Assembly: GCF_000519185.1 (NCBI RefSeq)
Contig: NZ_JAFA01000004.1
Span: forward strand, 162,110 to 226,109
DNA: 64,000 nt
Direction: 5' to 3'
Source of the DNA: Paraburkholderia nodosa DSM 21604
Lineage (GTDB): Bacteria > Pseudomonadota > Gammaproteobacteria > Burkholderiales > Burkholderiaceae
The translations under genes were made by a program, and so were the position numbers. Shown here piece by piece: positions 1 through 64,000 of the stretch (its first letter is position 1; every line of letters begins with the position of its first letter). The notes under the pieces were generated by a model. It ran no database searches and had not been told where the DNA came from. It saw nothing but the letters and a program-made list of their open reading frames with translations.

Positions 1-460
1 TCACCACGCGCTGACCGGTTTCGCGCACCCACGCCTGGAGCTTGAGCAGTTCGACCTGCAGCCGGTACTTCTGCCGCTCGTAGGCGCGACGCGACATCAA
101 ATTGCGATACGGATAGCCGCCTTCGCGCCAACCGGAGGCGAGTTCCTCGTCGGGGTGGCGCGTGCGCGAGTGGCGCCAGTCGGCAGGGTTGCCTTCGAGG
201 ATCAGGCTGCGTAACTGGGCGGCTTCGTCGGGCGACATGCCTTGCATCAATGCCGCGATCGACTCGAGCAGCATGGCGGGCGGATTGTGCCCGGCGCGAG
301 TGCGCGCGACGAGATCGTGGACTGCGCCTGCGATGGCCTCGCTCGCGGACTCGACGGCACTGTCGACGGTGCGCAGCTCGGCGCTGTGGGGCGTGACGAG
401 CGGCAGTCGCGCACCTGGGCTGGCGGTGTCGGAAGCGGAGTAGGGGATGGATTTGGGCAT
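1..460 (-). CDS. ppk2: Polyphosphate kinase 2 (PPK2), N-terminal part, cut by the window edge
   Basis: The reverse strand opens with an ATG at 460 and stays open to base 1, giving the first 153 residues. The end of the visible part (RYLQ/KLQAW..RETGQ-type text just before a Val-Val pair) matches the start of the PPK2 core, where the family continues into the Walker A loop; that loop lies outside the window. Known family role: reversible transfer of phosphate between polyphosphate and nucleotides in the cytoplasm. The first ~90 residues are a variable extension with a helical segment around an MSPDEAAQL stretch. No upstream gene on the same strand. A CHAD-domain gene, a class known to bind polyphosphate, lies 650 bp away on the other strand. 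Identity rests on the N-terminal third only. Confidence 0.75.
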   Translation of the reverse strand, partial: MPKSIPYSASDTASPGARLPLVTPHSAELRTVDSAVESASEAIAGAVHDLVARTRAGHNPPAMLLESIAALMQGMSPDEAAQLRSLILEGNPADWRHSRTRHPDEELASGWREGGYPYRNLMSRRAYERQKYRLQVELLKLQAWVRETGQRVV

Positions 461-654
461 GGTGTCGGCGGATGCGGGGGATGGGAGTGCGTGCGGAGTG
501 ACTCGCATTCAAGGCGGATGCGTCGAAGCGCGCGCGGCAATGGCGCGCAGGGATAGTCGTCGCGGCTTGATTGGCAGGGCGGCGCCGGGGCAAAAGCCGG
601 CGCGCCGATGGCCAGCGCCAGCCCGCTAGCAGCCGGCGCTGGACGCCGCCGGGT

Positions 655-873
655 TCAGGCGTTTGCCGCTTTTTTGAGGATGAGGTAGAGCGAGTCCTTG
701 AGTTGAAGCTTTTCCTTTTTCAGCTGCTCGACTTCCATGCCGTGCGAAGCCACGACACCGGCCTCCATGTTCTTGATCTGCTGGTCGAGCTCGTTGTGAC
801 GATGAAAAATCCGGGCGAAATGGTCGTCCTGGATCTTGAGGCGCGAAATCAAATCTCTGTACTCAGGGAACAC
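655..873 (-). CDS. YdcH/DUF465 family small coiled-coil protein
   Basis: A 72-residue protein made almost entirely of charged heptads, with the family signature of a short helix (PEYRDLISRLK), a turn, and a second helix (HNELDQQIKNME) followed by a Lys/Glu-rich helix (EQLKKEKLQLKD). This is the usual length and layout of DUF465/YdcH proteins, whose role is unknown. No signal peptide or membrane segment. It stands alone on the minus strand, about 190 bp from the ppk2 start and divergent from the CHAD gene, so it probably has its own promoter in the 874-1111 gap. Confidence 0.8.
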   Translation of the reverse strand: MFPEYRDLISRLKIQDDHFARIFHRHNELDQQIKNMEAGVVASHGMEVEQLKKEKLQLKDSLYLILKKAANA

Positions 874-1111
874 TCAACACTCCTTACAGACAGGCAAAAT
901 AAGAAAGATTGAAACGTAATTATTTTTCCACCGTCTCGCCGTGGCAGTCTTGACCATCATCAGAGTCCGGTCGCCGGAAGGTCAGGGACGTTACCTGGGG
1001 CGTCGAGGCGCGCTCGCGTGTACCATCGATCGCGTCGTCGCAGTTCCTGGCCCTCCATCCGCTTGCACTGTTCTAAGCCGTCGCGCCCACCCACAGAACC
1101 CTGGAGCGTTC

Positions 1112-2770
1112 ATGGATCGCGTTCTGGAAATCGTGCTGGATGTCGTGATCCCGGCAGCGCCGGATAGAAAAAGCGCAAAAGCCGCCGCCGCCACGGGAGC
1201 GGCATCCAGGGCGCACGCCAGCCCGAAACCATCGGAGCGGGCCGCCAGCCTGTGCGCGGCTTTGCCGCCGCTCGTGGCGCTGCCCGATATGCGCGAGTGC
1301 GTGACGACGGTCGCATTCGACCGCGGCGGCGTCCTTGGGGGGCTCGGCTGGCGCGTGGCGGTCGAATCGCGCGGCGACACGCAGCGCGTCGTCGTGTCGA
1401 GCCGGCGCGTTCATACGCCGGGGGTCACCGTGGTCGCACCGATCTTCGAGGCGGCGCTCGATGCGCACGGCATCGCGCATGCGCTCTTCGACGCCGCGCC
1501 CGAGCCGTTTCGCGAGGCGCTGGGCAGCGCGGACGATCTCGCTGCATCGGCCACGCTCGTGGCGACGCGCAGCCGCTGGCACTGGCCGCGCGACGGCATC
1601 GAGGTGCTGCTCACGTTCGACGAAGACTTGCACGAGCCGTCGGCAGCGCCGCAAGAACCGGTGGCTCAGGACACTTACCGCGCGGATGCGGCGCCCCCGC
1701 CGACCTTGCACGAGTTGCACGAGTTACGCGTGAGCGCGCCCTGGCCCGAAGGCGAGGACGAGCGGCCCATCGTCGATGCGCTGTTTGCCTGTGCTGGCGA
1801 CCTTATCGAGGCGCTGCCCGCATTCGTGCGCCTGACCGACGCGCTCGAGCGCGCCAGCGCCGGCAGCGTGACCGGCGACGCCGAAGCCATCAAGGCCGAA
1901 GCCGTGGATCTGGCCGGCGCGGCTACGGCCGAGGCCGCGCTCGTGGCGATCGGGCGCAACATCAGCGCGCAGTGGTTCGGCAATGACGCCGGCGTGCGCG
2001 ACAGCACGAACGGCGAGTTCATCCATCAGATGCGCGTGTCGCAGCGGCGGCTGCGCACCGCCATGCGCATCTTCTCGCGCTGGTGCGACGAGACCTGGGA
2101 GACGCGCATCGAGCCGGAGCTCAAATGGCTCGGCGGCCTGCTCGGCGATGCGCGCGACCGCGATGTCTTCGTCGAATCGACGCTGCCGGCGCTCGCCGCC
2201 GCTGACGTCGAGCCGGGGCGCTGGGACGCGATTCGCGACGCGGCAAACGCGCAACGGCTCGCCGCGCGCGCTAGGCTGCGCGAGGCGCTGGCTTCGCCGC
2301 GCTATGCGCTCGCGGCGCTGGCGTGGCTCCAGTGGCTCGACCTCCTCGCGCGGCGCGCGCACGACGCCGGCAGCGCCGGGTTTTCGCTGCACCGCCACGC
2401 GAAGAAGCGCGTGCGGCGCTACTACGATCAGCTAGCGGGCACGCAAAAGCTCACGGCCATCGACGAGGCGAGCCGTCACCGCGCGCGCATCAATGCGAAG
2501 TATTTGCGCTACACCATCGAATTCTTCGCCACGCTCACGTCGCGCCGCACGCGCGTGGAGGTGGCGCGCACACTCGCGCGGCTGCAGAGCGTGCTCGGCG
2601 ACGGCAACGACGCCGCAGTGGCCCTGCGCTATCTCGAGCGCATGGATGCCGAGCCGTATCAGCTCGGCTTCGCGCGCGGCTGGTGCGAGGCCGTCAAGCG
2701 CTATACCGCGAAGGAGGGTGAGCGCCTGCTGCGCGAACTGGGCGAGCCGAAGGTGCCGCGCGGCGCCTGA
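1112..2770 (+). CDS. CYTH-like/CHAD domain protein
   Basis: A 552-residue protein. The C-terminal half (from about residue 300) is a CHAD domain: it has the basic signature HQMRVSQRRLRTAMRIF and, near residue 465, HRARINAKYLRYTIEFF, which form the two positively charged helical faces of the family. The N-terminal half looks like a worn CYTH domain: I see the usual C-terminal CYTH stretch (ELRVSAPWPEG...) but not a clean ExExK triphosphate motif at the start. CHAD domains are known to bind inorganic polyphosphate, which fits the neighbouring ppk2. Start chosen at the ATG at 1112 because a GGAG lies 8 bases upstream; the frame is open further upstream but with no ribosome site. Confidence 0.8.
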   Translation: MDRVLEIVLDVVIPAAPDRKSAKAAAATGAASRAHASPKPSERAASLCAALPPLVALPDMRECVTTVAFDRGGVLGGLGWRVAVESRGDTQRVVVSSRRVHTPGVTVVAPIFEAALDAHGIAHALFDAAPEPFREALGSADDLAASATLVATRSRWHWPRDGIEVLLTFDEDLHEPSAAPQEPVAQDTYRADAAPPPTLHELHELRVSAPWPEGEDERPIVDALFACAGDLIEALPAFVRLTDALERASAGSVTGDAEAIKAEAVDLAGAATAEAALVAIGRNISAQWFGNDAGVRDSTNGEFIHQMRVSQRRLRTAMRIFSRWCDETWETRIEPELKWLGGLLGDARDRDVFVESTLPALAAADVEPGRWDAIRDAANAQRLAARARLREALASPRYALAALAWLQWLDLLARRAHDAGSAGFSLHRHAKKRVRRYYDQLAGTQKLTAIDEASRHRARINAKYLRYTIEFFATLTSRRTRVEVARTLARLQSVLGDGNDAAVALRYLERMDAEPYQLGFARGWCEAVKRYTAKEGERLLRELGEPKVPRGA

Positions 2771-2869
2771 CGCGCGTCTCTATAATCGTTGGCGCAGATT
2801 GGCGGTTTGGCGGATGGCGAACCACGCCGAACCATCGCTCATTTCGTCTTGTTTTGGCTTGTTTTGCGC

Positions 2870-3796
2870 ATGATGAATCCCACTGACCCGAACTCCGCAC
2901 CCACCGGAGCCGGCCACGCCGACGCCGGTTCCACTGACACGTCCCCACCCGCCGAAGCGCCGGAACTGGGTCTGGGTGGCTCGGTCTGGTTTCAGTCCGG
3001 CCAGCAGATGCTGGGTGGCGCGGCGCGCATTGCGCTGCTGGAAGCCATCCATGCAACCGGTTCGATCACAGGTGCCGCGAAAGCGGTCGGCATGAGCTAC
3101 AAGGGCGCCTGGGATGCCGTCGACGTCATGAACAATCTCGCGGGCGAGGCGCTCGTGGTGCGCGCGACGGGCGGCAAGGGCGGCGGCGGGACGACGCTCA
3201 CGCCGCGGGCGCTGCGGCTCGTCGAGACGTTTCGCGCCATCGAGCACGAGCACCAGCGCTTCATCGAGCGCGCGGCGCATGCGCTCGGGGCAGTTTCGAC
3301 CGAAGGCGACGATGCACACGCTGGCGGGTTCGCGCGCGACCTGGCCGTGCTCGGCCGCTTCGCCATGCGCACGAGCGCGCGCAATCAGCTCTTTGGCACC
3401 GTCTCGGGGATCGTGCGGGGCGCGGTGAACGACGAGGTGTCGATCGCGCTGCCCGGCGGCGAAGTCCTCGTGGCCACGATCACGCACGAGAGCGCCGAAG
3501 CGCTCGGGCTTGCCATGGGCGCGCCCGTGGTGGCGCTCGTGAAGGCGACTTCGGTCGTGCTGGTCGCGAGCTCGGCGGATGCGGCGCGGCTTTCGGCGCG
3601 CAACCGGCTGAGCGGGACGATCGAGGTCGTGCGTCACGGCGCCGTGAACGCCGAAGTGACGCTCGCCTTGCCGGGCGGCACCGTGATCGCCGCGATCGTG
3701 ACCGAAGCGAGCGTGGACGCTTTGGGATTCGCCGCAGGGCAAGCGGCGACGGCCGTGTTCAAGGCCTCGAGCGTGTTGCTAGGGGTGGCCGGCTGA
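2870..3796 (+). CDS. modE: ModE-type molybdate-responsive transcription regulator
   Basis: A 308-residue regulator. After an approximately 40-residue Pro/Ala-rich leader, residues 45-125 form a LysR-like winged helix typical of ModE (ARIALLEAIHATGSITGAAKAVGMSYKGAWDAV). Residues ~165-305 hold two tandem Mop/TOBE domains, each with the SARNxLxGT start and the xxGAVNxEVxxALPGG core, which bind molybdate or tungstate. In the family the metal-loaded dimer represses molybdate uptake and activates molybdoenzyme genes. No mod transport genes are next to it, so it acts on targets elsewhere. Two adjacent ATGs (2870, 2873) are possible starts. Confidence 0.88.
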   Translation: MMNPTDPNSAPTGAGHADAGSTDTSPPAEAPELGLGGSVWFQSGQQMLGGAARIALLEAIHATGSITGAAKAVGMSYKGAWDAVDVMNNLAGEALVVRATGGKGGGGTTLTPRALRLVETFRAIEHEHQRFIERAAHALGAVSTEGDDAHAGGFARDLAVLGRFAMRTSARNQLFGTVSGIVRGAVNDEVSIALPGGEVLVATITHESAEALGLAMGAPVVALVKATSVVLVASSADAARLSARNRLSGTIEVVRHGAVNAEVTLALPGGTVIAAIVTEASVDALGFAAGQAATAVFKASSVLLGVAG

Positions 3797-3832
3797 GCGG
3801 CGGGCGAGCGGGGTGCCGCCAGTCAGGCGGGT

Positions 3833-4534
3833 TCAGGCGTGCCGCTGCGCGGGCGGGGTGAGTCCGTTGCGGGTTTGCGAGACGGGCGCGACCGGCGCGC
3901 GGTTAGCGCGGTTGGCCTTCCATTTGGCGCGCACGTAGGGACGGTCGTGACCTGAAACCGTGAGCGCGATGTTCGTGACCCAGCGATGCGTGGGCACATG
4001 CACGTTGTGCAGCGCGATAGTCAGTGCCGCTAGGCTAAGCGCGACGACCGCCGCCGAAATTCGCTGGGCCTGCGCCTGCCACCAGTAGCGCGCGAACACG
4101 AGCGCGGTGAGCGCCCCGACCACGCAGCCCGTGACGGCCTCGGAAGGCGAGTGAGCGTCGAGCACCACGCGCGAGAGCGCGACCGCGAGCCCCACCGCGA
4201 GCCCGATCGTCACGCCCGCGGCGCGCACGAAGGACGGCGCGCCTTGCAGCATCAGGAAGAACGCGACGGGATAGACGGCCGTGGACAGCATGGCGTGGCC
4301 GCTGATCCCCGTGAAATCCAGTTCTCTTACCCCCACGCCCCAGCCGAGAAACGCGATCTTGGTGAGCGTCACGAGGCCGATTGCGAGGCCGAGCACCAAC
4401 ACCCAGCTCGCCGTCATGCGCCACGAGTAGCCGACCATGAGCCACAGCGCGATCGCCAACGCGAGCGGCAGGGTGAGGCCTGCGCCGCCGAGGTTGGTAA
4501 TCGAGTACCAAAGGTGAATGGGCAAATCTGGCAT
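3833..4534 (-). CDS. PAP2 family phosphatase, membrane protein
   Basis: A 233-residue protein with about six hydrophobic segments. The three-part acid-phosphatase motif is present in relaxed form: a Lys before the second periplasmic loop, ISGH (usually PSGH) near residue 87 and SRVVLDAHSPSE near residue 125, with the last Asp replaced by Glu. Family members remove phosphate from lipid phosphates such as undecaprenyl pyrophosphate or phosphatidate at the outer face of the inner membrane. The C-terminal ~45 residues are a basic, Pro-rich tail, predicted cytoplasmic. It is convergent with modE and divergent from the esterase gene. The exact substrate cannot be read from sequence. Confidence 0.8.
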   Translation of the reverse strand: MPDLPIHLWYSITNLGGAGLTLPLALAIALWLMVGYSWRMTASWVLVLGLAIGLVTLTKIAFLGWGVGVRELDFTGISGHAMLSTAVYPVAFFLMLQGAPSFVRAAGVTIGLAVGLAVALSRVVLDAHSPSEAVTGCVVGALTALVFARYWWQAQAQRISAAVVALSLAALTIALHNVHVPTHRWVTNIALTVSGHDRPYVRAKWKANRANRAPVAPVSQTRNGLTPPAQRHA

Positions 4535-4751
4535 GAGTCCGCGCTGCCGGCTATCTGAAGAGAATCCTGGGGTTGCAGGTGCTTAACCGCTACTTCATAG
4601 CGACTTAACGCGCGAGCCGCCTCGCCGGCCGACACGCGCGTAAGACGAGCTTCCAGTATAGCTGCCTCGCATGGAGGAAGGCGTGCGTCGTCGAAACCAC
4701 ACGAGAACGGAATCGAACGGGTCCGATCTGCAGCGTCGTTCAAATGGTGTT

Positions 4752-4768
4752 ATTGTGCGTTGCACAAT
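4752..4768. promoter_or_regulatory. Candidate PhaR-like operator upstream of the PHB-depolymerase-type gene
   Basis: A perfect 7-bp inverted repeat, ATTGTGC-GTT-GCACAAT, lies 54 bp before the ATG of the PHB-depolymerase-like gene. Its core TGC-N3-GCA resembles the sites described for PhaR, the PHB-responsive repressor, in other Proteobacteria (known from memory). Assignment to PhaR is inference from the match plus the downstream gene's function. Confidence 0.4.
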
Positions 4769-4821
4769 GACGGATCGCGGCAAAACGCCACGATGTGTCA
4801 GACCCTTTTACGAGGCCATAG

Positions 4822-6003
4822 ATGACGAAAAATCTGACGAAGCTATGGGCCGGTGGCGTGCGACGTCTGCTCGCCATCCAGACCCGGGCGACCCGCGATG
4901 CCCTGAAAGGCGCGGGGATCGATACGCCCAGGCCGCAGGCAATCTGGCGCGCCGCCCAGGCCGCAGCCGAGCAGGCGGCCAAACACGTCACGCCGGCGCA
5001 GGCGCGCAGCGGCGCGCCGGTGCGCGAGTCGCGCGTGGGTCCGCGGGCGACCGCCTGGGCCGCGGGCGAATGGCGCCGCGCGGAGCACCTTGTGCCGGCG
5101 AACGACCAGCATGCCGGGCGCTCGCTTTCCTACGGGCTCTATTTGCCGCCGGGGGGCAAAACGGCGGGCATGCCGCTCGTCGTGATGCTGCACGGCTGCA
5201 AGCAGTCGATGGACTCCTTCGCCGAAGGCACCCGCATGAATCTGCTCGCCGACCGCCATGGTTTCGCGGTGGCGTATCCCGAGCAGTCGGAACGCGCGCA
5301 CCCGCACCAATGCTGGCATTGGTACGACTCGCGCGACGCGGCGGGCGGCGGCGAAGCGGCTTCCGTCGTTTCGCTGGTCGATTCGCTCGTCGAGGAGCAC
5401 GGCTTCGACCGCTCGCGCGTCTATCTGGCAGGGTTGTCGGCGGGCGCGGGGCTCGCGATGCTGCTCGCGGTGCGCTCGCCCAGCCGTTTCGCCGCCATCG
5501 CGCTGCATTCCAGCCCCGCTTTCGGTGAAGCACGCTCCGGCGTTTCGGCGCTCGACGTGATGCGGCGCGGCGTGCACCACGATCCGGTGGCGCTCGTCGA
5601 TACCCAATTGGGCGCGCGCATCCACCCGGGCATGCCGGCGATCGTCGTGCAGGGCGATGCGGACGCCGTCGTCGCGCCCGTCAACGCGGAACAGCTCGCG
5701 GTGCAACTGCTGCGTCTGAACGGTCTTGCGGATACGCGCGGCGTGCGTCAGGGCGTCGTGTCGCGCGAGACCTTCAAGGACGGCTATCGCGAACAGGATT
5801 ACGAGCTCGACGGCGCGAGCGTCGTGCGGCTGTGCCGCGTGGCGGACCTCGACCACGCCTGGAGCGGCGGCGACGACACGGTGCCATTCCATTCCTCGAC
5901 GGGACCGGACGCGAGCACGCTGATCTGGGACTTTTTCGAGGCTCATCGCCGCGAGGCCTTCGACGAGGCCTACGAGGCTGAATTGACACAGGACGTTGGT
6001 TAA
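4822..6003 (+). CDS. PHB depolymerase family esterase (type 1 catalytic domain)
   Basis: A 393-residue alpha/beta hydrolase. It shows the oxyanion motif HGC (LHGCKQ, ~123-128), the lipase box GLSAG with nucleophile Ser206, an Asp in the GDAD loop (~275) and the catalytic His in DLDHAWSGG near residue 345. The family cleaves short-chain polyhydroxyalkanoates or other esters (LpqC/PhaZ-like). There is no cleavable signal peptide: the N-terminus is basic and amphipathic, so an intracellular or granule-associated role is more likely than secretion. A dyad upstream (4752-4768) could be a PhaR-type operator. Feruloyl- or acetyl-xylan-esterase activity is an alternative within the same fold. Confidence 0.82.
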   Translation: MTKNLTKLWAGGVRRLLAIQTRATRDALKGAGIDTPRPQAIWRAAQAAAEQAAKHVTPAQARSGAPVRESRVGPRATAWAAGEWRRAEHLVPANDQHAGRSLSYGLYLPPGGKTAGMPLVVMLHGCKQSMDSFAEGTRMNLLADRHGFAVAYPEQSERAHPHQCWHWYDSRDAAGGGEAASVVSLVDSLVEEHGFDRSRVYLAGLSAGAGLAMLLAVRSPSRFAAIALHSSPAFGEARSGVSALDVMRRGVHHDPVALVDTQLGARIHPGMPAIVVQGDADAVVAPVNAEQLAVQLLRLNGLADTRGVRQGVVSRETFKDGYREQDYELDGASVVRLCRVADLDHAWSGGDDTVPFHSSTGPDASTLIWDFFEAHRREAFDEAYEAELTQDVG

Positions 6004-6027
6004 AAGCGACTACGGGCAACTTAGGTG

Positions 6028-6056
6028 TTTACCCTTAACAGGGTTTACCCTATAAT
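6028..6056 (+). promoter_or_regulatory. Candidate sigma-70 promoter of the DUF3563 gene
   Basis: TTTACC (6028-6033) and a perfect TATAAT (6051-6056) are separated by 17 bp and lie 49 bp before the ATG at 6105. The spacer contains a small dyad ACCCT-TAAC-AGGGT (6031-6044) that overlaps the -35 box and could bind a regulator. Confidence 0.6.
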
Positions 6057-6104
6057 GGCTTCATTCGATTCGCGGGCACGTGCCCGTCAAAGAAGGGCCA
6101 AATC

Positions 6105-6284
6105 ATGTACCTGCTCAGCCGTCTTTTCCTGTTCCTCTCCGAAACCGCCGAAGCTCGCCGCCAGCAGCGCGAGGAAGCGTATCTCGCGCAGTCCGTCGAC
6201 ATCTACGATCTCGAATTCCGCATGCAGAAGATGGATCGCGAGAAGGCCACGCGCCACCCGTCGTGGATGAACCACTACGGCTAA
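6105..6284 (+). CDS. DUF3563 family micro-protein
   Basis: A 59-residue protein starting MYLLSRLFLFLSET. A short hydrophobic N-terminal helix is followed by a charged helix (ARRQQREEAYLAQSVDIYDLEFRM split over residues 16-40) and a C-terminal RHPSWMNHYG-type end, the pattern of DUF3563, a family of unknown function common in Burkholderia. It has its own strong-looking promoter and is followed by a good terminator, so it is a single-gene unit. Probably stress- or envelope-related, but nothing in the sequence proves this. Confidence 0.7.
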   Translation: MYLLSRLFLFLSETAEARRQQREEAYLAQSVDIYDLEFRMQKMDREKATRHPSWMNHYG

Positions 6285-6320
6285 GCAGGAATGCTGTGCC
6301 CCGCTAACGGGGCAACATTG

Positions 6321-6347
6321 AAAACGGCGCCCCGAGGCGCCGTTTTT
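6321..6347. terminator. Rho-independent terminator after the DUF3563 gene
   Basis: Stem ACGGCGCC (6324-6331), loop CCGA, stem GGCGCCGT (6336-6343), with five T at 6343-6347 and four A at 6321-6324, so it can act on both strands: for the micro-protein gene (+) and the convergent membrane-protein gene (-). Confidence 0.85.
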
Positions 6348-6378
6348 GCGTGGTGCGCGTGAAGGACTGCCGCGCCGT

Positions 6379-7182
6379 TCAGCGGCCCGAGTCCGGCATT
6401 TCGGCGGCCTGCTTTTCCTGCACGCCGAAGCAGCCGCGGTAAGTCGCGTAGAACGAGCAATAGAGCATCGTCGTCACGATGATGAGCGCTGGCATCAGGA
6501 TCGCGATCGTGAAGTCGCCGGCACCGAGCGCGCGCAGAAGCGTCGACAGTCCGATCGATACGACAGTCGAGACCGCGAACCACAGCGCCCCGTACACCAT
6601 GAACGCGCCCTTGTTGCGCCAGCAGCTCACGATGCTGAAGAACATGGCCTTGACGGGCGGCACGTCGTGCCACGCCGTGAGCACGGGCGCAAACCAGAAC
6701 AGCATCGACACCGGCACGTAGCAGAGCAGCGAAGCAAGCACCGCGAGCGGCACGTCGCTGTTGGCGAGCGCTTGCGCGTCGAGGTCGCCGCCGATGGTCA
6801 TCAGCCGCAATAGCGCGCCGCCGTCCACGAACGCAGACGCGGCCAGCACCAGCAGCATCGCCACCACGTAAATCGCCCCGAGCGCCAGCAGGTGCTTCGC
6901 CACGTTGCTGCCGTACGAACGAAAGCCGTCGATCAGAATGGTCGGGAACACCGGTTTGCCCGCGATCGTGTCACGGCACGCCGCCATGAAGCCGACAGCC
7001 ACGCCGGGCACGAACAGCAGCGGCAGCACGCCGCCGATCACGGGAATGGCGGAGATCAGCGTCATCGCCAGCAAATAGGCGAAAAACAGCGTAAGAAACG
7101 CGAGCGGATTGCGGCGGAACAACCAGATACCCTGGCGGAACCAGACGTAACCCGTCTTCGCGGAGACTTCGATTAGTTGCAT
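6379..7182 (-). CDS. BPSS1780 family membrane protein
   Basis: A 267-residue inner-membrane protein with six or so hydrophobic segments (about 28-47, 50-70, 97-120, 146-168, 198-220, 225-250). The opening [18 protein letters not shown] and the RRNPL stretch are characteristic of the Burkholderia BPSS1780 family, whose function is unknown. Its start overlaps the end of thrB by 10 bp (7173-7182), so the two genes are co-transcribed and translationally coupled. The family is often next to thrB in this group, but no link to threonine synthesis has been shown to my knowledge. Confidence 0.78.
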
Positions 7183-8180
7183 GGGCGATGGGGCAAGGCG
7201 TGAAGGGAGCCCGCCTCGCTGCCGGCGAGGCGTTCGCGCAGAATGCGCTCGAAGTGGCCGGGATCGTGCGGCTTGAGCAGTTCGGCCGAGCGGGGCAGGT
7301 GGAAATCATACAGGCGCGAGACCCAGAAGCGGTACGCGCCTGCGCGCAGCATGTCCATCCAGTGCCGCGTTTCTTCGGGCGTGAACGGGCGCACGGTCTG
7401 GTAGGCGCGCAAGAGCGCGTCGGCGCGTGCGGTGTCGAGCTTGCCCGTGGCGAGGTCGACGCACCAGTCGTTCACGGTCACGGCCACGTCGAAGAGCCAC
7501 TTGTCGCAGCCGGCGAAATAGAAGTCGAAAAAGCCGCCTAGCCGAACTTCGTGGCCCGGCGCCGGGTGCGAGTGCGCGAACATCGCATTGTCGCGGAACA
7601 GGTCGCAATGGCACGGACCGCCCGGCAGCGCCGCGTAGTCGGCCGAGCCGAAGAATGCGCGCTGGTGGTCGAGTTCGCTCGTGAGGAGCGTGCGCTGGGC
7701 GTCGTCCAGAAACGGCAGCACCGCCGGCACCGTTTCTTCCCACCACGAAAGGCTGCGCAGATTCGGCTGGTCGCCGCGGTAGTCGCGGCCCGCCAGGTGG
7801 AGGCGCGCGAGCATCTGGCCCACTTCCGCGCAGTGCTCCACCCCGGGCGCGAGTTCGGGCTTGCCTTCGAGCTTCGAGACGATGGCGGCGGGCTTGCCAT
7901 GCAGCAGGCCGAAGAGCGCGCCGTCCTTGCGCGGCATGGGGTCGGGTACCGGCACGCGATGCGAGGCGAGATGCCGCATCAGGTCGAGGTAGAACGGCAG
8001 TTGTTCGGCCGTCAGCTTTTCGAAGATCGTCAGCACGTATTCGCCGCGCGTCGTCGTCAGGAAGAAGTTGCTGTTTTCAATGCCGGACTGGATGCCGCGA
8101 AATTCGACGACATCGCCGAGATCGTAGTCGTGCAGCCATTGGGCAAGCTCTTGGTCGGTGACAGCGGTGAAGACGGCCAT
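7173..8180 (-). CDS. thrB: Homoserine kinase, APH-fold type
   Basis: A 335-residue protein that phosphorylates L-homoserine with ATP, the fourth step from aspartate to threonine, in the cytoplasm. It is the aminoglycoside-phosphotransferase-like ThrB found in Pseudomonas and Burkholderia, not the GHMP-type of enteric bacteria. Visible marks are the N-terminal lobe ([15 protein letters not shown]), the catalytic loop [13 protein letters not shown] (His-x-Asp...Asn, near residue 190) and the Mg-binding DFYFAG segment. Length is typical. It overlaps the downstream membrane-protein gene by 10 bp. Confidence 0.92.
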
Positions 8181-8310
8181 GCAAGAAGGTCGGTTGATTG
8201 GTAATGGCGGGTCGGCGAACGCTGCGAGATGCTGCCCGAGGGGCTTGCAGGCGTGTCCGGCTCAAGCGCGATGGCCGCGGCCCGGCTTATGGGGCGGCGC
8301 ACATGGCGTT

Positions 8311-8345
8311 GGCGCGGGCATGCCCCATCAAGGCATGCCCGCGCC
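8311..8345. terminator. Strong hairpin after the DUF2782-like gene
   Basis: A perfect 14-bp inverted repeat (GGCGCGGGCATGCC at 8311-8324 and its complement at 8332-8345) with a 7-base loop, 8 bp past the stop of the minus-strand gene at 8354. There is no T tract, so it may be a transcript stabiliser or a terminator that does not rely on a U run. Confidence 0.5.
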
Positions 8346-8353
8346 CGGATGGC

Positions 8354-8761
8354 TCAGTAATGCAGGTTGATCGACGGCAGGCGCGTGCTGGCCTGGCCGT
8401 TGTTGCGCACTTGCGGCGAGGTGTCGGGGTTCGCGCTCATCGTGTAGCGCGTGCCGAAGTTCGAATGCACGTTGATCTCGACGGGCTTGCCCTTGTCGCG
8501 GAACTCGGTGATTTCGGTGCCGTTCGGGCTCACTTCGTGATAGCTGGGCACGCGTGGCACGTCGTTGATGTTGACCTTCGAGGTGACGCGTGCGGCCGGC
8601 TTGTTGTTGATCGCAGCCAGATCGGGCAGGCCCGCGCGTTCGTTCTCAGACTGCGCGGATTGTGCCTCGACGGCGGTCTTTGCGTCGTCGGCCGGCGCGG
8701 CCATGGCGACCCCGCTGAAAGCGAGCGTCACCGCGACGGCGGCAAGAAGGTGCGACTTCAT
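8354..8761 (-). CDS. DUF2782-like exported protein
   Basis: A 135-residue protein with a clear signal peptide (MKSHLLAAVAVTLAFSGVAMA, cut about residue 22). The mature part ends with a SYHEVSPNGTEITEFRDKGKP block and a YTMSANPD block, a pattern like DUF2782, a periplasmic family often found between thrB and polA in beta- and gammaproteobacteria. The neighbourhood (thrB on the same strand, polA 5 kb away) supports this. Function is unknown. It is divergent from amn across a 214-bp gap that holds a long-range 10-bp inverted repeat (8824-8833 with 8862-8871). Confidence 0.65.
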   Translation of the reverse strand: MKSHLLAAVAVTLAFSGVAMAAPADDAKTAVEAQSAQSENERAGLPDLAAINNKPAARVTSKVNINDVPRVPSYHEVSPNGTEITEFRDKGKPVEINVHSNFGTRYTMSANPDTSPQVRNNGQASTRLPSINLHY

Positions 8762-8975
8762 GGTCTTTCTCCGATGGATGCCCCAATTCTAGCAAATCCG
8801 GGCGCTATACCCCATGTCGCGCAAGCGCTGCGGCCCGCGCCCGGCGGGCGGTGCGCGGCGCCCGCAGCGCTCGCCCGGCGGGGGCTTCAAAAGCCCTGGG
8901 CGCGGCGAGGTCCGTCGCCAGAAAGTCGCACCTTCCGTGGTAATGTGGATCCATCAAACGGAGAGGCGAACGACG

Positions 8976-10502
8976 ATGAACAACGATAGCTACCCGCGGC
9001 CCCTCATGACGCCGGCGCACGACTTCCCGGACGAATTTTTCGAAGACGCCGCCGACGCCGTGGCGCGCCTCTCGAGCATCTACGAAGCGAATACGTCGTT
9101 CCTGCGGGACGCGTTTGCGCGCTATCGCCGCGGCGAGGCGTTCGAGCGCCGCGTGCGCGCGTGCTACCCGTTCGTGCGCATCCGCACCAACGTCAACACG
9201 CATATCGACTCGCGCCGCTCGTATGGCTTCGTCGCGGGCCCCGGCGTGTTCGAGACCACCGTCACGCGGCCCGACCTTTTCGGCAATTACTATCGCGAGC
9301 AGTTGCGTCTGCTGGCGAAGAACCATCATGTGGGCATCGAAGTGGGCGTATCGGATCAGCCCATTCCCGTGCACTTCGCGTTCGCCGAAGGCATCCACCT
9401 CGAAGGCGATCTCGACCGCGAGCGCCTCTTCGCCATGCGCGACGTGTTCGATACGCCCGATCTTGCGCAGCTCGACGACCGCATCGTGAACGGCACCTAC
9501 GAGCCGGAGCCGGGCGAGCCGCATCCGCTTGCGCTCTTCACCGCGCCGCGCGTGGACTTTTCGCTGCACCGGCTCAAGCACTACACAGCCACGTCGCCCA
9601 CGCACGTGCAGAACTACGTGCTCTACACGAACTACCAGTTCTATATCGACGAGTTCGTGAAGCTCGGCCGCGCGATGATGGCGCATACGGACGACGCCGA
9701 CCTGCGCAACTATCGCAGCGAATACACCTCGTTCGTGGAGCCCGGCGACGTGGTCACCTACAACGCGAACCTGGGCGAACAGGACGACGAAGGCACGGTG
9801 CCGGCGCGCCTGCCGCAAATGCCGGCCTATCACCTCAAGCGTGCGGACGGCAGCGGCATCACGATGATCAACATCGGCGTGGGACCGTCGAACGCGAAGA
9901 CAATCACCGATCACATTGCCGTGCTGCGTCCGCATGCGTGGATCATGCTCGGCCACTGCGCGGGCTTGCGCAATACGCAGCGCCTGGGCGACTACGTGCT
10001 CGCGCACGGCTACGTGCGCGAGGATCACGTGCTCGACGCCGATCTGCCGCTGTGGGTGCCGATTCCGGCGCTCGCCGAAGTGCAGCTCGCGCTCGAGCGT
10101 GCGGTCGCGGAGGTCACGAAGCTCGACGGCGTGGAACTCAAGCGCGTGATGCGCACGGGGACGGTGGCGAGCGTCGACAACCGCAACTGGGAGCTGCGCG
10201 ATCATCGCGAGCCGGTGCAGCGCCTCTCGCAAAGCCGCGCGATCGCGCTCGACATGGAAAGTGCGACCATCGCCGCGAACGGCTTCCGCTTTCGCGTGCC
10301 GTATGGCACCTTGCTGTGCGTTTCCGACAAGCCGCTGCACGGCGAACTCAAGCTGCCGGGCATGGCCGATTCGTTCTATCGCGCGCAGGTCGATCAGCAT
10401 CTGCAGATCGGCGTGAAGGCGATGGAGATTCTGCGCACGAACGGCTTGCACAAGCTGCATAGCCGGAAATTGCGCAGCTTTGCGGAGGTGGCGTTTCAGT
10501 AG
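8976..10502 (+). CDS. amn: AMP nucleosidase
   Basis: A 508-residue enzyme that splits AMP into adenine and ribose-5-phosphate, a regulator of the adenylate pool. The N-terminal ~190 residues are the AMN regulatory domain (RVRACYPFVRIRTNVNTHID, AFAEGIHLEG) and the C-terminal ~280 residues are the nucleoside-phosphorylase-like catalytic domain (NIGVGPSNAKTITDHIAVLRP, the ALDMESATIAANGFRFRVPYGTLL region with the conserved Met-Glu-Ser, and VSDKPLHGELK). Start at 8976 follows a GGAGAGG ribosome site; the length matches the family. Monocistronic. Confidence 0.93.
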   Translation: MNNDSYPRPLMTPAHDFPDEFFEDAADAVARLSSIYEANTSFLRDAFARYRRGEAFERRVRACYPFVRIRTNVNTHIDSRRSYGFVAGPGVFETTVTRPDLFGNYYREQLRLLAKNHHVGIEVGVSDQPIPVHFAFAEGIHLEGDLDRERLFAMRDVFDTPDLAQLDDRIVNGTYEPEPGEPHPLALFTAPRVDFSLHRLKHYTATSPTHVQNYVLYTNYQFYIDEFVKLGRAMMAHTDDADLRNYRSEYTSFVEPGDVVTYNANLGEQDDEGTVPARLPQMPAYHLKRADGSGITMINIGVGPSNAKTITDHIAVLRPHAWIMLGHCAGLRNTQRLGDYVLAHGYVREDHVLDADLPLWVPIPALAEVQLALERAVAEVTKLDGVELKRVMRTGTVASVDNRNWELRDHREPVQRLSQSRAIALDMESATIAANGFRFRVPYGTLLCVSDKPLHGELKLPGMADSFYRAQVDQHLQIGVKAMEILRTNGLHKLHSRKLRSFAEVAFQ

Positions 10503-10513
10503 ACGCTTTATGG

Positions 10514-10542
10514 CTGGCTGGCGCATGGTGTGCGCCGGCCAG
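10514..10542. terminator. Hairpin after amn
   Basis: CTGGCTGGCGCA (10514-10525), loop TGGTG, TGCGCCGGCCAG (10531-10542), with a single G-T type mismatch. It lies 12 bp after the amn stop; no strong T run follows. Confidence 0.45.
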
Positions 10543-10604
10543 TCTGTCGAATTGCGCTGTTGCCTTGCATAAATTCGGATGCCGAATCATTTTCTGGCGG
10601 TCGT

Positions 10605-11132
10605 TTACTGCCCGAACCCCGTCAACCCGATCAGGCTCCCCGCGCCAAGCAGCCACAGCGGATGAATCTTCGTGCGAAACGCGAGCACGGCGCACACGCC
10701 GGTAATCGCCCAGGCGATCCACGAAGGATCGGAGGCTCTCGCGATCAGCACGGCGCTCGCGGCCACGAGGCCCGCCGTCACCGGCACGAGCCCCTTTTGC
10801 GCGATGCGCCGCCACGGGCGGTCCTTGAAGCGATCCCACGCATGCAGCGCGGCGATCGTGACGAGCGACGACGGCCCGAACTTCGCAATCGACGTGACCA
10901 GCATGCCTGCCCAGCCGGCCACGTGCCAGCCCACCAGCGTCACGACCATCATGTTCGGGCCCGGGGCGGCCTGGGCGAGCGCGAATAGCGCGCTGAACTC
11001 GCTCGCGGGCATCCAGTGGTGGACCTCGACGACCTGACGCTGCATCTCGGGCAGGATCGTGTTGCCGCCGCCGAAAGCGAGCAGCGAGAGCTGGCCGAAG
11101 ATCCCGGCGAGCGCAACGAGTGTGGCGCTCAT
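10605..11132 (-). CDS. chrA: Chromate transporter, second short subunit
   Basis: A 175-residue membrane protein of the CHR family. The family marks are present at the N-terminus (FGGGNTILPEM, residues 19-29) and in APGPNMMVV (~59-67). Short-chain CHR proteins work as pairs of opposite topology that together equal one long ChrA; they export chromate, or import another anion, across the inner membrane. Its ATG overlaps the stop of the partner gene by four bases (ATGA, 11129-11132), so they are coupled. Chromate as the true substrate is not proven. Confidence 0.85.
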   Translation of the reverse strand: MSATLVALAGIFGQLSLLAFGGGNTILPEMQRQVVEVHHWMPASEFSALFALAQAAPGPNMMVVTLVGWHVAGWAGMLVTSIAKFGPSSLVTIAALHAWDRFKDRPWRRIAQKGLVPVTAGLVAASAVLIARASDPSWIAWAITGVCAVLAFRTKIHPLWLLGAGSLIGLTGFGQ

Positions 11133-11734
11133 CGCGAGCCTCCTTCCTTGCGCGCCGCGCGGGCCGCGAGCGCGATGCCGACTGGCGTGAGCACGAGCAT
11201 GGTGGGCAAAAGCGGCGTGCGCAGCACGGCGATGGCCACGAAGCCGAGCGCGGCGACGACGGCCGCGGCGGGATCGCGCCGCAGCGGCAGCACGATTTTC
11301 AGGGCCATCGAGACGAGCAGCCCGGCGGCCGCCGCGGCGAGCCCGACGAACAGATGCCGCACGTGCGGGTCGTCTTGCGTGCGCTCGTAGAGCACGCCAA
11401 GCCCGATCACGACGAGCGACGGACCCGCGATCAGGCCGAGGATGCCCGCGAGCGCGCCGCGCCATCCCTGAAAACGCATGCCGAGCGCGACCGAGAGATT
11501 GATGACGTTGCCGCCCGGCAAGAACTGGCAGAGGCCGAGCAGGTCGGTGAACTCGCTGGCGGTGAGCCAGCGGCGCTGCTCGACGATGGTGCGGCGCGCC
11601 AACGGCAGTGCGCCGCCAAACGATGTGAAGCCGAGACCGAGAAAGCCGAGGAACAGATCGCGCACCGTCGGCGTGTGGAGGCCGGCGGCCGTGCCATGGC
11701 CGGCAGCGGCGGGCGATGAGATGGGTTGTTTCAT
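11129..11734 (-). CDS. chrA: Chromate transporter, first short subunit
   Basis: A 201-residue CHR-family half transporter, with the motif FTSFGGALPLARR near residue 39 and LPGGNVINLSVALG near residue 78, which matches the first half of long ChrA proteins. Five to six hydrophobic segments. I chose the ATG at 11734 (MKQP...) over a TTG 24 bases upstream; the ribosome site AGAGG lies somewhat far (about 10 bases). It is the first gene of a two-gene operon and is divergent from a GcvA-like LysR gene only 100 bp away, its likely regulator. Confidence 0.85.
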   Translation of the reverse strand: MKQPISSPAAAGHGTAAGLHTPTVRDLFLGFLGLGFTSFGGALPLARRTIVEQRRWLTASEFTDLLGLCQFLPGGNVINLSVALGMRFQGWRGALAGILGLIAGPSLVVIGLGVLYERTQDDPHVRHLFVGLAAAAAGLLVSMALKIVLPLRRDPAAAVVAALGFVAIAVLRTPLLPTMLVLTPVGIALAARAARKEGGSR

Positions 11735-11834
11735 GAATGGAAGGGACCTCTGAGGCAAGTTCGGAGATTAAGCCCAATCGCGCGCACGGCAAAACGATTT
11801 CTATGGCGCGCTCTTGTGACCTACACTCACAAGC

Positions 11835-12761
11835 ATGGCACGCTCCCTTCCTCCCTTTCCCGCGCTGCGCGCGTTCGAAGCCGCCGCGCGGCACAATAGC
11901 TTCTCCGCTGCGGCGGGCGAGCTCAATGTGACTCACGGTGCCATCAGCCGGCAGGTGGCCGCGCTCGAGGCGTGGGTCGGCGTGCAGGTGTTTCACCGGC
12001 ACGGCAAGCGGGTCGCGCTGACCGAGGACGGGCGGCGCTACCTCGCCGCCGTGCAGTCGGCATTCGATGACATCGCGCGCGCAACCAGCCAGTTGCGCGA
12101 CACGGGCGTGGTGCACGTGCTGCGCGTGAGCGCGCTGCCTACCTTCGCGATGAAATGGCTGCTGCCGCGGCTCTCGCAGTTTCAGCGTCTCGCGCCGAAC
12201 GTCGAGTTGCGCCTGTCGACCTCGAACGCGCCGGTCGAGACGCTCGAAGGCTTCGACGTGGCCGTGCGGCGCGGGCCGGCCCACTGGCCCGACTGCGAGG
12301 CCGGTCATTTTCTCGACGAGACGGAACTGCCGGTGTGCAGTCCGGCGCTGCTCAAACGCGCGCCGATTCATCAGGCGAGCGATCTCGCACGCCACGTGCT
12401 GCTGCACTCGGATACGCGGCCCGATGCGTGGCGCACCTGGCTCGCGGCTGCAGGCGTGAAAGCCAAATGCCGCAAGAAGCAGTCGTTCGACCACTTCTAT
12501 CTGGCCTTGCAGGCCGCCGTGGATGGTCTTGGCGTTGCGCTCGGCCCGCTGCCGCTGCTCGACGACGAGCTCGCGTCGGGGCGTCTCGTCACCCCGCTCG
12601 CGGGGCCGCATCTCGACGCGCGCGGCTACTGGTGGGTGGCGCGCCGAGAGGTGGCGCAAGCGCCGCTGGTCGCGCAGTTTTGCCGCTGGCTGGAAGAGCA
12701 GGCGAGCGCGCGGGCGCCGCTCGGTGCGTCCGGCGTGCCCGCAAGCGCGGAGAAAGCATGA
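11835..12761 (+). CDS. LysR-family regulator, GcvA-like
   Basis: A 308-residue LysR-type regulator. The winged helix covers residues 1-65 (PPFPALRAFEAAARHNSFSAAAGELNVTHGAISRQ), and the effector domain follows from ~90. The 'LPPFPALRAFEAAAR' opening is typical of the GcvA subgroup. It is divergent from the chromate-transporter pair with a 100-bp shared intergenic region, the classic LysR arrangement, so control of that pair is likely. The last ~20 residues are an Ala-rich tail without homology that I recognise. Confidence 0.88.
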   Translation: MARSLPPFPALRAFEAAARHNSFSAAAGELNVTHGAISRQVAALEAWVGVQVFHRHGKRVALTEDGRRYLAAVQSAFDDIARATSQLRDTGVVHVLRVSALPTFAMKWLLPRLSQFQRLAPNVELRLSTSNAPVETLEGFDVAVRRGPAHWPDCEAGHFLDETELPVCSPALLKRAPIHQASDLARHVLLHSDTRPDAWRTWLAAAGVKAKCRKKQSFDHFYLALQAAVDGLGVALGPLPLLDDELASGRLVTPLAGPHLDARGYWWVARREVAQAPLVAQFCRWLEEQASARAPLGASGVPASAEKA

Positions 12762-12850
12762 GGGGAGCGATGCGCTGAGGCGCGAGCGGTGCGCAGGCCT
12801 ACGGAAACATTAACCGCAGGCCATCCGCACGCCGCGCCGCAAGCGATGCA

Positions 12851-13618
12851 TCAGAGGTAGAACATCCGGTCTTCGTCGGAGTCGCGGTCGCGGCGCGCCG
12901 GGTGCTCCTTGCCGGTATCTTCGGCGGTGTCCGCATCTTCGTAAAACTTGAGAACGGCTTCGAGCACCTGGTCCGGGTCGTCGATCACCTGCATCAAGTC
13001 CATGTCTTCGGGATTGATGAGGCCCATGGGCACCAGCGCCGAGCGGAACCAGTCGAGCAGGCCCTTCCAGAATTCGGCGCCCACCAGAATGATGGGCACG
13101 TGACGCGACTTTTTCGTCTGGATGAGCGTGAGCACTTCGGCCAGTTCGTCGAGCGTGCCGAAGCCGCCGGGCATGACGATCACGGCGTCCGAGTTCTTCA
13201 CGAACGTGACCTTGCGTGTGAAGAAATGGCGGAAGCGCAACGAGATGTCCTGCCACTGGTTGCCCGACTGCTCGTGCGGCAACTCGATGTTCAGGCCCAC
13301 CGAAGGCGACTTGCCCGCATGCGCGCCCTGGTTCGCGGCTTCCATGATGCCGGGGCCGCCGCCGGAGATCACGGCAAAGCCCGCATCGGACACCTTGCGC
13401 GCGATGGTGCTGGCGAGCTGGTAGTACTTCGACTCCGGTTTCAGGCGGGCGGAACCGTAGATGCTGACCGCTGGCCGGATCTCGGACAGGTACTCGGTCG
13501 CCTCGATAAACTCTGCCATAATCGTGAACATCTGCCACGATGCGCGTGCCTTCTTGGCCGTCGCGCGCTCTTGATCTGCGAGTGAACGCAGACTCGGAAT
13601 CACTTTTCTCTTGTCCAT
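12851..13618 (-). CDS. LOG-family (TIGR00730) Rossmann-fold protein
   Basis: A 255-residue cytoplasmic protein of the lysine-decarboxylase-like / LOG family. It has GGGPGIMEAANQGA (~84-97) and the signature PGGFGTLDE (~150-158). Family members hydrolyse nucleoside monophosphates to the base and ribose-5-phosphate, as in cytokinin release; the role here is unknown, though a link with the nearby amn product is possible. Its ATG at 13618 is one base from the proposed ATG of polA on the other strand, so each promoter must lie within the other gene's coding region, or one start is wrong. Confidence 0.88.
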   Translation of the reverse strand: MDKRKVIPSLRSLADQERATAKKARASWQMFTIMAEFIEATEYLSEIRPAVSIYGSARLKPESKYYQLASTIARKVSDAGFAVISGGGPGIMEAANQGAHAGKSPSVGLNIELPHEQSGNQWQDISLRFRHFFTRKVTFVKNSDAVIVMPGGFGTLDELAEVLTLIQTKKSRHVPIILVGAEFWKGLLDWFRSALVPMGLINPEDMDLMQVIDDPDQVLEAVLKFYEDADTAEDTGKEHPARRDRDSDEDRMFYL

Positions 13619-13619
13619 A

Positions 13620-16421
13620 ATGCCTGAAGAACTACGCGTGGAAACGAAGCTACAAAATGAGCTGGAAGGTAAGACCCTGCTGCTGGTCGACGGTTCTAGC
13701 TATCTCTATCGGGCCTTCCATGCGATGCCGGATCTGCGCGGTCCTGACGGCGAACCCACGGGCGCGCTATACGGCATCATCAACATGCTGCGTCGCATGC
13801 GCAAGGACGTTACGGCAGAGTATAGCGCGTGCGTGTTCGATGCAAAGGGCAAGACGTTCCGCGACGACTGGTACCCCGAGTACAAGGCCAACCGGCCTTC
13901 CATGCCCGAGCCGCTCGCAGCACAAATCGAGCCTATTCACACGGCCGTGCGCGCGCTCGGCTGGCCGCTCGTGATGATCGAAGGCGTGGAGGCCGACGAC
14001 GTGATCGGCACGCTCGCCCGTGAGGCCGAGAAGCTCGGCATGAAGGTCATCGTGTCCACGGGCGACAAGGACCTCGCGCAGCTCGTGACGGACCACGTCA
14101 CGCTCATCAACACGATGACGAATGAAACGCTCGATCGCGAAGGCGTGATCGCGAAGTTCGGCGTGCCGCCGGAGCGCATCATCGATTATCTGTCGCTCAT
14201 CGGCGACACGGTCGACAACGTGCCGGGCGTGAACAAGTGCGGCCCGAAAACGGCGGTGAAGTGGCTCACGCAATACGACTCGCTCGACGGCGTGATCGCG
14301 CATGCGGATGAAATCAAGGGCGCCGTGGGCGGCTATCTGCGCGACGCGCTCGACTTCCTGCCGATGGCGAGAAAGCTCGTCACGGTGGAAACGGCTTGCG
14401 ATCTCACGCCGCATCTCGAGTCGATCGAAGCGTCGCTAGCCACGCGAGCCGAAGCGCGCGAAGAACTGCGCGATATCTTCGCGCGCCACGGCTTCAAGAC
14501 CTGGCTGCGCGAAGTCACCGAAGCGAGTCAGCAGAGCGAGACGGTGCCCGCTGCGACCAAAGGCGACGCGCCTGAGAAAGACGCGATCGTGCAGCCCGCG
14601 CTGTTCGTCGATGCTCCGCGCCATTACGAAACGATCCAGACGTGGCCGCAGTTCGACACGTGGCTCAGGAAGATCGAAGCCGCCGAACTCACCGCGTTCG
14701 ACACCGAGACCACGGCGCTCGATCCGATGGTCGCGAAGCTCGTCGGCATGTCGTTCTCGACGGAACCTGGCGTGGCCGCCTATTTGCCGCTCGCGCATCG
14801 CGGTCCGGACGCGCCCGATCAACTGCCGCAGGACGAAGTGCTCGCGCGCCTGAAGCCCTGGCTCGAAAGCGCGAAGCACAAGAAAGTCGGCCAGCACATG
14901 AAGTACGACGAGCAGGTGCTGGCGAACTACGGTATCGAGCTGAACGGCGTGGAGCATGACACGCTGCTCGAATCGTATGTGCTCGAATCGCATCGCAGCC
15001 ACGACATGGACAGCCTCGCGTTGCGCCATCTCGGCATCAAGACGATCAAGTACGAAGAGGTGGCGGGCAAGGGCGCGCAGCAGATCGGCTTCGACGAAGT
15101 CTCGCTCGAACGGGCCGCCGAATACGCAGCCGAAGACGCCGATGTCACGCTGCAACTGCATCGCGCGCTGTATCCGCAGATCGCGCCCGAGAAGGGCCTC
15201 GATTACGTGTATCGCGACATCGAATTGCCCACGTCGCGCGTGCTGCGCAAGATGGAGCGCAACGGTGTGCTGATCGACACTGAAAGGCTCGAAAAGCAGA
15301 GCGCGGAAATCGCCGTGCGGCTCATCGCGCTCGAAGAGGAAGCGTATGCGCTCGCGGGCGGCGAATTCAATCTGGGCTCGCCCAAGCAGATCGGCCAGAT
15401 CTTCTTCGAGAAGCTGCAACTGCCGGTCGTGAAGAAAACGCCCAGCGGCGCGCCTTCCACCGACGAAGAAGTGCTGCAAAAGCTCGCCGAGGATTACCCG
15501 CTGCCCAAGATCCTGCTCGAACATCGCGGTCTTGCCAAGCTCAAGTCCACGTACACCGACAAGCTGCCGCGCATGGTGAATGCGCAAACGGGCCGCGTGC
15601 ACACGAACTACGCGCAGGCCGTGGCGGTCACGGGCCGTCTCGCGTCGAACGATCCGAATCTGCAGAACATTCCCGTGCGTACGGGCGAAGGCCGGCGCAT
15701 TCGCGAGGCGTTCATCGCGCCGCCGGGGCACAAGATCGTTTCCGCCGACTACTCGCAGATCGAACTGCGCATCATGGCGCATATCTCGGGCGACGAGTCG
15801 CTGCTCGCGGCGTTCGCGCGCGGCGACGACATTCACCGCGCCACGGCCTCCGAAGTGTTCGGCGTCACGCCGCTCGAAGTGAGCGCGGACCAGCGGCGCA
15901 TCGCCAAGGTCATCAATTTCGGCCTGATTTACGGCATGAGCGCGTTCGGGCTCGCATCGAATCTCGGCATTACGCGCGATGCGGCGAAGCTTTATATCGA
16001 CCGCTATTTCGCGCGCTATCCGGGCGTGGCGCGCTATATGGACGAAACGCGCATGGACGCGAAGTCGCGCGGCTATGTGGAGACCGTATTCGGCCGCCGG
16101 CTGTGGCTGCCCGAGATCAACGGCGGCAACGGTCCGCGCCGCCAGGCCGCCGAGCGCGCCGCGATCAACGCGCCCATGCAGGGCACGGCCGCCGACCTGA
16201 TCAAACTTTCCATGGTCGCGGTGCAGAAATGGCTCGACGAACGCAAGATCGGCACGAAGATGGTCATGCAGGTGCACGACGAACTCGTGCTCGAAGTGCC
16301 GGGCGACGAACTCGCCGAAGTGCGCAAGCGCTTGCCCGAGCTGATGTGCTCGGTGGCGCAGCTCAAGGTGCCGCTCGTCGCCGAAGTGGGCGTGGGCGAG
16401 AACTGGGAAGAGGCACACTGA
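13620..16421 (+). CDS. polA: DNA polymerase I
   Basis: A 933-residue protein with three domains: 5'-3' exonuclease (residues 15-300, starting GKTLLLVDGSSYLYRAFHA), an active-looking 3'-5' exonuclease (TAFDTETTALD at ~361-371 keeps the Asp-x-Glu metal ligands) and the family A polymerase (motif A VSADYSQIELRIMAH, motif B region RRIAKVINFGLIYGMS, motif C MQVHDELVLEV). It fills gaps after Okazaki-primer removal and in repair. The ATG at 13620 has no clear ribosome site; a GTG at 13638 in the same frame is an alternative. Confidence 0.95.
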   Translation: MPEELRVETKLQNELEGKTLLLVDGSSYLYRAFHAMPDLRGPDGEPTGALYGIINMLRRMRKDVTAEYSACVFDAKGKTFRDDWYPEYKANRPSMPEPLAAQIEPIHTAVRALGWPLVMIEGVEADDVIGTLAREAEKLGMKVIVSTGDKDLAQLVTDHVTLINTMTNETLDREGVIAKFGVPPERIIDYLSLIGDTVDNVPGVNKCGPKTAVKWLTQYDSLDGVIAHADEIKGAVGGYLRDALDFLPMARKLVTVETACDLTPHLESIEASLATRAEAREELRDIFARHGFKTWLREVTEASQQSETVPAATKGDAPEKDAIVQPALFVDAPRHYETIQTWPQFDTWLRKIEAAELTAFDTETTALDPMVAKLVGMSFSTEPGVAAYLPLAHRGPDAPDQLPQDEVLARLKPWLESAKHKKVGQHMKYDEQVLANYGIELNGVEHDTLLESYVLESHRSHDMDSLALRHLGIKTIKYEEVAGKGAQQIGFDEVSLERAAEYAAEDADVTLQLHRALYPQIAPEKGLDYVYRDIELPTSRVLRKMERNGVLIDTERLEKQSAEIAVRLIALEEEAYALAGGEFNLGSPKQIGQIFFEKLQLPVVKKTPSGAPSTDEEVLQKLAEDYPLPKILLEHRGLAKLKSTYTDKLPRMVNAQTGRVHTNYAQAVAVTGRLASNDPNLQNIPVRTGEGRRIREAFIAPPGHKIVSADYSQIELRIMAHISGDESLLAAFARGDDIHRATASEVFGVTPLEVSADQRRIAKVINFGLIYGMSAFGLASNLGITRDAAKLYIDRYFARYPGVARYMDETRMDAKSRGYVETVFGRRLWLPEINGGNGPRRQAAERAAINAPMQGTAADLIKLSMVAVQKWLDERKIGTKMVMQVHDELVLEVPGDELAEVRKRLPELMCSVAQLKVPLVAEVGVGENWEEAH

Positions 16422-16676
16422 AGGCGCGTCGAAGCGCTTAGTGAAGCTCTACTAAGTACATACTGAATGCGCAGCGCCGCAAAAGCCGTAACCAGGACGT
16501 AACTGCACGCGTGCGATAAGGCAAGCCTCGCGTGCGTGATGTCGCGAATGCGCGCCGCAAGGGTTGCCGCCGCGCGCTCCGTCAGCCGACAATGACTTGA
16601 TTGAAGGCCGGTGCCTCGCACGTATGTTGTCGACGCATCGGCCTTTCTATCGCCTTTCGACATGCACGGAGAGTCT

Positions 16677-18053
16677 ATGCATCGCTTTATCGTTGTGGGA
16701 GGAGGCGCAGGCGGGCTGGAACTGGCAACACGGCTCGGCGATCGTTACGGCGAAGCGCGCGCGAAGCGGGGCAAGCCGCAAGCGGCATCGATCACGCTGG
16801 TCGACCGCAATCCAACGCATATCTGGAAACCGCTCCTGCACGAAGTCGCGGCGGGCAGCATGGATCCATTCACGCATCAGCTCGAATATCCAGCGCAGGC
16901 GCGCTGGCACGGCTTCGAATTCCAGCAGGGCGAGCTGACCGCGCTCGACCGCGCGGCGAAGCGCATCACGCTCGGGCGCGTGCTCGACGAAGACGGCGCG
17001 GAAATGCTGCCCGAGCGCGTGCTCGAATACGACACGCTCGTGCTCGCAATCGGTAGCACGACGCACTTTTTCGGCGTGCCGGGCGCGGCCGAGAATTCCA
17101 TCGCGCTCGACACCGTCGAGCAGGCCGAGCGCTTTCGCAAGCGCCTGATCGCCGCGTGCATGCGCGCCGAACATCAGGCGCCCGAAAAAGTCGCGGCGGA
17201 GGTGACGGCGGACGACCTCGCGCCGGCCATGGACGCCGGCGCCGCGCCGCGCGTGCAGGTGGCGATCATCGGCGCGGGCGCGACGGGCGTCGAGCTTTCC
17301 GCCGAACTGCGCAACACCGCGCAGGTGCTGTCGGCCTATGGACTGCACAAGCTCGATCCGCGCCACGACGTGGGCATCGTGCTGATCGAGGCGGGCCCGC
17401 GCATCCTGCCTGCATTGCCCGAGCGCGTTTCGTCGGCAACGGGCGAGCTGCTGCAGAAGCTCGGCGTGAAGCTGCTGACGAGCGAACGCGTGATCGAAGT
17501 GGCGCCTGGTGTCGTGCGCACCGCGAGCGGCAAGAACCTGCGCGCGGACCTCACGGTCTGGGCGGCGGGTATTACCGCGCCAGCTGTGCTTTCGCGGCTC
17601 GACGGCCTCACCGTCAACAAGCTCGGCCAGCTGATCGTGCGCCGTACGCTGCAAACGGAACTCGACGACAACATCTTCGCGCTCGGCGACTGCGCGGCCT
17701 GCGAATGGCCGGGTCACGAGCGCGGTGTGCCGCCGCGCGCACAAGCCGCGCACCAGCAGGCCACTTTCCTGTTCAAGTCGCTTGGCAATCTGCTCGCCGG
17801 CAAGCCGCTCGAGGAGTTCACCTATCGCGACTTCGGGTCGCTGGTGTCGCTCGGCCACTTCAGCGCGGTCGGCAACCTGATGGGCGGGCTGATCGGCGGG
17901 AATATGTTGATCGAAGGGTTGTTTGCCCGTTTCATGTACATGTCGCTGTACCGGCTGCACATCGCGGCGCTGCACGGCTACGCGCGCATGGTGCTCGATA
18001 CCTTCGCGCACTGGCTGCGCCGCACGACGTTGCCGCGCGTGAAGCTGCACTGA
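16677..18053 (+). CDS. ndh: Type II NADH dehydrogenase (NDH-2)
   Basis: A 458-residue flavoprotein. The FAD site is VVGGGAGGLELATRLG (6-21), the NADH site is VAIIGAGATGVELSAEL (~197-213), and the second FAD motif is IFALGDCAAC (~335-344). A C-terminal hydrophobic/amphipathic region (GGLIGGNMLIEGLFARFMY) fits monotopic membrane binding. It passes electrons from NADH to quinone without proton pumping. Start at 16677 has GGAGAG 8-9 bases upstream. The 255-bp gap after polA holds no other gene that I can support. Confidence 0.88.
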   Translation: MHRFIVVGGGAGGLELATRLGDRYGEARAKRGKPQAASITLVDRNPTHIWKPLLHEVAAGSMDPFTHQLEYPAQARWHGFEFQQGELTALDRAAKRITLGRVLDEDGAEMLPERVLEYDTLVLAIGSTTHFFGVPGAAENSIALDTVEQAERFRKRLIAACMRAEHQAPEKVAAEVTADDLAPAMDAGAAPRVQVAIIGAGATGVELSAELRNTAQVLSAYGLHKLDPRHDVGIVLIEAGPRILPALPERVSSATGELLQKLGVKLLTSERVIEVAPGVVRTASGKNLRADLTVWAAGITAPAVLSRLDGLTVNKLGQLIVRRTLQTELDDNIFALGDCAACEWPGHERGVPPRAQAAHQQATFLFKSLGNLLAGKPLEEFTYRDFGSLVSLGHFSAVGNLMGGLIGGNMLIEGLFARFMYMSLYRLHIAALHGYARMVLDTFAHWLRRTTLPRVKLH

Positions 18054-18135
18054 GCGGCTACATCGAGCGGCGCTTGCGGCCGGGGCGCGGCGCTATTCTG
18101 CCTGTTTCCGCTGTTTGATCTTCAAGGAGCGCTGC

Positions 18136-19008
18136 ATGCTGAAACCCGAAGTCGATAGCCTCGTCCCGCACGTGCCGTTCGATCGGCGCACCTTCATCAA
18201 GGCGGCGCTCGGCGGCGGATTCGCCGCTGCCGTGCTGCCCGTCTCCGCGCAAACCATCCACACCGACAGCGAAGGTCTCGAAGCCGGCGAGATCGGCTTC
18301 CAGTCGGGCGGCACGCTCATCCCGGCGTATCGCGCACAGCCGCGCGGCAAGACGCACTTGCCGGTGATCATCGTGATTCACGAAATTTTCGGCGTGCACG
18401 AGCATATCGCCGATGTGTGCCGGCGCTTTGCGAAACTCGGCTATCTGGCCATCGCGCCGGATTTCTTCGTGCGCCAGGGCGACGCCTCCGTGTACCCGAC
18501 GATTCAGCAGATCAACGAGAACATCGCGAGCAAGGTGTCCGACGCCCAGGTGATGGGCGACATCGACGCGGCCATTGCCTGGGCGGGCGAGCATGGCGGC
18601 GACACGAAGCGCGTGGGCGTCAACGGCTTTTGCTGGGGCGGGCGCTATGCGTGGCTCTACGCGGAGCACAACCCGCACATCAAGGCGGCGGTGGTGTGGT
18701 ACGGGCGCGTGGCGGGCCCGCACACGCCGAATGCGCCGAGCAATCCGCTCGATCTCGCGAGCAACCTGCAAGTGCCGGTGCTCGGGTTATATGGCTTGCA
18801 GGATCCAGGCAACCCGCAGGACTCGCTCGAGCAGATGAAGGCCGCCATCGCACAGGGCCCGCAGGGCGGGCGCAGCTCGCAAATCGTCGTGTACAACGAC
18901 GCGGGCCACGCGTTCTTCGCGGACTACCGGCCGAGCTATCGCAAGGCCGATGCGCAAGACGGCTGGAAGCGCGCGCTTGCCTGGTTCAAGGAGCACGGCG
19001 TGATGTGA
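18136..19008 (+). CDS. Dienelactone hydrolase family protein, Tat-exported
   Basis: A 290-residue alpha/beta hydrolase. The N-terminus carries a twin-arginine signal (FDRRTFIKAALGGGFAAAV, Arg17-Arg18), so it should be exported folded. The catalytic triad of the family is visible: Cys166 in GFCWGGR, an Asp in the GLQDPGNP loop near residue 222 and the His in DAGHAFF near residue 259. Cytoplasmic DLHs open dienelactone to maleylacetate; exported homologues have unknown substrates. Start at 18136 follows AAGGAG. It lies 82 bp after ndh and could be co-transcribed. Confidence 0.87.
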   Translation: MLKPEVDSLVPHVPFDRRTFIKAALGGGFAAAVLPVSAQTIHTDSEGLEAGEIGFQSGGTLIPAYRAQPRGKTHLPVIIVIHEIFGVHEHIADVCRRFAKLGYLAIAPDFFVRQGDASVYPTIQQINENIASKVSDAQVMGDIDAAIAWAGEHGGDTKRVGVNGFCWGGRYAWLYAEHNPHIKAAVVWYGRVAGPHTPNAPSNPLDLASNLQVPVLGLYGLQDPGNPQDSLEQMKAAIAQGPQGGRSSQIVVYNDAGHAFFADYRPSYRKADAQDGWKRALAWFKEHGVM

Positions 19009-19035
19009 CGCCGTGCCCGTTTCCGGACTCCCGGC

Positions 19036-19905
19036 TCAGGGGTTGGGGCCCGTCGCGACCGGCCGCGACGCGTCGGCGCTCCATTCGCTCCACGAACCGG
19101 GGTAGAGCGCCGCGCCGTGCAGGCCGGCAATCTCCATCGCGAGCGCATTGTGGCAGGCGGTCACGCCCGAGCCGCATTGCAGGACCACGTGTTCGGGCGT
19201 GATGCCCGGCAGCACCGCCGTGAAATCCTCGCGCAGCGCGTGCGCCGATTTGAAGCGGCCATCCGGCGTGAGATTGTCCTGATAAAACCGATTGCGCGCG
19301 CCAGGAATATGGCCGCCCACCGGGTCGATCGTTTCGTTTTCGCCGCGATAGCGGTCGGCGGCGCGGGCGTCGACGACCGTGAGTTCGTGCGTGGCGAGAT
19401 TGCGGACGATGGCCTGCGCGTCCACCGTCACCTGGAGCGGTGCGGCCGCCTTGAAGGTGCCGCGCGCGGGCGCGGGCACGTCGCGCACGAGCGGGAAGCC
19501 CGCCGCCTCCCACGCCTTGAGGCCGCCGTCGAGCACGGCCACCGAGTCGTGGCCGAGCCAGCGCAGGAGCCACCACAGGCGTGCGGCGTAGGCGCCGCTT
19601 TGCGCGTCGTAGGCCACGACCTGCTGGCCTTCGTTGAGCCCGCGCAGCAAGAGCGTGGCGACGAGCGCCGAGCGGTCGGGCAGCGGATGGCGGCCGTTCT
19701 TGCCGGTCTTCGGGCCCGAGAGGTCGCGGTCCAGATGCAGGTATTGGGCGCCGGGCAGATGGCCGAGCGCATAGGCGTTCTCGCCCGCGGCGGGATCGGC
19801 GAGATCGAAGCGGCAGTCGAAAACCAGCACGCTGCCTGGCGCGGCGGTCAGGCGTTCGTGCAGATTGGCGGCCGAGATCAGCGTGGTGTAGTGCGTGTGG
19901 GGCAT
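19036..19905 (-). CDS. Two-domain sulfurtransferase (rhodanese / mercaptopyruvate type)
   Basis: A 289-residue protein with two rhodanese domains. The C-terminal one carries the active loop CGSGVTA with Cys244; the CGSG[VT]-type loop is nearer to 3-mercaptopyruvate sulfurtransferase (SseA) than to thiosulfate rhodanese (CRxGx). The N-terminal domain has DAQSGAYAAR at the same place and no Cys, as usual for tandem rhodaneses. No signal peptide, hence cytoplasmic. Convergent with the dienelactone-hydrolase gene. Confidence 0.87.
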   Translation of the reverse strand: MPHTHYTTLISAANLHERLTAAPGSVLVFDCRFDLADPAAGENAYALGHLPGAQYLHLDRDLSGPKTGKNGRHPLPDRSALVATLLLRGLNEGQQVVAYDAQSGAYAARLWWLLRWLGHDSVAVLDGGLKAWEAAGFPLVRDVPAPARGTFKAAAPLQVTVDAQAIVRNLATHELTVVDARAADRYRGENETIDPVGGHIPGARNRFYQDNLTPDGRFKSAHALREDFTAVLPGITPEHVVLQCGSGVTACHNALAMEIAGLHGAALYPGSWSEWSADASRPVATGPNP

Positions 19906-19971
19906 GACGGCTCCTTGAATCGTGCAAGGCCGCCCTCTCTCGCTATGCGACGGCCCGGTGCCGTCAGTCTA

Positions 19972-20000
19972 AACAAAAAGACGGGCCTAAGCCCGTCTTT
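19972..20000 (-). terminator. Terminator of the Rieske oxygenase gene
   Basis: AAAGACGGGC (19977-19986), loop CTAA, GCCCGTCTTT (19991-20000). Read on the minus strand it is followed by a T-rich tail (TTTTTGTTT), about 45 bp after the stop of the minus-strand gene that ends at 20045. Confidence 0.8.
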
Positions 20001-20044
20001 CCGTGATGCGTTCGAGTTGCCCGAGGCTCGCGCCTGGCCGTGCG

Positions 20045-21151
20045 TCAGAGCGGTCCCAGCTCGCGGCGCAGAAACTCGTGGAAGTGCTGCATGCCGTCCT
20101 CCATCGGGCTCTGATACGGGCCGACCTCGGAAACGCCGCGCTCGAAGAGCGCACGACGGCCGGCGTCCATGCGCTCGGCAATCTCGTCGTCTTCGACGGC
20201 GGTTTCCATATAGGCGGCGCGCTCGGCCTCGACGAATTCGCGCTCGAATAGCGTGATTTCCTCGGGGTAATAGAACTCGACGATGTTGGTCGTTTTCTGC
20301 GTGCCCTGCGGGATGAGCCACGAGACCACGAGCACGTGCGGATACCACTCGATCATCAGATTCGGGTAGTACACCATCCAGATCGCGCCGAACTCGGGCG
20401 GCACGCCGTTGCGAAAGCGCAGGACTTCGTCGTGCCACTTGCGGTACGTCGGGCTGCCCGGCTTGCCGAGGTGCTTGTGCACGCCGACCGTCTGCACGCT
20501 ATACCACTCGCCGAACTCCCACTGGAGGTCGTCGCACGAGACGAAGTTGCCGAGGCCCGGGTGGAAGGGCACGACGTGATAGTCTTCCAGATAGACCTCG
20601 ATGAAGGTCTTCCAGTTGTAGTTGCACTCGTGAACCTCGACGTGATCGAACATGTAGTCCGTAAAGTCGAGGTGTTTCGCCGGCCCAAGGCGTGCGAGAT
20701 CGCGCGCGACGTCGCGGCCCGCGGATTCGAACAGCAGCCCGTTCCACTTCTGCAGCGGCGAGCTGTTCAGGTTCAGACACGGCTTGTCCGCGAAGTGCGG
20801 TGCGCCGAGCAGTTCGCCCTTGAGGTCATAGGTCCAGCGATGCAGCGGACATACAATGTTGTCTGCCGTGCCGCGACCGTTTAGCATGATGGCCTGGCGA
20901 TGCCGGCACACGTTCGAGAGCAGCTCGATTTCGTTGCTCTGGTTGCGAACGAGCACGCGGCCTTCTTTTTCGCCGGGCAGCGCAAAATAGTTTCCCGCCT
21001 CGGGCACCATGAGTTCGTGCCCGACGTAGCGAGGACCCTTCTGGAAAAGCGTGTCGATTTCGCGCTTGAGTAGCGCTTCGTCAAAATAAGCGGTGACTGG
21101 CAGCTGGCTGTGGATAGACTTCAGCTGCAATGCATTGCTCAGATTGGACAT
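20045..21151 (-). CDS. Aromatic ring-hydroxylating oxygenase alpha subunit (Rieske non-heme iron)
   Basis: A 368-residue protein. The Rieske [2Fe-2S] ligands are Cys82-x-His84 and Cys101-x2-His104 (CRHR...CPLH). The catalytic iron site is in EVYLEDYHVVPFHPGL (two His, near residues 189 and 194) with an Asp further on. No beta subunit, ferredoxin or reductase gene is adjacent, so it belongs to the single-component-type alpha oxygenases or borrows an electron chain from elsewhere. The substrate cannot be deduced. Start at the ATG at 21151 gives the usual N-terminus; a perfect TATAAT lies on this strand 72-77 bp upstream (21223-21228). Confidence 0.82.
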   Translation of the reverse strand: MSNLSNALQLKSIHSQLPVTAYFDEALLKREIDTLFQKGPRYVGHELMVPEAGNYFALPGEKEGRVLVRNQSNEIELLSNVCRHRQAIMLNGRGTADNIVCPLHRWTYDLKGELLGAPHFADKPCLNLNSSPLQKWNGLLFESAGRDVARDLARLGPAKHLDFTDYMFDHVEVHECNYNWKTFIEVYLEDYHVVPFHPGLGNFVSCDDLQWEFGEWYSVQTVGVHKHLGKPGSPTYRKWHDEVLRFRNGVPPEFGAIWMVYYPNLMIEWYPHVLVVSWLIPQGTQKTTNIVEFYYPEEITLFEREFVEAERAAYMETAVEDDEIAERMDAGRRALFERGVSEVGPYQSPMEDGMQHFHEFLRRELGPL

Positions 21152-21458
21152 TCCCACTCCCGATGAAGACGTGAAAGCAGTGAACAACCCAACCATCGAA
21201 GATTCGATTTAGGGAGCCGGCGATTATACCCGGTTACCCCCTCATGGGGTAGCTAAGTGACTGATTTTTGCCAAAATTACACCGGAAAGACGGCAGGAAT
21301 TCAGGAAATATGAGACAAATGCACGGGTAATCGGGCCGTCAGGAACCGATTTGTACTGACCCCGAGCGTGTGGTCGAGAGGGCACACAAGCCGGGGAGCG
21401 GGTCGAAATGGACCTTTTGCCGTAGAATGTCCGCCTTGTTTCATTCTGGCTACGACTC
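21152..21458. other. Divergent promoter region between the Rieske gene and xseB
   Basis: This 307-bp gap has no supported gene. It holds a TATAAT hexamer reading toward the Rieske gene (21223-21228, minus strand) and a TAGAAT reading toward xseB (21423-21428, 30 bp before its ATG). I see no convincing -35 box for either. Confidence 0.45.
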
Positions 21459-21773
21459 ATGGCGAAATCCGCAACAAAAGACCGCGCTGGCGCGGGCGAA
21501 AGCGCAGCCGGGCTGGCCGAGGGCGAAGCCCTGCCCGAGAGCTATGAGGCGGCGCTTGCGGAGCTCGACGGGCTCGTTGCACGCATGGAAGGCGGCAGCC
21601 TGAGCCTGGAAGAATCGCTGGCAGCCTACCGCCGCGGCGCGGCGCTCGTGCGGTTCTGCCAGCAGCAGCTCGAAAAGGTTGAACAACAGGTGCGCGTGCT
21701 CGACGGCGAGACGCTGCGGCCCGTGCCCCTCAATACGACAGACTCCGCAGCGGGCGGAGACGACGATCTATGA
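21459..21773 (+). CDS. xseB: Exodeoxyribonuclease VII small subunit
   Basis: A 104-residue protein whose core LPESYEAALAELDGLVARMEGGSLSLEESLAAYRRGAALV (read in two halves, residues 25-65) is the XseB signature: a two-helix hairpin that multimerises on XseA to digest single-stranded DNA. The first 24 residues are an unstructured Ala/Gly leader. The stop overlaps the ATG of ispA by four bases (ATGA), the usual xseB-ispA-dxs operon order in Proteobacteria. The large subunit gene is not in this window. Confidence 0.93.
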   Translation: MAKSATKDRAGAGESAAGLAEGEALPESYEAALAELDGLVARMEGGSLSLEESLAAYRRGAALVRFCQQQLEKVEQQVRVLDGETLRPVPLNTTDSAAGGDDDL

Positions 21774-22651
21774 CATTTGACCAATGGACCCGGCAGGTAC
21801 TCGACCGGGTCGAAAGCGCGCTCGATCACTATTTGCCGGCTGCCGACGTGCTGCCGGCGCCGCTGCATGACGCCATGCGTTATGCCGTGATGGGCGGCGG
21901 CAAGCGGGTGCGTCCGCTCCTGTGCCACGCGGCCGGCGAACTCACGAACGCCACGCCGGAAGCGCTCGACGCGGCGGCCTGTGCGCTCGAAATGATCCAC
22001 GTCTACTCGCTCGTGCACGACGACATGCCGTGCATGGACGACGACGACATGCGTCGCGGCAAACCCACCGTACACGTCAAATATGACGAACCGACGGCGC
22101 TGCTGGTGGGCGATGCGCTGCAGTCGCAGGCCTTCATCACGCTGACCTCGGATGTGCTCGGTGCCCAGCACCAGGCATCGCTCGTGCGCGAACTCGCGCT
22201 GGCCAGCGGCTCGATCGGCATGGCCGGCGGCCAGGCCATCGACCTCGCGAGCGTAGGCCATTCGCTTACCCGCGAGCAGCTCGAAACGATGCACCGCCTG
22301 AAGACCGGCGCGCTCCTGCGCGCCGCGGTCCGCATGGGCGCGCTGGCGGGCGAGACGCCTTCGGCGGAAAGCCTTGCCGCGCTCGACAGGTACGCGGCGG
22401 CCGTGGGCCTCGCATTCCAGGTGGTGGACGACATTCTCGACGTCACCGCCGACTCCGCAACGCTCGGCAAGACCGCGGGCAAGGACGCGAAGGACGGCAA
22501 GCCGACCTACGTGTCGATTATCGGTCTTGATGCCTCGCGTGCGCTCGCACAGCAGTTGCGCGCCGACGCGCATGCGGCGCTCGAACCGTTCGGCGCGCGC
22601 GCTCAGCGCCTCGCCGAACTCGCTGACCTGGTGGTGAACCGGGTGAGCTGA
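21770..22651 (+). CDS. ispA: Farnesyl diphosphate synthase / polyprenyl synthetase
   Basis: A 293-residue all-helical prenyltransferase that condenses IPP with DMAPP and GPP to make farnesyl diphosphate. The first Asp-rich motif is DDMPCMDDDDMRRG (about residues 83-96) and the second is VVDDILDV (near 217-224). The short residue spacing before the first motif fits the C15 product class. It is coupled to xseB by a four-base overlap and lies 84 bp before dxs. Confidence 0.94.
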   Translation: MTFDQWTRQVLDRVESALDHYLPAADVLPAPLHDAMRYAVMGGGKRVRPLLCHAAGELTNATPEALDAAACALEMIHVYSLVHDDMPCMDDDDMRRGKPTVHVKYDEPTALLVGDALQSQAFITLTSDVLGAQHQASLVRELALASGSIGMAGGQAIDLASVGHSLTREQLETMHRLKTGALLRAAVRMGALAGETPSAESLAALDRYAAAVGLAFQVVDDILDVTADSATLGKTAGKDAKDGKPTYVSIIGLDASRALAQQLRADAHAALEPFGARAQRLAELADLVVNRVS

Positions 22652-22735
22652 CCGCGCAACCCGCCCACGCGCATGAAACGGAAGTAATGCGCAGAAAAAG
22701 TGCGGGAGCGCCAGTTTTCCTACAATGGAACGACG

Positions 22736-24637
22736 ATGTACGACTTGCTGAAAACCATTGACGACCCGGCGGATTTGCGCCGCCTTGATCGCCGCCAGTT
22801 GCAACCGCTTGCCGACGAACTGCGTGCCTTCGTTCTCGAGAGCGTCTCGCAAACGGGCGGCCACCTGTCGTCCAACCTTGGTACGGTCGAACTGACGATC
22901 GCGCTGCACTACGTGTTCGACACGCCGCGCGACCGCATCGTCTGGGACGTGGGCCATCAGACCTATCCGCACAAGATCCTGACGGGCCGCCGCGACCAGA
23001 TGTCGACGCTGCGTCAACTCGGCGGCATTTCGGGCTTCCCGAAACGCGACGAGTCGCCGTACGACACGTTCGGCACCGCGCACTCGAGCACGTCGATTTC
23101 GGCGGCGCTCGGCATGGCCGTCGCGAGCAAGCTCAAGGGCGACAACGCCATGGGCATCGCCGTGATCGGCGACGGCGCGATGACGGCCGGCATGGCCTTC
23201 GAGGCGCTGAACAACGGCGGCGTGGAAGACGACGTGCCGCTGCTCGTCATCCTCAACGACAACGACATGTCGATTTCGCCGCCGGTTGGCGCGCTCAATC
23301 GCCATCTCGCACGCCTCATGTCGGGCCGCTTCTACGCCGCAGCACGCGCGGGCGTGGAGCGCGTGCTGCGCCATGCGCCGCCGGTGCTCGACCTCGCGCG
23401 CAAGCTCGAAGAGCACGCGAAGGGCATGATCGTGCCGGCTACGCTGTTCGAGGAATTCGGCTTCAACTACATCGGGCCGATCGACGGCCACGATCTGGAT
23501 TCGCTGATCCCGACGCTGCAGAACATCAAGGAACTGCGCGGCCCGCAATTCCTGCACGTCGTGACGAAGAAAGGCCAGGGCTACAAGCTCGCCGAAGCCG
23601 ACCCGGTCCTGTACCACGGTCCCGGCAAGTTCAACCCGGCCGAAGGCATCAAGCCGTCGGCAACGCCCGCCAAGAAGACCTACACGCAAGTGTTCGGCGA
23701 ATGGCTGTGCGACGCGGCCGAACTCGACCAGCGCGTGATCGGCATCACCCCGGCCATGCGCGAAGGCTCGGGCATGGTGGAGTTCGAAAAGCGCTTCCCG
23801 GACCGCTACTACGACGTGGGCATCGCCGAGCAGCACGCCGTGACGTTCGCGGGCGGTCTCGCGGCCGAGGGCCTGAAGCCCGTGGTCGCGATCTACTCGA
23901 CCTTCCTGCAGCGCGCGTATGACCAGCTGATTCACGACGTGGCGCTGCAGAATCTGCCGGTCGTGTTCGCGATCGACCGCGCGGGCCTCGTCGGTGCCGA
24001 TGGCGCGACGCACGCGGGCGCATACGATCTCGCGTTCATGCGCTGCATCCCGAACATGATGATCATGGCGGCGTCCGACGAAAACGAATCTCGTCAGATG
24101 CTCTACACGGCGCTCCAGCAGGACTGCCCGACGGCCGTGCGCTACCCGCGCGGTGCGGGCACGGGCGTGGCGACCGTCAAGCAGATGGCCGCGCTGCCGG
24201 TGGGCAAGGGCGAAGTCCGCCGCGAGAGCAAGGCGCCGGCAGGCAGCCGTATCGCGATTCTCGCGTTCGGTACGATGGTCGCGCCATCGCTCAAGGCAGC
24301 CGAGGAACTGGACGCCACCGTGGCGAACATGCGCTTCGTGAAGCCGCTCGACGCGGACCTCGTGAAGCAGCTCGCCGAAACGCACGATTACCTCGTGACC
24401 ATCGAGGAAGGCAGCATCATGGGCGGCGCCGGTTCGGCCTGCGTGGAAGCCCTCCTTGAAAGTGGGGTTATCAAGCCCGTACTACAATTGGGCCTCCCCG
24501 ACCGCTTCATCGACCACGGCGACCCGGCGAAGCTGCTGGCGGGCTGTGGGCTCGACGCAGCAGGGATCGCGAAGTCGATTCGCGAGCGCTTTCTCGACAA
24601 GGCGGTGTCCGGCAAGTCGGTGATGCGCGTCGCGTAA
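22736..24637 (+). CDS. dxs: 1-deoxy-D-xylulose-5-phosphate synthase
   Basis: A 633-residue thiamine-diphosphate enzyme that joins pyruvate and glyceraldehyde-3-phosphate, the first step of the MEP isoprenoid pathway. The ThDP motif is [16 protein letters not shown] (~151-166), the transketolase central domain follows with [15 protein letters not shown] (~362-376), and the C-terminal domain ends near residue 620. The start at 22736 ([11 protein letters not shown]) is the family's usual N-terminus. It belongs with ispA, whose substrates it ultimately supplies. A terminator follows at 24733. Confidence 0.96.
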
Positions 24638-24732
24638 GGTCGATTGAGGTCGCTATGGTTTGCCTGGCGCCTCGCGGCAGCCCAATTCACATTTGAACTG
24701 GCGGGCGGGTTTCCTACCCGGCTTTCCGCCAG

Positions 24733-24763
24733 CAAACGCCGGCTCATGCCGGCGTTTGTTATT
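24733..24763 (+). terminator. Terminator of the xseB-ispA-dxs operon
   Basis: CAAACGCCGG (24733-24742), loop CTCATG, CCGGCGTTTG (24749-24758), then TTATTT. Perfect 10-bp stem 95 bp after the dxs stop and 37 bp before the folE2 start. Confidence 0.8.
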
Positions 24764-24799
24764 TGCGCGCCACGTACGGCGCGGCTTGAGGATAAGAAC

Positions 24800-25606
24800 A
24801 TGAATCAGATGAACCCGGCCTTCGTGATGCCGGACGTCCAAAGCTCCGTCGATACCCGTCAGATCGTGATCCAGCGCGTAGGCGTGAAGGCCGTGCGCCA
24901 TCCGCTCACGGTGAAGACGGGCGCGGGCGACGTCCAGCCGAGCGTCGGCACGTGGAATCTCGACGTTCATCTGCCGGCCGACCAGAAGGGCACGCACATG
25001 TCGCGCTTCGTCGCGCTGCTCGAAGAGAACAAGGCGCCGCTTGAGCCCGCCACGTTCCGCGCGATGCTGGCCGCGATGCTCACGAAGCTCGAATCGCAGG
25101 CGGGCCGTATCGAAGTGACGTTCCCGTACTTCGTGAAGAAAGTGGCGCCGGTGTCGGGCGTGGAAAGTCTGCTGGACTACGAAGTGACGCTCACGGGCGA
25201 CGTGCGCAACGGGCAAGCGCGCCTGTTCCTCAAGGTGCTCGTGCCCGTGACGAGCCTGTGCCCGTGCTCGAAGAAGATCTCGCAATACGGCGCGCACAAC
25301 CAGCGCTCGCACGTGACGATGAACGTCGAGTTCGAAGGCGATCTGCCGGTGGAAAACCTCATTCGCATCGCCGAAGAAGAGGCATCGTGCGAGCTGTGGG
25401 GCTTGCTCAAGCGTCCGGACGAGAAGTTCGTGACCGAGCGCGCGTATGAGAACCCCAAGTTCGTCGAAGACCTCGTGCGCGACGTGGCCGTGCGACTGAA
25501 CGCCGACGCACGCGTGATCGCCTATACGCTCGAAGCCGAAAACTTCGAGTCGATCCACAATCACAGCGCCTACGCCGTGATCGAGCACGACAAGCGCGCG
25601 GCGTAA
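24800..25606 (+). CDS. folE2: GTP cyclohydrolase FolE2
   Basis: A 268-residue enzyme of the tunnelling-fold superfamily that makes 7,8-dihydroneopterin triphosphate from GTP for folate or queuosine synthesis. The metal/catalytic Cys site is [11 protein letters not shown] (Cys154, Cys156), followed by the family block [12 protein letters not shown]. FolE2 enzymes accept metals other than zinc and are often induced by zinc shortage, but I see no evident Zur box in the 160 bp upstream. Stands alone between two terminators. Confidence 0.93.
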
Positions 25607-25633
25607 AGCTGGCCGCCCGGTTGCGCCGTCAAC

Positions 25634-25661
25634 AAAAAAGCCGCCTCAGGGCGGCTTTTTT
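25634..25661. terminator. Bidirectional terminator between folE2 and tsaD
   Basis: Six A, stem AGCCGCC (25639-25645), loop TCAG, stem GGCGGCT (25650-25656), then T run to 25661. It sits between two convergent genes and can serve both. Confidence 0.88.
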
Positions 25662-25682
25662 ACGTCTGCGGCGGCAAACGGA

Positions 25683-26711
25683 TTACTGCTGCGCGAGCGA
25701 CGTCAGATCCCAGCGCGGCTTCACCGTGAACGCGTAATCGCGCGTGGCCTGCTCGGGCCAGCGCGCGAGGCGCAGCGCACCCGCGAGCGCAATCATCGCG
25801 CCGTTGTCGGTGCACAGCGACAGGTCCGGGTAATGCACCTCGAAGCCGCGCTTTTGCGCTGCCGCCGAAAGCGTCTCGCGCAACTGCTTGTTCGCGCCCA
25901 CGCCGCCCGCCACCACGAGGCGCTTCATCTGCGTGCGCTTGAGCGCGGCGAGCGATTTCGCGGCCAGCACTTCGACGGCTGCATCGACGAAACCGCGCGC
26001 GATGTCGGCCTTGCCCTGCTCGCAGATATTCGTGCCGAGCTTTTTCACTTGCGTGAGCACAGCCGTTTTGAGGCCGCTGAAGCTGAAGTCGAGATCGCCC
26101 GAATGCAGCATCGGACGCGGCAGTTCGACTGCGCCTGGCGTGCCGAACTCCGCGAGGCGCGAGACTTCCGGGCCGCCCGGATAGCCCAGGCCGAGCAGCT
26201 TGGCCGTTTTGTCGAAGGCTTCCCCGGCGGCGTCGTCGAGCGTCTCGCCGAGGGTTTCGTAGACGCCCACGTCGGTCACGCGCATGAGTTGCGTATGGCC
26301 GCCCGACACGAGCAGCGCGACGAACGGAAACGGCGGCGGCGCATCGACCAGCAGCGGCGAAAGCAGATGCCCTTCGAGGTGGTGAATCCCCACGGTCGGC
26401 CGATTCCAGGCCATGGCGAGCGCATTGGCGATGCTGGCGCCTACGAGCAGCGCGCCCGCGAGGCCGGGGCCTTGCGTGAACGCGATGGCGTCGATGTCGC
26501 TTTTCGCCGCGCCGCTCTTCGCGAGCACTTCTTCGAGCAGTGGCAGCGCGCGGCGGATATGGTCGCGCGAGGCAAGCTCCGGCACGACGCCGCCGTACTC
26601 GCGGTGCATGGCGATCTGCGAGTGCAGCGCGTGCGCGAGCAGGCCGCGCTCGCTGTCGTAGAGCGCGAGGCCGGTTTCGTCGCAGGAGCTTTCGATGCCG
26701 AGAACGAGCAT
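25683..26711 (-). CDS. tsaD: tRNA N6-threonylcarbamoyladenosine transferase TsaD
   Basis: A 342-residue ASKHA-fold protein that, with TsaB and TsaE, transfers the threonylcarbamoyl group to A37 of ANN-decoding tRNAs. Motifs: [10 protein letters not shown] at the start, [15 protein letters not shown] (iron-ligand His) near residue 41, IHHLEGH near residue 109, and VSGGHT near residue 134. Length is that of the family. It is convergent with folE2 and divergent from the HI0933-type gene; in many Burkholderiaceae tsaD stands near rpsU-dnaG-rpoD, as here. Confidence 0.95.
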
Positions 26712-26880
26712 GATGTGGGGCAGGGCAACGGTATCGCGCGGCGCGAGCCGCCAAAAACCGTCGCTAAATCAAGAATTAACGGAGCATAAAAGTATAGCAG
26801 CGCGCGTCAAAGCCGGTTGAGGGCGGCAAGCGGAGCCCCCCGCGGACAAGCCCCGCCGCGGCGCAGGTAGAATGCGCGCC

Positions 26881-28101
26881 ATGGAATCTTTCGACATCGC
26901 CGTGATCGGCGCAGGGGCGGCCGGCATGATGTGCGCGGCGGTGGCGGGCCAGCAGGGCCGCCGCGTGGCGCTGATCGACCACGCGCCGCGCCTCGCGGAA
27001 AAAATCCGCATTTCGGGCGGCGGGCGCTGCAACTTCACGAACCTGCACGCGAGCCCCGCCAACTATCTCTCGAGCAACCCGCATTTCTGCCGTTCGGCGC
27101 TGGCGCGCTACACGCCGCGCGACTTCCTCGCGCTGCTGCGCCAGCATCGCGTGACCTGGCACGAAAAGCACAAGGGCCAGCTTTTCTGCGACCAGTCGAG
27201 CGACGCGATCATCGACGTCCTACGCGCCGAGTGCGACGCGGGCCAGGTGGCGTGGCGCCGGCCGCTGCCAGTGGAAGCGGTGAGTCATGCCGACGGCGCG
27301 GGCTTCACGCTCGGCACGCCGCAGGGCGAGATACGCGCGAAAGCGCTCGTGATCGCGACCGGTGGACTGTCGATCCCGAAGATCGGTGCAACCGACTTCG
27401 CTTATCGCATCGCGAAGCAGTTCGGCCACAAGCTCATCGACATGCGCCCCGCGCTCGTGCCGCTTACGTTCGCGCAGGACGAGTGGGCGCCCTATGTGCC
27501 GCTCGCGGGCGTATCGCTCGAAGTTCACGTGACGACGGGCGAGCGCAAGACCGGCGGCGCGTTCGACGAAGACCTGCTCTTCACGCATCGCGGCCTGTCC
27601 GGTCCCGGCGTCCTGCAGATTTCGAGCTTCTGGCAGCCCGGCCAGCCGATCCGCGTGAACCTGCTGCCCGAGCACGATCCGGCGGCGGCAATGATCGAAG
27701 CCAAGGGCGCGACGAAACGTCAGATCGGCAACCTGCTCGCTGAATGGGTGCCGGCGCGCCTCGCGCATGTGTGGCTGGAGGCGCATCAGGTGAAGGCCGA
27801 CGCGCGTATCGCCGATCTGCCCGATAAGACGTTGCGCAAGATCGGTGAAGGGCTCTCCCAGTGGACGCTCACCCCCACAGGCACCGAAGGCTACAAGAAG
27901 GCCGAGGTCACGCGCGGCGGCGTGGACACACGCGAACTCTCCTCGGCGACGATGATGAGCCAGCGCGTGCCGGGCCTCTATTTCGTGGGCGAAGCCGTGG
28001 ACGTGACCGGTTGGCTTGGCGGCTATAACTTCCAGTGGGCGTGGGCCTCGGGCGTTGCGGCCGGGGAGGCCGCCGCCCAATATTCGCTGGGCGCAGGCTG
28101 A
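26881..28101 (+). CDS. HI0933/BaiN-like NAD(P)/FAD-dependent oxidoreductase
   Basis: A 406-residue flavoprotein with an N-terminal FAD motif (VIGAGAAGMMCA, 7-18) and the family hallmark KIRISGGGRCNFTN near residues 41-54. The C-terminal part (FVGEAVDVTGWLGGYNFQWAWASG) closes the FAD site. HI0933-family proteins are widespread with no firm physiological role; some reduce bile acid intermediates. Start at 26881 was chosen because the FAD motif begins right after it. Divergent from tsaD over ~170 bp of AT-richer DNA. Confidence 0.87.
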   Translation: MESFDIAVIGAGAAGMMCAAVAGQQGRRVALIDHAPRLAEKIRISGGGRCNFTNLHASPANYLSSNPHFCRSALARYTPRDFLALLRQHRVTWHEKHKGQLFCDQSSDAIIDVLRAECDAGQVAWRRPLPVEAVSHADGAGFTLGTPQGEIRAKALVIATGGLSIPKIGATDFAYRIAKQFGHKLIDMRPALVPLTFAQDEWAPYVPLAGVSLEVHVTTGERKTGGAFDEDLLFTHRGLSGPGVLQISSFWQPGQPIRVNLLPEHDPAAAMIEAKGATKRQIGNLLAEWVPARLAHVWLEAHQVKADARIADLPDKTLRKIGEGLSQWTLTPTGTEGYKKAEVTRGGVDTRELSSATMMSQRVPGLYFVGEAVDVTGWLGGYNFQWAWASGVAAGEAAAQYSLGAG

Positions 28102-28213
28102 TTTTCTGACCGATACGCCCTGCCGACTCTCTCGCGGTTGACCCCTGTCATTGTTGGCTCGGCGTCCGAGGTTCACGCTTGAATGCCTGACCCACGAGGA
28201 AAAGGTACGAAAC

Positions 28214-29191
28214 GTGAATCGAGAGGAACAGCAGCACAGCGTGCAAATGCGCGGGCCACTGCGGCGAATCATGATTGCCGCGGACGATTCGAAGGCATCG
28301 ACGCAGGCACTGCGTTTTGCGTCGCGTGTGGTGCCGCGCGACGCCCAGGTGCGTATCGTGTGCGCGGCCGAACCGCCGGGCGCGTGGAATGCCGGCGGCG
28401 CTTACACCGCAGGCGATGCGTGGATGTCGGACGCGCTCAGCGCGGCGCGCGACGAATATCTCCACGCCGCCGAGCGCACGCTCGAGCACGCGATGTCGGC
28501 GTTCAATGGACAAGCCGCCCTGGTCGAAGGGCAGGTGGTCGGCCTCTCCGCCGAGGCCGGCGCCGTCGTGCCTGCGCTAGCCGACGCGGCGCGCGACTGG
28601 CAGGCCGACGTGCTGATCGTCGGCACGCGGCACCAGGGGCGCATGAAGCGCTGGGTCGACGGTTCGGTTTCGGGGGCGCTCGCCGTTTGCGCGCCCTGTC
28701 CGCTGCTGGTCGTACCCGTGGAGTACGAAGAAGCGAACGGTCACGCGCCGCTCGGCCGTATCCTGCTGGCGACGGACGGCAGTCCGGCCTCGGCGCAGGC
28801 GATTGACGCGGCGCTGCGGCTGGCCGAACCGCAAGCCACGTTGCGCGCGGTTTATGTCGTGGACCGCAGCAGCGTGGCCGGCGACCCGGTGCCGGGCTCG
28901 GTGCTGGAAGATGCGCTCGCCGACCTTGGGCGCAAGGCGCTCGCGGGCGCGCACGCGCAACTCGACGCGTCAGGCCGTGCCTACGAAACGGCCCTCGTGC
29001 CCACCGGGCGCATGCGCGACGACATCGCCCACACCGTTTTGCGCGACGCGCAGGATTGGCAGGCCGATCTCGTCGCGCTTGGGACACAGGGCCGGCGGGG
29101 CGTCGCGCGCTGGCTGCTCGGCAGCGTCGCCCAGCGCGCCATCGAGATCACACATCTGCCGTTGCTGCTGGTCGGGCCGGGCGCTGCGTGA
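28214..29191 (+). CDS. Tandem universal stress protein (two Usp domains)
   Basis: About 325 residues with two UspA domains. The second keeps the ATP-binding loop G-x2-G-x9-GS (GTQG then RRGVARWLL then GS); the first has GTRH in place of GxxG, so its nucleotide site is probably weak. Such two-domain Usps respond to stress and growth arrest in other bacteria. I chose the GTG at 28214, preceded by AGGAAAAGG; an ATG at 28247 is the alternative and would trim 11 residues. Confidence 0.8.
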
Positions 29192-29333
29192 TGCTGCGCA
29201 GCCCCGCCGGGGAAGGCTCTGGGGGCGGTCGGCCCGGTTGCCGGAATTGGGGTTTCCCCCCGAACCGGCACGCAATGCCCAAATCCGGAACTGCTATACT
29301 CAGGCCTCTTTACCCCCGATCCGTTATTGGAAA

Positions 29334-29546
29334 ATGACGACCATCCGCGTAAAAGAAAACGAACCCTTTGAAGTCGCCATGCGCCGCTTCAAGCGCACGA
29401 TCGAAAAGAACGGTCTGTTGACCGAACTTCGCGCGCGCGAGTTCTACGAGAAGCCCACGGCTGAACGCAAGCGCAAGAAGGCGGCGGCGGTGAAGCGCCA
29501 CTTCAAGCGTCTGCGCAGCCAGATGTTGCCGAAGAAGCTGTACTGA
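29334..29546 (+). CDS. rpsU: 30S ribosomal protein S21
   Basis: A 70-residue, very basic protein ([20 protein letters not shown]...) that matches bS21 over its full length. It helps base pairing between the mRNA leader and 16S rRNA during initiation. First gene of the macromolecular-synthesis operon rpsU-yqeY-dnaG-rpoD. A TATACT hexamer lies at 29295-29300, 34 bp before the ATG. A terminator between rpsU and yqeY may let rpsU be made in excess over the rest. Confidence 0.97.
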
Positions 29547-29703
29547 TTCCGGCGTCGCCGTGGCGCGTGGCCGCGCAGTTCCAGCGTGGGCCTCGCGTAA
29601 ATCTCGCGGCGACGTGGACAGCCGGTCCGCGGCCTCTGGTTACATCGCGCAACGCGGCCGCCGCTGTCCTCTGGTGTGGTCGCAACCATGTCGAATTTGC
29701 GCC

Positions 29704-29736
29704 AACCCGCCTGGAAGCGTTTCCAGGCGGGTTTTT
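29704..29736 (+). terminator. Terminator between rpsU and yqeY
   Basis: AACCCGCCTGGAA (29704-29716), loop GCGT, TTCCAGGCGGGTT (29721-29733), then TTT. A perfect 13-bp stem. It lies 157 bp after the rpsU stop, leaving a long 3' untranslated segment, and would reduce read-through into yqeY-dnaG-rpoD. Confidence 0.85.
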
Positions 29737-29771
29737 GCATTCCAGCAACCCCAACGTAATTCAGGTGAGTG

Positions 29772-30218
29772 ATGAGTCTCAAAGACCAGATCAACGACGA
29801 CATGAAAACCGCGATGCGCGCGCGCGAAAGCGAACGCCTCGCCACGATTCGTCTGCTGCTCGCCGCTATCAAGCAACGTGAAGTCGACGAACGCGTGACG
29901 CTCGACGACGCCGGCATCACCGCCGTCATCGACAAGATGATCAAGCAGCGCAAGGACTCGATCAGCCAGTTCGAGGCCGCGGGCCGCACCGATCTCGTCG
30001 ACAAGGAAGCCGCCGAGCTGACCATCCTGGCCGCCTACATGCCCGCGCAGCTCTCGGACGCCGAGATCGCCGCCGAGGTGCAGGCCGCCGTCGCGCAGGT
30101 GGGCGCAGCCGGCCCGCAGGACATGGGCAAGGTGATGGGCGTGCTCAAGCCGAAGCTGGCCGGGCGCGCCGACATGACGGCCGTGTCCGGGCTCGTCAAA
30201 GCCGCGCTCTCGAAGTAA
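29772..30218 (+). CDS. yqeY: GatB/YqeY family protein
   Basis: A 148-residue protein (MSLKDQINDDMKTAMRARESERLATIR...) with the YqeY domain, which resembles the tRNA-binding tail of the GatB amidotransferase. Residues ~95-148 form the helical bundle (AYMPAQLSDAEIAAEVQ, GKVMGVLKPKLAGRADM). Probably binds RNA; exact role unknown. It is a standard member of the rpsU-dnaG-rpoD operon. A GTG three bases upstream (29769) is a possible alternative start. Confidence 0.93.
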   Translation: MSLKDQINDDMKTAMRARESERLATIRLLLAAIKQREVDERVTLDDAGITAVIDKMIKQRKDSISQFEAAGRTDLVDKEAAELTILAAYMPAQLSDAEIAAEVQAAVAQVGAAGPQDMGKVMGVLKPKLAGRADMTAVSGLVKAALSK

Positions 30219-30275
30219 GCGCACCCGGCTCGCACACGGCGCCGGCCCGGCCCAAGGGCGACGCCGCGAGGCCCG

Positions 30276-30308
30276 TACGTCACGCGTATGTCACGCGCAT
30301 GTCACGTA
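30276..30308. repeat. Three 11-bp tandem repeats upstream of dnaG
   Basis: TACGTCACGCG (30276-30286), TATGTCACGCG (30287-30297) and CATGTCACGTA (30298-30308) follow each other without spacing, 42 bp before the dnaG ATG. The 11-bp period is close to one helical turn, so a protein could contact the same face three times. Confidence 0.7.
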
Positions 30309-30350
30309 TCGGGCCGCGCGAGCCCCGGCTGCCCAAGCGCGCTCGCTTCG

Positions 30351-32231
30351 ATGATTCCGCATTCGTTCCTGCAAGACCTGCTGAACCGCGTCGATATCGT
30401 CGACGTGGTGGGTCGCTACGTGCAGCTCAAGAAGGGCGGCGCGAACTTCATGGGCTTGTGTCCGTTCCACAACGAGAAGAGCCCTTCGTTCACGGTTAGT
30501 CCAACCAAGCAGTTCTATCACTGCTTCGGCTGTGGCGCGCACGGCACCGCCATCGGCTTCCTCATGGAGCATGCGGGGCTGACGTTCCCCGAGGCCGTCA
30601 ACGAACTCGCCCAGTCGGTCGGCCTGACCGTGCCGCAAGAGCCTTCGCCCTTGCGCGGTGGCGGCGGTGGGGCCGGTGCGGCGGGCGGCTATGCTCCGGC
30701 TGCCTCGAAGGCCGTTACCACCGCGCTTTCCGACGTCATGCAGACCGCCTGCGACTACTACCGCAAGCAGCTGCGCAGCGCGACCAACGCCATCCAGTAC
30801 CTCAAGAAGCGCGGCCTCACGGGCGAAATCGCCGCGCGCTTCGGCTTGGGCTACGCGCCCGATGGATGGCAGAACCTCGAAACGGCGTTTACCCACTATC
30901 GCGACGATGCGCTGGTCGAGGCGGGCCTCGTCATCGTCAGCGAAAAGCAGGACGCGCAAGGCCAGTCGCGCCGCTACGACCGTTTCCGCGATCGCGTGAT
31001 GTTCCCGATCCGCAATGTCAAGGGCCAGGTCATCGGCTTTGGCGGCCGCGTGCTGGACGGCGGCGAGCCCAAGTATTTGAATTCCCCGGAAACGCCGCTA
31101 TTTAACAAGGGCAGCGAACTGTACGGGTTGTTCGAGGCGCGCCTCGCGATCCGGGAACAGCGCTATGTTCTGGTGGTCGAGGGGTATATGGATGTCGTCG
31201 CGCTCGCGCAGCTGGGTTTCCAGAACGCCGTGGCGACGCTCGGCACCGCGTGCACGCCGATCCACGTGCAGAAGCTGATGCGTCAGACCGACACGGTGAT
31301 CTTCAGCTTCGACGGCGACTCGGCGGGCCGCCGCGCCGCGCGCCGTGCGCTCGACGCGTGCCTGCCGCACGCGGCCGACAACCGCACGATTCGCTTCCTG
31401 TTCCTGCCGGAGGAGCACGACCCGGACAGCTACGTGCGCGAATTCGGCACCGAGGCGTTCTCGGAGCAGGTCGAGCGGGCCATGCCGCTGTCCCAGTTCA
31501 TGCTCAACGAGGTGCTGGCGGACAAGGAGCTGGACCAGCCGGAAGGGCGCGCCCGGGCGCTGTTCGACGCGAAGCCGCTCCTGCAGGCGCTGCCGGCGAA
31601 CGCCCTGCGGGCGCAGATCATGCACATGTTCGCGGACCGCCTGGACGTGCCGTTCGAGGAAGTGGCCGCGCTGTGCGAAATCGACTCGCGCATTGCCCAG
31701 GCGGCGCGCCAGGCGCCCGCACGCAAGGACCGGCACCTTGTGACCGGTATCGAGCGCAAGGCGCTGCGCAACCTCGTGATGCACCCGCGCATCGTGCTGC
31801 AACTGGACGAAGAGTCCGAACAGGCGCTGATCGGACTGACGCGCCACGGCGAGTTGTTCGAGGAAGTGACCACTCACGCGCGGGCACTGGGCGACTCGGT
31901 GGAATTTCAGCTGCTTTCGGACCTGCTGAGAAATGGGGCCAATGCTCCAACCTTCGAGGAGATTTTTCGCGAAATTCTGGACTATGATGAAAACGTTCGG
32001 GATTTGCTGATGAAAAATCCGGAAGATGGCGCTGCGGTGGAGGAGCGCCGCGAGCAGGAGCGGCTCGTGAGCGAAGAATTGACGGCGGCAATCCTGAAAA
32101 TGCGGTACGACGCCTGTTGCGATCGCCTGGACGCGCTTTCGCGGCAGTCGCGACATACGCCTGAGGAACTTGCCGAATTGATGTCACTGAATCAGACGCG
32201 GGCTGACATGAAACGTCAGCTCGGTTTGTAA
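30351..32231 (+). CDS. dnaG: DNA primase
   Basis: A 626-residue primase that makes RNA primers at the replication fork. The zinc domain has Cys37, His40, Cys58 and Cys61 (CPFH...CFGC). The TOPRIM catalytic core follows with VVEGYMDVVAL (Glu) and FSFDGDSAGRRAA (Asp-x-Asp). The C-terminal ~150 residues form the DnaB-helicase-binding domain. A Gly/Ala-rich linker (residues ~101-115) separates the zinc domain from the core. The ATG at 30351 lacks a strong ribosome site. Middle gene of the macromolecular-synthesis operon. Confidence 0.95.
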   Translation: MIPHSFLQDLLNRVDIVDVVGRYVQLKKGGANFMGLCPFHNEKSPSFTVSPTKQFYHCFGCGAHGTAIGFLMEHAGLTFPEAVNELAQSVGLTVPQEPSPLRGGGGGAGAAGGYAPAASKAVTTALSDVMQTACDYYRKQLRSATNAIQYLKKRGLTGEIAARFGLGYAPDGWQNLETAFTHYRDDALVEAGLVIVSEKQDAQGQSRRYDRFRDRVMFPIRNVKGQVIGFGGRVLDGGEPKYLNSPETPLFNKGSELYGLFEARLAIREQRYVLVVEGYMDVVALAQLGFQNAVATLGTACTPIHVQKLMRQTDTVIFSFDGDSAGRRAARRALDACLPHAADNRTIRFLFLPEEHDPDSYVREFGTEAFSEQVERAMPLSQFMLNEVLADKELDQPEGRARALFDAKPLLQALPANALRAQIMHMFADRLDVPFEEVAALCEIDSRIAQAARQAPARKDRHLVTGIERKALRNLVMHPRIVLQLDEESEQALIGLTRHGELFEEVTTHARALGDSVEFQLLSDLLRNGANAPTFEEIFREILDYDENVRDLLMKNPEDGAAVEERREQERLVSEELTAAILKMRYDACCDRLDALSRQSRHTPEELAELMSLNQTRADMKRQLGL

Positions 32232-32373
32232 GGGAAGGACCGCGCGGGGGGATTATTGCCCTGCGTGGTAAAATAACAGGTTTTCAGCGGTTTGTTTTTG
32301 TTTTTTCCGGGTGGGCATAATGGGTTGGGGTAATCCGTGAATGTCCAGTTTTCCAGCAAGGGGCGGAATGGCA

Positions 32374-34782
32374 ATGGCAAAGACTACAGGCGGAAAAAAG
32401 GCAACAGGCAAGGGCTCGACGGAGCCGACCAGCGAGGTCACAGCGACCACAGTTGCCCGTTCTTCCGCCCGGTCGTCGGGCAGTGAGTCCACCAACCGTT
32501 CTGAACCGGCTACCCGGAAGAGGTCGATGACTGTTTCGGCTGCGCGAGCAGCGCCTGTCCGTGCGGCGAAAGCCGCTACGCAGCCGGCAACGAAGCGGTC
32601 CGGTTCGAGAAGTGCAAGGGAAGTGCCTGCCGTCGAGGACGATGCGGCAGAGCGCGAGGCTCAAGCATCCACGGTTCAAGAGGCTGTTGTCCAGCAGCCG
32701 CGAGTCGAGACACTAGCCGGTACGGCGAACTCCATGACGAAAAAGCTGAATGAAGTACCCGTCGATGACGACGCAAACCAGAGCGAAGACAGCCCCCCCG
32801 CCGCGGGCAAGGTCGAAAAGACCACCCGTGCGCGCGACCGGCGAGCGAAGGAAAAGGCGCTGCTGAAAGACGCGTTCGCGTCGTCGCAGCCCGGCACCGT
32901 CGAGGAGCTCGAGGAGCGGCGCACGAAGCTGCGTGCGCTCATCAAGCTCGGCAAGGAGCGCGGCTTCCTCACCTATGCGGAAATCAACGATCACCTCCCG
33001 GACAACTTCACGGAAACCGAGGCGATCGAAGGCATCATCAGCACGTTCAACGACATGGGCGTGGCCGTCTACGAGCAGGCGCCCGACGCCGAAACGCTAC
33101 TGCTCAACGACAACGCACCCAACGCTTCTTCGGACGACGAAGTGGAAGAGGAAGCGGAAGTCGCGCTCTCCACTGTCGACTCCGAATTTGGCCGCACGAC
33201 CGACCCGGTGCGTATGTACATGCGCGAAATGGGCACGGTCGAGCTCCTCACGCGCGAAGGCGAAATCGAAATCGCCAAGCGCATCGAAGACGGCCTCAAG
33301 CACATGGTCATGGCGATCTCCGCCTGCCCGACCACCATTGCCGACATCCTCGCCATGGCCGAGCGCGTGGCGAACGACGAGATTCGCGTGGATGAACTCG
33401 TCGACGGCCTGATCGATCCCAACGCTGAAGACACCGACGGCTTCAACGCCAAGGAAGCGGAAGAGATCGAAAACGAGGACGAAGAGGAAGAAGCGGAAGA
33501 GGAAGAAGAAGAGGAGGAGGAGGAGGACGACGGCGCGGCGCAGGCGACGGCCAACGCGGCACAGCTCGAAGCCCTCAAGCGTGCCTCGCTCGAAAAGTTC
33601 GCCCTCATCAGCGAATGGTTCGACAAGATGCGCCGCGCGTTCGAGAAGGAAGGCTACAAGTCGAAGTCTTACCTCAAGGCGCAGGAAACCATCCAGAACG
33701 AGCTGATGTCGATCCGCTTCACGGCGCGTACCGTCGAGCGCCTGTGCGACACGCTGCGTGCGCAGGTGGACGAAGTGCGCCAGGTCGAACGCCAGATTCT
33801 TCACACGGTCGTCGACAAGTGCGGCATGCCGCGCTCGGAGTTCATCGCACGTTTCCCGGGCAATGAAACCGACCTCGAGTGGTCGGAAAAGATCGTCGGC
33901 GAGAGCCATGCGTATAGCGGCATCCTCTCGCGCAACATTCCGGCCATCCGCGAACAGCAGCAGCGCCTGCTCGATTTGCAGGCGCGCGTGGTGCTGCCGC
34001 TCAAGGACCTGAAGGAAACCAACCGCCAGATGGCGGCCGGCGAACTCAAGGCACGCCAGGCGAAGCGCGAGATGACCGAGGCGAACCTGCGTCTCGTGAT
34101 CTCGATTGCGAAGAAGTACACGAACCGTGGCCTGCAGTTCCTCGACCTGATCCAGGAAGGCAACATCGGCCTGATGAAGGCGGTGGACAAGTTCGAATAT
34201 CGGCGCGGCTACAAGTTCTCGACCTACGCGACGTGGTGGATCCGTCAGGCCATCACGCGCTCGATCGCGGACCAGGCGCGCACGATCCGCATTCCGGTTC
34301 ACATGATCGAGACGATCAACAAGATGAACCGCATTTCGCGGCAGATCCTGCAGGAAACCGGTCTCGAGCCGGATCCGGCAACGCTCGCCGAGAAGATGGA
34401 AATGCCGGAGGACAAGATCCGCAAGATCATGAAGATCGCGAAGGAGCCGATCTCCATGGAAACGCCGATCGGCGACGACGACGATTCGCATCTGGGCGAC
34501 TTCATCGAGGACAACAACACGGTGGCGCCTGCCGATGCCGCGCTGCACGCCTCGATGCGCGACGTCGTGAAGGATGTGCTCGACTCGCTCACGCCGCGCG
34601 AGGCGAAGGTGCTGCGCATGCGCTTCGGTATCGAGATGAGCACCGATCACACGCTCGAAGAAGTGGGCAAGCAGTTCGACGTGACGCGCGAACGCATTCG
34701 CCAGATCGAAGCGAAGGCGCTGCGCAAGCTGCGCCACCCGAGCCGCTCGGACAAGCTCAAGTCGTTCCTCGAAGGGAATTGA
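32374..34782 (+). CDS. rpoD: RNA polymerase primary sigma factor RpoD
   Basis: About 802 residues: an Ala/Ser/Lys-rich leader (1-~135), region 1.1 (~165-240), region 1.2 ([18 protein letters not shown]), a non-conserved insert with a nearly pure Glu stretch (coded by 33,480-33,535), region 2 with the melting/-10 helix [17 protein letters not shown], region 3, and region 4.2 at the end ([30 protein letters not shown], in two parts). It is the housekeeping sigma. Starts at 32341, 32368 and 32374 are all in frame; 32374 (MAKTTGGKK) is best placed after AAGGGGCGG. Confidence 0.95.
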
Positions 34783-34865
34783 GTCTGGTTAGATTTAATG
34801 CACGGAAGTCACGTGCACGATGGCCAGGCCGACCCGCTTTCGTGTAGTATGTCGGCCTGTCGTCG

Positions 34866-34899
34866 AAAAGCCCGGCCTTTGGGTAGACCGGGCTTTTTT
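34866..34899 (+). terminator. Terminator of rpoD
   Basis: AAAAGCCCGG (34866-34875), 12-base loop, CCGGGCTTTTTT (34888-34899). It closes the operon about 85 bp after the rpoD stop and 50 bp before the tRNA gene. Confidence 0.88.
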
Positions 34900-34948
34900 G
34901 TTGACACGTCATCGTAGTTTCGTTTGTCGCTACGCTTCGTAGCTTCGT

Positions 34949-35036
34949 GGGCCGGACGCCGTGTTGGTTGCAGGCAGCGGACTCATAATCCGCCTCCGAA
35001 AGGACGTCGTGGGTTCGAACCCCACCCGGCCCACCA
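34949..35036 (+). tRNA. tRNA with CAU anticodon (Met or lysidine-type Ile2) and a long variable arm
   Basis: 88 nt including an encoded CCA. Acceptor GGGCCGG/CCGGCCC pairs perfectly, anticodon stem GCGGA/TCCGC encloses loop CTCATAA (anticodon CAT), and the T arm is GTGGG-TTCGAAC-CCCAC. Between the anticodon and T stems there are 15 nt (CTCCGAAAGGACGTC), enough for an extra stem (TCC-GAAA-GGA) as in class II tRNAs. Position 8 is A and position 14 may be T, a swap of the usual U8-A14 pair. Whether it carries Met or Ile cannot be told from sequence; the loop is shared by both kinds. Confidence 0.8.
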
Positions 35037-35458
35037 AGGGTTTCAGCGATTGCTGGATGCACATGCTGCTTCAGACTCTCGCTCCGCAAAACCCTGACCG
35101 CTCCAGAATTCCTCTCATCTGGTCGGATCGACCTTTTCCCTCGCCTTTCCGTTTCTGCCTTGTTCTCCCCGGGCTCACCCCTGCCGCCGATAAGAGCCGG
35201 CAGGGCGACGGCCGTTGGCCATCCAGCACCAGGGACATTCCTGGGGCGGCTTTTTGGGATCCGGCTTGACCTCGCATATTCCTGTGTGTGAATATTCATT
35301 CACTGCGGTGAATTTCAATGCGCACACTCGCGTTGAGCCGGTACGCACGACGTTACGGTTCTCCACTGCTGGATACCTGTCGGCTGTTCACCAGCCGGCC
35401 GCACCGGCATGGGTGATTGCGCGATTTCAGTTCCAATCAATAAGTAGTGCAGATAAAA
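35037..35458. other. 422-bp gap after the tRNA; promoter region of the CoA-transferase cassette
   Basis: No gene supported. The right half contains TTGACC (35266-35271) followed after 18 bp by GAATAT (35290-35295), a possible promoter, and directly after it the dyad ATTCAC-TGCG-GTGAAT (35298-35313). A dyad at a transcription start suits a repressor, and the IclR gene at the end of the cassette is the natural candidate. No copy of the tRNA 3' end, and no integrase remnant, was seen here. Confidence 0.45.
35298..35313. promoter_or_regulatory. Candidate operator of the CoA-transferase/CitMHS cassette
   Basis: Perfect 6-bp inverted repeat ATTCAC-TGCG-GTGAAT just downstream of a possible TTGACC-N18-GAATAT promoter. 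IclR proteins bind imperfect palindromes near the start site; linking it to the IclR gene of this cassette is inference. Confidence 0.35.
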
Positions 35459-36616
35459 ATGGACATTCCTTCACTTTCAACGACAGGATCGCTGCACGGC
35501 TTGCGCGTCGTGGACCTGTCCCGTGTCCTCGGCGGCCCATACTGCACGCAGATTCTCGCCGACCATGGCGCGGAAGTGATCAAGATCGAGCCGCCTGGCG
35601 GCGATGAAACGCGCGGCTGGGGGCCCCCGTTCGATGGCGAGACCGCGTCGTACTTTCAGGGCGTCAATCGCAACAAGCTGGGCGTCGTGCTGGATCTCAC
35701 ACAGCCTGCGGAGCGCGAACGGCTGCTCGCACTGCTCGAAACGGCCGACGTCCTGGTCGAGAACTTCAAGATCGGCACGCTCGAGCGATGGGGGCTCGGT
35801 TACGACACCGTGCTCGCCACGCGCTTTCCCCGCCTCGTGCATTGCCGCGTGTCCGGCTTCGGCGCGGACGGTCCGCTCGGCGCCTTGCCCGGCTACGACG
35901 CGGCGATCCAGGCGATGACCGGGCTCATGAGCGTCAACGGCGAGGCAGGCGGTGCGCCGCTACGCGTCGGCGTGCCGATCGTCGATCTCGTGACGGGGCT
36001 CAATGCCGCCCTCGGCGTCCTGATGGCGTTGCGCGAGCGCGAGGTTAGCGGGCGCGGCCAGTTCGTCGAATCGACGCTGTTCGATTGCGCGCTCTCGATC
36101 CTCCATCCGCACACGCCCAATTACTTCTACTCGGGCAAGGAGCCGCAGCGCACCGGCAACGCCCATCCGAACATCACGCCTTACGACATGTTCCACACCG
36201 GCAGCGGCGACATCTTCCTCGCGGTCGGCAACAACACGCAGTTCGGGGCGCTCTGCCGGCTGATCGACGTAGCGCACCTCGCCGACGACCCACGCTTTGC
36301 CGACAATCGCTCGCGCAGCCAGCACCGCAACGAACTGCGCGCGGAACTCGAACAATCTTTCGCCGGCTGGGATGGCCCACAGCTTGCCGACCTGCTCGTG
36401 CGCCACGGCGTGCCATGTGCGCCGGTGCTTGGCGTGGGGGCGGCGCTCGCGCATCCCCACGTCGACCACCGCGCAATGAAGGTCGAGATGGGGACCTACC
36501 GCGGCATCGCATCGCCGATCAAGCTGGGCCGCACGCCGGCCACTTACCGGAGCGCGCCGCCGGCACTCGACGAACACGCGGCGCAGGTCTTCGGCGAGCG
36601 GACACGCGAGACCTAG
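35459..36616 (+). CDS. CaiB/BaiF (class III) CoA-transferase
   Basis: A 385-residue protein with the family opening (GLRVVDLSRVLGGPYCTQILADHGAEVIKIEPP, in two parts) and the catalytic Asp147 in LPGYDAAIQAMTG, which forms the acyl-anhydride intermediate. The reaction moves CoA between carboxylic acids, commonly from succinyl-CoA. It is followed by a CitMHS transporter, an acyl-CoA dehydrogenase and an IclR regulator on the same strand, a layout that suggests uptake, CoA activation and oxidation of a di- or tricarboxylate. The ATG at 35459 has no strong ribosome site. Confidence 0.88.
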   Translation: MDIPSLSTTGSLHGLRVVDLSRVLGGPYCTQILADHGAEVIKIEPPGGDETRGWGPPFDGETASYFQGVNRNKLGVVLDLTQPAERERLLALLETADVLVENFKIGTLERWGLGYDTVLATRFPRLVHCRVSGFGADGPLGALPGYDAAIQAMTGLMSVNGEAGGAPLRVGVPIVDLVTGLNAALGVLMALREREVSGRGQFVESTLFDCALSILHPHTPNYFYSGKEPQRTGNAHPNITPYDMFHTGSGDIFLAVGNNTQFGALCRLIDVAHLADDPRFADNRSRSQHRNELRAELEQSFAGWDGPQLADLLVRHGVPCAPVLGVGAALAHPHVDHRAMKVEMGTYRGIASPIKLGRTPATYRSAPPALDEHAAQVFGERTRET

Positions 36617-36735
36617 CCAGCGCATCGACAGGCGGCCGGACATCACCACAACGGCGGCGCACGCAACGCCGCGCAGGAGACTGAAATGGCACTTACCCAC
36701 GAGGCAAGCAGCCTCACGCACAGGGAGACCGGTTC

Positions 36736-38037
36736 ATGCTCGCGCTAATCGGAACGCTCGCGATCATCGCCCTGTTCACGCTGATCATCACGAAGCGGCT
36801 CTCGCCGCTCGTCGCACTGATCGCCGTGCCCATCGTCGCCGCGCTCGCTGCGGGATTCGGGCTCTCCACCGCGAAGTTCATCGTTCACGGGGTGCAGAAC
36901 ATCGGTCCGGTTGCGGGCATGTTCGTCTTTGCGATTCTTTTCTTCGGCATCCTGACTGATGCGGGAATGCTCGACCCGATCATCAACGGCGTGCTGCGCG
37001 TGGTGGGCTGCCATCCTCCGCGCATTGTCATGGGTTCCGCACTGCTTGCGCTGCTTATCCACCTCGATGGGTCGGGCGCCGTCACGTTCCTCGTCACGCT
37101 GCCCGCGATGATGCCGCTCTATACCCGCCTCGGTCTCGACCGCCGGATTCTCGCGTGCGTCGCCTCGATGGCCGCGGGCGTCAACTTCCTTCCCTGGGTC
37201 GGGCCCATGTTGCGCGCTTCCGCGGCCTTGCATATTCCGGGCACCGTGATCTTCTATCCGATGATTCCCGTGCAGATCGTCGGTCTGGTTTTCGTGTTCG
37301 GCACGGCCTACGTGCTCGGCAAGCGCGAGGAAAAGCGTCTTGGTCTCACACGCGAACATGCGGCCGGCATTGCCGCGACGCCGCGCGTGCTCACCCCGGA
37401 GGAACTCGCGCTGCGCCGGCCTGAGCGTTTCTGGATCAATCTGGTGCTGACGCTGGTCGTGCTCGTGACGCTCGTGTCGGGCATTGTCGATCCCATGGTC
37501 ATGTTCATGATCGGCACGGTGCTGGCGCTGGTCATCAACTATCCCGATGTGAACCAGCAGCGCGAACGCGTCGACGCGCATGCGAAGGCGGCCCTGATGA
37601 TGGCGAGCGTGCTGCTTGCGGCGGGGGCTTTCACCGGCATCATGACCGGCACCGGCATGCTCAATGCCATGGCCGACGTCGTCGTGCAGCATGTGCCCGC
37701 CGATCACGCCCGTCATATGCCATTCGTGCTGGGACTCGTTTCGATGCCGCTCAGCCTGCTTTTCGACCCCGATTCGTTTTACTTCGGCATCCTGCCGGTT
37801 CTGGCGAAGAGCGGGGAAATGCTGGGCGTGCCGTCCGTGCAGATGGCGCAGGCGGCGCTCCTCGGTCAGATGACCACCGGCTTTCCCGTCAGCCCGCTCA
37901 CGCCGGCCACGTTCCTGATCGTCGGGTTGACGGGCGTGGAACTCGCCGAGCATCAGAAGTTCACGATTCCATTCCTGTTCGCCGCTACGGTGCTGATGGT
38001 GTTCACCGCGGTGCTGGTGGGCGTGTTCCCGCTGTAA
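36736..38037 (+). CDS. CitMHS family citrate/carboxylate-proton symporter
   Basis: A 433-residue inner-membrane protein with about 11-12 hydrophobic segments and the CitMHS core (LLIHLDGSGAVTFLVTLPAMMPLY, in two parts, ~95-118; LLFDPDSFYFGILPVL ~340-355; TGFPVSPLTPATFLIVGL ~378-395). Known members import Mg- or Ca-citrate with protons. Given its neighbours (CoA-transferase before, acyl-CoA dehydrogenase 35 bp after) the substrate here is more likely a carboxylate that is then activated with CoA. Confidence 0.88.
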   Translation: MLALIGTLAIIALFTLIITKRLSPLVALIAVPIVAALAAGFGLSTAKFIVHGVQNIGPVAGMFVFAILFFGILTDAGMLDPIINGVLRVVGCHPPRIVMGSALLALLIHLDGSGAVTFLVTLPAMMPLYTRLGLDRRILACVASMAAGVNFLPWVGPMLRASAALHIPGTVIFYPMIPVQIVGLVFVFGTAYVLGKREEKRLGLTREHAAGIAATPRVLTPEELALRRPERFWINLVLTLVVLVTLVSGIVDPMVMFMIGTVLALVINYPDVNQQRERVDAHAKAALMMASVLLAAGAFTGIMTGTGMLNAMADVVVQHVPADHARHMPFVLGLVSMPLSLLFDPDSFYFGILPVLAKSGEMLGVPSVQMAQAALLGQMTTGFPVSPLTPATFLIVGLTGVELAEHQKFTIPFLFAATVLMVFTAVLVGVFPL

Positions 38038-38072
38038 CACCGTTTTCGTTTATGCCTTGAGAGGAAGTCCGC

Positions 38073-39239
38073 ATGAATTTCAACCTCAATGAAGACCAGC
38101 AGTCGATCGTCGCCGCAATCGAAAAGATCTGCGAGCGCTTCGACGACAGCTACTGGCTCGAACGCGACCGCGAAGGCGGCTTCCCGCACGACTTTCACCG
38201 CGCACTCGCCGATGCCGGCTGGCTTGGCATTGCGATGTCGCCGGACTACGGCGGCTCGGGGCTCGGCATGACCGAGGCGGCGCTGATGATGCGCACGATC
38301 AGCGCGTCCGGCGCGGGGCTTTCGGGCGCGTCGGCCGTGCATATGAACATCTTCGGACTCAATCCGGTGCAGGTGTTCGGCAGCGAAGCGCAGCAGCGGC
38401 GGTTTCTTCCGCCGCTCATCGAGGGCCGCGACAAAGCGTGTTTTGCTGTGACCGAGCCCGACGCCGGCCTCGACACGACGCACCTGAAAACGCAGGCCGT
38501 GCGCGACGGAGATCACTACGTGCTCACCGGCCGCAAGATCTGGATCTCGACGGCGCAGGTCGCGAACAAGATGCTCATCATCGCGCGCACGACGCCGCTG
38601 GACCAGGTGGCGAAGCCGACCGATGGTCTGAGCCTCTTCTATACCGACCTCGACCGTACGCGCGTCGAAGTCCGCGAGATCGAGAAGATGGGCCGCAAGG
38701 CCGTCGATTCGAACATGCTCTTCATCGACGGCCTGCGCGTGCCGGTGGACGACCGCATTGGGGAGGAGGGCAAGGGCTTCCACTATCTGCTGCATGGCCT
38801 GAATCCCGAGCGCATCCTGATCGCCTCGGAAGCGGTTGGGCTCGGCCAGGCGGCGTTGCGCCACGCAACGCAGTATGCGAAGGATCGTGTCGTGTTCGGA
38901 CGTCCCATCGGGCAGAACCAGGCCATCCAGCATCCGCTCGCGCAGGCGTGGATGGCGCTCGAGGCCGCGAACCTGATGGTGATGAAGGCCGCCACGCTGT
39001 ACGACGCAGGCGAGCCGTGCGGCGCCGAAGCCAACGCCGGAAAATACCTTGCGGCCGAAGCCGCGTTCCAGTCATGCCAGACGGCCATTGCAACGCTGGG
39101 CGGCATGGGTTACGCGAAGGAATACCACGTCGAACGCTATTTGCGGGAGTGTATGATTCCAAGGCTCGCGCCCGTCAGCCCGCAAATGATCATGTGCTTC
39201 ATCGCGGAAAAGGTGCTCGGGCTGCCGAAGTCTTACTGA
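38073..39239 (+). CDS. Acyl-CoA dehydrogenase
   Basis: A 388-residue FAD enzyme. FAD/substrate motifs: CFAVTEPDAGLDTT (~123-136), GRKIWISTA (~153-161) and RVVFGRPIGQNQAIQHPLA (~274-292). The usual C-terminal catalytic Glu (in an EGT-type motif) is absent (VSPQMIM there), but Glu246 in GLNPERILIASEA sits where isovaleryl- and long-chain acyl-CoA dehydrogenases keep their base, so the enzyme is probably active and of that type. It abstracts two hydrogens from an acyl-CoA, passing electrons to ETF. Third gene of the cassette. Confidence 0.9.
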   Translation: MNFNLNEDQQSIVAAIEKICERFDDSYWLERDREGGFPHDFHRALADAGWLGIAMSPDYGGSGLGMTEAALMMRTISASGAGLSGASAVHMNIFGLNPVQVFGSEAQQRRFLPPLIEGRDKACFAVTEPDAGLDTTHLKTQAVRDGDHYVLTGRKIWISTAQVANKMLIIARTTPLDQVAKPTDGLSLFYTDLDRTRVEVREIEKMGRKAVDSNMLFIDGLRVPVDDRIGEEGKGFHYLLHGLNPERILIASEAVGLGQAALRHATQYAKDRVVFGRPIGQNQAIQHPLAQAWMALEAANLMVMKAATLYDAGEPCGAEANAGKYLAAEAAFQSCQTAIATLGGMGYAKEYHVERYLRECMIPRLAPVSPQMIMCFIAEKVLGLPKSY

Positions 39240-39296
39240 ACAGTGCAAGGGGCATCGCGCCGCCTTGCGATCAAATGCCCGACCCACGCCCGACCC

Positions 39297-40049
39297 ATGG
39301 ACGTCAAACTCGTTGCCCGCACGCTCGACCTGTTCGAGCTCTTCGCCGCCGAACAGAGGCCGCTGGCCCTTGCCGAAATGGCGCGGCTTCTTGAGGTGCC
39401 GTCGTCGAGTTGCCTCGCGCTTGCCCGCACGCTCGTGAGCCGCGGCTATCTCTACGAAGTGCGCAAGCGGGGCGGCTACTATCCCACGCGGCGTCTGCAG
39501 TTGCTCGCCAACGCGATCAATGCCGTCGATCCGGTGGTGCAAATGCTGCATCCCCGGCTGGTCGAACTGCGCGACGCGACGGGAGAAACCATCGTGCTCG
39601 GCAAGATCCATGGCACGCAGGTCATCTATCTCGACGTGGTCGAATCGGAGAAGGCCGTGCGCTATGCATGCGCGCCCGGGTCACTGCGCCCGTTGCATGC
39701 GAACTCGATTGGCAAGGTGATTTGTGGCGAACTCGATGCGTCGACACGCGAAGCACTCTGCGCAAAGCTCCATTTCGAGCGATTCACGGCTGCCACGGTT
39801 GCCGACTGCGCCACGTTCATCGATCAGGTCAGTTCGGCGCACGAGCGAGGCTGGTACGCGAATATTGGCGAGAGTGCGCCCGAGCTTTCAGCGGTGGCTG
39901 TCGCTCTCGATTTCGGCGGCGACCTGTACGGACTCTCGATCGGCGGCCCGACCGAACGGATCCGCGAGCAACTGAGCGAGCACGTGGCAACGCTGACCAC
40001 GGCGAAGCAGCAGATCCTTTTGACCTGGCAAAAAAGCGAGGCGGACTGA
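39297..40049 (+). CDS. IclR family transcription regulator
   Basis: A 250-residue regulator. The winged helix (VARTLDLFELFAAEQRPLALAEMARLLEVPSSS, in two parts) covers residues 4-60; the IclR effector domain covers ~75-245 with a typical end (SIGGPTERI). It lies 57 bp after the acyl-CoA dehydrogenase on the same strand and probably controls the cassette, perhaps via the dyad at 35298-35313. Start at the ATG at 39297; a GTG 54 bases upstream is open but has no ribosome site. Confidence 0.9.
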   Translation: MDVKLVARTLDLFELFAAEQRPLALAEMARLLEVPSSSCLALARTLVSRGYLYEVRKRGGYYPTRRLQLLANAINAVDPVVQMLHPRLVELRDATGETIVLGKIHGTQVIYLDVVESEKAVRYACAPGSLRPLHANSIGKVICGELDASTREALCAKLHFERFTAATVADCATFIDQVSSAHERGWYANIGESAPELSAVAVALDFGGDLYGLSIGGPTERIREQLSEHVATLTTAKQQILLTWQKSEAD

Positions 40050-40102
40050 GCGGCAGCGTTGTGACGCTGACGCACGGATCCAGTACCCAGGGAACCTGCG
40101 CG

Positions 40103-40321
40103 CTAGCCGTGCGTGTCGACCCACGCCTTTGCCCAGGCGATTCCCGCGTCCTGCGCGTCCTCCTCCGAATCGAACAGATCCAGGACGCCGGAAGTGCAGA
40201 TGAGCTTGTTACCCTGGATGATGGTCCCGCCCCCCGCGTAGCGCTCTGGCGTCAGCAGTTCTGCCTGTTGCGCGATGGCGTGACCCCACAAGTCGTAGCC
40301 TTTGTATGTCTCTCGTTCCAT
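40103..40321 (-). CDS. Small hypothetical protein (72 aa)
   Basis: A short acidic protein (MERETYKGYDLWGHAIAQQ...) with one predicted beta-rich stretch (GGGTIIQGNKLICTSGVLDLF) and an acidic helix (DSEEDAQDAGIAWAKAWVD). Codon use is like that of neighbouring genes and an AGAAAG lies upstream, which supports it as a real gene. I do not recognise the family with certainty. Similar small single-domain proteins are common in Burkholderia. Convergent with the IclR gene. Confidence 0.55.
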   Translation of the reverse strand: MERETYKGYDLWGHAIAQQAELLTPERYAGGGTIIQGNKLICTSGVLDLFDSEEDAQDAGIAWAKAWVDTHG

Positions 40322-40559
40322 CTTTCTGGTGCCTGAAGAGGGGAGCCGTTGCCTGTCTCGCTCTCATCTTAACTTCTCTCATGGACGATGGCGTGCCGTC
40401 AGCCGCCGCGGCGGCAGCGTGCGCTTTTAAATTGCCGGCCCGGCAAGGCTTTCGTCCTGTCGGCGTTGTTTAAGCTCGATTTAAGTGACGCTACGTACTC
40501 TTCGAAAGAATCCTTGAGTGGACAACGACTCCAGGCACCCCGGACAGAAAGAGGTTGAG

Positions 40560-40736
40560 ATGGTGTACTTGATTACCGACCTGAAGATGGTCGAGAGCTA
40601 CGGCCGCATCAAGGCTGACAGCGGCAAGGATGCGCTGGAGGCGTTTGCGCTCAGCGAGGGCTTCCTCAACCTGATGGAGTTCGCTTCCGCCCAGCCCACG
40701 TTCGTCAACGACCTGATGGCTGTTCAACTGCAATAA
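40560..40736 (+). CDS. Small hypothetical protein (58 aa)
   Basis: MVYLITDLKMVESYGRIKAD... followed by a mostly helical acidic part. The ATG at 40560 is preceded by AGAGG at good distance. An upstream in-frame GTG (40518) would add 14 residues but has no ribosome site. No recognised domain. It is followed, after only 11 bases, by a second small gene with its own ribosome site, so the two are probably co-transcribed. Confidence 0.55.
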   Translation: MVYLITDLKMVESYGRIKADSGKDALEAFALSEGFLNLMEFASAQPTFVNDLMAVQLQ

Positions 40737-40747
40737 GGAATACTGAC

Positions 40748-40927
40748 GTGGCCATGACTTTGGGGCAGGCCCTGGTGCACGCTGAGCAGCTGGAAGTTTG
40801 CGGTGTGATTTCCAGAACGGCGCAGGCGCTCATCCGGCTGAAGCAGGAGTACCGCGACGTAGTCGGCGCGGAAAAATACGAGCAGATTATCGAGGAAGCG
40901 GGCCTGGCGCATCCGCGAGCGCAGTGA
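40748..40927 (+). CDS. Small hypothetical protein (59 aa), GTG start
   Basis: Translation from the GTG at 40748 gives an all-helical protein (TLGQALVHAEQLEVCGVIS, then RLKQEYRDVVGAEKYEQII). AAGGAA lies 7 bases before the GTG, better placed than for the ATG at 40754. It directly follows the 58-aa gene and is short enough to be missed by routine gene calling. Function unknown; size and co-transcription suggest a two-component small-protein unit, which is inference only. Confidence 0.5.
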   Translation: MAMTLGQALVHAEQLEVCGVISRTAQALIRLKQEYRDVVGAEKYEQIIEEAGLAHPRAQ

Positions 40928-40945
40928 CCCTGGCGCCGCCGGCCG

Positions 40946-41158
40946 CTACTTTTGCGACTCGAGCATGTCGATGTTGGCTTGCGCGGTCTCCTCGGGATGC
41001 TTCGAGCAGTAAGCGTCGAAGAGGGTCGAGCATAGTTGCGCGAGTGCCGCGAGATTCACAGCCTGGCCCGCATGTTCAACTTCCCCGGCGTTGAGTACGT
41101 CGTCAACGACGGGGGCGAGACGGCGCAGTCGCCGGAAAGTCTCCGCATCGATTTCCAT
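40946..41158 (-). CDS. Small hypothetical protein (70 aa)
   Basis: MEIDAETFRRLRRLAPVVDDVLNAGE... ends with an acidic helix (PEETAQANIDMLESQK). Helical throughout, with two Cys in LCSTLFDAYCSK. The ATG at 41158 has GAGAAG upstream on the minus strand. It is convergent with the 59-aa gene, only 18 bp apart. No family recognised. Confidence 0.5.
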   Translation of the reverse strand: MEIDAETFRRLRRLAPVVDDVLNAGEVEHAGQAVNLAALAQLCSTLFDAYCSKHPEETAQANIDMLESQK

Positions 41159-41507
41159 TGCACTTCTCGTGTTCAAGCGCCGGGGCGCACTCGACAAACC
41201 CTTACGGTAACACTTCACCGACGCGCGCGCAGAACGCGACTTCGGCAAGAACTCAATACCAAACTCCGATATTACCCTTTGTGGTGACGTTGATGCGTTG
41301 CACAATAAAGACGATTGCCAGTCAGATTCGGCCGCGATGTCACCATGTGGCTCTGGCGCAAGACCTCCAGATATGGCACCGATAACGGTGCAGAATCGAA
41401 TCCATGCATATTGCGTTGTCTATGGTGCGATGCACAGAAACAATGGCTTTTCAGCAATCGACAAAGGGAATACCCTTAGATAATTCCCCTATCGGAGGCT
41501 TGTGGTT
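41159..41507. other. 349-bp intergenic region before the Uma2 gene
   Basis: No gene supported. It contains TTGATGC-GTT-GCACAA (41290-41305), which resembles the TGC-N3-GCA dyad upstream of the PHB-depolymerase gene, and GGGAAT (41466-41471) paired with ATTCCC (41483-41488) right before the GGAGG ribosome site of the next gene, a possible operator or translation-control hairpin. Confidence 0.4.
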
Positions 41508-42044
41508 GTGTCGACTCTTCTCGAGCAGGACGGGCTGGTAGCGACCTGGCGTCGGATGCACCCCAGCGCTGATTCCGGGGCGTGGGAATGCTGTGAACTC
41601 GATGGCCGCGGTGAAGCGGTGCCGCATCCTCAACCCTCGGCACGGCGCCAGATTGTTCTCACCGACGTGTACTGCCAGATCGCCGAGCAGATTGGTCACG
41701 TGGCCGCAATGTCGGTTGCCGTAGCGACACCGTCATTTGGCATCCGCGTACCTGACGTCGTCTGGATGCCGCCTGAAAAGTGGGAAGGGTTTGACCGGGA
41801 CGATCCCGTTCCGTTTGTGCCGGATTTGTGCGTCGAGGTGCTCCTTGACCGCAAGTTTGCGCATGACATCGGCGCGCGGGTCAGGGCGTACCTGGAGGGC
41901 GGCGCCCAGGAGGTCATTGTTGTCGGCCAGCGCGGAGAGCTGCAATTCTGTGGCGCCAATGGACTGCGGCAAACTTCGCAGTTCGGCATAACGCTCGCAC
42001 TCGAGCGCATGTACTTCGAAGCGTTCGCCCCGTCTTCGCACTGA
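41508..42044 (+). CDS. Uma2 family (DUF820) putative nuclease-fold protein
   Basis: A 178-residue protein with the Uma2 restriction-endonuclease-like fold: the Asp in RVPDVVWMP, the Glu in PDLCVEVLL, then the helix RVRAYLEGGAQEVIVV. The usual Lys of the KxxxY helix is Arg here and the final Asp after the last strand is Gly, so activity is uncertain. The family is abundant in cyanobacteria and scattered elsewhere; its role is unknown. The GTG at 41508 lies 9 bases after GGAGG; a GTG at 41502 is too close. Isolated gene, likely horizontally acquired. Confidence 0.78.
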   Translation: MSTLLEQDGLVATWRRMHPSADSGAWECCELDGRGEAVPHPQPSARRQIVLTDVYCQIAEQIGHVAAMSVAVATPSFGIRVPDVVWMPPEKWEGFDRDDPVPFVPDLCVEVLLDRKFAHDIGARVRAYLEGGAQEVIVVGQRGELQFCGANGLRQTSQFGITLALERMYFEAFAPSSH

Positions 42045-42093
42045 TCCAAAGGCGAGCGCCAGTCGACGCTCACAACTCCACCAGCAGTACTGA

Positions 42094-43386
42094 CTAGTCC
42101 AGCGCGAAATCCGCCGGGGCCTCCGGCTCCCTGGCGTAGCGGAACACGTTCAAATCATCGTGCTCGATAGCGGGCTTTCTGCCTGAAATCAGGTCGGCGA
42201 GAAGCTGCGCCGAACCGCACGACATGGTCCACCCAAGCGTGCCATGGCCCGTGTTCAGGAAAAGGTTGGGCACGGCGGTGCGGCCGACAATGGGCGTGCC
42301 GTCCGGCGTCATCGGCCGCAGCCCGGTCCAGAACGTCGCCTTCGATGTATCGCCGCCGCCCGGGAACAGATCGTTCACGCACATTTCGAGTGTCTCGCGC
42401 CGAGCCTCGCGCAGGCGCTTGTCGAACCCGACGATTTCAGCCATGCCGCCCACGCGGATTCGTTTATCGAAACGCGTGATGGCGATCTTGTAGGTCTCGT
42501 CGAGGACAGTCGAAACCGGCGCGCGTGCCTCGTCCACGATAGGCGCCGTGATGGAATATCCCTTGAGCGGGTAGACCGGAATCTTGATGAGGCCGGACAG
42601 GAAACTCGTCGAATAGGCGCCAAACGCGACAACGAACGCGTCTGCATGGATGAGCCTGGTTCCGTGACGGACGCCAACGACCTTGCAGTCTTCGACGACG
42701 AGCGTATCGACGGTCGTGTCGTAGCGGAACGTCACACCGGCCTCCTCGGCGAGAGCGGCAAGCCGGGTCGTGAACAGCTGGCAGTCGCCTGTCTCGTCGC
42801 CGGGCAAGCGAAGACCGCCGGTCAGTTTATGCGATGCCGCGGCGAGGGCCGGCTCGGCCCGCGAGAGTTCGCCTGCAGTGAGCAACTCGTAGGGAACGTT
42901 CGCCTCTTTCAGGACAGCGATGTCCTTTGCCGCGCCGTCGAATTGCTGCTGCGTCCGGAATACCTGCAGCGTGCCGCCGGTTCGTCCTTCGTACTGGATG
43001 CCCGTTTCCGCGCGCAGCGCCATCAGGCAATCGCGGCTGTACTGCGCGAGCCGCACCATCCGGTTCTTGTTGATGGCGTAGCGCTCCGCCGTGCAGTTCT
43101 GCAGCATCTGCCACATCCACTGAAGCTGGAACTGCTTGTCCGCGTCATCCGGGCGGATGGCGAGTGGGGCGTGCTTCTGGAACATCCACTTAACGGCTTT
43201 GAGCGGAACGCCGGGTGCCGCCCACGGCGCCGCGTATCCCGGAGAAATTTGCCCGGCGTTTGCGAAGCTTGTTTCAAGCGCAGGACCGTGCTCGCGGTCG
43301 ATGACAGTGACTTCATGGCCGGCGCGCGCCAGATAGAACGCGCTCGTCACGCCGACGACCCCACTACCCAATACCAGAACTCGCAT
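42094..43386 (-). CDS. dadA: D-amino acid dehydrogenase
   Basis: A 430-residue membrane-associated flavoprotein that oxidises D-amino acids (D-alanine first) to 2-oxo acids and ammonia and passes electrons to quinones. N-terminal FAD motif [19 protein letters not shown]; then [22 protein letters not shown], strongly typical of DadA; C-terminal FAD closure [22 protein letters not shown] (in two parts). No alanine racemase (dadX) is next to it. Divergent from the Old Yellow Enzyme gene. Several bacteria keep more than one DadA. Confidence 0.92.
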
Positions 43387-43777
43387 ATCCGTCGTCTCCC
43401 CAGGAGGCCGCCAATACCTGATAAACGCTGCCCGTATTCGATTTGGCAGTCGATGGATGAATGCTAGCGACATGCGAGCAGTTTTCAATAATGTTTAGTT
43501 GGTCCTTTCTGGTTGAAATAGCCATGCCGACTGGAGAGGGCGCGGAAGTTTCCAAACCACACGACTCGGTCGATTCCCGCAAACGCCTTCACGGCTGAGG
43601 AATTGTTTGCGAAATACGCGAACAGTATTGGAAGGAATCGGGACAAATTAATCGATGTGTGCATATACACTCTATCCCATCGATGTCGCGGTGAACGAAG
43701 CAAGCTCTGCGGCTTCGCCACTGTCACGTCGGACAACCAGTAATCGACGCGCCTTCTCATCTTTCTTCGGGTAAATC
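43387..43777. other. 391-bp divergent promoter region, dadA / Old Yellow Enzyme
   Basis: No gene supported. An inverted repeat ATCGATG (43651-43657) with CATCGAT (43678-43684) encloses a GTGTGCATATACAC-like core about 95-125 bp before the Old Yellow Enzyme start, a plausible operator for one or both genes. Confidence 0.4.
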
Positions 43778-44890
43778 ATGTCCAAGCTTTTTTCTGAAGT
43801 CAAAGTCGGCCCTTACACGTTCTCGCACCGGGTCGTTCTTGCACCACTCACCCGTATGCGCGCCGAAAGCGGGGCGATTCCCGGCCCGCTCATGGCGGAG
43901 TATTACGCGCAACGCGCTTCGGCCGGCGGCTTCCTGATCGGCGAGGCCACCATCGCTGCGCCGGACGGCAACGGCTATCTTGGTGCGCCTGGCCTGTATG
44001 ACGATAGTCAGATTGCTGGCTGGAAGCGCGTGACCGATGCCGTCCACGCGAAAGGCGCGAAGATTTTCCTGCAGCTGTATCACGCTGGACGCCAGTCGAA
44101 CTCGGAGCTGCAACCCGACGGCGGCCGGCCCGTGGGTCCCTCGGAAGTGCCTCACGGGGGCGTCGCATATACGGACGCCGGCTGGGTTCCAAATACGCCG
44201 AATCGCGCCCTGGAGACACATGAAATTGCGAGCATCGTCGAAAGTTTTCGCGCTGCGGCGGCACGCGGCGTCGTGGCAGGCTTCGACGGCGTGGAACTGC
44301 ATGCCGCAAACGGCTATCTGTTCGACCAGTTCCTGCAGGACGGCAGCAACAAGCGGACGGACATCTATGGCGGTTCGTTCGAAAACCGCGCCCGCCTGTT
44401 GATGGACGCCACACGTGCTGTGATTTCCGTGTGGGGAAGCGACAAGGTTGCCGTGCGCCTTGGACCGAGCGGGTCGTGGGGCGATATGTCGGATAGCGAT
44501 CCTGTCGGCCTGTTCACGTATGTTGCGCGAGAACTCGCGAAGCTGAATCTCGCGTATTTGCACCTCATCGAGCCCCGCATTCTCGGCAATGTCGAAGACG
44601 AGGGCGCCGATCCGAATCCGGTTGCTGCGCAGCTCATTCGCAAGCACTATGCAGGCACCATCATCGCGGCCGGCGGTTTCGATGGTGATAAGGCCGAGGC
44701 TATCCTGCAGGCCGGCGATGCCGATCTGGTCGCATTCGGTCGCCACTTCATCGCGAACCCCGACCTTCCGGAGCGGCTGCGTCGCAAGCTGTCGCTCAAT
44801 CCGTACGACCGCCCGACGTTCTTTGGCGGCACACACATCGGCTATACGGACTACCCGTTCTATCGGTACGAAGCGCAAGTGCTAGCCTGA
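43778..44890 (+). CDS. Alkene reductase, Old Yellow Enzyme family (NemA-like)
   Basis: A 370-residue FMN barrel enzyme. FMN and substrate residues are recognisable: APLTRMRA (Thr near 25), QLYHAGRQS (~100), the active-site pair HxxN in GVELHAANGYLFDQFLQ (~180-196), and GGFDGDKAE near 303. It reduces activated C=C bonds, nitrate esters or nitroaromatics with NAD(P)H. The closest class is the bacterial NemA/xenobiotic reductase type. A hairpin follows the gene. A TetR-type repressor usual beside nemA is not present here. Confidence 0.92.
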   Translation: MSKLFSEVKVGPYTFSHRVVLAPLTRMRAESGAIPGPLMAEYYAQRASAGGFLIGEATIAAPDGNGYLGAPGLYDDSQIAGWKRVTDAVHAKGAKIFLQLYHAGRQSNSELQPDGGRPVGPSEVPHGGVAYTDAGWVPNTPNRALETHEIASIVESFRAAAARGVVAGFDGVELHAANGYLFDQFLQDGSNKRTDIYGGSFENRARLLMDATRAVISVWGSDKVAVRLGPSGSWGDMSDSDPVGLFTYVARELAKLNLAYLHLIEPRILGNVEDEGADPNPVAAQLIRKHYAGTIIAAGGFDGDKAEAILQAGDADLVAFGRHFIANPDLPERLRRKLSLNPYDRPTFFGGTHIGYTDYPFYRYEAQVLA

Positions 44891-44901
44891 ACAGCGAGGC
44901 C

Positions 44902-44940
44902 GCCCAATTGCGCGAACTCGGCGCGATATTGGGCTCGTTT
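44902..44940 (+). terminator. Hairpin after the Old Yellow Enzyme gene
   Basis: GCCCAAT (44902-44908) pairs with ATTGGGC (44928-44934), extended inside by CGCG/CGCG; TCGTTT follows. Weak T tract. Confidence 0.45.
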
Positions 44941-45117
44941 CGGGCAATTGCTTCGTCCCGTCTACGTCTACACTGTCTTTCATGGAGCGAGACGTTGGCT
45001 CCATCCCAGGATTCCCCTCCTGCGGTCGAGTTGGACCATACCGTGTACCCGTTGCAGAACAGCAGTCCAGCAGCAGTAGTCGTAGGTGGCAGAGTTGATC
45101 GGTTAATGTCGAAGCAG

Positions 45118-45246
45118 CACGCTGTTGAATCAATGAGGAGTGCAGGGCAACTCGTAGTTGAAGTGCAGGGCAGCATGCAGTTGAAGAGCAGGGCATCACG
45201 CAGTTGAATCACGCAGTTGAAGTGCGGAGCAACACGCAGTTGAAGT
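45118..45246 (+). repeat. Imperfect tandem repeat, 23-bp unit
   Basis: Units begin CACGCAGTTGAAGTGCAGGG or close to it. Full units: 45151-45173, 45174-45196 and 45210-45232. A long variant is at 45118-45150 (insertion of ~10 bp), a short 13-bp unit at 45197-45209, and a last partial one from 45233. Core GCAGTTGAA is in all but the first two, which read GCTGTTGAA and GTAGTTGAA. No spacers, so it is not a CRISPR array. Confidence 0.8.
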
Positions 45247-45451
45247 ACCGCGTCATCCAGGCATTATGCGATTGCAAGTCCAGGCCGCTTACATCGGAAC
45301 GGGTGTAGGCGGCCGCCGTTCGTCTGCCGGGGTGTCGTGTATCGGTATCGGGTGCGTGTTCCCGGCCAAGCATTGATTCGCTCCGCCATTAGCGCTACCT
45401 TTACGTTTGTCCTGTTCGTCGAGTGCTGGTCAACGAGGGGAGAATCGTTTC

Positions 45452-45922
45452 GTGAAGAGAGCGTGGGTTTTCCCTTGCGTCGTCGCCTTGAGCGCGATCC
45501 TTGGCGGTTGCGGCAAGGAGAGTTCGCGAAACGTCACCGAGGCGTCGGGCGCATCCGCGAGCCAGGCGCCGGGTCAGCCAGCGCAGGGCGCAAGCGGCAC
45601 ACCTGCCGCATCAGGCGCGCAGGTTGCGGGCGCGCTGGGTACCGTCACCATGAAGCAGTTGCCGGGAGAAGCGGCCGAGACTCTGCGGTTGATCAAAGCG
45701 GGCGGCCCCTTTCCTTATGCGGACGACGGCGTCTTGTTCCGTAACACCGCGCAATTGCTGCCGAAGCATCCGCGCGGCTACTACCACACATACACGGTTC
45801 GCACCCCGGGCATGACGGATCGTGGGCAGCGCCGGGTCGTATGTGGTGGACCGCGCAAGCAGACCGGCGACTGCTACTACACCGACGACTACTACGTCAG
45901 TTTCAAGCGCATTGCCGAGTAA
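45452..45922 (+). CDS. Lipoprotein with RNase Sa/barnase-type (N1/T1) fold, catalytic residues missing
   Basis: A 156-residue protein. The N-terminus (KRAWVFPCVVALSAILGGC) is a lipoprotein signal with lipid-bearing Cys about residue 20. A Ser/Ala/Gln linker follows, then an RNase Sa-like domain (~69-156): GPFPYADDGVLFRNTAQLLP and GYYHTYTVRTPG align well with that enzyme. The general base Glu54 of RNase Sa is Thr here and the general acid His85 is Tyr (DDYYVSF), though the phosphate-binding Arg residues remain. So it may bind RNA or another partner rather than cut it. GTG start after GAGGGGAG. No barstar-like inhibitor gene is nearby. Confidence 0.75.
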   Translation: MKRAWVFPCVVALSAILGGCGKESSRNVTEASGASASQAPGQPAQGASGTPAASGAQVAGALGTVTMKQLPGEAAETLRLIKAGGPFPYADDGVLFRNTAQLLPKHPRGYYHTYTVRTPGMTDRGQRRVVCGGPRKQTGDCYYTDDYYVSFKRIAE

Positions 45923-45940
45923 AGGCCAGATCGTCGTCGT

Positions 45941-45960
45941 GCCTGAGCGCACGCTCAGGC
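45941..45960. terminator. Hairpin between the RNase-like gene and the convergent LysR gene
   Basis: GCCTGAGCG (45941-45949) and CGCTCAGGC (45952-45960) form a perfect 9-bp inverted repeat in the 39-bp gap between two convergent genes. No T tract. Confidence 0.55.
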
Positions 45961-45961
45961 G

Positions 45962-46915
45962 CTAAATCAATAGCTCCAGGGTTTTGAACAAGGCGAGGTC
46001 TTCTTTCTTCGCCGAGCGTGCGTGCCGGCGTATCACCTGCAGCAAACATTCGATGAAAGCAACGGCCGCGCGGCTCAGCGTGCTGTTGCGGCGCGTGACG
46101 ATGCCCAGTTGTCGGGGTTCGAACGCCTCGCGCAACGGGAGCGAACGCAGGCGGCCTCCGAACGGCGGCACGTGGCTCAGGATCGTCGGGCTCCACGTGC
46201 ACATGTCGGCCTGCTCCACCATGGTTTGCAGCGTCGCTACCGACTGCGCGCGCACGATGCGGCGTTCGTCGATCTGCGCGCCGTGGCGCGTGAACAGATA
46301 GTCGACCAGGTCGCGTTTGCCGTCCGGCGCGAAGTTCAGCACCCAGTCTTCATCGAGCAGTTCGTGGATCGAGCGCGCCCGCACTTTCCGGTGTCCTTCC
46401 CGCACCATCACCGACGATTCGTAAGTGAGCACAGCCTCACATGCGAACTCCTGCTCGCTCGCGCCGGGCTGCAACTGGCCGACGGCGAAATCCATGCTGC
46501 CGTCGCGCAGCAGCGGCTGGGCAACGGCCATCAATCCTTCGACCAGTTCCAGACGGATATCGGGCATGCGCTCGCGAAACAGCCGTACGGCCTCGGCCAG
46601 AAAGGTCAGCGTAATCCACGGCGTGACGCCCACCGTGAGACTGCCTTCCACGCGGCCCCTCAGTCGCTCCAGGTCACTGTGCGCGTGTTCGAGTTGATTG
46701 AGCACGATACGCGCGTGCGTGAGCAGCACCTTGCCGTGCTCGGTGAAGGTAATGCCTTCGGGCGCGCGGATCAGGAGCGGCAGGCGCTCGTTTGCCTCCA
46801 GTTCGCGCAGCGCGCGCGTGACAGCCGCCTGCGAGAGCCCGAGCGAACGGGCCGCGCCGCGAATACTGCCGGCGTCCGCGCTGGCGACCAGCGCTTCCAG
46901 TTGGTGCAGTTTCAT
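45962..46915 (-). CDS. LysR-family regulator
   Basis: A 317-residue LysR-type regulator with the winged helix at residues 1-62 (LHQLEALVASADAGSIRGAARSLGLSQAAVTRALRELE, in two parts) and effector domain ~90-295. It resembles the CbbR/AbgR-like group in having long conserved helices after the HTH. Divergent from the M20 amidohydrolase gene (128-bp gap), so it most likely controls M20, the binding protein and perhaps the porin. The effector is unknown. Confidence 0.88.
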   Translation of the reverse strand: MKLHQLEALVASADAGSIRGAARSLGLSQAAVTRALRELEANERLPLLIRAPEGITFTEHGKVLLTHARIVLNQLEHAHSDLERLRGRVEGSLTVGVTPWITLTFLAEAVRLFRERMPDIRLELVEGLMAVAQPLLRDGSMDFAVGQLQPGASEQEFACEAVLTYESSVMVREGHRKVRARSIHELLDEDWVLNFAPDGKRDLVDYLFTRHGAQIDERRIVRAQSVATLQTMVEQADMCTWSPTILSHVPPFGGRLRSLPLREAFEPRQLGIVTRRNSTLSRAAVAFIECLLQVIRRHARSAKKEDLALFKTLELLI

Positions 46916-47043
46916 GTCAGGGTGCGCGGCGAGAGGCGGGGTGACAACGGTAGGTTGTCATCATAACAAAACGCTGGCTGTTCCCCGGAATTTGCGCTGC
47001 ATACGATTCGCTCCACGATGCACGAATGGACTGAGGAGGCGAA

Positions 47044-48213
47044 TTGAGCAGACAGTGGGTTTTGCCCGAGGTGGCGGCAATCGAAGCCGACATGATTGCG
47101 TTGCGCCGCCAGTTGCATGCGCAGCCCGAGCTGGGCTTCGAAGAACATGTGACGAGCGCGCTTGTCGCCGAAAAGCTCGAAGCTTGGGGCTATCGCGTGA
47201 CGCGGGGCGTGGGCGGCACGGGCGTGGTCGCCACGCTGGAGCGCGGCAAGGGAGGCAGTCTCGGCCTGCGCGCCGACATGGACGCGCTGCCCATACGCGA
47301 GGCGACGGGCCTTCCCTACGCCAGCGGCAACGAAGGCGTGATGCATGCCTGCGGTCATGACGGCCACACGGCGATACTGCTGGCAGCCGCACGATGCCTC
47401 GCGCAAACCGCACAGTGGCGCGGCACGCTGCACCTGATTTTTCAGCCGGCCGAAGAAGGCCTGGGCGGCGCGCGCAAGATGATCGAGGACGGCCTCTTCG
47501 AGCGCTTTCCCTGCGACGCCGTGTTCGCGATGCATAACGTACCTGGCTTTCCCGCAGGACGAATCGGCTTTCACAGCGGCGCCTTCATGGCCAGCGCGGA
47601 CGAGGTGACGATCCGCGTGATCGGCCGCGGCGGCCATGCGGCCGCCCCGCAGCAGACGATCGACCCCGTTGTGGTCGGGGCCTCGATCGTCATGGCGCTG
47701 CAAAGCGTGGTGGCGCGCAACGTGGCGCCGCACGATCAGGCTGTCGTCAGCGTCGGCGCGCTCCATGCGGGGAGCGCCTCGAACGTCATTGCATCGCACG
47801 CCGATCTGCACCTGAGCGTGCGCGCGCTTTCTGCGCCGGTGCGCGAGCTGCTGGAGCGTCGCATCCGCGAAGTGGCGCAGGGGCAGGCCGCGAGTTACGG
47901 CGCGCGCGTGGAGATCGACTATCGCCACGACTACCCAGTGCTCGTCAACCACAGCGACGAGACCGAGATGGCGCGCCGCGTCGCGCTCGAATGGGGCGGC
48001 CCGGAGATGCTGATCGACGGCCTGCGCCCGCTCATGGCGAGCGAGGACTTCGCGTACATGCTGGAGCGCTGCCCCGGCAGCTACCTCTCGATCGGCAATG
48101 GTGACGGCGCGCAGCACTGCTCTCTGCACAACCCCGGCTACGACTTCAACGACGCGAGCCTTGCCATTGGCGCGAGCTACTGGGTCAAGCTCGCAGAGCA
48201 CATTCTGCAATAG
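47044..48213 (+). CDS. M20-family amidohydrolase (hippurate hydrolase-like)
   Basis: A 389-residue metallopeptidase-fold enzyme. Metal ligands of the M20D group are present: Cys103 and His105 in HACGHDGHTA, the Glu pair in FQPAEEGLGG (~137-146), and a His near the end. The inserted dimerisation domain begins at ADEVTIRVIGRGGHAA. These enzymes remove acyl groups from N-acyl amino acids, hippurate or indole-acetyl amino acids. The TTG at 47044 follows GAGGAGG by four bases; no ATG is available near the N-terminus. Followed by a solute-binding protein gene, consistent with import then deacylation. Confidence 0.87.
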   Translation: MSRQWVLPEVAAIEADMIALRRQLHAQPELGFEEHVTSALVAEKLEAWGYRVTRGVGGTGVVATLERGKGGSLGLRADMDALPIREATGLPYASGNEGVMHACGHDGHTAILLAAARCLAQTAQWRGTLHLIFQPAEEGLGGARKMIEDGLFERFPCDAVFAMHNVPGFPAGRIGFHSGAFMASADEVTIRVIGRGGHAAAPQQTIDPVVVGASIVMALQSVVARNVAPHDQAVVSVGALHAGSASNVIASHADLHLSVRALSAPVRELLERRIREVAQGQAASYGARVEIDYRHDYPVLVNHSDETEMARRVALEWGGPEMLIDGLRPLMASEDFAYMLERCPGSYLSIGNGDGAQHCSLHNPGYDFNDASLAIGASYWVKLAEHILQ

Positions 48214-48281
48214 CACCACGGAAATCGCAGAAACCACCGAAGCAATTGAAACAACCGAAACGACACGAAGGAGACGGGCAA

Positions 48282-49076
48282 ATGAAGCAATGGAAGATGG
48301 CGCTTTCGCTGGCGCTCGCTGCGGCGGCAACGGCGGGACAGGCGCACGCGGTGGACCTGAAGGGCCGGGAGATCCGGCTCGCGGTCGATCCCACTTACCC
48401 GCCGCTCGAATACAAAACGCCGGACGGCAAGCTTACGGGCTTTGGCGTGGACATTGCCAATGCGTTGTGCGCGCAACTGAACGCGCATTGCGTATGGGTG
48501 GAAACGAGCTTCGACGGCATGATTCCAGGCCTCATCGCGCGCAAGTTCGACGTCATCTCCTCGTCGATGACGATCACACCCAAGCGCGCGGAGCAGATCG
48601 CCTTCACGAGCAAGATCTCGAATGCGCCCGCGCGGCTCGTCGTGCGCCGCGGCTCGCCGCTCCTGCCCGATGCCGCCTCGCTCAAGGGTAAGCGCGTGGG
48701 CGTGGAGCAGGGCACGAGTCAGGAAGATTACGCGCGCGCGAAGTGGCAGCCCGCGGGCGTGGAGATCGTCCCCTATCAAAACCAGGACCAGGTCTATGCC
48801 GATCTGACGTCGGGCCGCCTGGATGCCGCATTTCAGGCGTCAATTGCCGCCAGCGACGGCTTTCTGAAGCGCCCTGAAGGCAAGGACTTCACGTTCGCGG
48901 GCCAGGCCATCGACGACCCGAAATTTTTTGGTCAGGGCGACGGTCTCGGCCTGCGCAAGCAGGATACCGAACTGCGCGAAGCCTTCAACGGCGCGCTCGC
49001 CGACATTCTCGCAAACGGCACCTACGCGCGTATCAACAAGAAGTACTTCGACTTCGATATCTACGGTTCGAAATAA
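48282..49076 (+). CDS. Periplasmic amino-acid-type solute-binding protein
   Basis: A 264-residue protein with a signal peptide (MKQWKMALSLALAAAATAGQAHA) and the bacterial extracellular solute-binding family 3 fold (DPTYPPLEYKTPDGKLTGFGVDIA, in two parts; SSMTITPKRAEQIAFT), nearest to Lys/Arg/Orn-binding proteins (ArgT/HisJ). No ABC permease or ATPase gene is adjacent, so it either uses a transporter encoded elsewhere or acts alone. It follows M20 by 68 bp and precedes a porin, which points to capture of an N-acylated amino acid or its product. Confidence 0.88.
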   Translation: MKQWKMALSLALAAAATAGQAHAVDLKGREIRLAVDPTYPPLEYKTPDGKLTGFGVDIANALCAQLNAHCVWVETSFDGMIPGLIARKFDVISSSMTITPKRAEQIAFTSKISNAPARLVVRRGSPLLPDAASLKGKRVGVEQGTSQEDYARAKWQPAGVEIVPYQNQDQVYADLTSGRLDAAFQASIAASDGFLKRPEGKDFTFAGQAIDDPKFFGQGDGLGLRKQDTELREAFNGALADILANGTYARINKKYFDFDIYGSK

Positions 49077-49195
49077 CGCCCGACGGGCCGCGCAATTGAC
49101 CAGGGCGGGCGCGAGGCATGCGGTCCGCCATGGCGAGGACAAGAGGGCTGTGTATTCGCCTGACAGTTAGCATGACTTATAAAAATGGAAGGCAT

Positions 49196-50386
49196 ATGAG
49201 AAAGAGGAAGATCGTTTGTGTCATGGCGCTGTGCGGTGCGACGGCGCCAGCCTTTGCGCAAAGCAGCGTGACCCTGTACGGTTTGATCGACGAGGGCATT
49301 GACTATACGAACAACGTGGGCGGTCACGCCGTCTACGAAATGACGAGCGGCTACGCCCAAGGCAGCCGCTGGGGCCTGAAGGGCACCGAAGACCTGGGCG
49401 GCGGCAACAGCGCGGTCTTTCAGATCGAAAGTGGCTTCAATGCGAGCAACGGGGCGCTGGCACAAGGCGGCCGCGCCTTCGGACGCCAGGCGTATGTCGG
49501 TCTCGCCAATGAACGCTACGGCACGCTCACGCTCGGGCGTCAGTACGACGCCGTGGTGGACTATCTCGCGCAGACGACGGCGAACGGTAACTGGGGCGGC
49601 TATCTGTTTTCGCACCCCTACGACAACGACAATACCGACAACACCTTTCGCCTGAACAACACGATCAAATACGCGAGTCCGACGTTCGGCGGCTTCTCGT
49701 TCGGCGGCACGTACAGTTTCAGCAACGACACGAACTTCGCGAACAACCGCGCGGTGAGCGTGGGGGCGCAATACACGGTGGGCGGCTGGCTCATCGCCAC
49801 GGCCTATCTGAACGCCAGCAACCCCGCGCTGACCTCGGGCGGCGCGATTGCGGGCGCGAGCAGCACGAACGGCGCGGACGGCAATTTCGCTTCGTCGCGT
49901 CTGCAGATTTTCGGCGCTGGCGTGAGCTACACGGCTGGGTCGGCAACGGTCGGCTTCGCGTACACCAATACGTACATCGGCCAGCCTGTGGCGAACGTCG
50001 GGTATCTCACTGGCGACGAGACGATCCAGCCGGTGGCGGGGCCGCTCGCCGGCGGCCGGGTGACGTCGCTCAGGTATCAGAACTTCGAGGTGAACGGCAA
50101 GTATCAGCTGACGCCGGCTTTCTACGTCGGCGCAGACTATGTCTACACACTCGAACACTATGTCGCGACGACAGGCGGCGTGAAGCCATCGATCCACTCC
50201 GTGGGCCTGATGGCCGACTACAACCTCTCGAAACGCACGGACGTGTATCTGCAGGGCGCATTCCAGCTCGTGGCGGGCGACAAGACCGGCTCGTCGCTCG
50301 ACCAGGCTTATGTGCCCGGCGCGCAGGATCTCTCGTCCACTTCCCGCCAGGTCGTGGTGCGTGCCGCCATTCGTCACAGCTTCTGA
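49196..50386 (+). CDS. Gram-negative porin (OpcP/Omp-C-like)
   Basis: A 396-residue outer-membrane protein. Signal peptide MRKRKIVCVMALCGATAPAFA, then SSVTLYGLIDEGIDYTNNVG, the typical start of 16-stranded Burkholderia/Neisseria-type trimeric porins; GRQAYVGLANERYGTLTLGRQ forms the conserved strand pair, and the final IRHSF ends in Phe for BAM recognition. It lies 119 bp after the binding-protein gene and may be in the same operon. An in-frame ATG at 49172 would extend the signal peptide; 49196 is more natural. Followed by a hairpin. Confidence 0.92.
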   Translation: MRKRKIVCVMALCGATAPAFAQSSVTLYGLIDEGIDYTNNVGGHAVYEMTSGYAQGSRWGLKGTEDLGGGNSAVFQIESGFNASNGALAQGGRAFGRQAYVGLANERYGTLTLGRQYDAVVDYLAQTTANGNWGGYLFSHPYDNDNTDNTFRLNNTIKYASPTFGGFSFGGTYSFSNDTNFANNRAVSVGAQYTVGGWLIATAYLNASNPALTSGGAIAGASSTNGADGNFASSRLQIFGAGVSYTAGSATVGFAYTNTYIGQPVANVGYLTGDETIQPVAGPLAGGRVTSLRYQNFEVNGKYQLTPAFYVGADYVYTLEHYVATTGGVKPSIHSVGLMADYNLSKRTDVYLQGAFQLVAGDKTGSSLDQAYVPGAQDLSSTSRQVVVRAAIRHSF

Positions 50387-50401
50387 CCTCGTAGCCTGCA
50401 C

Positions 50402-50429
50402 GCGGCGCTCTGCACGGTCTGAGCGCCGC
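50402..50429 (+). terminator. Hairpin after the first porin
   Basis: GCGGCGCTC (50402-50410), 10-base loop, GAGCGCCGC (50421-50429), 15 bp after the porin stop. No T run. Confidence 0.5.
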
Positions 50430-50439
50430 CCGCAGTGAC

Positions 50440-50481
50440 TTTACGAAAGACTCAACACGTCGGCGTTTTAATTCAATAGCC
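50440..50481 (+). promoter_or_regulatory. 42-bp regulatory module, copy 1 (DUF4148 gene)
   Basis: Starts TTTACGAAAGACTCAAC and ends TCAATAGCC, the two blocks at the same spacing as in the other three copies (see 51107, 54758, 61011). It ends 82 bp before the ATG of the DUF4148 gene. The left block is the weakest of the four. Confidence 0.5.
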
Positions 50482-50563
50482 TAAGTATTTACCCTGGTGT
50501 CGAATACTAACTTCGTCGCTGCAGCGAACGCTGCGGTCAACCTAAAGTTAGAAGGGTAAGCAC

Positions 50564-50833
50564 ATGAACTTGTCGATCAAAGCCGCTTTCGTCATCGCCG
50601 TCGCTCTGGTTCCGGCGCTCGCATTCGCGCAGTCGAACGAGCCTCTCACTCGCGAGCAGGTTCGCGCGCAACTCGAAGAACTCGAAAAGGCCGGCTACAA
50701 TCCGCTCGCCGATTGCACGGGGGAATGCCCGGAAGGCCTGCTCCGTGCCGAGGCGCGCGTCGCGCAACAACGGGCCGACGCGAACGCGGGTTACGGTCCG
50801 TCCCTGGACGGCACGGTTCAGTCCGGGAAATGA
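50564..50833 (+). CDS. DUF4148 family exported protein
   Basis: An 89-residue protein with a signal peptide (MNLSIKAAFVIAVALVPALAFA) and the DUF4148 core LTREQVRAQLEELEKAGYNP, followed by a two-Cys segment (CTGEC) and a helix (LLRAEARVAQQRADAN). DUF4148 proteins are numerous in Burkholderiaceae, are periplasmic and have no known role. A copy of the 42-bp regulatory module shared with transport and catabolic genes lies upstream, which may place this one in the same regulon. Confidence 0.85.
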   Translation: MNLSIKAAFVIAVALVPALAFAQSNEPLTREQVRAQLEELEKAGYNPLADCTGECPEGLLRAEARVAQQRADANAGYGPSLDGTVQSGK

Positions 50834-51282
50834 GCGGGTATCACGCTTACCGCAGCTTCACCGCCACGCCTTAACCCTACGCGCAAACATCCGGAAATAT
50901 TCATCGATGGGGTGGCGGTGATGCACTGGTAAAAATTCGTTTCCCTAAATAACTATGCGATGCATTCCACATTCACTGGATGGAGTGCTCATTGGCTCCG
51001 GATCTATTCAGGACGAACGTACGTGCGACGATGTGATTGACACACGCGCACAGGCACGCGCGTTCAGACTCCATCGCCATACAACGCCCCCCGCACCTCG
51101 CGAACTTTAACCGTTCGCTCAAGCACGACGCTTTTTTTCTCAATAGACCTATAGCGGCGCGCTGGCCAAAATTTCGTTGCATTAAAAAGAAACCTAAAAG
51201 CGTGGCCCACACCGCGGCAATGACTGAGTTCGGTTTGTTGCCAAGGCGAATCGAGGCCCAATACAAGGAGACAGCAACGATC
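50834..51282. other. 449-bp region upstream of the second porin
   Basis: No gene supported. The left end carries TTAACC-CTAC-GCGCAA (about 50874-50889), similar to the dyad of the shared module. The right half holds module copy 2 (51107-51148) and a stretch (51100-51183) about 70% identical to the region in front of tctC (54751-54834). Confidence 0.6.
51107..51148 (+). promoter_or_regulatory. 42-bp regulatory module, copy 2 (second porin)
   Basis: Left block TTAACCGTTCGCTCAA (51107-51122) and right block TCAATAGAC (51140-51148). The left block is an imperfect dyad of the form TTAACC-N4-GGTTAA. It ends 134 bp before the porin ATG. Most likely a LysR-type binding region given the regulator genes nearby. 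Confidence 0.6.
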
Positions 51283-52422
51283 ATGAAGTACACGACCGCA
51301 ATATGTGCTTGCGCGGCGCTGATGAGCATTGCGCCGACGTGGGCACAAGCTGAAGACGAGAGCGCGGCCGAGAGTCAATCCATGGGTGCCAGCTCGGTCA
51401 CCATGTACGGGTTGATCGACCAGGGGGTGGAGTACGTCAACAACGTGGCCCAGGGTAAGCACGCGACCACTCAAACCGTTCGCACGGGGGATGGGACGGC
51501 AACTTCCTACTTCGGGATTCACGGTATCGAGGACATCGGCGGCGGCACGAAGGCCATATTCGATCTGCAGGGCGGCTTTCAGCCGAACAACGGCGCTTCC
51601 CGGCAGGGCGGACGCCTGTTCGGACGCCAGTCGTATGTGGGTCTCGACGGGCCGTACGGTCGCCTGACGTTCGGTCGCCAGTACACGATGCGTTTTTTCG
51701 CCACCTCGTTCATCAATCCATTCGGCACCGGTGCACAAGGCCTGACCACGCTGGATAACGGCATCGCCAATGCGCGTGCCGACAATTCCGTGAGCTACCG
51801 CTTTTTCCTCGGCAGTCTGGAAGGCGGCGTGAACTATAGCTTCGGCCGCGACGCCGTGGCAGGAGGCAGTGCTGCCGCCTCGAATTGCCCCGGCGAAACC
51901 ACGCCTTCAAACGAATGCCGCGAATATTCGGCAATGCTCAAATACGACGCCCACTTCTGGGGCGTGGCCACTTCCTATGAACGCAACTACGGGGGCACCT
52001 CGGCGACCTGGGGCGGTCTCACGTCGCCGAAACTCACGGACAGCCGCTTCACGTTGGGCGGTTACTTCAAGATCAAGGACGCCAAGTTCGGCGTCGGCTG
52101 GATCCGGCGCGATGACGAAGGTATCGCGACACCCAGGAGCAACCTGTTCTGGGTGACCGGTACCGTGCCCGTGACGCCCTTCGTTTATGTCGACGGCATG
52201 GTGGCAGACCTCAAATACGATCATTCGCCCAACAGCGCGCTGGTGTTCGTCTTGCGCGGCGAATATCTGCTGTCGAAGCGGACGTTCCTCTACCTGACGG
52301 CTGAGCATATTCATAACGACGGCAACCTTGCGCTCGCGGCGACGACCATTACCCCCGTGCCCACGCCCCCGGTTGGCGGCTCGCAGATCTCCGTTATCGC
52401 CGGTATCCGGCACACGTTCTGA
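51283..52422 (+). CDS. Gram-negative porin, module-controlled
   Basis: A 379-residue trimeric porin with signal peptide MKYTTAICACAALMSIAPTWAQA, an acidic leader, then SSVTMYGLIDQGVEYVNN and the conserved GRLFGRQSYVGLDGPYGRLTFGRQ (in two parts), ending IRHTF. Its 5' end is odd: 57 bp spanning the ribosome site and first 13 codons (51267-51323) are 88% identical to the same part of the tctC gene at 54942, although the mature proteins are unrelated. It probably lets the substrate of the downstream transporter cross the outer membrane. Confidence 0.92.
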   Translation: MKYTTAICACAALMSIAPTWAQAEDESAAESQSMGASSVTMYGLIDQGVEYVNNVAQGKHATTQTVRTGDGTATSYFGIHGIEDIGGGTKAIFDLQGGFQPNNGASRQGGRLFGRQSYVGLDGPYGRLTFGRQYTMRFFATSFINPFGTGAQGLTTLDNGIANARADNSVSYRFFLGSLEGGVNYSFGRDAVAGGSAAASNCPGETTPSNECREYSAMLKYDAHFWGVATSYERNYGGTSATWGGLTSPKLTDSRFTLGGYFKIKDAKFGVGWIRRDDEGIATPRSNLFWVTGTVPVTPFVYVDGMVADLKYDHSPNSALVFVLRGEYLLSKRTFLYLTAEHIHNDGNLALAATTITPVPTPPVGGSQISVIAGIRHTF

Positions 52423-52461
52423 CGCAGGGCGCGTCACACGCAGAGCCGTTGCATCAAGTGA

Positions 52462-52505
52462 ACCCCAAAGGCCGGATCGTCGATCCGGTCTTTGGGGCTT
52501 TTTTA
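52462..52505. terminator. Terminator after the second porin
   Basis: A long stem (CCCCAAAGGCCGGATCG pairing with CGATCCGGTCTTTGGGG, one mismatch) around 52462-52498 followed by CTTTTTT. It separates the porin from the convergent binding-protein gene. Confidence 0.88.
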
Positions 52506-52520
52506 TGGGGAAGCCGGAAG

Positions 52521-53537
52521 TCAGGCGTGCAGCTTCGCGGCAGCATTGGCGGCCGACATGTCCGCCACGTCGTCGAACGGCTGCTTCTGCTGCAGGATAC
52601 CGAGGCCGATGTACATGTCCTGCAGATAGCCGATGTCGTCGCCGGTGAGCGTTAGGTCTTTCGAGTAGGGGCGCTGCGTCTCGTTGAACGTCCAGATCGC
52701 CTGGGCCGACGCCTTGTCGAATTTCTTTTGTGCGTGTTTGCGCGCTTCGAAGAGGGCATCGCGCGAGGCCGGCGACATCAGGAATTCGTAGAGCGCGCCG
52801 TAGGCCGCCATCACGGCGACCATGCCCTCATGCTTGTCGCGGATCGCGGAGTTCGAAGCATAGGCGGTCTGGAAAATGCATCTGGGTAGCGCTTGCCACA
52901 TGTTGGCGTCGTTGAGCACCACGAGCCCGTCGCGATCGTTCAAATGCGAAATGCTCGAGCAGCAGGCGTCGACTTCGCCCTTTACGACAGCCTCATGGCA
53001 CGCGTCGTTGCTGCCTTTATCCACGAAAATGACCTGCGAAGCGTCGAGCCCTTTTTCTTTCATGAGCTGCAGCATCAGCGAATGCAACAAGCCGCGAGCC
53101 GGGCCGACAGCAACCGTCTTGCCCATCAGGTCGGCGAGCGTATGGATGCCCGCTGGCCTCGCGAAGACCGTCAGTGCACATTGCTTCATGCCTGCGCCGA
53201 CGATCTTGACGTTCGCGCCTCGTGCGATGCGCGACAACACCAGGTTGTAGCCGGAGACCATGCAGAGGTCCCCGTCGCCGGCTGCGATGGTATTGAAGGG
53301 GCCCGTTGCGCCGGGCATCTCGGCGATCAGCGCATTCACGCCGAATTGCCTGAAATAGCCCAATTCGTCCATCAACGCATTGAGCGTGGCGTTCTCGAGC
53401 CCAGGGTTGCTGACGATCCGGAGCTGCGAGGAAGCGCCGCGCGCGATATAGGGCGCGGCGAGTCCGGCGGCAGCGATGCTCAGGCCGAGAACGCCGGCGC
53501 TGCGCAAGAAGCCGCGTCGAGTGAGGGTTTGCGTCAT
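52521..53537 (-). CDS. NMT1/TauA-like ABC solute-binding protein with Tat signal
   Basis: A 338-residue protein with a twin-arginine signal (TRRGFLRSAGVLGLSIAAAGLAA). The mature part has the NMT1/SsuA-like periplasmic-binding fold (LRIVSNPGLENATLNALMDELGYF, GDGDLCMVSGYN, LADLMGKTVAVGPARG, KGEVDACCSSISHL). Members bind sulfonates, aromatic acids, nitrate or pyrimidine precursors. No permease or ATPase gene is adjacent. It is divergent from the first GalR-like LysR gene, sharing a 197-bp region with the dyad at 53700-53715, so it probably belongs to the same regulon. Confidence 0.82.
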   Translation of the reverse strand: MTQTLTRRGFLRSAGVLGLSIAAAGLAAPYIARGASSQLRIVSNPGLENATLNALMDELGYFRQFGVNALIAEMPGATGPFNTIAAGDGDLCMVSGYNLVLSRIARGANVKIVGAGMKQCALTVFARPAGIHTLADLMGKTVAVGPARGLLHSLMLQLMKEKGLDASQVIFVDKGSNDACHEAVVKGEVDACCSSISHLNDRDGLVVLNDANMWQALPRCIFQTAYASNSAIRDKHEGMVAVMAAYGALYEFLMSPASRDALFEARKHAQKKFDKASAQAIWTFNETQRPYSKDLTLTGDDIGYLQDMYIGLGILQQKQPFDDVADMSAANAAAKLHA

Positions 53538-53699
53538 CAGGTGTCTCCCTATGCCGGTTGAGCCGGCTAGTCGTTGTGATGGATTCGAGAGTCGCCGCCG
53601 GCGCGGCAAAAGACAGGGAATGCCATATGCGCAATGACGCGCAGCGTGATCCTGCCTGCGAACCCGACCGTGCGGCAATTGAGTAAAATGGCCACAGGC

Positions 53700-53715
53700 T
53701 TAACCAGATCGTAAA
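53700..53715. promoter_or_regulatory. LysR-type dyad upstream of the first GalR-like gene
   Basis: TTAACCAGATCGTAAA, 20 bp before the GTG start, with the same left half-site TTAACC as the 42-bp modules. Position between a LysR gene and a divergent target suggests auto-control plus control of the binding-protein gene. Confidence 0.4.
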
Positions 53716-53734
53716 ACGGGGAGAGGTATGCGAC

Positions 53735-54685
53735 GTGTCGGCGCTTGACTGGTACTTGCAGATCAACCTGAAGGCACGGCATTTGCACCTTCTCGCGGCA
53801 ATTGATACCTACCGCAACCTCACACAGGTGGCAGATGTTACCCATGTGACGGTGCCTGCCGTCTCGAAGGCGCTCGCCGAACTCGAGCGTGGGCTCGGAC
53901 TCACGCTGTTTTCCCGCACCGCGCAAGGCCTCGTGCCCACGCCCTACGGCGATTGCCTGATTCGCCACGCGCGGGAAATGCTGACCATCCTCCATCAGGC
54001 GCGCGACGAGTTAAAGGCCCTGAGTTCCGGCGCCGAGGGCAAGGTGCATATCGGCATGCTGCCGGCTTCCGCCTCGGTGTTGTTGCCGCAGGCGCTGGGC
54101 CTCTTGAAGCAGCGCTCGCCCGGCACCAATGTGGTGGTGATCGAAGGCACGACGGCCTCGCTGCTGCCCGAACTCTGGCAAGGCAAGCTCGATCTGGTCG
54201 TGGGCCGGCTCCCGGCTCCCGATACGCTTGGCAGCTTCGAGGAGAAGGAGCTTCTCGAGGAACCCGTGACGCTGGTGACGGGGCGCCACCATCCGTTGGC
54301 GCGCAAGAAGCACCTCAAGTGGGAGGACCTGCATCCCTATCCGTGGATCTTGCCGCCGCCCGGCTCGATATTGCGTGACCCGCTGGAGCGCGCGCTCGAA
54401 GTGCATGGCGTGCCGCTCACGAGCAACTACATCGAAACGCTTTCGATTCACGTCGTGCGCGCGCATCTGCAGGTCTCCGATTTCATTGCGGTGATGGCCG
54501 ACACGCCCGCCAACGACCCCGCCCAGCCGCTCCATACGCTGCCGTTAGGCTTGCCGCGGCTGCTGCGCCCGGCAGGCGTGCTGTGGAACCGTAATCGCGG
54601 CCTCACGCCGAGCGCGCAACTCATGGTGTCGTGCCTCGAAGAGGCCGCACAGCATCTCGCCGCGAAGAGCCACGGCGAGCAGTAA
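53735..54685 (+). CDS. LysR-family regulator, GalR-like, copy 1
   Basis: A 316-residue regulator opening SALDWYLQINLKARHLHLL, very like GalR, which controls gallate degradation in Pseudomonas (from memory). Winged helix at ~17-75 (LTQVADVTHVTVPAVSKALAELE), effector domain ~100-300. It is about 85-90% identical by eye to the LysR protein at 59870, so one is a recent copy. GTG start after GGGGAGAGG. It reads toward the tctC operon, whose promoter module starts 72 bp after its stop. Confidence 0.9.
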   Translation: MSALDWYLQINLKARHLHLLAAIDTYRNLTQVADVTHVTVPAVSKALAELERGLGLTLFSRTAQGLVPTPYGDCLIRHAREMLTILHQARDELKALSSGAEGKVHIGMLPASASVLLPQALGLLKQRSPGTNVVVIEGTTASLLPELWQGKLDLVVGRLPAPDTLGSFEEKELLEEPVTLVTGRHHPLARKKHLKWEDLHPYPWILPPPGSILRDPLERALEVHGVPLTSNYIETLSIHVVRAHLQVSDFIAVMADTPANDPAQPLHTLPLGLPRLLRPAGVLWNRNRGLTPSAQLMVSCLEEAAQHLAAKSHGEQ

Positions 54686-54757
54686 GCGTCTTCGAACGAT
54701 CGTGCCCTCCGCCCGCAATCCCATGCGGGCGCCCCCAGCCTTAACCCCTCGCAAGCC

Positions 54758-54799
54758 TTAACCGTTTGCTCAAACCTCGGGCATATTTTCTCAATTCAC
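54758..54799 (+). promoter_or_regulatory. 42-bp regulatory module, copy 3 (tctC operon)
   Basis: Left block TTAACCGTTTGCTCAA (54758-54773) and right block TCAATTCAC (54791-54799), same spacing as the other copies. A second half-site, TTAACCCCTCGCAAG, lies just upstream (about 54740). It ends 142 bp before the tctC ATG. Confidence 0.6.
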
Positions 54800-54941
54800 C
54801 CCCTGTCGGCGGGCTGGCAGAATTTCACTGCGTTCACTCGATTGTTGAACGCAGACGTCGCGATTCACGCTAAGGGACTGCAATGGTCTCAGGCTTGCCA
54901 CGACGGCGCATCGCGAAACATGACCGGAGACAGGGACGACC

Positions 54942-55982
54942 ATGAAGTTCACGACCGCAATACGCGCTTGCGCGGCGCTCATTTGTTTTGCCGCGATGGC
55001 GATTGCCGGACCCGCATATGGTCAATCGGTCGAGGACTTCTATCACGGCAAGATCCTGACGATCGTCGTGAGCGCCGACGCCGGCACGCCGACCGACATC
55101 ATCGCCCGCCAGTTCGCGCGTTTCTTCGTGAACTACATTCCCGGCAAGCCCCGCGCGGTGGTGATGAACGTGGTGGGCGCAGGCGGGATGGTTGCGGCCG
55201 CATCGCTTCAGACCCGACAGCCGAATGACGGCACCGTGATCGGCTTCCTGCAGCGCAATAACCTCTATATTCCGTTGCTCGATCCGCGACAGAACCGCTT
55301 CGATCCGCGCAAGGTGCGGTGGCTCGGCAGTCTCAACAAGGTCGAGTACTGCATCGTTTCCATGACGCGCTCCGGCGTCACCACGGCGGACGATCTCACG
55401 AAGAAGAAGATGTATATCGGCGCGACGGGCTTCGCGAACGAGGACAGGACACTGCCCGCGCTGCTCGACGAGTACCTGGGCGCGAAGATGAGCATCGTGC
55501 CTGGCTACACGGGGCGCGGTGAAGTGTATCTCGCGATGCAGCGCGGCGAAGTCGACGGCTGGGCCTCGACGATCGACGGCCTGCAGCAGGGCGAGCCGGT
55601 GCGCATGCTCGCCGACGGCAAGATGAAGGTGTTGCTGCATCTCGGCTGGAGCAGTCCGGCGCCGTTTGCCAATGTTCCCAACCTGAGCACCTACATCACC
55701 AATCCCGACGTGAAGGCGCTGTTTAACCTGTTCCTGCTGCCATTCGATGCGGGACGGCCGATCGCGGTGCCGCAGGGCGTGCCTGCGGATCGTCTGGATG
55801 CGCTGCGTGCGGCCTTTGCGAAGACGATCGCGGATCCCGCGTTCATCGCGGCCATGAAACGTTCAGGTTACCCAATCGATCCGATCGACGGCAGCGCGGT
55901 TGAACAGATCGTCAGCAAGCTGTACGCGACGCCCGAACCGCAGATCGAGAGCGCACGCAAGCTCATTTTCAGTTCGCACTGA
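54942..55982 (+). CDS. tctC: Bug/TctC-family periplasmic binding protein of a tripartite tricarboxylate transporter
   Basis: A 346-residue protein with a signal peptide (MKFTTAIRACAALICFAAMAIAGPAYG) and the Bug fold: AGTPTDIIARQFARFF near the binding cleft, VVGAGGMVAAASLQTRQPNDGTVIG (in two parts), and GWASTIDGLQ. Bug proteins capture carboxylates for TctAB permeases. Its signal-peptide DNA nearly matches that of the second porin. It is first in the operon with a LigI-like amidohydrolase and the TctA-TctB fusion. The exact ligand is unknown; aromatic or tricarboxylic acids are likely. Confidence 0.87.
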   Translation: MKFTTAIRACAALICFAAMAIAGPAYGQSVEDFYHGKILTIVVSADAGTPTDIIARQFARFFVNYIPGKPRAVVMNVVGAGGMVAAASLQTRQPNDGTVIGFLQRNNLYIPLLDPRQNRFDPRKVRWLGSLNKVEYCIVSMTRSGVTTADDLTKKKMYIGATGFANEDRTLPALLDEYLGAKMSIVPGYTGRGEVYLAMQRGEVDGWASTIDGLQQGEPVRMLADGKMKVLLHLGWSSPAPFANVPNLSTYITNPDVKALFNLFLLPFDAGRPIAVPQGVPADRLDALRAAFAKTIADPAFIAAMKRSGYPIDPIDGSAVEQIVSKLYATPEPQIESARKLIFSSH

Positions 55983-56054
55983 ACGCACCGAAACAGAGAA
56001 TGTCATGAACCTGCTGCGGGTGCGTGACAGTCGTTCACCGAGAGGTTAAATCGC

Positions 56055-56909
56055 ATGACACCCGAAATCATCGACATTCATCCCCATATCATCTCGACGG
56101 ATACGGTTCGTTATCCTGTCGCTCCCCAGCACGGGCATCGCTCGAAGTGGTCTGCGACGCGTCCTGTCACGTTCGAGCAGCTGGTCGCCGAGATGGATGA
56201 GGCTGGCGTCGCGAAGGCGGCAATCGTGCATTCGTCGACGACTTACGGCCACAACAACGCGTATGTGGCCGACAGCGTGGCGCAAGATCCGACGCGTTTC
56301 ACGGGTGTCTACTCATTCGACGTGATGGCGCCCGATGCGTTGAAGACTTTCGATCACTGGCTGGCCAACGGCATGGGCGGCATCCGGCTCTTCACGGGCG
56401 GCGCGACGCATCAGACCGATGGCAGCTGGCTCGTCGATCCTGCGACCTTCCCGATCTGGGAGCGCTGCGCCGAAATCGGCATGACCATGGTGGTGCAGAC
56501 CACGCCGGACGGCTTGTCGATGGTGGCCGAACTGGCCACGCGTTTTCCCACGGTGAAGATCGCGCTCGATCACTGCGGCAGGCCCGATCTCGAAGACGGC
56601 CCTCCCTACGCGCGCTGCGCGGCGCTGTTCGATCTGGCGAAGTACGACAACGTGTACCTGAAGATCACGCCGAAAACGTTCGATCTCGCGCAGGCCGCGC
56701 CGGGCGGGGCGGAAGCGTTTTTCCCGCAACTGGTGAAGGTGTTCGGCGCGGATCACCTGGCCTTTGGCTCGAACTATCCGGCCTCCGCAGGGCCGCTGAA
56801 AAAGCTGATCGAGCAGGGCAACGCCTGTTTTGCGGCGCTGAGCGAGCCAGAGCGCGCATGGGTTTGGGGCCGCACGGCGAAGGTTCTGTATCCGTCGCTT
56901 GCCGACTGA
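56055..56909 (+). CDS. LigI-like amidohydrolase, copy 1
   Basis: A 284-residue TIM-barrel amidohydrolase of the PF04909 type. The N-terminal metal pair appears as IDIHPHIIS (residues 6-14), a His is present in LDHCGRPD (~176-183), but the strand-8 Asp usual in WGTDWP-like motifs is Asn (FGSNYPAS near residue 237). Relatives hydrolyse 2-pyrone-4,6-dicarboxylate (LigI) or similar lactones in the 4,5-cleavage pathway. Clear paralogue of the gene at 63236. It lies between tctC and the permease, so its substrate is probably the transported compound or an early product. Confidence 0.78.
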   Translation: MTPEIIDIHPHIISTDTVRYPVAPQHGHRSKWSATRPVTFEQLVAEMDEAGVAKAAIVHSSTTYGHNNAYVADSVAQDPTRFTGVYSFDVMAPDALKTFDHWLANGMGGIRLFTGGATHQTDGSWLVDPATFPIWERCAEIGMTMVVQTTPDGLSMVAELATRFPTVKIALDHCGRPDLEDGPPYARCAALFDLAKYDNVYLKITPKTFDLAQAAPGGAEAFFPQLVKVFGADHLAFGSNYPASAGPLKKLIEQGNACFAALSEPERAWVWGRTAKVLYPSLAD

Positions 56910-57043
56910 ACGCGTAACGACGTCGAAGCTTCAGGCGGCTTCACCCGCTTCGATGCCCCCTGGCTTCGACGCTCGCTGGCTCGCCAACCCGGGCCGACGA
57001 GCCGATTGAGCCGATCGAGCCGGCCATTTCATCAGGATGACGC

Positions 57044-59050
57044 ATGGAATTTTTCAACGACGCAACGGTAATGGCAGCAGGCCATGCGCTGTCGACGCTT
57101 CTGCAATTCAACCGTCTGATCTTCCTCGTTTTCGGCGTCGTGGTCGGACTGGCGATCGGCTTGCTGCCGGGCATTGGAGGGCTGACGGGCTTTGCGTTGC
57201 TCGTGCCGTTCACCTACACGATGGACCCGTATGCGGCGTTCGCCATGCTGCTCGGCATGGCGTCGGTCATCACGACTTCGGACGTGATTCCCGCCGTGCT
57301 CTTCGGCGTGCCGGGCCATGCCGCTTCACAGGCGACCGTGCTGGATGGGCTGCCCATGACAAAGCGCGGTGAAGCGTCGCGCGCGTTGAGCGCCTGCTAT
57401 ATGTCCTCGTTGATGGGCGGTTTGATTGGCGCCATCATCCTGGCCATTTCGCTGCCGTTGGTGCGCCCGTTCGTACTCTCGATCGGCACCCCGGAAATGC
57501 TTGGGCTCACGATATTCGGCGTGTCGATGGTGTCGGCGCTCTCGGGCAACGCGCCGCTCAGGGGCGTGGTCGCTGCGTGCTTCGGCATTCTCGTCGGCAT
57601 GATCGGCACCAATGTCGAAACCGGACAAATGCGCTGGACGGGCGACCTCCTTTACCTGCAGGACGGCATTCCGCTGGTGCCGATCATTCTCGGCATCTTC
57701 GCGCTGCCCGAGTTGTGCGAACTCGCCATCCGCCGTACCGCAATCGCCGACAACGTGCAATTCAGTTCGCGCGAGGGCATGCGGCAGGGTGTGACCGACA
57801 GTCTGCGCAACTGGTTCCTCGTCCTGCGCTGCGGCGGGCTCGGCGCGATTCTCGGTGTCGTACCGGGCATTACGGGCGCGGTGACGGACTGGATCGCTTA
57901 CGGCCACGCGCTGCAGACCTCGAAGGGTGCGAAGGAATCCTTCACAACCGGCGACGTGCGCGGCGTGATCGCACCGGAAGCGGCGAATAACGCGCGCGAA
58001 GGCGGCAGCCTCGTGCCGATGCTTTCATTCGGCGTGCCGGGCGGTGCCGCGCAGGCCATCCTGCTTGGGGCGATGATGGTGCACGGATTCATTCCCGGCC
58101 CCGACATGCTGACCAAGCACCTGGACTTTACCTATTCGATGGTGTGGTCCATCGCGCTAGCCAATATCTTCGGCGCGGGCCTGTGCTTTTTGCTCAGCGG
58201 GCAATTCGCGAAGATTTCGACGCTGCGCTACACGCTCATTCTTCCGGTCATCATGCCGATCATCTACGTCGGCGCTTTCCAGGGCTCGCGCAGCTGGGGC
58301 GATCTGTTCGTTCTGCTGATCGCGGGGGTGATCGGCTGGACCATGAAGCGCCTGCGGTGGGCGCGGCCGCCGCTGATCCTGGGTCTCGTGCTCGGTACGC
58401 TGATGGAGCGCTACATGACGATCTCCTTCGTGCGCTACGGCACGGACTGGGTCACGCGCCCGGTCGTCATGGTGCTTCTCACGCTCGCCGCGCTGGTCTT
58501 CTTCAAGCCCCTGTTCAACGCGCTGCGCAGCGGCGGTCTCGCGCGCATGCGGCCGAGCGGGAAGATCGTGTTGAAGCTCGAAGACCTGGTCTATGTGTTC
58601 TTCGTCGGCATCGGGCTCTACATGCTGGTGACGGCGCAGAGCTGGCTGCTGATGGCGAGAATCGGGCCGACGGTCATCGCGAGCATTCTCGTCATCGCCG
58701 GCACGCTCAGTCTTGCCTACAAAGTGTTCGTCATTCCGGCGCAGGCAGGCGCGCCAAAGGCCGGTGGCGGCATCCACATGGACGTGTCGAGCGACCACGG
58801 CGAAAAGCTCTCGAACAAGGTCACGCTGATCCGGGCCGCGCGGTTCTTCGGCTGGTTCGTGGCGTTTCTCGTGTGCATGTCCCTGATCGGCATGATCCCC
58901 ACGGTGCCGATCATGATCGTGGCGTTCATGCGCGTAGAGGGCGGCGAATCCTGGAAGCTCAGCCTGATTCTCGCGGCGTGCGTGACGGCGCTCATCTACG
59001 GCGTTTTCGACCAGATCATCCATCTCCCCTGGCCGAGCAGCCTCTTTTAA
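57044..59050 (+). CDS. TctA-TctB fusion, tripartite tricarboxylate transporter permease
   Basis: A 668-residue inner-membrane protein. Residues ~1-500 are TctA (GIGLLPGIGGLTGFALLVPFTY, ILGVVPGITGAVTDWIAYGHA, MLSFGVPGGAAQAILLGAM; about 12 hydrophobic segments). Residues ~510-660 contain four hydrophobic segments in the TctB layout, after a short linker (LRSGGLARMRPSGKIVLKLED, in two parts). TctA (~500 aa) and TctB (~150 aa) are separate proteins in most systems, so this is a natural fusion. Works with TctC to import a carboxylate using the membrane potential or sodium. Confidence 0.85.
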   Translation: MEFFNDATVMAAGHALSTLLQFNRLIFLVFGVVVGLAIGLLPGIGGLTGFALLVPFTYTMDPYAAFAMLLGMASVITTSDVIPAVLFGVPGHAASQATVLDGLPMTKRGEASRALSACYMSSLMGGLIGAIILAISLPLVRPFVLSIGTPEMLGLTIFGVSMVSALSGNAPLRGVVAACFGILVGMIGTNVETGQMRWTGDLLYLQDGIPLVPIILGIFALPELCELAIRRTAIADNVQFSSREGMRQGVTDSLRNWFLVLRCGGLGAILGVVPGITGAVTDWIAYGHALQTSKGAKESFTTGDVRGVIAPEAANNAREGGSLVPMLSFGVPGGAAQAILLGAMMVHGFIPGPDMLTKHLDFTYSMVWSIALANIFGAGLCFLLSGQFAKISTLRYTLILPVIMPIIYVGAFQGSRSWGDLFVLLIAGVIGWTMKRLRWARPPLILGLVLGTLMERYMTISFVRYGTDWVTRPVVMVLLTLAALVFFKPLFNALRSGGLARMRPSGKIVLKLEDLVYVFFVGIGLYMLVTAQSWLLMARIGPTVIASILVIAGTLSLAYKVFVIPAQAGAPKAGGGIHMDVSSDHGEKLSNKVTLIRAARFFGWFVAFLVCMSLIGMIPTVPIMIVAFMRVEGGESWKLSLILAACVTALIYGVFDQIIHLPWPSSLF

Positions 59051-59247
59051 AGCGGCAATCGAGACGATGCGAGAGGGCGCCGTGCACAAGTGCTACTTCC
59101 GTTTTCTTTGGCGCACGCGCGACAACGAGATTCGATGGGTTTGTCGCACATGCGGGGTGCTCCTGATTCGCGGAAGACTCTACGAGCCATTGTGAGCATT
59201 AGCGCGCGGCACGCCGCGAATACAGATTGAACATGGAAGGAAATGGA

Positions 59248-59778
59248 ATGACGAAGAACCGACTCGAACGTATCGATCCGGATAAGGCCACGGACGAGCA
59301 GAAGAAGGTCATTGCGCGGCTGGGCGAAGGGCGGGGGCGCATCCCCACGCCGTTCAACATCTGGCTGCACAACCCGAACCTGGCTGCCGGGATGGAGATC
59401 ATCGGCACACACGTCGATCGTTCGCCCGTGCTCAGCGAGGCGGAAAGCGAGGTGGCGATTTTGTCGACGGCCGTTTTCTGGAATGCGCCCTATGTGATCG
59501 CCAATCATCGCCGGCATGCGTTGAAGGCAGGCGTACCCGAGGCGGTGGTCGCGGCGATTCTGGAGAAGCGCCGGCCCGAGGCGGGCGACGATCGCTTTGG
59601 ACTCGTCTGCGAGGCGGTCTGCGACATCCTCGCGGGCGGCGCGATCGACGACACGCGTTTCGCCCGTTACGACGCCGGGCTGGGCCGTGCGGTGATTGCA
59701 GAACTGCTGGTCACCGTGGGCTACTTCACCTCGATTTCGCTTGGCATGATGCTGCACGCGCTCGAGCCCAGGGACTGA
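59248..59778 (+). CDS. Carboxymuconolactone decarboxylase family protein
   Basis: A 176-residue AhpD-fold protein. The family core is AEVAILSTAVFWNAPYVIANHRRHALKAG (in two parts, residues ~70-97), with the Glu and His of the proton-relay site but no CxxC pair, so it resembles true carboxymuconolactone decarboxylases rather than peroxidase-type AhpD. Likely a decarboxylase or isomerase in the pathway of arm 1, but the substrate is unknown. The ATG at 59248 follows GGAAGGAAA; ATG 59233 is an alternative. Confidence 0.8.
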   Translation: MTKNRLERIDPDKATDEQKKVIARLGEGRGRIPTPFNIWLHNPNLAAGMEIIGTHVDRSPVLSEAESEVAILSTAVFWNAPYVIANHRRHALKAGVPEAVVAAILEKRRPEAGDDRFGLVCEAVCDILAGGAIDDTRFARYDAGLGRAVIAELLVTVGYFTSISLGMMLHALEPRD

Positions 59779-59835
59779 CCTGAAGGATCCGGCGGCGAAC
59801 GCACTCAGCGGCTTGCGCCGCCCTGGCATGCTGCC

Positions 59836-59851
59836 TTAACGAGCTGGTGAA
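59836..59851. promoter_or_regulatory. LysR-type dyad upstream of the second GalR-like gene
   Basis: TTAACGAGCTGGTGAA, a nearly symmetric dyad 19 bp before the GTG, in the same place as the site before copy 1. Suggests auto-control. Confidence 0.4.
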
Positions 59852-59869
59852 ACCGCGGAGGTACACGAC

Positions 59870-60877
59870 GTGTCCGCTCTCGACTGGTACCTGCAGATCA
59901 ACCTGAAGGCGCGGCACCTGCGCCTGCTCGTGACGATCGACACATACCGCAACCTGACCCAGGTGGCCGATGTCACTCATGTGACCGTGCCTGCCGTCTC
60001 GAAGTCACTGGCCGAACTCGAACGGGGTCTCGGCCTCACGCTGTTTGCACGAACGGCGCAGGGACTCGTTCCCACGCAGTACGGCGATTGCCTGATTCGC
60101 CACGCGCGAGAAATGCTGACCATCCTGAATCAGGCCCGCGACGAGTTGAAGGCGCTGAGTTCGGGAACCGAAGGCAAGATCCATATCGGCATGCTGCCCG
60201 CCTCGGCCTCGGTGTTGCTGCCGCAGGCGTTGAGCCTGCTAAAGCAGCGCTCGCCGGGCACCAACGTGATGGTCACGGAAGGCACGACCGCGTTGTTGCT
60301 GCCCGAACTCTGGCAAGGCCATCTCGACCTCGTGGTGGGCCGTCTGCCGCCACCGGATACGCTCGGCAGCTTCGAAGAGAAGGAACTGCTGGAGGAGCCC
60401 GTGACGCTGATGACGGGCCGCCACCACCCGCTGGCGCGCAGGAAGACGCTGACCTGGTCGGACCTGCGTCCCTTTCCCTGGATACTGCCGCCGCTCGGCT
60501 CGATACTGCGCGACCCGCTCGAGCGCGTGCTCGAAGCGCATGATGTGCCGTTGACCAACAACTACATCGAAACGCTCTCGATTCACGTTGCGCGCGCGCA
60601 TCTGCAGATTTCGGACTTCATTGCGGTGATGGCGGGCGCGCCGGGTGGCGACACGGCCCAGCCGCTTCATACGCTGCCGTTGAGCCTGCCCCGCCTGCTG
60701 CGGCCGGCGGGCGTGCTGTGGAATCGCAATCGCGGCTTGACGCCCAGCGCTCAACTCATGGTGTCATGCCTCGAGGAGACCGCTGAGCGGCTGAGAACGG
60801 GGGCTGGGACCGCCGCGCGGGCGGCGGTGCAGTCAGTTAAGCCCGGGCGGCCACAGTTGCCTGCCGAGACGCATTGA
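59870..60877 (+). CDS. LysR-family regulator, GalR-like, copy 2
   Basis: A 335-residue regulator, nearly collinear with the protein at 53735: same start (SALDWYLQINLKARHL), same winged helix, same effector-domain motifs (LGSFEEKELLEEPVTL, NYIETLSIHV, RPAGVLWNRNRGLTPSAQLMVSCLEE, in parts). It differs by ~40 substitutions and a 20-residue longer, low-complexity tail. Placed in front of the arm-2 operon. Two such close regulators could bind the same sites and read different effectors, or be partly redundant. Confidence 0.9.
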   Translation: MSALDWYLQINLKARHLRLLVTIDTYRNLTQVADVTHVTVPAVSKSLAELERGLGLTLFARTAQGLVPTQYGDCLIRHAREMLTILNQARDELKALSSGTEGKIHIGMLPASASVLLPQALSLLKQRSPGTNVMVTEGTTALLLPELWQGHLDLVVGRLPPPDTLGSFEEKELLEEPVTLMTGRHHPLARRKTLTWSDLRPFPWILPPLGSILRDPLERVLEAHDVPLTNNYIETLSIHVARAHLQISDFIAVMAGAPGGDTAQPLHTLPLSLPRLLRPAGVLWNRNRGLTPSAQLMVSCLEETAERLRTGAGTAARAAVQSVKPGRPQLPAETH

Positions 60878-60896
60878 GCGGCCTGAAAAACCGCCC

Positions 60897-60912
60897 TTAG
60901 CCATTCGCTCAA
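60897..60912. promoter_or_regulatory. Extra LysR-type half-module between the second LysR gene and arm 2
   Basis: TTAGCCATTCGCTCAA lacks a right block (TCAATAG) at the expected distance, so it may be an additional binding site rather than a promoter module. Confidence 0.4.
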
Positions 60913-61010
60913 CATAACCGAAGCCTCAAGCCTGAAGCCGTGCCTCGAGGCGCATTCATCCTGTCAATCCAGGCCCGTCGCGGCATCCAGCCATGGCGCT
61001 CGCCCGGGCC

Positions 61011-61052
61011 TTTACCGAATGGTTAACTCACCCGCAGGTTAATTCAATAGAC
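61011..61052 (+). promoter_or_regulatory. 42-bp regulatory module, copy 4 (arm-2 operon)
   Basis: Left block TTTACCGAATGGTTAA (61011-61026), the most symmetric of all (TTTACC / GGTTAA), and right block TCAATAGAC (61044-61052). It ends 129 bp before the TTG start of the first arm-2 gene. Confidence 0.6.
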
Positions 61053-61181
61053 GGAAAACCAGCGCGGAAAGATCATCTAGCCAACGAGATCACCTGAGCA
61101 GCCACGCCGCTTTCCCACAGTGGGCATGCAACAGCGACGCGAAGCAGGTTGAATCGATTGTCCAGGTCCAAGGAGACTAAA

Positions 61182-62153
61182 TTGACCAAGAAAGTCCACC
61201 TCAAACTCGCGATCGCCGAGCATCCGCACACCGCTGCCATCCGTAACGGGTCCATTCCCATCGAAGGCGTCGACGCCGAATTCATCACGGTTCACCCGCA
61301 GATCGGTGCGTTCCGCCGCATGGTCCGCGATGTCGAATTCGATGTGTGCGAACTGGCGCCGACCACGTACATCATCGCGCGCGCCTATGGGGCGCCTTTT
61401 GTTGCGCTGCCGATCTTCGTGGTCCGCCGCTTCCATCACTCCGGGCTGCTGGTGCGTCCGGATGCCGGCATCAAGACGCCCAAGGACCTGGAAGGCAAGA
61501 AGGTCGGCGTGCGCGCCTATTCGGTGACGACCGGTGCATGGACGCGTCAGGTCCTGATGGACGAATTCGATCTCGATTCCTCGAAAGTCACGTGGGTGGT
61601 CGACGACGAGGAGCACGTCACGCAACTCGAGCTGCCGCCGAACGTGATTCACGCGCCGGCCGGCACGTCGCTCGCCGAGATGATGGCCAAGGGCGAGCTC
61701 GTTGCGGGCTTTCACGGCAATGCGGGTATCGGTCGCACCGGCGACCCGACGGGCGGCTGGCAGGAAGTCGAGGCGAACTACCCGGACCTGTTCCCGAACG
61801 CCGACGAACTCGAAGCCGAGTACTACGCGCGCACCGGCGTCTACCCGATGCACGGCACCATCGTCGTGAAGGACTCGGTGCTGGCCGAGCATCCGTGGGT
61901 GGCCAAATCGATCTACGACGCTTTCGACAAGGCCAAGAACGACTGGCTCGCGAAGCTCGACGCGGGTGAACTCACCGACAAGAAGAACAAGAAGTACGTA
62001 GAACTGCAAAAGATCGTTGGCCGCGACCCGCTGCCCTACGGCATCGAGGAAAACCGCAAGACCATCGAAGCGCTCGAAGCGACCGCGTTCAAGCAGGGCC
62101 TCACGCCGCGCCGCATGAGCATGAGCGAGCTGTTCGTCGATCCCCGCGCCTGA
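61182..62153 (+). CDS. 4,5-dihydroxyphthalate decarboxylase-like protein (PBP2 fold)
   Basis: A 323-residue protein of the family that includes Pht5/OphC: HLKLAIAEHPHTAAIRNGSI, IPIEGVDAEFI, FDVCELAPTTYIIARAYG, FVVRRFHHSGLLVR. It has no signal peptide, so it is cytoplasmic and more likely an enzyme than a transport receptor. The known reaction turns 4,5-dihydroxyphthalate into protocatechuate. Followed by ligJ 31 bp later. The TTG start at 61182 is supported by AAGGAG 7 bases upstream; an in-frame TTG at 61149 has none. Activity on a different dihydroxy-benzoic acid is possible. Confidence 0.8.
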   Translation: MTKKVHLKLAIAEHPHTAAIRNGSIPIEGVDAEFITVHPQIGAFRRMVRDVEFDVCELAPTTYIIARAYGAPFVALPIFVVRRFHHSGLLVRPDAGIKTPKDLEGKKVGVRAYSVTTGAWTRQVLMDEFDLDSSKVTWVVDDEEHVTQLELPPNVIHAPAGTSLAEMMAKGELVAGFHGNAGIGRTGDPTGGWQEVEANYPDLFPNADELEAEYYARTGVYPMHGTIVVKDSVLAEHPWVAKSIYDAFDKAKNDWLAKLDAGELTDKKNKKYVELQKIVGRDPLPYGIEENRKTIEALEATAFKQGLTPRRMSMSELFVDPRA

Positions 62154-62184
62154 AAGTTGCGCTGAACTGCACACGGAAGAAAAA

Positions 62185-63210
62185 ATGATCATCGATTGCC
62201 ACGGTCACTTCACGACCGTTCCTGCCTCGTTCCGCGACTGGCGCGCAAAGCAGATTGCCGCCGCCAACGATCCGGCCAACGCGCCGCCGCTTTCGGGCGC
62301 GCACGTCAGCGATGACGAGATCCGCGAAGGCGTCGGCAACGGCCAGTTGCGCTTGCAGAAAGAGCGCGGCGGCGACCTCACGCTGTTCTCGCCCATCGCG
62401 GGCCTGATGAGCCACCACCTCGGCAACGAACGCACGAGCCTCGAGTGGGCCGAGGTCTCGAACAACCTCGTGCGCCGCGTGTGCGACATCTACGCGGACA
62501 ACTTCGTGCCCGTCTGCCAGTTGCCGCAGTCGCCGCTCGCGCCGCCGAAGAACTCGGTTGCCGAACTGCGCCGCTGCGTCGAGGAAATGGGCTTCGTCGG
62601 CTGCAACCTGAATCCGGACCCGAGCGGCGGCTACTGGACCGGCAAGCCGATGACGGACCGCGAGTGGTATCCGCTCTACGAGGCGCTGTGCGATCTCGAC
62701 GTGCCGGCCATGATCCACGTCGCCGCTTCGTGCAACGCGTGCCACCACGGCACCGGCGCGCATTATCTGAACGCCGATACGTCCGTCTTCATGCAGTTGC
62801 TGCAGGGCAATGTGTTCAAGGACTTCCCAACGCTGCGCCTGGTGATTCCGCATGGCGGCGGCGCGGTGCCTTACCACTGGGGCCGCTACCGCGGCATGTC
62901 GCTGGAGATGATGGACCGTCCGCTCGAAGGACTGCTGAACAATATCTTCTTCGACACCTGCGTGTATCACCACCCAGGCGTGGAGCTGCTCACCAAGGTC
63001 GTGCCGACGAGCAACGTGCTGTTCGGCTCGGAAATGATCGGCGCCGTGCGCGGCCGCGATCCGGACACCGGCGAGTACTTCGACGACACCAAGCGCTACG
63101 TCGACGCCTGCACGGCACTGAGCGACGCCGACCGCCACGCGATTTTCGAGGGCAATGCGCGCCGCGTCTATCCGCGCCTCGACGCGCACCTCAAGGCCAA
63201 GGGTCTGTAA
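62185..63210 (+). CDS. ligJ: 4-oxalomesaconate hydratase LigJ
   Basis: A 341-residue metal-dependent hydratase of the amidohydrolase superfamily. It matches LigJ along its length: IIDCHGHFTT at the start, LNPDPSGGYWTG (~131-142), MIHVAASCNACHHGTGAHYLNADT (in two parts, ~172-195), IPHGGGAVPYHWGR (~217-230), and VLFGSEMIGAVRG (Glu near residue 278), ending RRVYPRLDAHLKAKG. It adds water to 4-oxalomesaconate to form 4-carboxy-4-hydroxy-2-oxoadipate, the step before aldolase cleavage to pyruvate and oxaloacetate in the 4,5-cleavage and gallate pathways. Confidence 0.9.
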   Translation: MIIDCHGHFTTVPASFRDWRAKQIAAANDPANAPPLSGAHVSDDEIREGVGNGQLRLQKERGGDLTLFSPIAGLMSHHLGNERTSLEWAEVSNNLVRRVCDIYADNFVPVCQLPQSPLAPPKNSVAELRRCVEEMGFVGCNLNPDPSGGYWTGKPMTDREWYPLYEALCDLDVPAMIHVAASCNACHHGTGAHYLNADTSVFMQLLQGNVFKDFPTLRLVIPHGGGAVPYHWGRYRGMSLEMMDRPLEGLLNNIFFDTCVYHHPGVELLTKVVPTSNVLFGSEMIGAVRGRDPDTGEYFDDTKRYVDACTALSDADRHAIFEGNARRVYPRLDAHLKAKGL

Positions 63211-63235
63211 CGAAGCCGATAGTTGAACGGACATC

Positions 63236-64000
63236 ATGAACTTCATCGACATTCATCCTCACATCATCTCGGACGATGAGAAGCGCTACCCACCCGCGCC
63301 GCTGTTCGGCAAGCGCTCGGACTGGTCACAGGAGCGCCCCAACACGGTCGAGGCGCTGATCGAGGCCATGGACGAAGCCGGCGTTTCCAAAGCTGCTGTC
63401 GTCCATTCGTCGACGACCTACGGTTTCGACAACCGCTACGTCGTGGACGGCTGCAACCAGTACAAGGACCGGCTCGTGGCCGTGGGTTCCGTGGACATGC
63501 TGGCCGACGACGTGCCTGCCGTGATCAAGGGCTGGGCCGACAAGGGTCTTGCCGGCCTGCGCATTTTCACCGGCGGCTCGACCAAGGACTTCGATCCGAG
63601 CGAGCTGGACAACCCCAGGTCCTTCAAGGCATGGGAAATGCTCGCGGAACTGCAGTTGCCGATGTGCATCCAGACGGGGCCGATCGGTCTGCCCCAGGTG
63701 CGCATGCTGGCGGAGACGTTTCCGGGCGTGAACATCATTCTCGACCACCTTGGCCGTCCCGATGTGCTCGACGGCGCACCGTACGCGAATGCCGCGAGCC
63801 TCTTCGCACTGGCCGATCTGCCGAACCTCTACATGAAGCTCACGCCGCGCATTTTCGGTGACGTGAAAAAGGAAAAGGCCAGCGCGGAGACGTTCTTCCC
63901 GCGCGTGGTCGAAGCCTTCGGCGCGCAGCGCATGGCATGGGGCTCGAATTTCCCGACCTCGCCCGGCACGCTCGCGGAGATTCTTGCAACGGCGGAAGAC
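63236..64000 (+). CDS. LigI-like amidohydrolase, copy 2, cut by the window edge
   Basis: Open from the ATG at 63236 to the last base, 255 codons. Starts NFIDIHPHIISDDEKRYPPA, shares its layout with the protein at 56055 (SKAAVVHSSTTYGFDNRYV; LDHLGRPDVLDGAPYANAA; WGSNFPTSPGT) and likewise has Asn where the superfamily usually has the strand-8 Asp. Twenty-six bases separate it from ligJ, so it is in the same operon. Expected to hydrolyse a pyrone- or lactone-type dicarboxylate upstream of ligJ. The end of the protein is outside the window. Confidence 0.8.
   Translation, partial: MNFIDIHPHIISDDEKRYPPAPLFGKRSDWSQERPNTVEALIEAMDEAGVSKAAVVHSSTTYGFDNRYVVDGCNQYKDRLVAVGSVDMLADDVPAVIKGWADKGLAGLRIFTGGSTKDFDPSELDNPRSFKAWEMLAELQLPMCIQTGPIGLPQVRMLAETFPGVNIILDHLGRPDVLDGAPYANAASLFALADLPNLYMKLTPRIFGDVKKEKASAETFFPRVVEAFGAQRMAWGSNFPTSPGTLAEILATAED

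Follow-up and report, generated by a model that had tools for sequence, protein, structure and literature searches.

The window, by which we mean the whole 64,000-nucleotide stretch of Paraburkholderia nodosa DSM 21604 analysed here, carries a set of genes for outer-membrane entry, periplasmic binding, transport and degradation, together with two LysR-type regulators, LTTR1 and LTTR2 (Table 1). Both regulators combine an N-terminal HTH_1 with a C-terminal LysR_substrate domain, each above its Pfam cut-off. Among the three solved-structure matches of the TctC-like receptor are a TTT binding protein and a member of UPF0065, and all three of those of amidohydrolase 1 are 2-pyrone-4,6-dicarboxylate hydrolases, albeit weak (4dia, E 4.7e-6). 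Past amidohydrolase 2 come genes for an aldolase of the HpcH/HpaI type, a TPP enzyme, another 4,5-dihydroxyphthalate-decarboxylase-like (DHPDC-like) protein with 32% identity to that of Table 1, and a pair of MFS transporters; module 6 and the aldehyde dehydrogenase gene follow.

Table 1. Genes, 42-bp modules and -10-like elements of the locus (window positions unless stated otherwise).
Feature	Position	Strand	Details
Module 1	50440..50481	+	TTTACGAAAGACTCAA-N17-TCAATAGCC; 5' of DUF4148 gene; 34.7 bits, weakest copy
Module 1 -10-like element	50500-50505		TCGAAT
DUF4148 small exported protein, 89 aa	50564..50833	+	PF13663 E 1.1e-13
Module 2	51107..51148	+	5' of porin gene; 0 mismatches, 54.8 bits
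Module 2 -10-like element	51167-51172		CAAAAT
Gram-negative porin	51283..52422	+	PF13609 E 1.4e-40
NMT1/SsuA-like substrate-binding protein	52521..53540	-	PF09084 E 8e-17
Module 3	53674..53715	-	TTTACGATCTGGTTAA-N17-TCAATTGCC; faces divergent NMT1-type gene; 44.6 bits
LTTR1, LysR-type regulator	53735..54685	+	PF00126, PF03466; recognition helix THVTVPAVSK
Module 4	54758..54799	+	5' of TctC-like gene and putative operon; 48.8 bits
Module 4 -10-like element	54818-54823		CAGAAT
TctC-like solute receptor	54942..55982	+	PF03401 23 bits, under cut-off 27
Amidohydrolase 1	56055..56909	+	PF04909
TctA-TctB fusion permease	57044..59050	+	PF01970 E 5e-122, PF07331 E 6.4e-10
Carboxymuconolactone-decarboxylase-like protein	59248..59778	+	PF02627 20.6 bits, under cut-off 23; start codon assumed
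LTTR2, LysR-type regulator	59870..60877	+	86-87% identical to LTTR1
Module 5	61011..61052	+	5' of DHPDC-like gene and putative operon; 54.6 bits
Module 5 -10-like element	61071-61076		GATCAT
4,5-dihydroxyphthalate-decarboxylase-like protein (DHPDC-like)	61182..62153	+	TTG start; 9jp7 E 7.1e-42
4-oxalomesaconate hydratase (LigJ/GalB type)	62185..63210	+	6dxq over residues 1-341, E 3.5e-145
Amidohydrolase 2	63236..64000	+	extends beyond window end
Module 6	contig position 232314 (window-equivalent 70205)		6.2 kb past window; 5' of aldehyde dehydrogenase gene

The earlier note had described four copies of the module (50440, 51107, 54758 and 61011), and in all four the TCAAT-type right block indeed begins exactly 33 bases from the first base of the left block. 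Against a strict 42-bp pattern, 51107 and 61011 have 0 mismatches and 54758 has 2; module 1 is weak by this measure because it has 5 mismatches (left block TTTACGAAAGACTCAA), yet it scores well with a matrix built from other genomes. This matrix, trained on 54 distinct modules from 16 other congeneric genomes with the own genome and its closest relative excluded, finds six modules in 50 kb, five in the window and one beyond (34.7-54.8 bits), against a background in which the best of 97,918 positions reaches -9.0 bits. On the window, chance gave at best 5.8 bits in 100 dinucleotide shuffles and 6.9 bits with 200 column-permuted matrices, and the strict pattern had 0 matches in 100 shuffles. The genome scan that the note had suggested finds the matches clustered rather than scattered: at up to 3 mismatches, all four in the 9.63-Mb genome lie within 19.1 kb of one contig, which rejects a genome-wide spread, and the reversed pattern has 0 matches under the same conditions. 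Elsewhere in the genome, the matrix gave at best 4.2 bits at ten further LTTR loci.

Related dyads had also been placed before both LysR genes, at 53700 and 59836, and an extra left block at 60897. The first is the left block (53700-53715, 19 bp 5' of the LTTR1 start codon) of the complete minus-strand module 3; it belongs to the promoter of the divergent binding-protein gene. The dyad at 59836, before LTTR2, is rejected as a module, lacking a right block and scoring -30.9 bits on one strand and -32.5 on the other; matrix scoring thus found no module in LTTR2's own promoter. At 60897 a left block exists alone (-12.7 bits), whilst a match at 56034 (TTCACCGAGAGGTTAA; -9.2 bits), which overlies the ribosome-binding region of amidohydrolase 1, is likewise no module. 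The shared module, its clustering and its conserved spacing support the reading of one regulon, although the proposed count of four units was too low: there are at least six promoters in the genome.

Across 124 distinct modules, T2 and A15 are invariant (T-N12-A), T occupies position 1 in 94% and A position 16 in 98%, such that the dyad ends read TTW/TAA. The TCAAT block lies over a TNGAC -35 element, and some 17 bp further a -10-like element is conserved at module positions 61-66, as judged by column information. This element is less conserved than the two blocks, whose conservation partly reflects selection by the matrix; that of the -10 is unselected, because the element falls outside the matrix. 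The bases 5' of the left block and those between -35 and -10 are not conserved. Promoters activated by LysR-type regulators, such as those of BenM and CbnR, have an RBS near -65 and an ABS near -35 that overlaps the promoter. With the start placed by the -10, the module has this two-part layout: a dyad near -65, a second site over the -35 and fixed spacing to the -10, beside regulators assigned to the LysR class by Pfam. It differs in its right block, which has one clear half-site only, plus a well conserved GC at positions 24-25; this half-site, YTCAA, lies 21 bp, or two helical turns, past the matching half of the dyad.

The module is real, and is conserved beside the same LysR pair in many bacteria. 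In orthologous promoters of relatives, both blocks are retained with the 33-base offset between them, as the note had expected of a true operator, and the module facing a divergent NMT1-type gene recurs. Among 144 genomes of the genus, with LTTR presence defined as E<=1e-110, the module occurs in 14/14 genomes with the LTTR and 5/130 without (Fisher p 1.2e-15). Single 3-mismatch matches can be chance, because the reversed pattern has one match each in 32/144 genomes; G007 has such a lone match, viewed only within its 3-kb locus. In a family sample of 200 genomes, the module was found in 9/9 with the LTTR and 2/191 without, and the reversed control matched once. A search by LTTR protein alone returned 24 loci, 10 of them on contigs within genus genomes already searched; of the 14 scanned (L133 and L135 being two pieces of one genome), mostly from other genera, 13 have the module, the sole miss being 28% identical, and TCAAT stands at +33 in 32 of 35 left blocks. 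Together, the genus scan and the protein-chosen loci argue for the LysR pair as the likely regulator, as the note had proposed.

Several genomes fit this pattern less closely. G072 and G132 have high-scoring modules (43.7 bits in G072, 49.3 in G132; the training set of 54 included both sites) but no LTTR at E<=1e-55 genome-wide (150/200 candidates scored for G132). G003 has a module of 38.7 bits and its nearest LTTR (49%) on a different contig; the nearest orthologue in G104 (55%) is on a contig with a single candidate, of 15.9 bits. No module was found in the stretches, both short, around two LTTR2-like paralogues (G137 C17, G138 C98).

Our main reading, to which we give a probability of about 0.85, is that every 42-bp module combines the operator with the upstream half of a promoter activated in the LysR manner, and is likely read by LTTR1 and LTTR2. 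From the sequence, spacing, conservation and co-occurrence observed, we infer binding, activation by an inducer and the operon limits as follows. A dimer of LTTR1 or LTTR2 would sit on the left dyad, inducer present or absent, and a second dimer on the weaker right half-site overlapping the -35; with inducer, RNA polymerase would be recruited to the -10. Six promoters would thus be served, those of the DUF4148, porin, NMT1-type and aldehyde dehydrogenase genes and of the TctC-like/TctAB and DHPDC-like/LigJ operons. LTTR1 may also be autoregulated, since module 3 spans its start region. Activation by the pair is itself not certain, because a PcaQ of P. syringae acted as a repressor at two targets, according to PMC7532196.

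PcaQ, which as a LysR-type regulator activates protocatechuate genes in S. meliloti, A. tumefaciens and Burkholderiales, is the closest known kind of regulator. The two proteins had been labelled GalR-like; among NCBIfam models, TIGR02424 PcaQ scores best with both (211.1 bits for LTTR1, 199.2 for LTTR2), some 93 and 105 bits under its cut-off of 303.8. Perhaps this is simply PcaQ with its protocatechuate regulon, the same regulator, operator and inducer, a possibility that we consider unlikely, albeit the most serious of the alternatives. In PMC5002191, the S. meliloti PcaQ site is centred 65.5 bp upstream with T-N12-A spacing, and PcaQ there governs a transport operon besides enzymes; the same spacing is ascribed to PcaQ in PMC12609908. 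The module shares the spacing, the dyad centre near -65 and, putatively, the control of transport genes as well as enzymes. Yet the Burkholderiales consensus given in PMC3572157, ATAACN5GTTAT, is T-N11-A, one base shorter than the module dyad, and has outer bases ATA/TAT where the module has TTA/TAA. A more PcaQ-like dyad (ATAAAATAAAGGTTAT) precedes a 41% identical paralogue on a different contig. The gene set also differs: the modules head at least six promoters, with no LigB-type dioxygenase among the genes under them (of the genome's 7 matches to PF02900, one is on this contig, partial and ~10 kb past module 6). The genes annotated at the locus include no protocatechuate dioxygenase, the genome search having been for the LigB type. 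Full PcaQ membership is rejected on the model cut-off and the outer bases.

The recognition helix points the same way. A Gln before the recognition-helix Pro is usual in LysR-type regulators, if not strictly defining. It is V, L or M in all 52 members of the clade of module-linked LTTRs, which is the only grouping that we take from the tree, and in 119 of 120 homologues among the matches listed, the last being unread by the expression used. As a baseline, of the 30 HTH_1 matches that score best in the own genome, 28 have Q, in a consensus-biased sample with 150 scored. LigR of Sphingobium and Novosphingobium (4,5-cleavage pathway) is a further LysR-type regulator over oxalomesaconate-pathway genes, likened here by description; in PMC12710314 it protects -51 to -85, its motif is TT-N-GC-N6-TTAT, unlike the module, and N. 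aromaticivorans ligJ is without that motif.

Co-occurrence is no proof that the module is read by LTTR1/2 and not by some other linked factor. The reader could instead be a transcription factor with its gene at another place, the LTTR pair only travelling with the pathway genes: the gene set is syntenic across loci as a whole, so that the module keeps company with further genes as well, and G072 and G132 carry modules without a clade LTTR. We nonetheless judge this quite improbable. In five module stretches without LTTR1/2, a sister-clade LTTR (46-52% identical) lies close by (G039, G104 C208 and C131, G036 C2, G068 C81), and in P. daroniae and gammaproteobacterium L18 (L128, L129) a complete module stands 19 bp before the LTTR start with the rest of the locus rearranged; in G003, G072, G132 and G068 C88, neither LTTR1/2 nor a sister-clade LTTR was found within the examined stretch. 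That the copies are alike through recent promoter duplication alone, with no common regulator, is very hard to sustain: the porin and TctC pair may stem from duplication, because the two genes share a module class and a near-identical signal peptide start, but in the set of 124 the blocks are fixed whilst the flanks and most columns of the spacer hold near-zero information, and the offset holds on either strand, ahead of genes unrelated to one another, and at loci to which DUF4148 has moved.

Returning to the reading of a LysR-type operator, the gene set would suit the import and degradation of a carboxylated product of ring cleavage; 2-pyrone-4,6-dicarboxylate or 4-oxalomesaconate would be our guess. 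The membership of DUF4148, already proposed in the note, stands: besides module 1, DUF4148 genes carry modules in five other loci, three of them clear (G042 41.0, G107 36.5, G077 36.3 bits) and two weak (G072 27.2, L113 21.9). The genome has 39 DUF4148 matches, one of which is placed in the regulon here; 30 of the 39 places had loci and were covered by the scan. A B. pseudomallei DUF4148 protein is termed a virulence factor in the title of one paper. Literature searches on the pathway genes, the recognition-helix Gln and DUF4148, covering mostly papers outside subscription, returned no description of this regulon.

More speculatively, and with rather more doubt than confidence, we could imagine a PcaQ-like clade that replaced the helix Gln with Val, Leu or Met and shifted its operator code from ATA-N10-TAT to TTA-N10-TAA. 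This private code would run a scavenging regulon importing a carboxylate, already ring-opened or of the pyrone type (2-pyrone-4,6-dicarboxylate or a related compound), made by other organisms, with DUF4148 as a periplasmic helper, recruited as an LTTR operator was grafted onto an older DUF4148-type promoter. Such a scheme would offer a testable amino-acid-to-base account of a change in the DNA code of a LysR-type regulator. More broadly, a regulon and a scannable operator have been defined from sequence alone and tested blind in other genera; a regulator is tied, at the strength given above, to its promoters, its operator can be searched for in any genome, and one DUF4148 protein gains a concrete physiological setting.

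The module, a dyad (left block) with a TCAAT-type right block 33 bases from its first base, is real, and very probably represents the operator-promoter of a LysR-type transcriptional regulator (LTTR); a description of this regulon was not found in the open-licence papers searched. Direct reading bore out the four copies of the earlier note, ahead of the DUF4148, porin, TctC-like and 4,5-dihydroxyphthalate decarboxylase (DHPDC)-like genes; in each, the right block stands exactly at +33. The 42-bp pattern (up to three mismatches) matched only four times in the whole 9.63-Mb genome, of which the window is C37:162110-226109, and the reversed pattern not once. All four matches lie inside 19.1 kb, and are thus not dispersed: three are the porin, TctC-like and DHPDC-like copies, and the fourth stands 6.2 kb beyond the window end. 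As the DUF4148 copy carries five mismatches and so escapes this search, we needed a position weight matrix, built from 55 sites (54 distinct, each within three mismatches of the pattern) in 16 other genomes of the genus, leaving out the own genome and its nearest relative, G042. On 50 kb of the own contig, six hits exceeded 9 bits (see table), against top scores of -9.0 among 97,918 background positions (window 1-49000), 5.8 bits in 100 shuffled windows and 6.9 bits for 200 column-permuted matrices.

Dyads had also been proposed before both regulator genes, LTTR1 (53735..54685) and LTTR2 (59870..60877). The first proved to be part of a full minus-strand module, and hence belongs to the promoter of a divergent NMT1-type binding protein; the LTTR2-side element at 59836 scored -30.9/-32.5 bits and was rejected, as was a further left block at 60897 (-12.7 bits).

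Modules, second DUF4148 genes and AAGTATTTACCCTRGTGT-like elements (window positions unless a locus, L, or genome, G, is named; C, contig)
Feature	Position	Strand	Matrix score (bits)	Context
Module	50440	+	34.7	DUF4148
Module	51107	+	54.8	porin
Module	53715	-	44.6	NMT1-type protein
Module	54758	+	48.8	TctC-like
Module	61011	+	54.6	DHPDC-like
Module	window-equivalent 70205		37.9	before aldehyde dehydrogenase gene
AAGTATTTACCCTRGTGT-like	50483-50500
AAGTATTTACCCTRGTGT-like	L154 ~1404
AAGTATTTACCCTRGTGT-like	L136 ~1412
AAGTATTTACCCTRGTGT-like	L141/L142/L143 ~1389-1401	reverse
Second DUF4148 gene	L121 19136
Second DUF4148 gene	L122 19161
Second DUF4148 gene	G053 27662
Second DUF4148 gene	G077, G137 C27, G138 C44			adjoins aldehyde dehydrogenase

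Across 124 distinct modules above 30 bits, the dyad TTWACC-N4-SSTYAA occupies positions 1-16, followed by C at 19, GC at 24-25, a T-run at 28-33, TCAAT at 34-38 and GAC at 40-42, conservation that within these 42 columns is partly due to selection by the matrix. Outside the matrix lie a -10 at 61-66, weaker than the other fixed elements, and the flanks: information content is 0.27-0.34 bit for the three bases ahead of the left block, no more than 0.17 farther out, and up to 0.27 between the -35 and the -10. With TNGAC taken as the -35 and 61-66 as the -10, transcription would start near 73 and the dyad centre would fall near -65. The PcaQ site of S. meliloti (PMC5002191) and the DNA protected by LigR (PMC12710314) lie at the matching position. 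The dyad's right half is 21 bp, or two helical turns, from the TCAA of the right block; following the usual LTTR mechanism, the regulator would sit stably on the dyad, contact the right block depending on inducer, and recruit polymerase.

Modules co-occur with the regulator. The LTTR (E<=1e-110) was present in 14 of 144 congeneric genomes, all 14 with modules, and the pattern matched in 5 of the 130 others (Fisher p 1.2e-15). Scanning the genus turned up 63 matches across 19 genomes, at most six per genome and mostly clustered; since the reversed control also gave 32 matches, one apiece in 32 genomes, lone three-mismatch hits need caution. Of the five genomes that match without the LTTR, four (G003, G007, G072, G132) show just such a single hit; in the remaining one, G039, two good modules adjoin a 52-54% identical LTTR. 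Under the matrix, which all three helped to train, G003, G072 and G132 score 38.7, 43.7 and 49.3 bits; G003 encodes a 49% identical LTTR on a different contig. The high-scoring modules of G072 (C277 34881) and G132 (C11 210558) occur in genomes that lack a clade LTTR at E<=1e-55, and speak against a strict one-to-one link; they are possibly relic sites, or have another reader. In a family sample of 200 genomes, partly overlapping the genus set, the LTTR occurred in nine, all with modules, and modules in 2 of the 191 others (G039 and a single hit in G262), with one reversed-control match. Loci picked by the LTTR protein alone (Caballeronia, Trinickia, a Janthinobacterium MAG, Pseudomonas daroniae, gammaproteobacterium L18 and one further Paraburkholderia) had modules in 13 of 14 cases, two being pieces of one genome; the exception is a 28% identical Polaromonas protein. 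The offset held in these relatives, with TCAAT at +33 in 32 of 35 left blocks at the 13 loci. Over all stretches, whose selection partly shapes the counts, exact TCAATNGAC stood at +33 in 75 of 117 left blocks, with only two further copies from -150 to +191. Loci of ten other LTTRs of the own genome had no module (best 4.2 bits). Extra LTTR2-like paralogues adjoin a 99% identical LigJ copy (G137 C17 67469-68431; G138 C98 3082-4044), with no module around them in the examined stretches.

LTTR1 and LTTR2 are 86-87% identical, and their best NCBIfam model is PcaQ, at a score below cut-off. The recognition-helix Gln of LTTRs has a role in base contact. In the own genome, 28 of the 30 best-scoring LTTR helices, a consensus-biased sample, have Gln at this position. 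All 52 module-clade LTTRs in the stretches examined, among them ~50% identical ones also near modules, carry Val, Leu or Met there; the five unrelated LTTRs in those stretches have Gln by eye. The operator's outer bases differ too, TTA/TAA against ATA/TAT in PcaQ's, and we infer that the two changes are linked. We predict that the module acts much as a PcaQ promoter does, but two of the features tested for PcaQ fail, so we do not assign it to that class. A 41% identical PcaQ-like paralogue at locus L007 (C43) has ATAAAATAAAGGTTAT, nearer the PcaQ operator type, ~58 bp ahead of its LTTR match start.

Modules head the porin, divergent NMT1-type, TctC and DHPDC-like genes across loci, and an MFS or aldehyde dehydrogenase gene in some only. 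A second porin, immediately 5' of the DUF4148 gene (49118-50386), lacks one. The porin and TctC-like proteins start near-identically (51283-51330, MKYTTAICACAAL; 54942-54989, MKFTTAIRACAAL), and their DNA is similar too, as though promoter and signal peptide had been transferred between the two genes. DUF4148 is module-headed in six loci (own, G042, L113, G077, G107, G072), weakly in L113 (21.9 bits) and G072 (27.2 bits); it is divergent from the porin in L113 and G077, and shifted to the opposite end of the locus in G107.

Among 30 DUF4148 loci scanned in the own genome (39 matches), only the window's has modules. Judged from sequence, its promoter is composite: AAGTATTTACCCTGGTGT, just after the right block, recurs in 5 of the 29 other loci, all module-free, on the sense strand 89-112 bp ahead of the domain match (two mismatches in L154, 5-6 in L136, L141, L142 and L143); L165 has another match, at a different place. 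The short AAGTATTTACCCTRGTGT-like element, which recurs at that distance in the same five loci, may be a site for a regulator of the DUF4148 family. In several relatives a second DUF4148 gene, 40-48% identical, stands close to the far end of the locus; recruitment of the family to this site may therefore have happened more than once.

Which compound does the regulon serve? Genes of the locus specify a 4-oxalomesaconate hydratase (a strong match), two amidohydrolases that weakly match solved structures including 2-pyrone-4,6-dicarboxylate hydrolases, an HpcH/HpaI aldolase, a TPP enzyme, a TctABC-type transporter and two DHPDC-like proteins (61182; L018:3730-4623, 32% identical to the former). 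A methyl-accepting chemotaxis protein gene lies 3' of the aldehyde dehydrogenase (L018:10863-12395), and in G138 C98 an 89% identical protein adjoins the extra LigJ/LTTR2 copy; chemotaxis toward the regulon's substrate is possible. No LigB-type dioxygenase occurs among the locus genes, and the gene set is consistent with uptake of a ring-cleavage product, not of the parent aromatic, although six other LigB-type matches elsewhere in the genome could supply this pathway.
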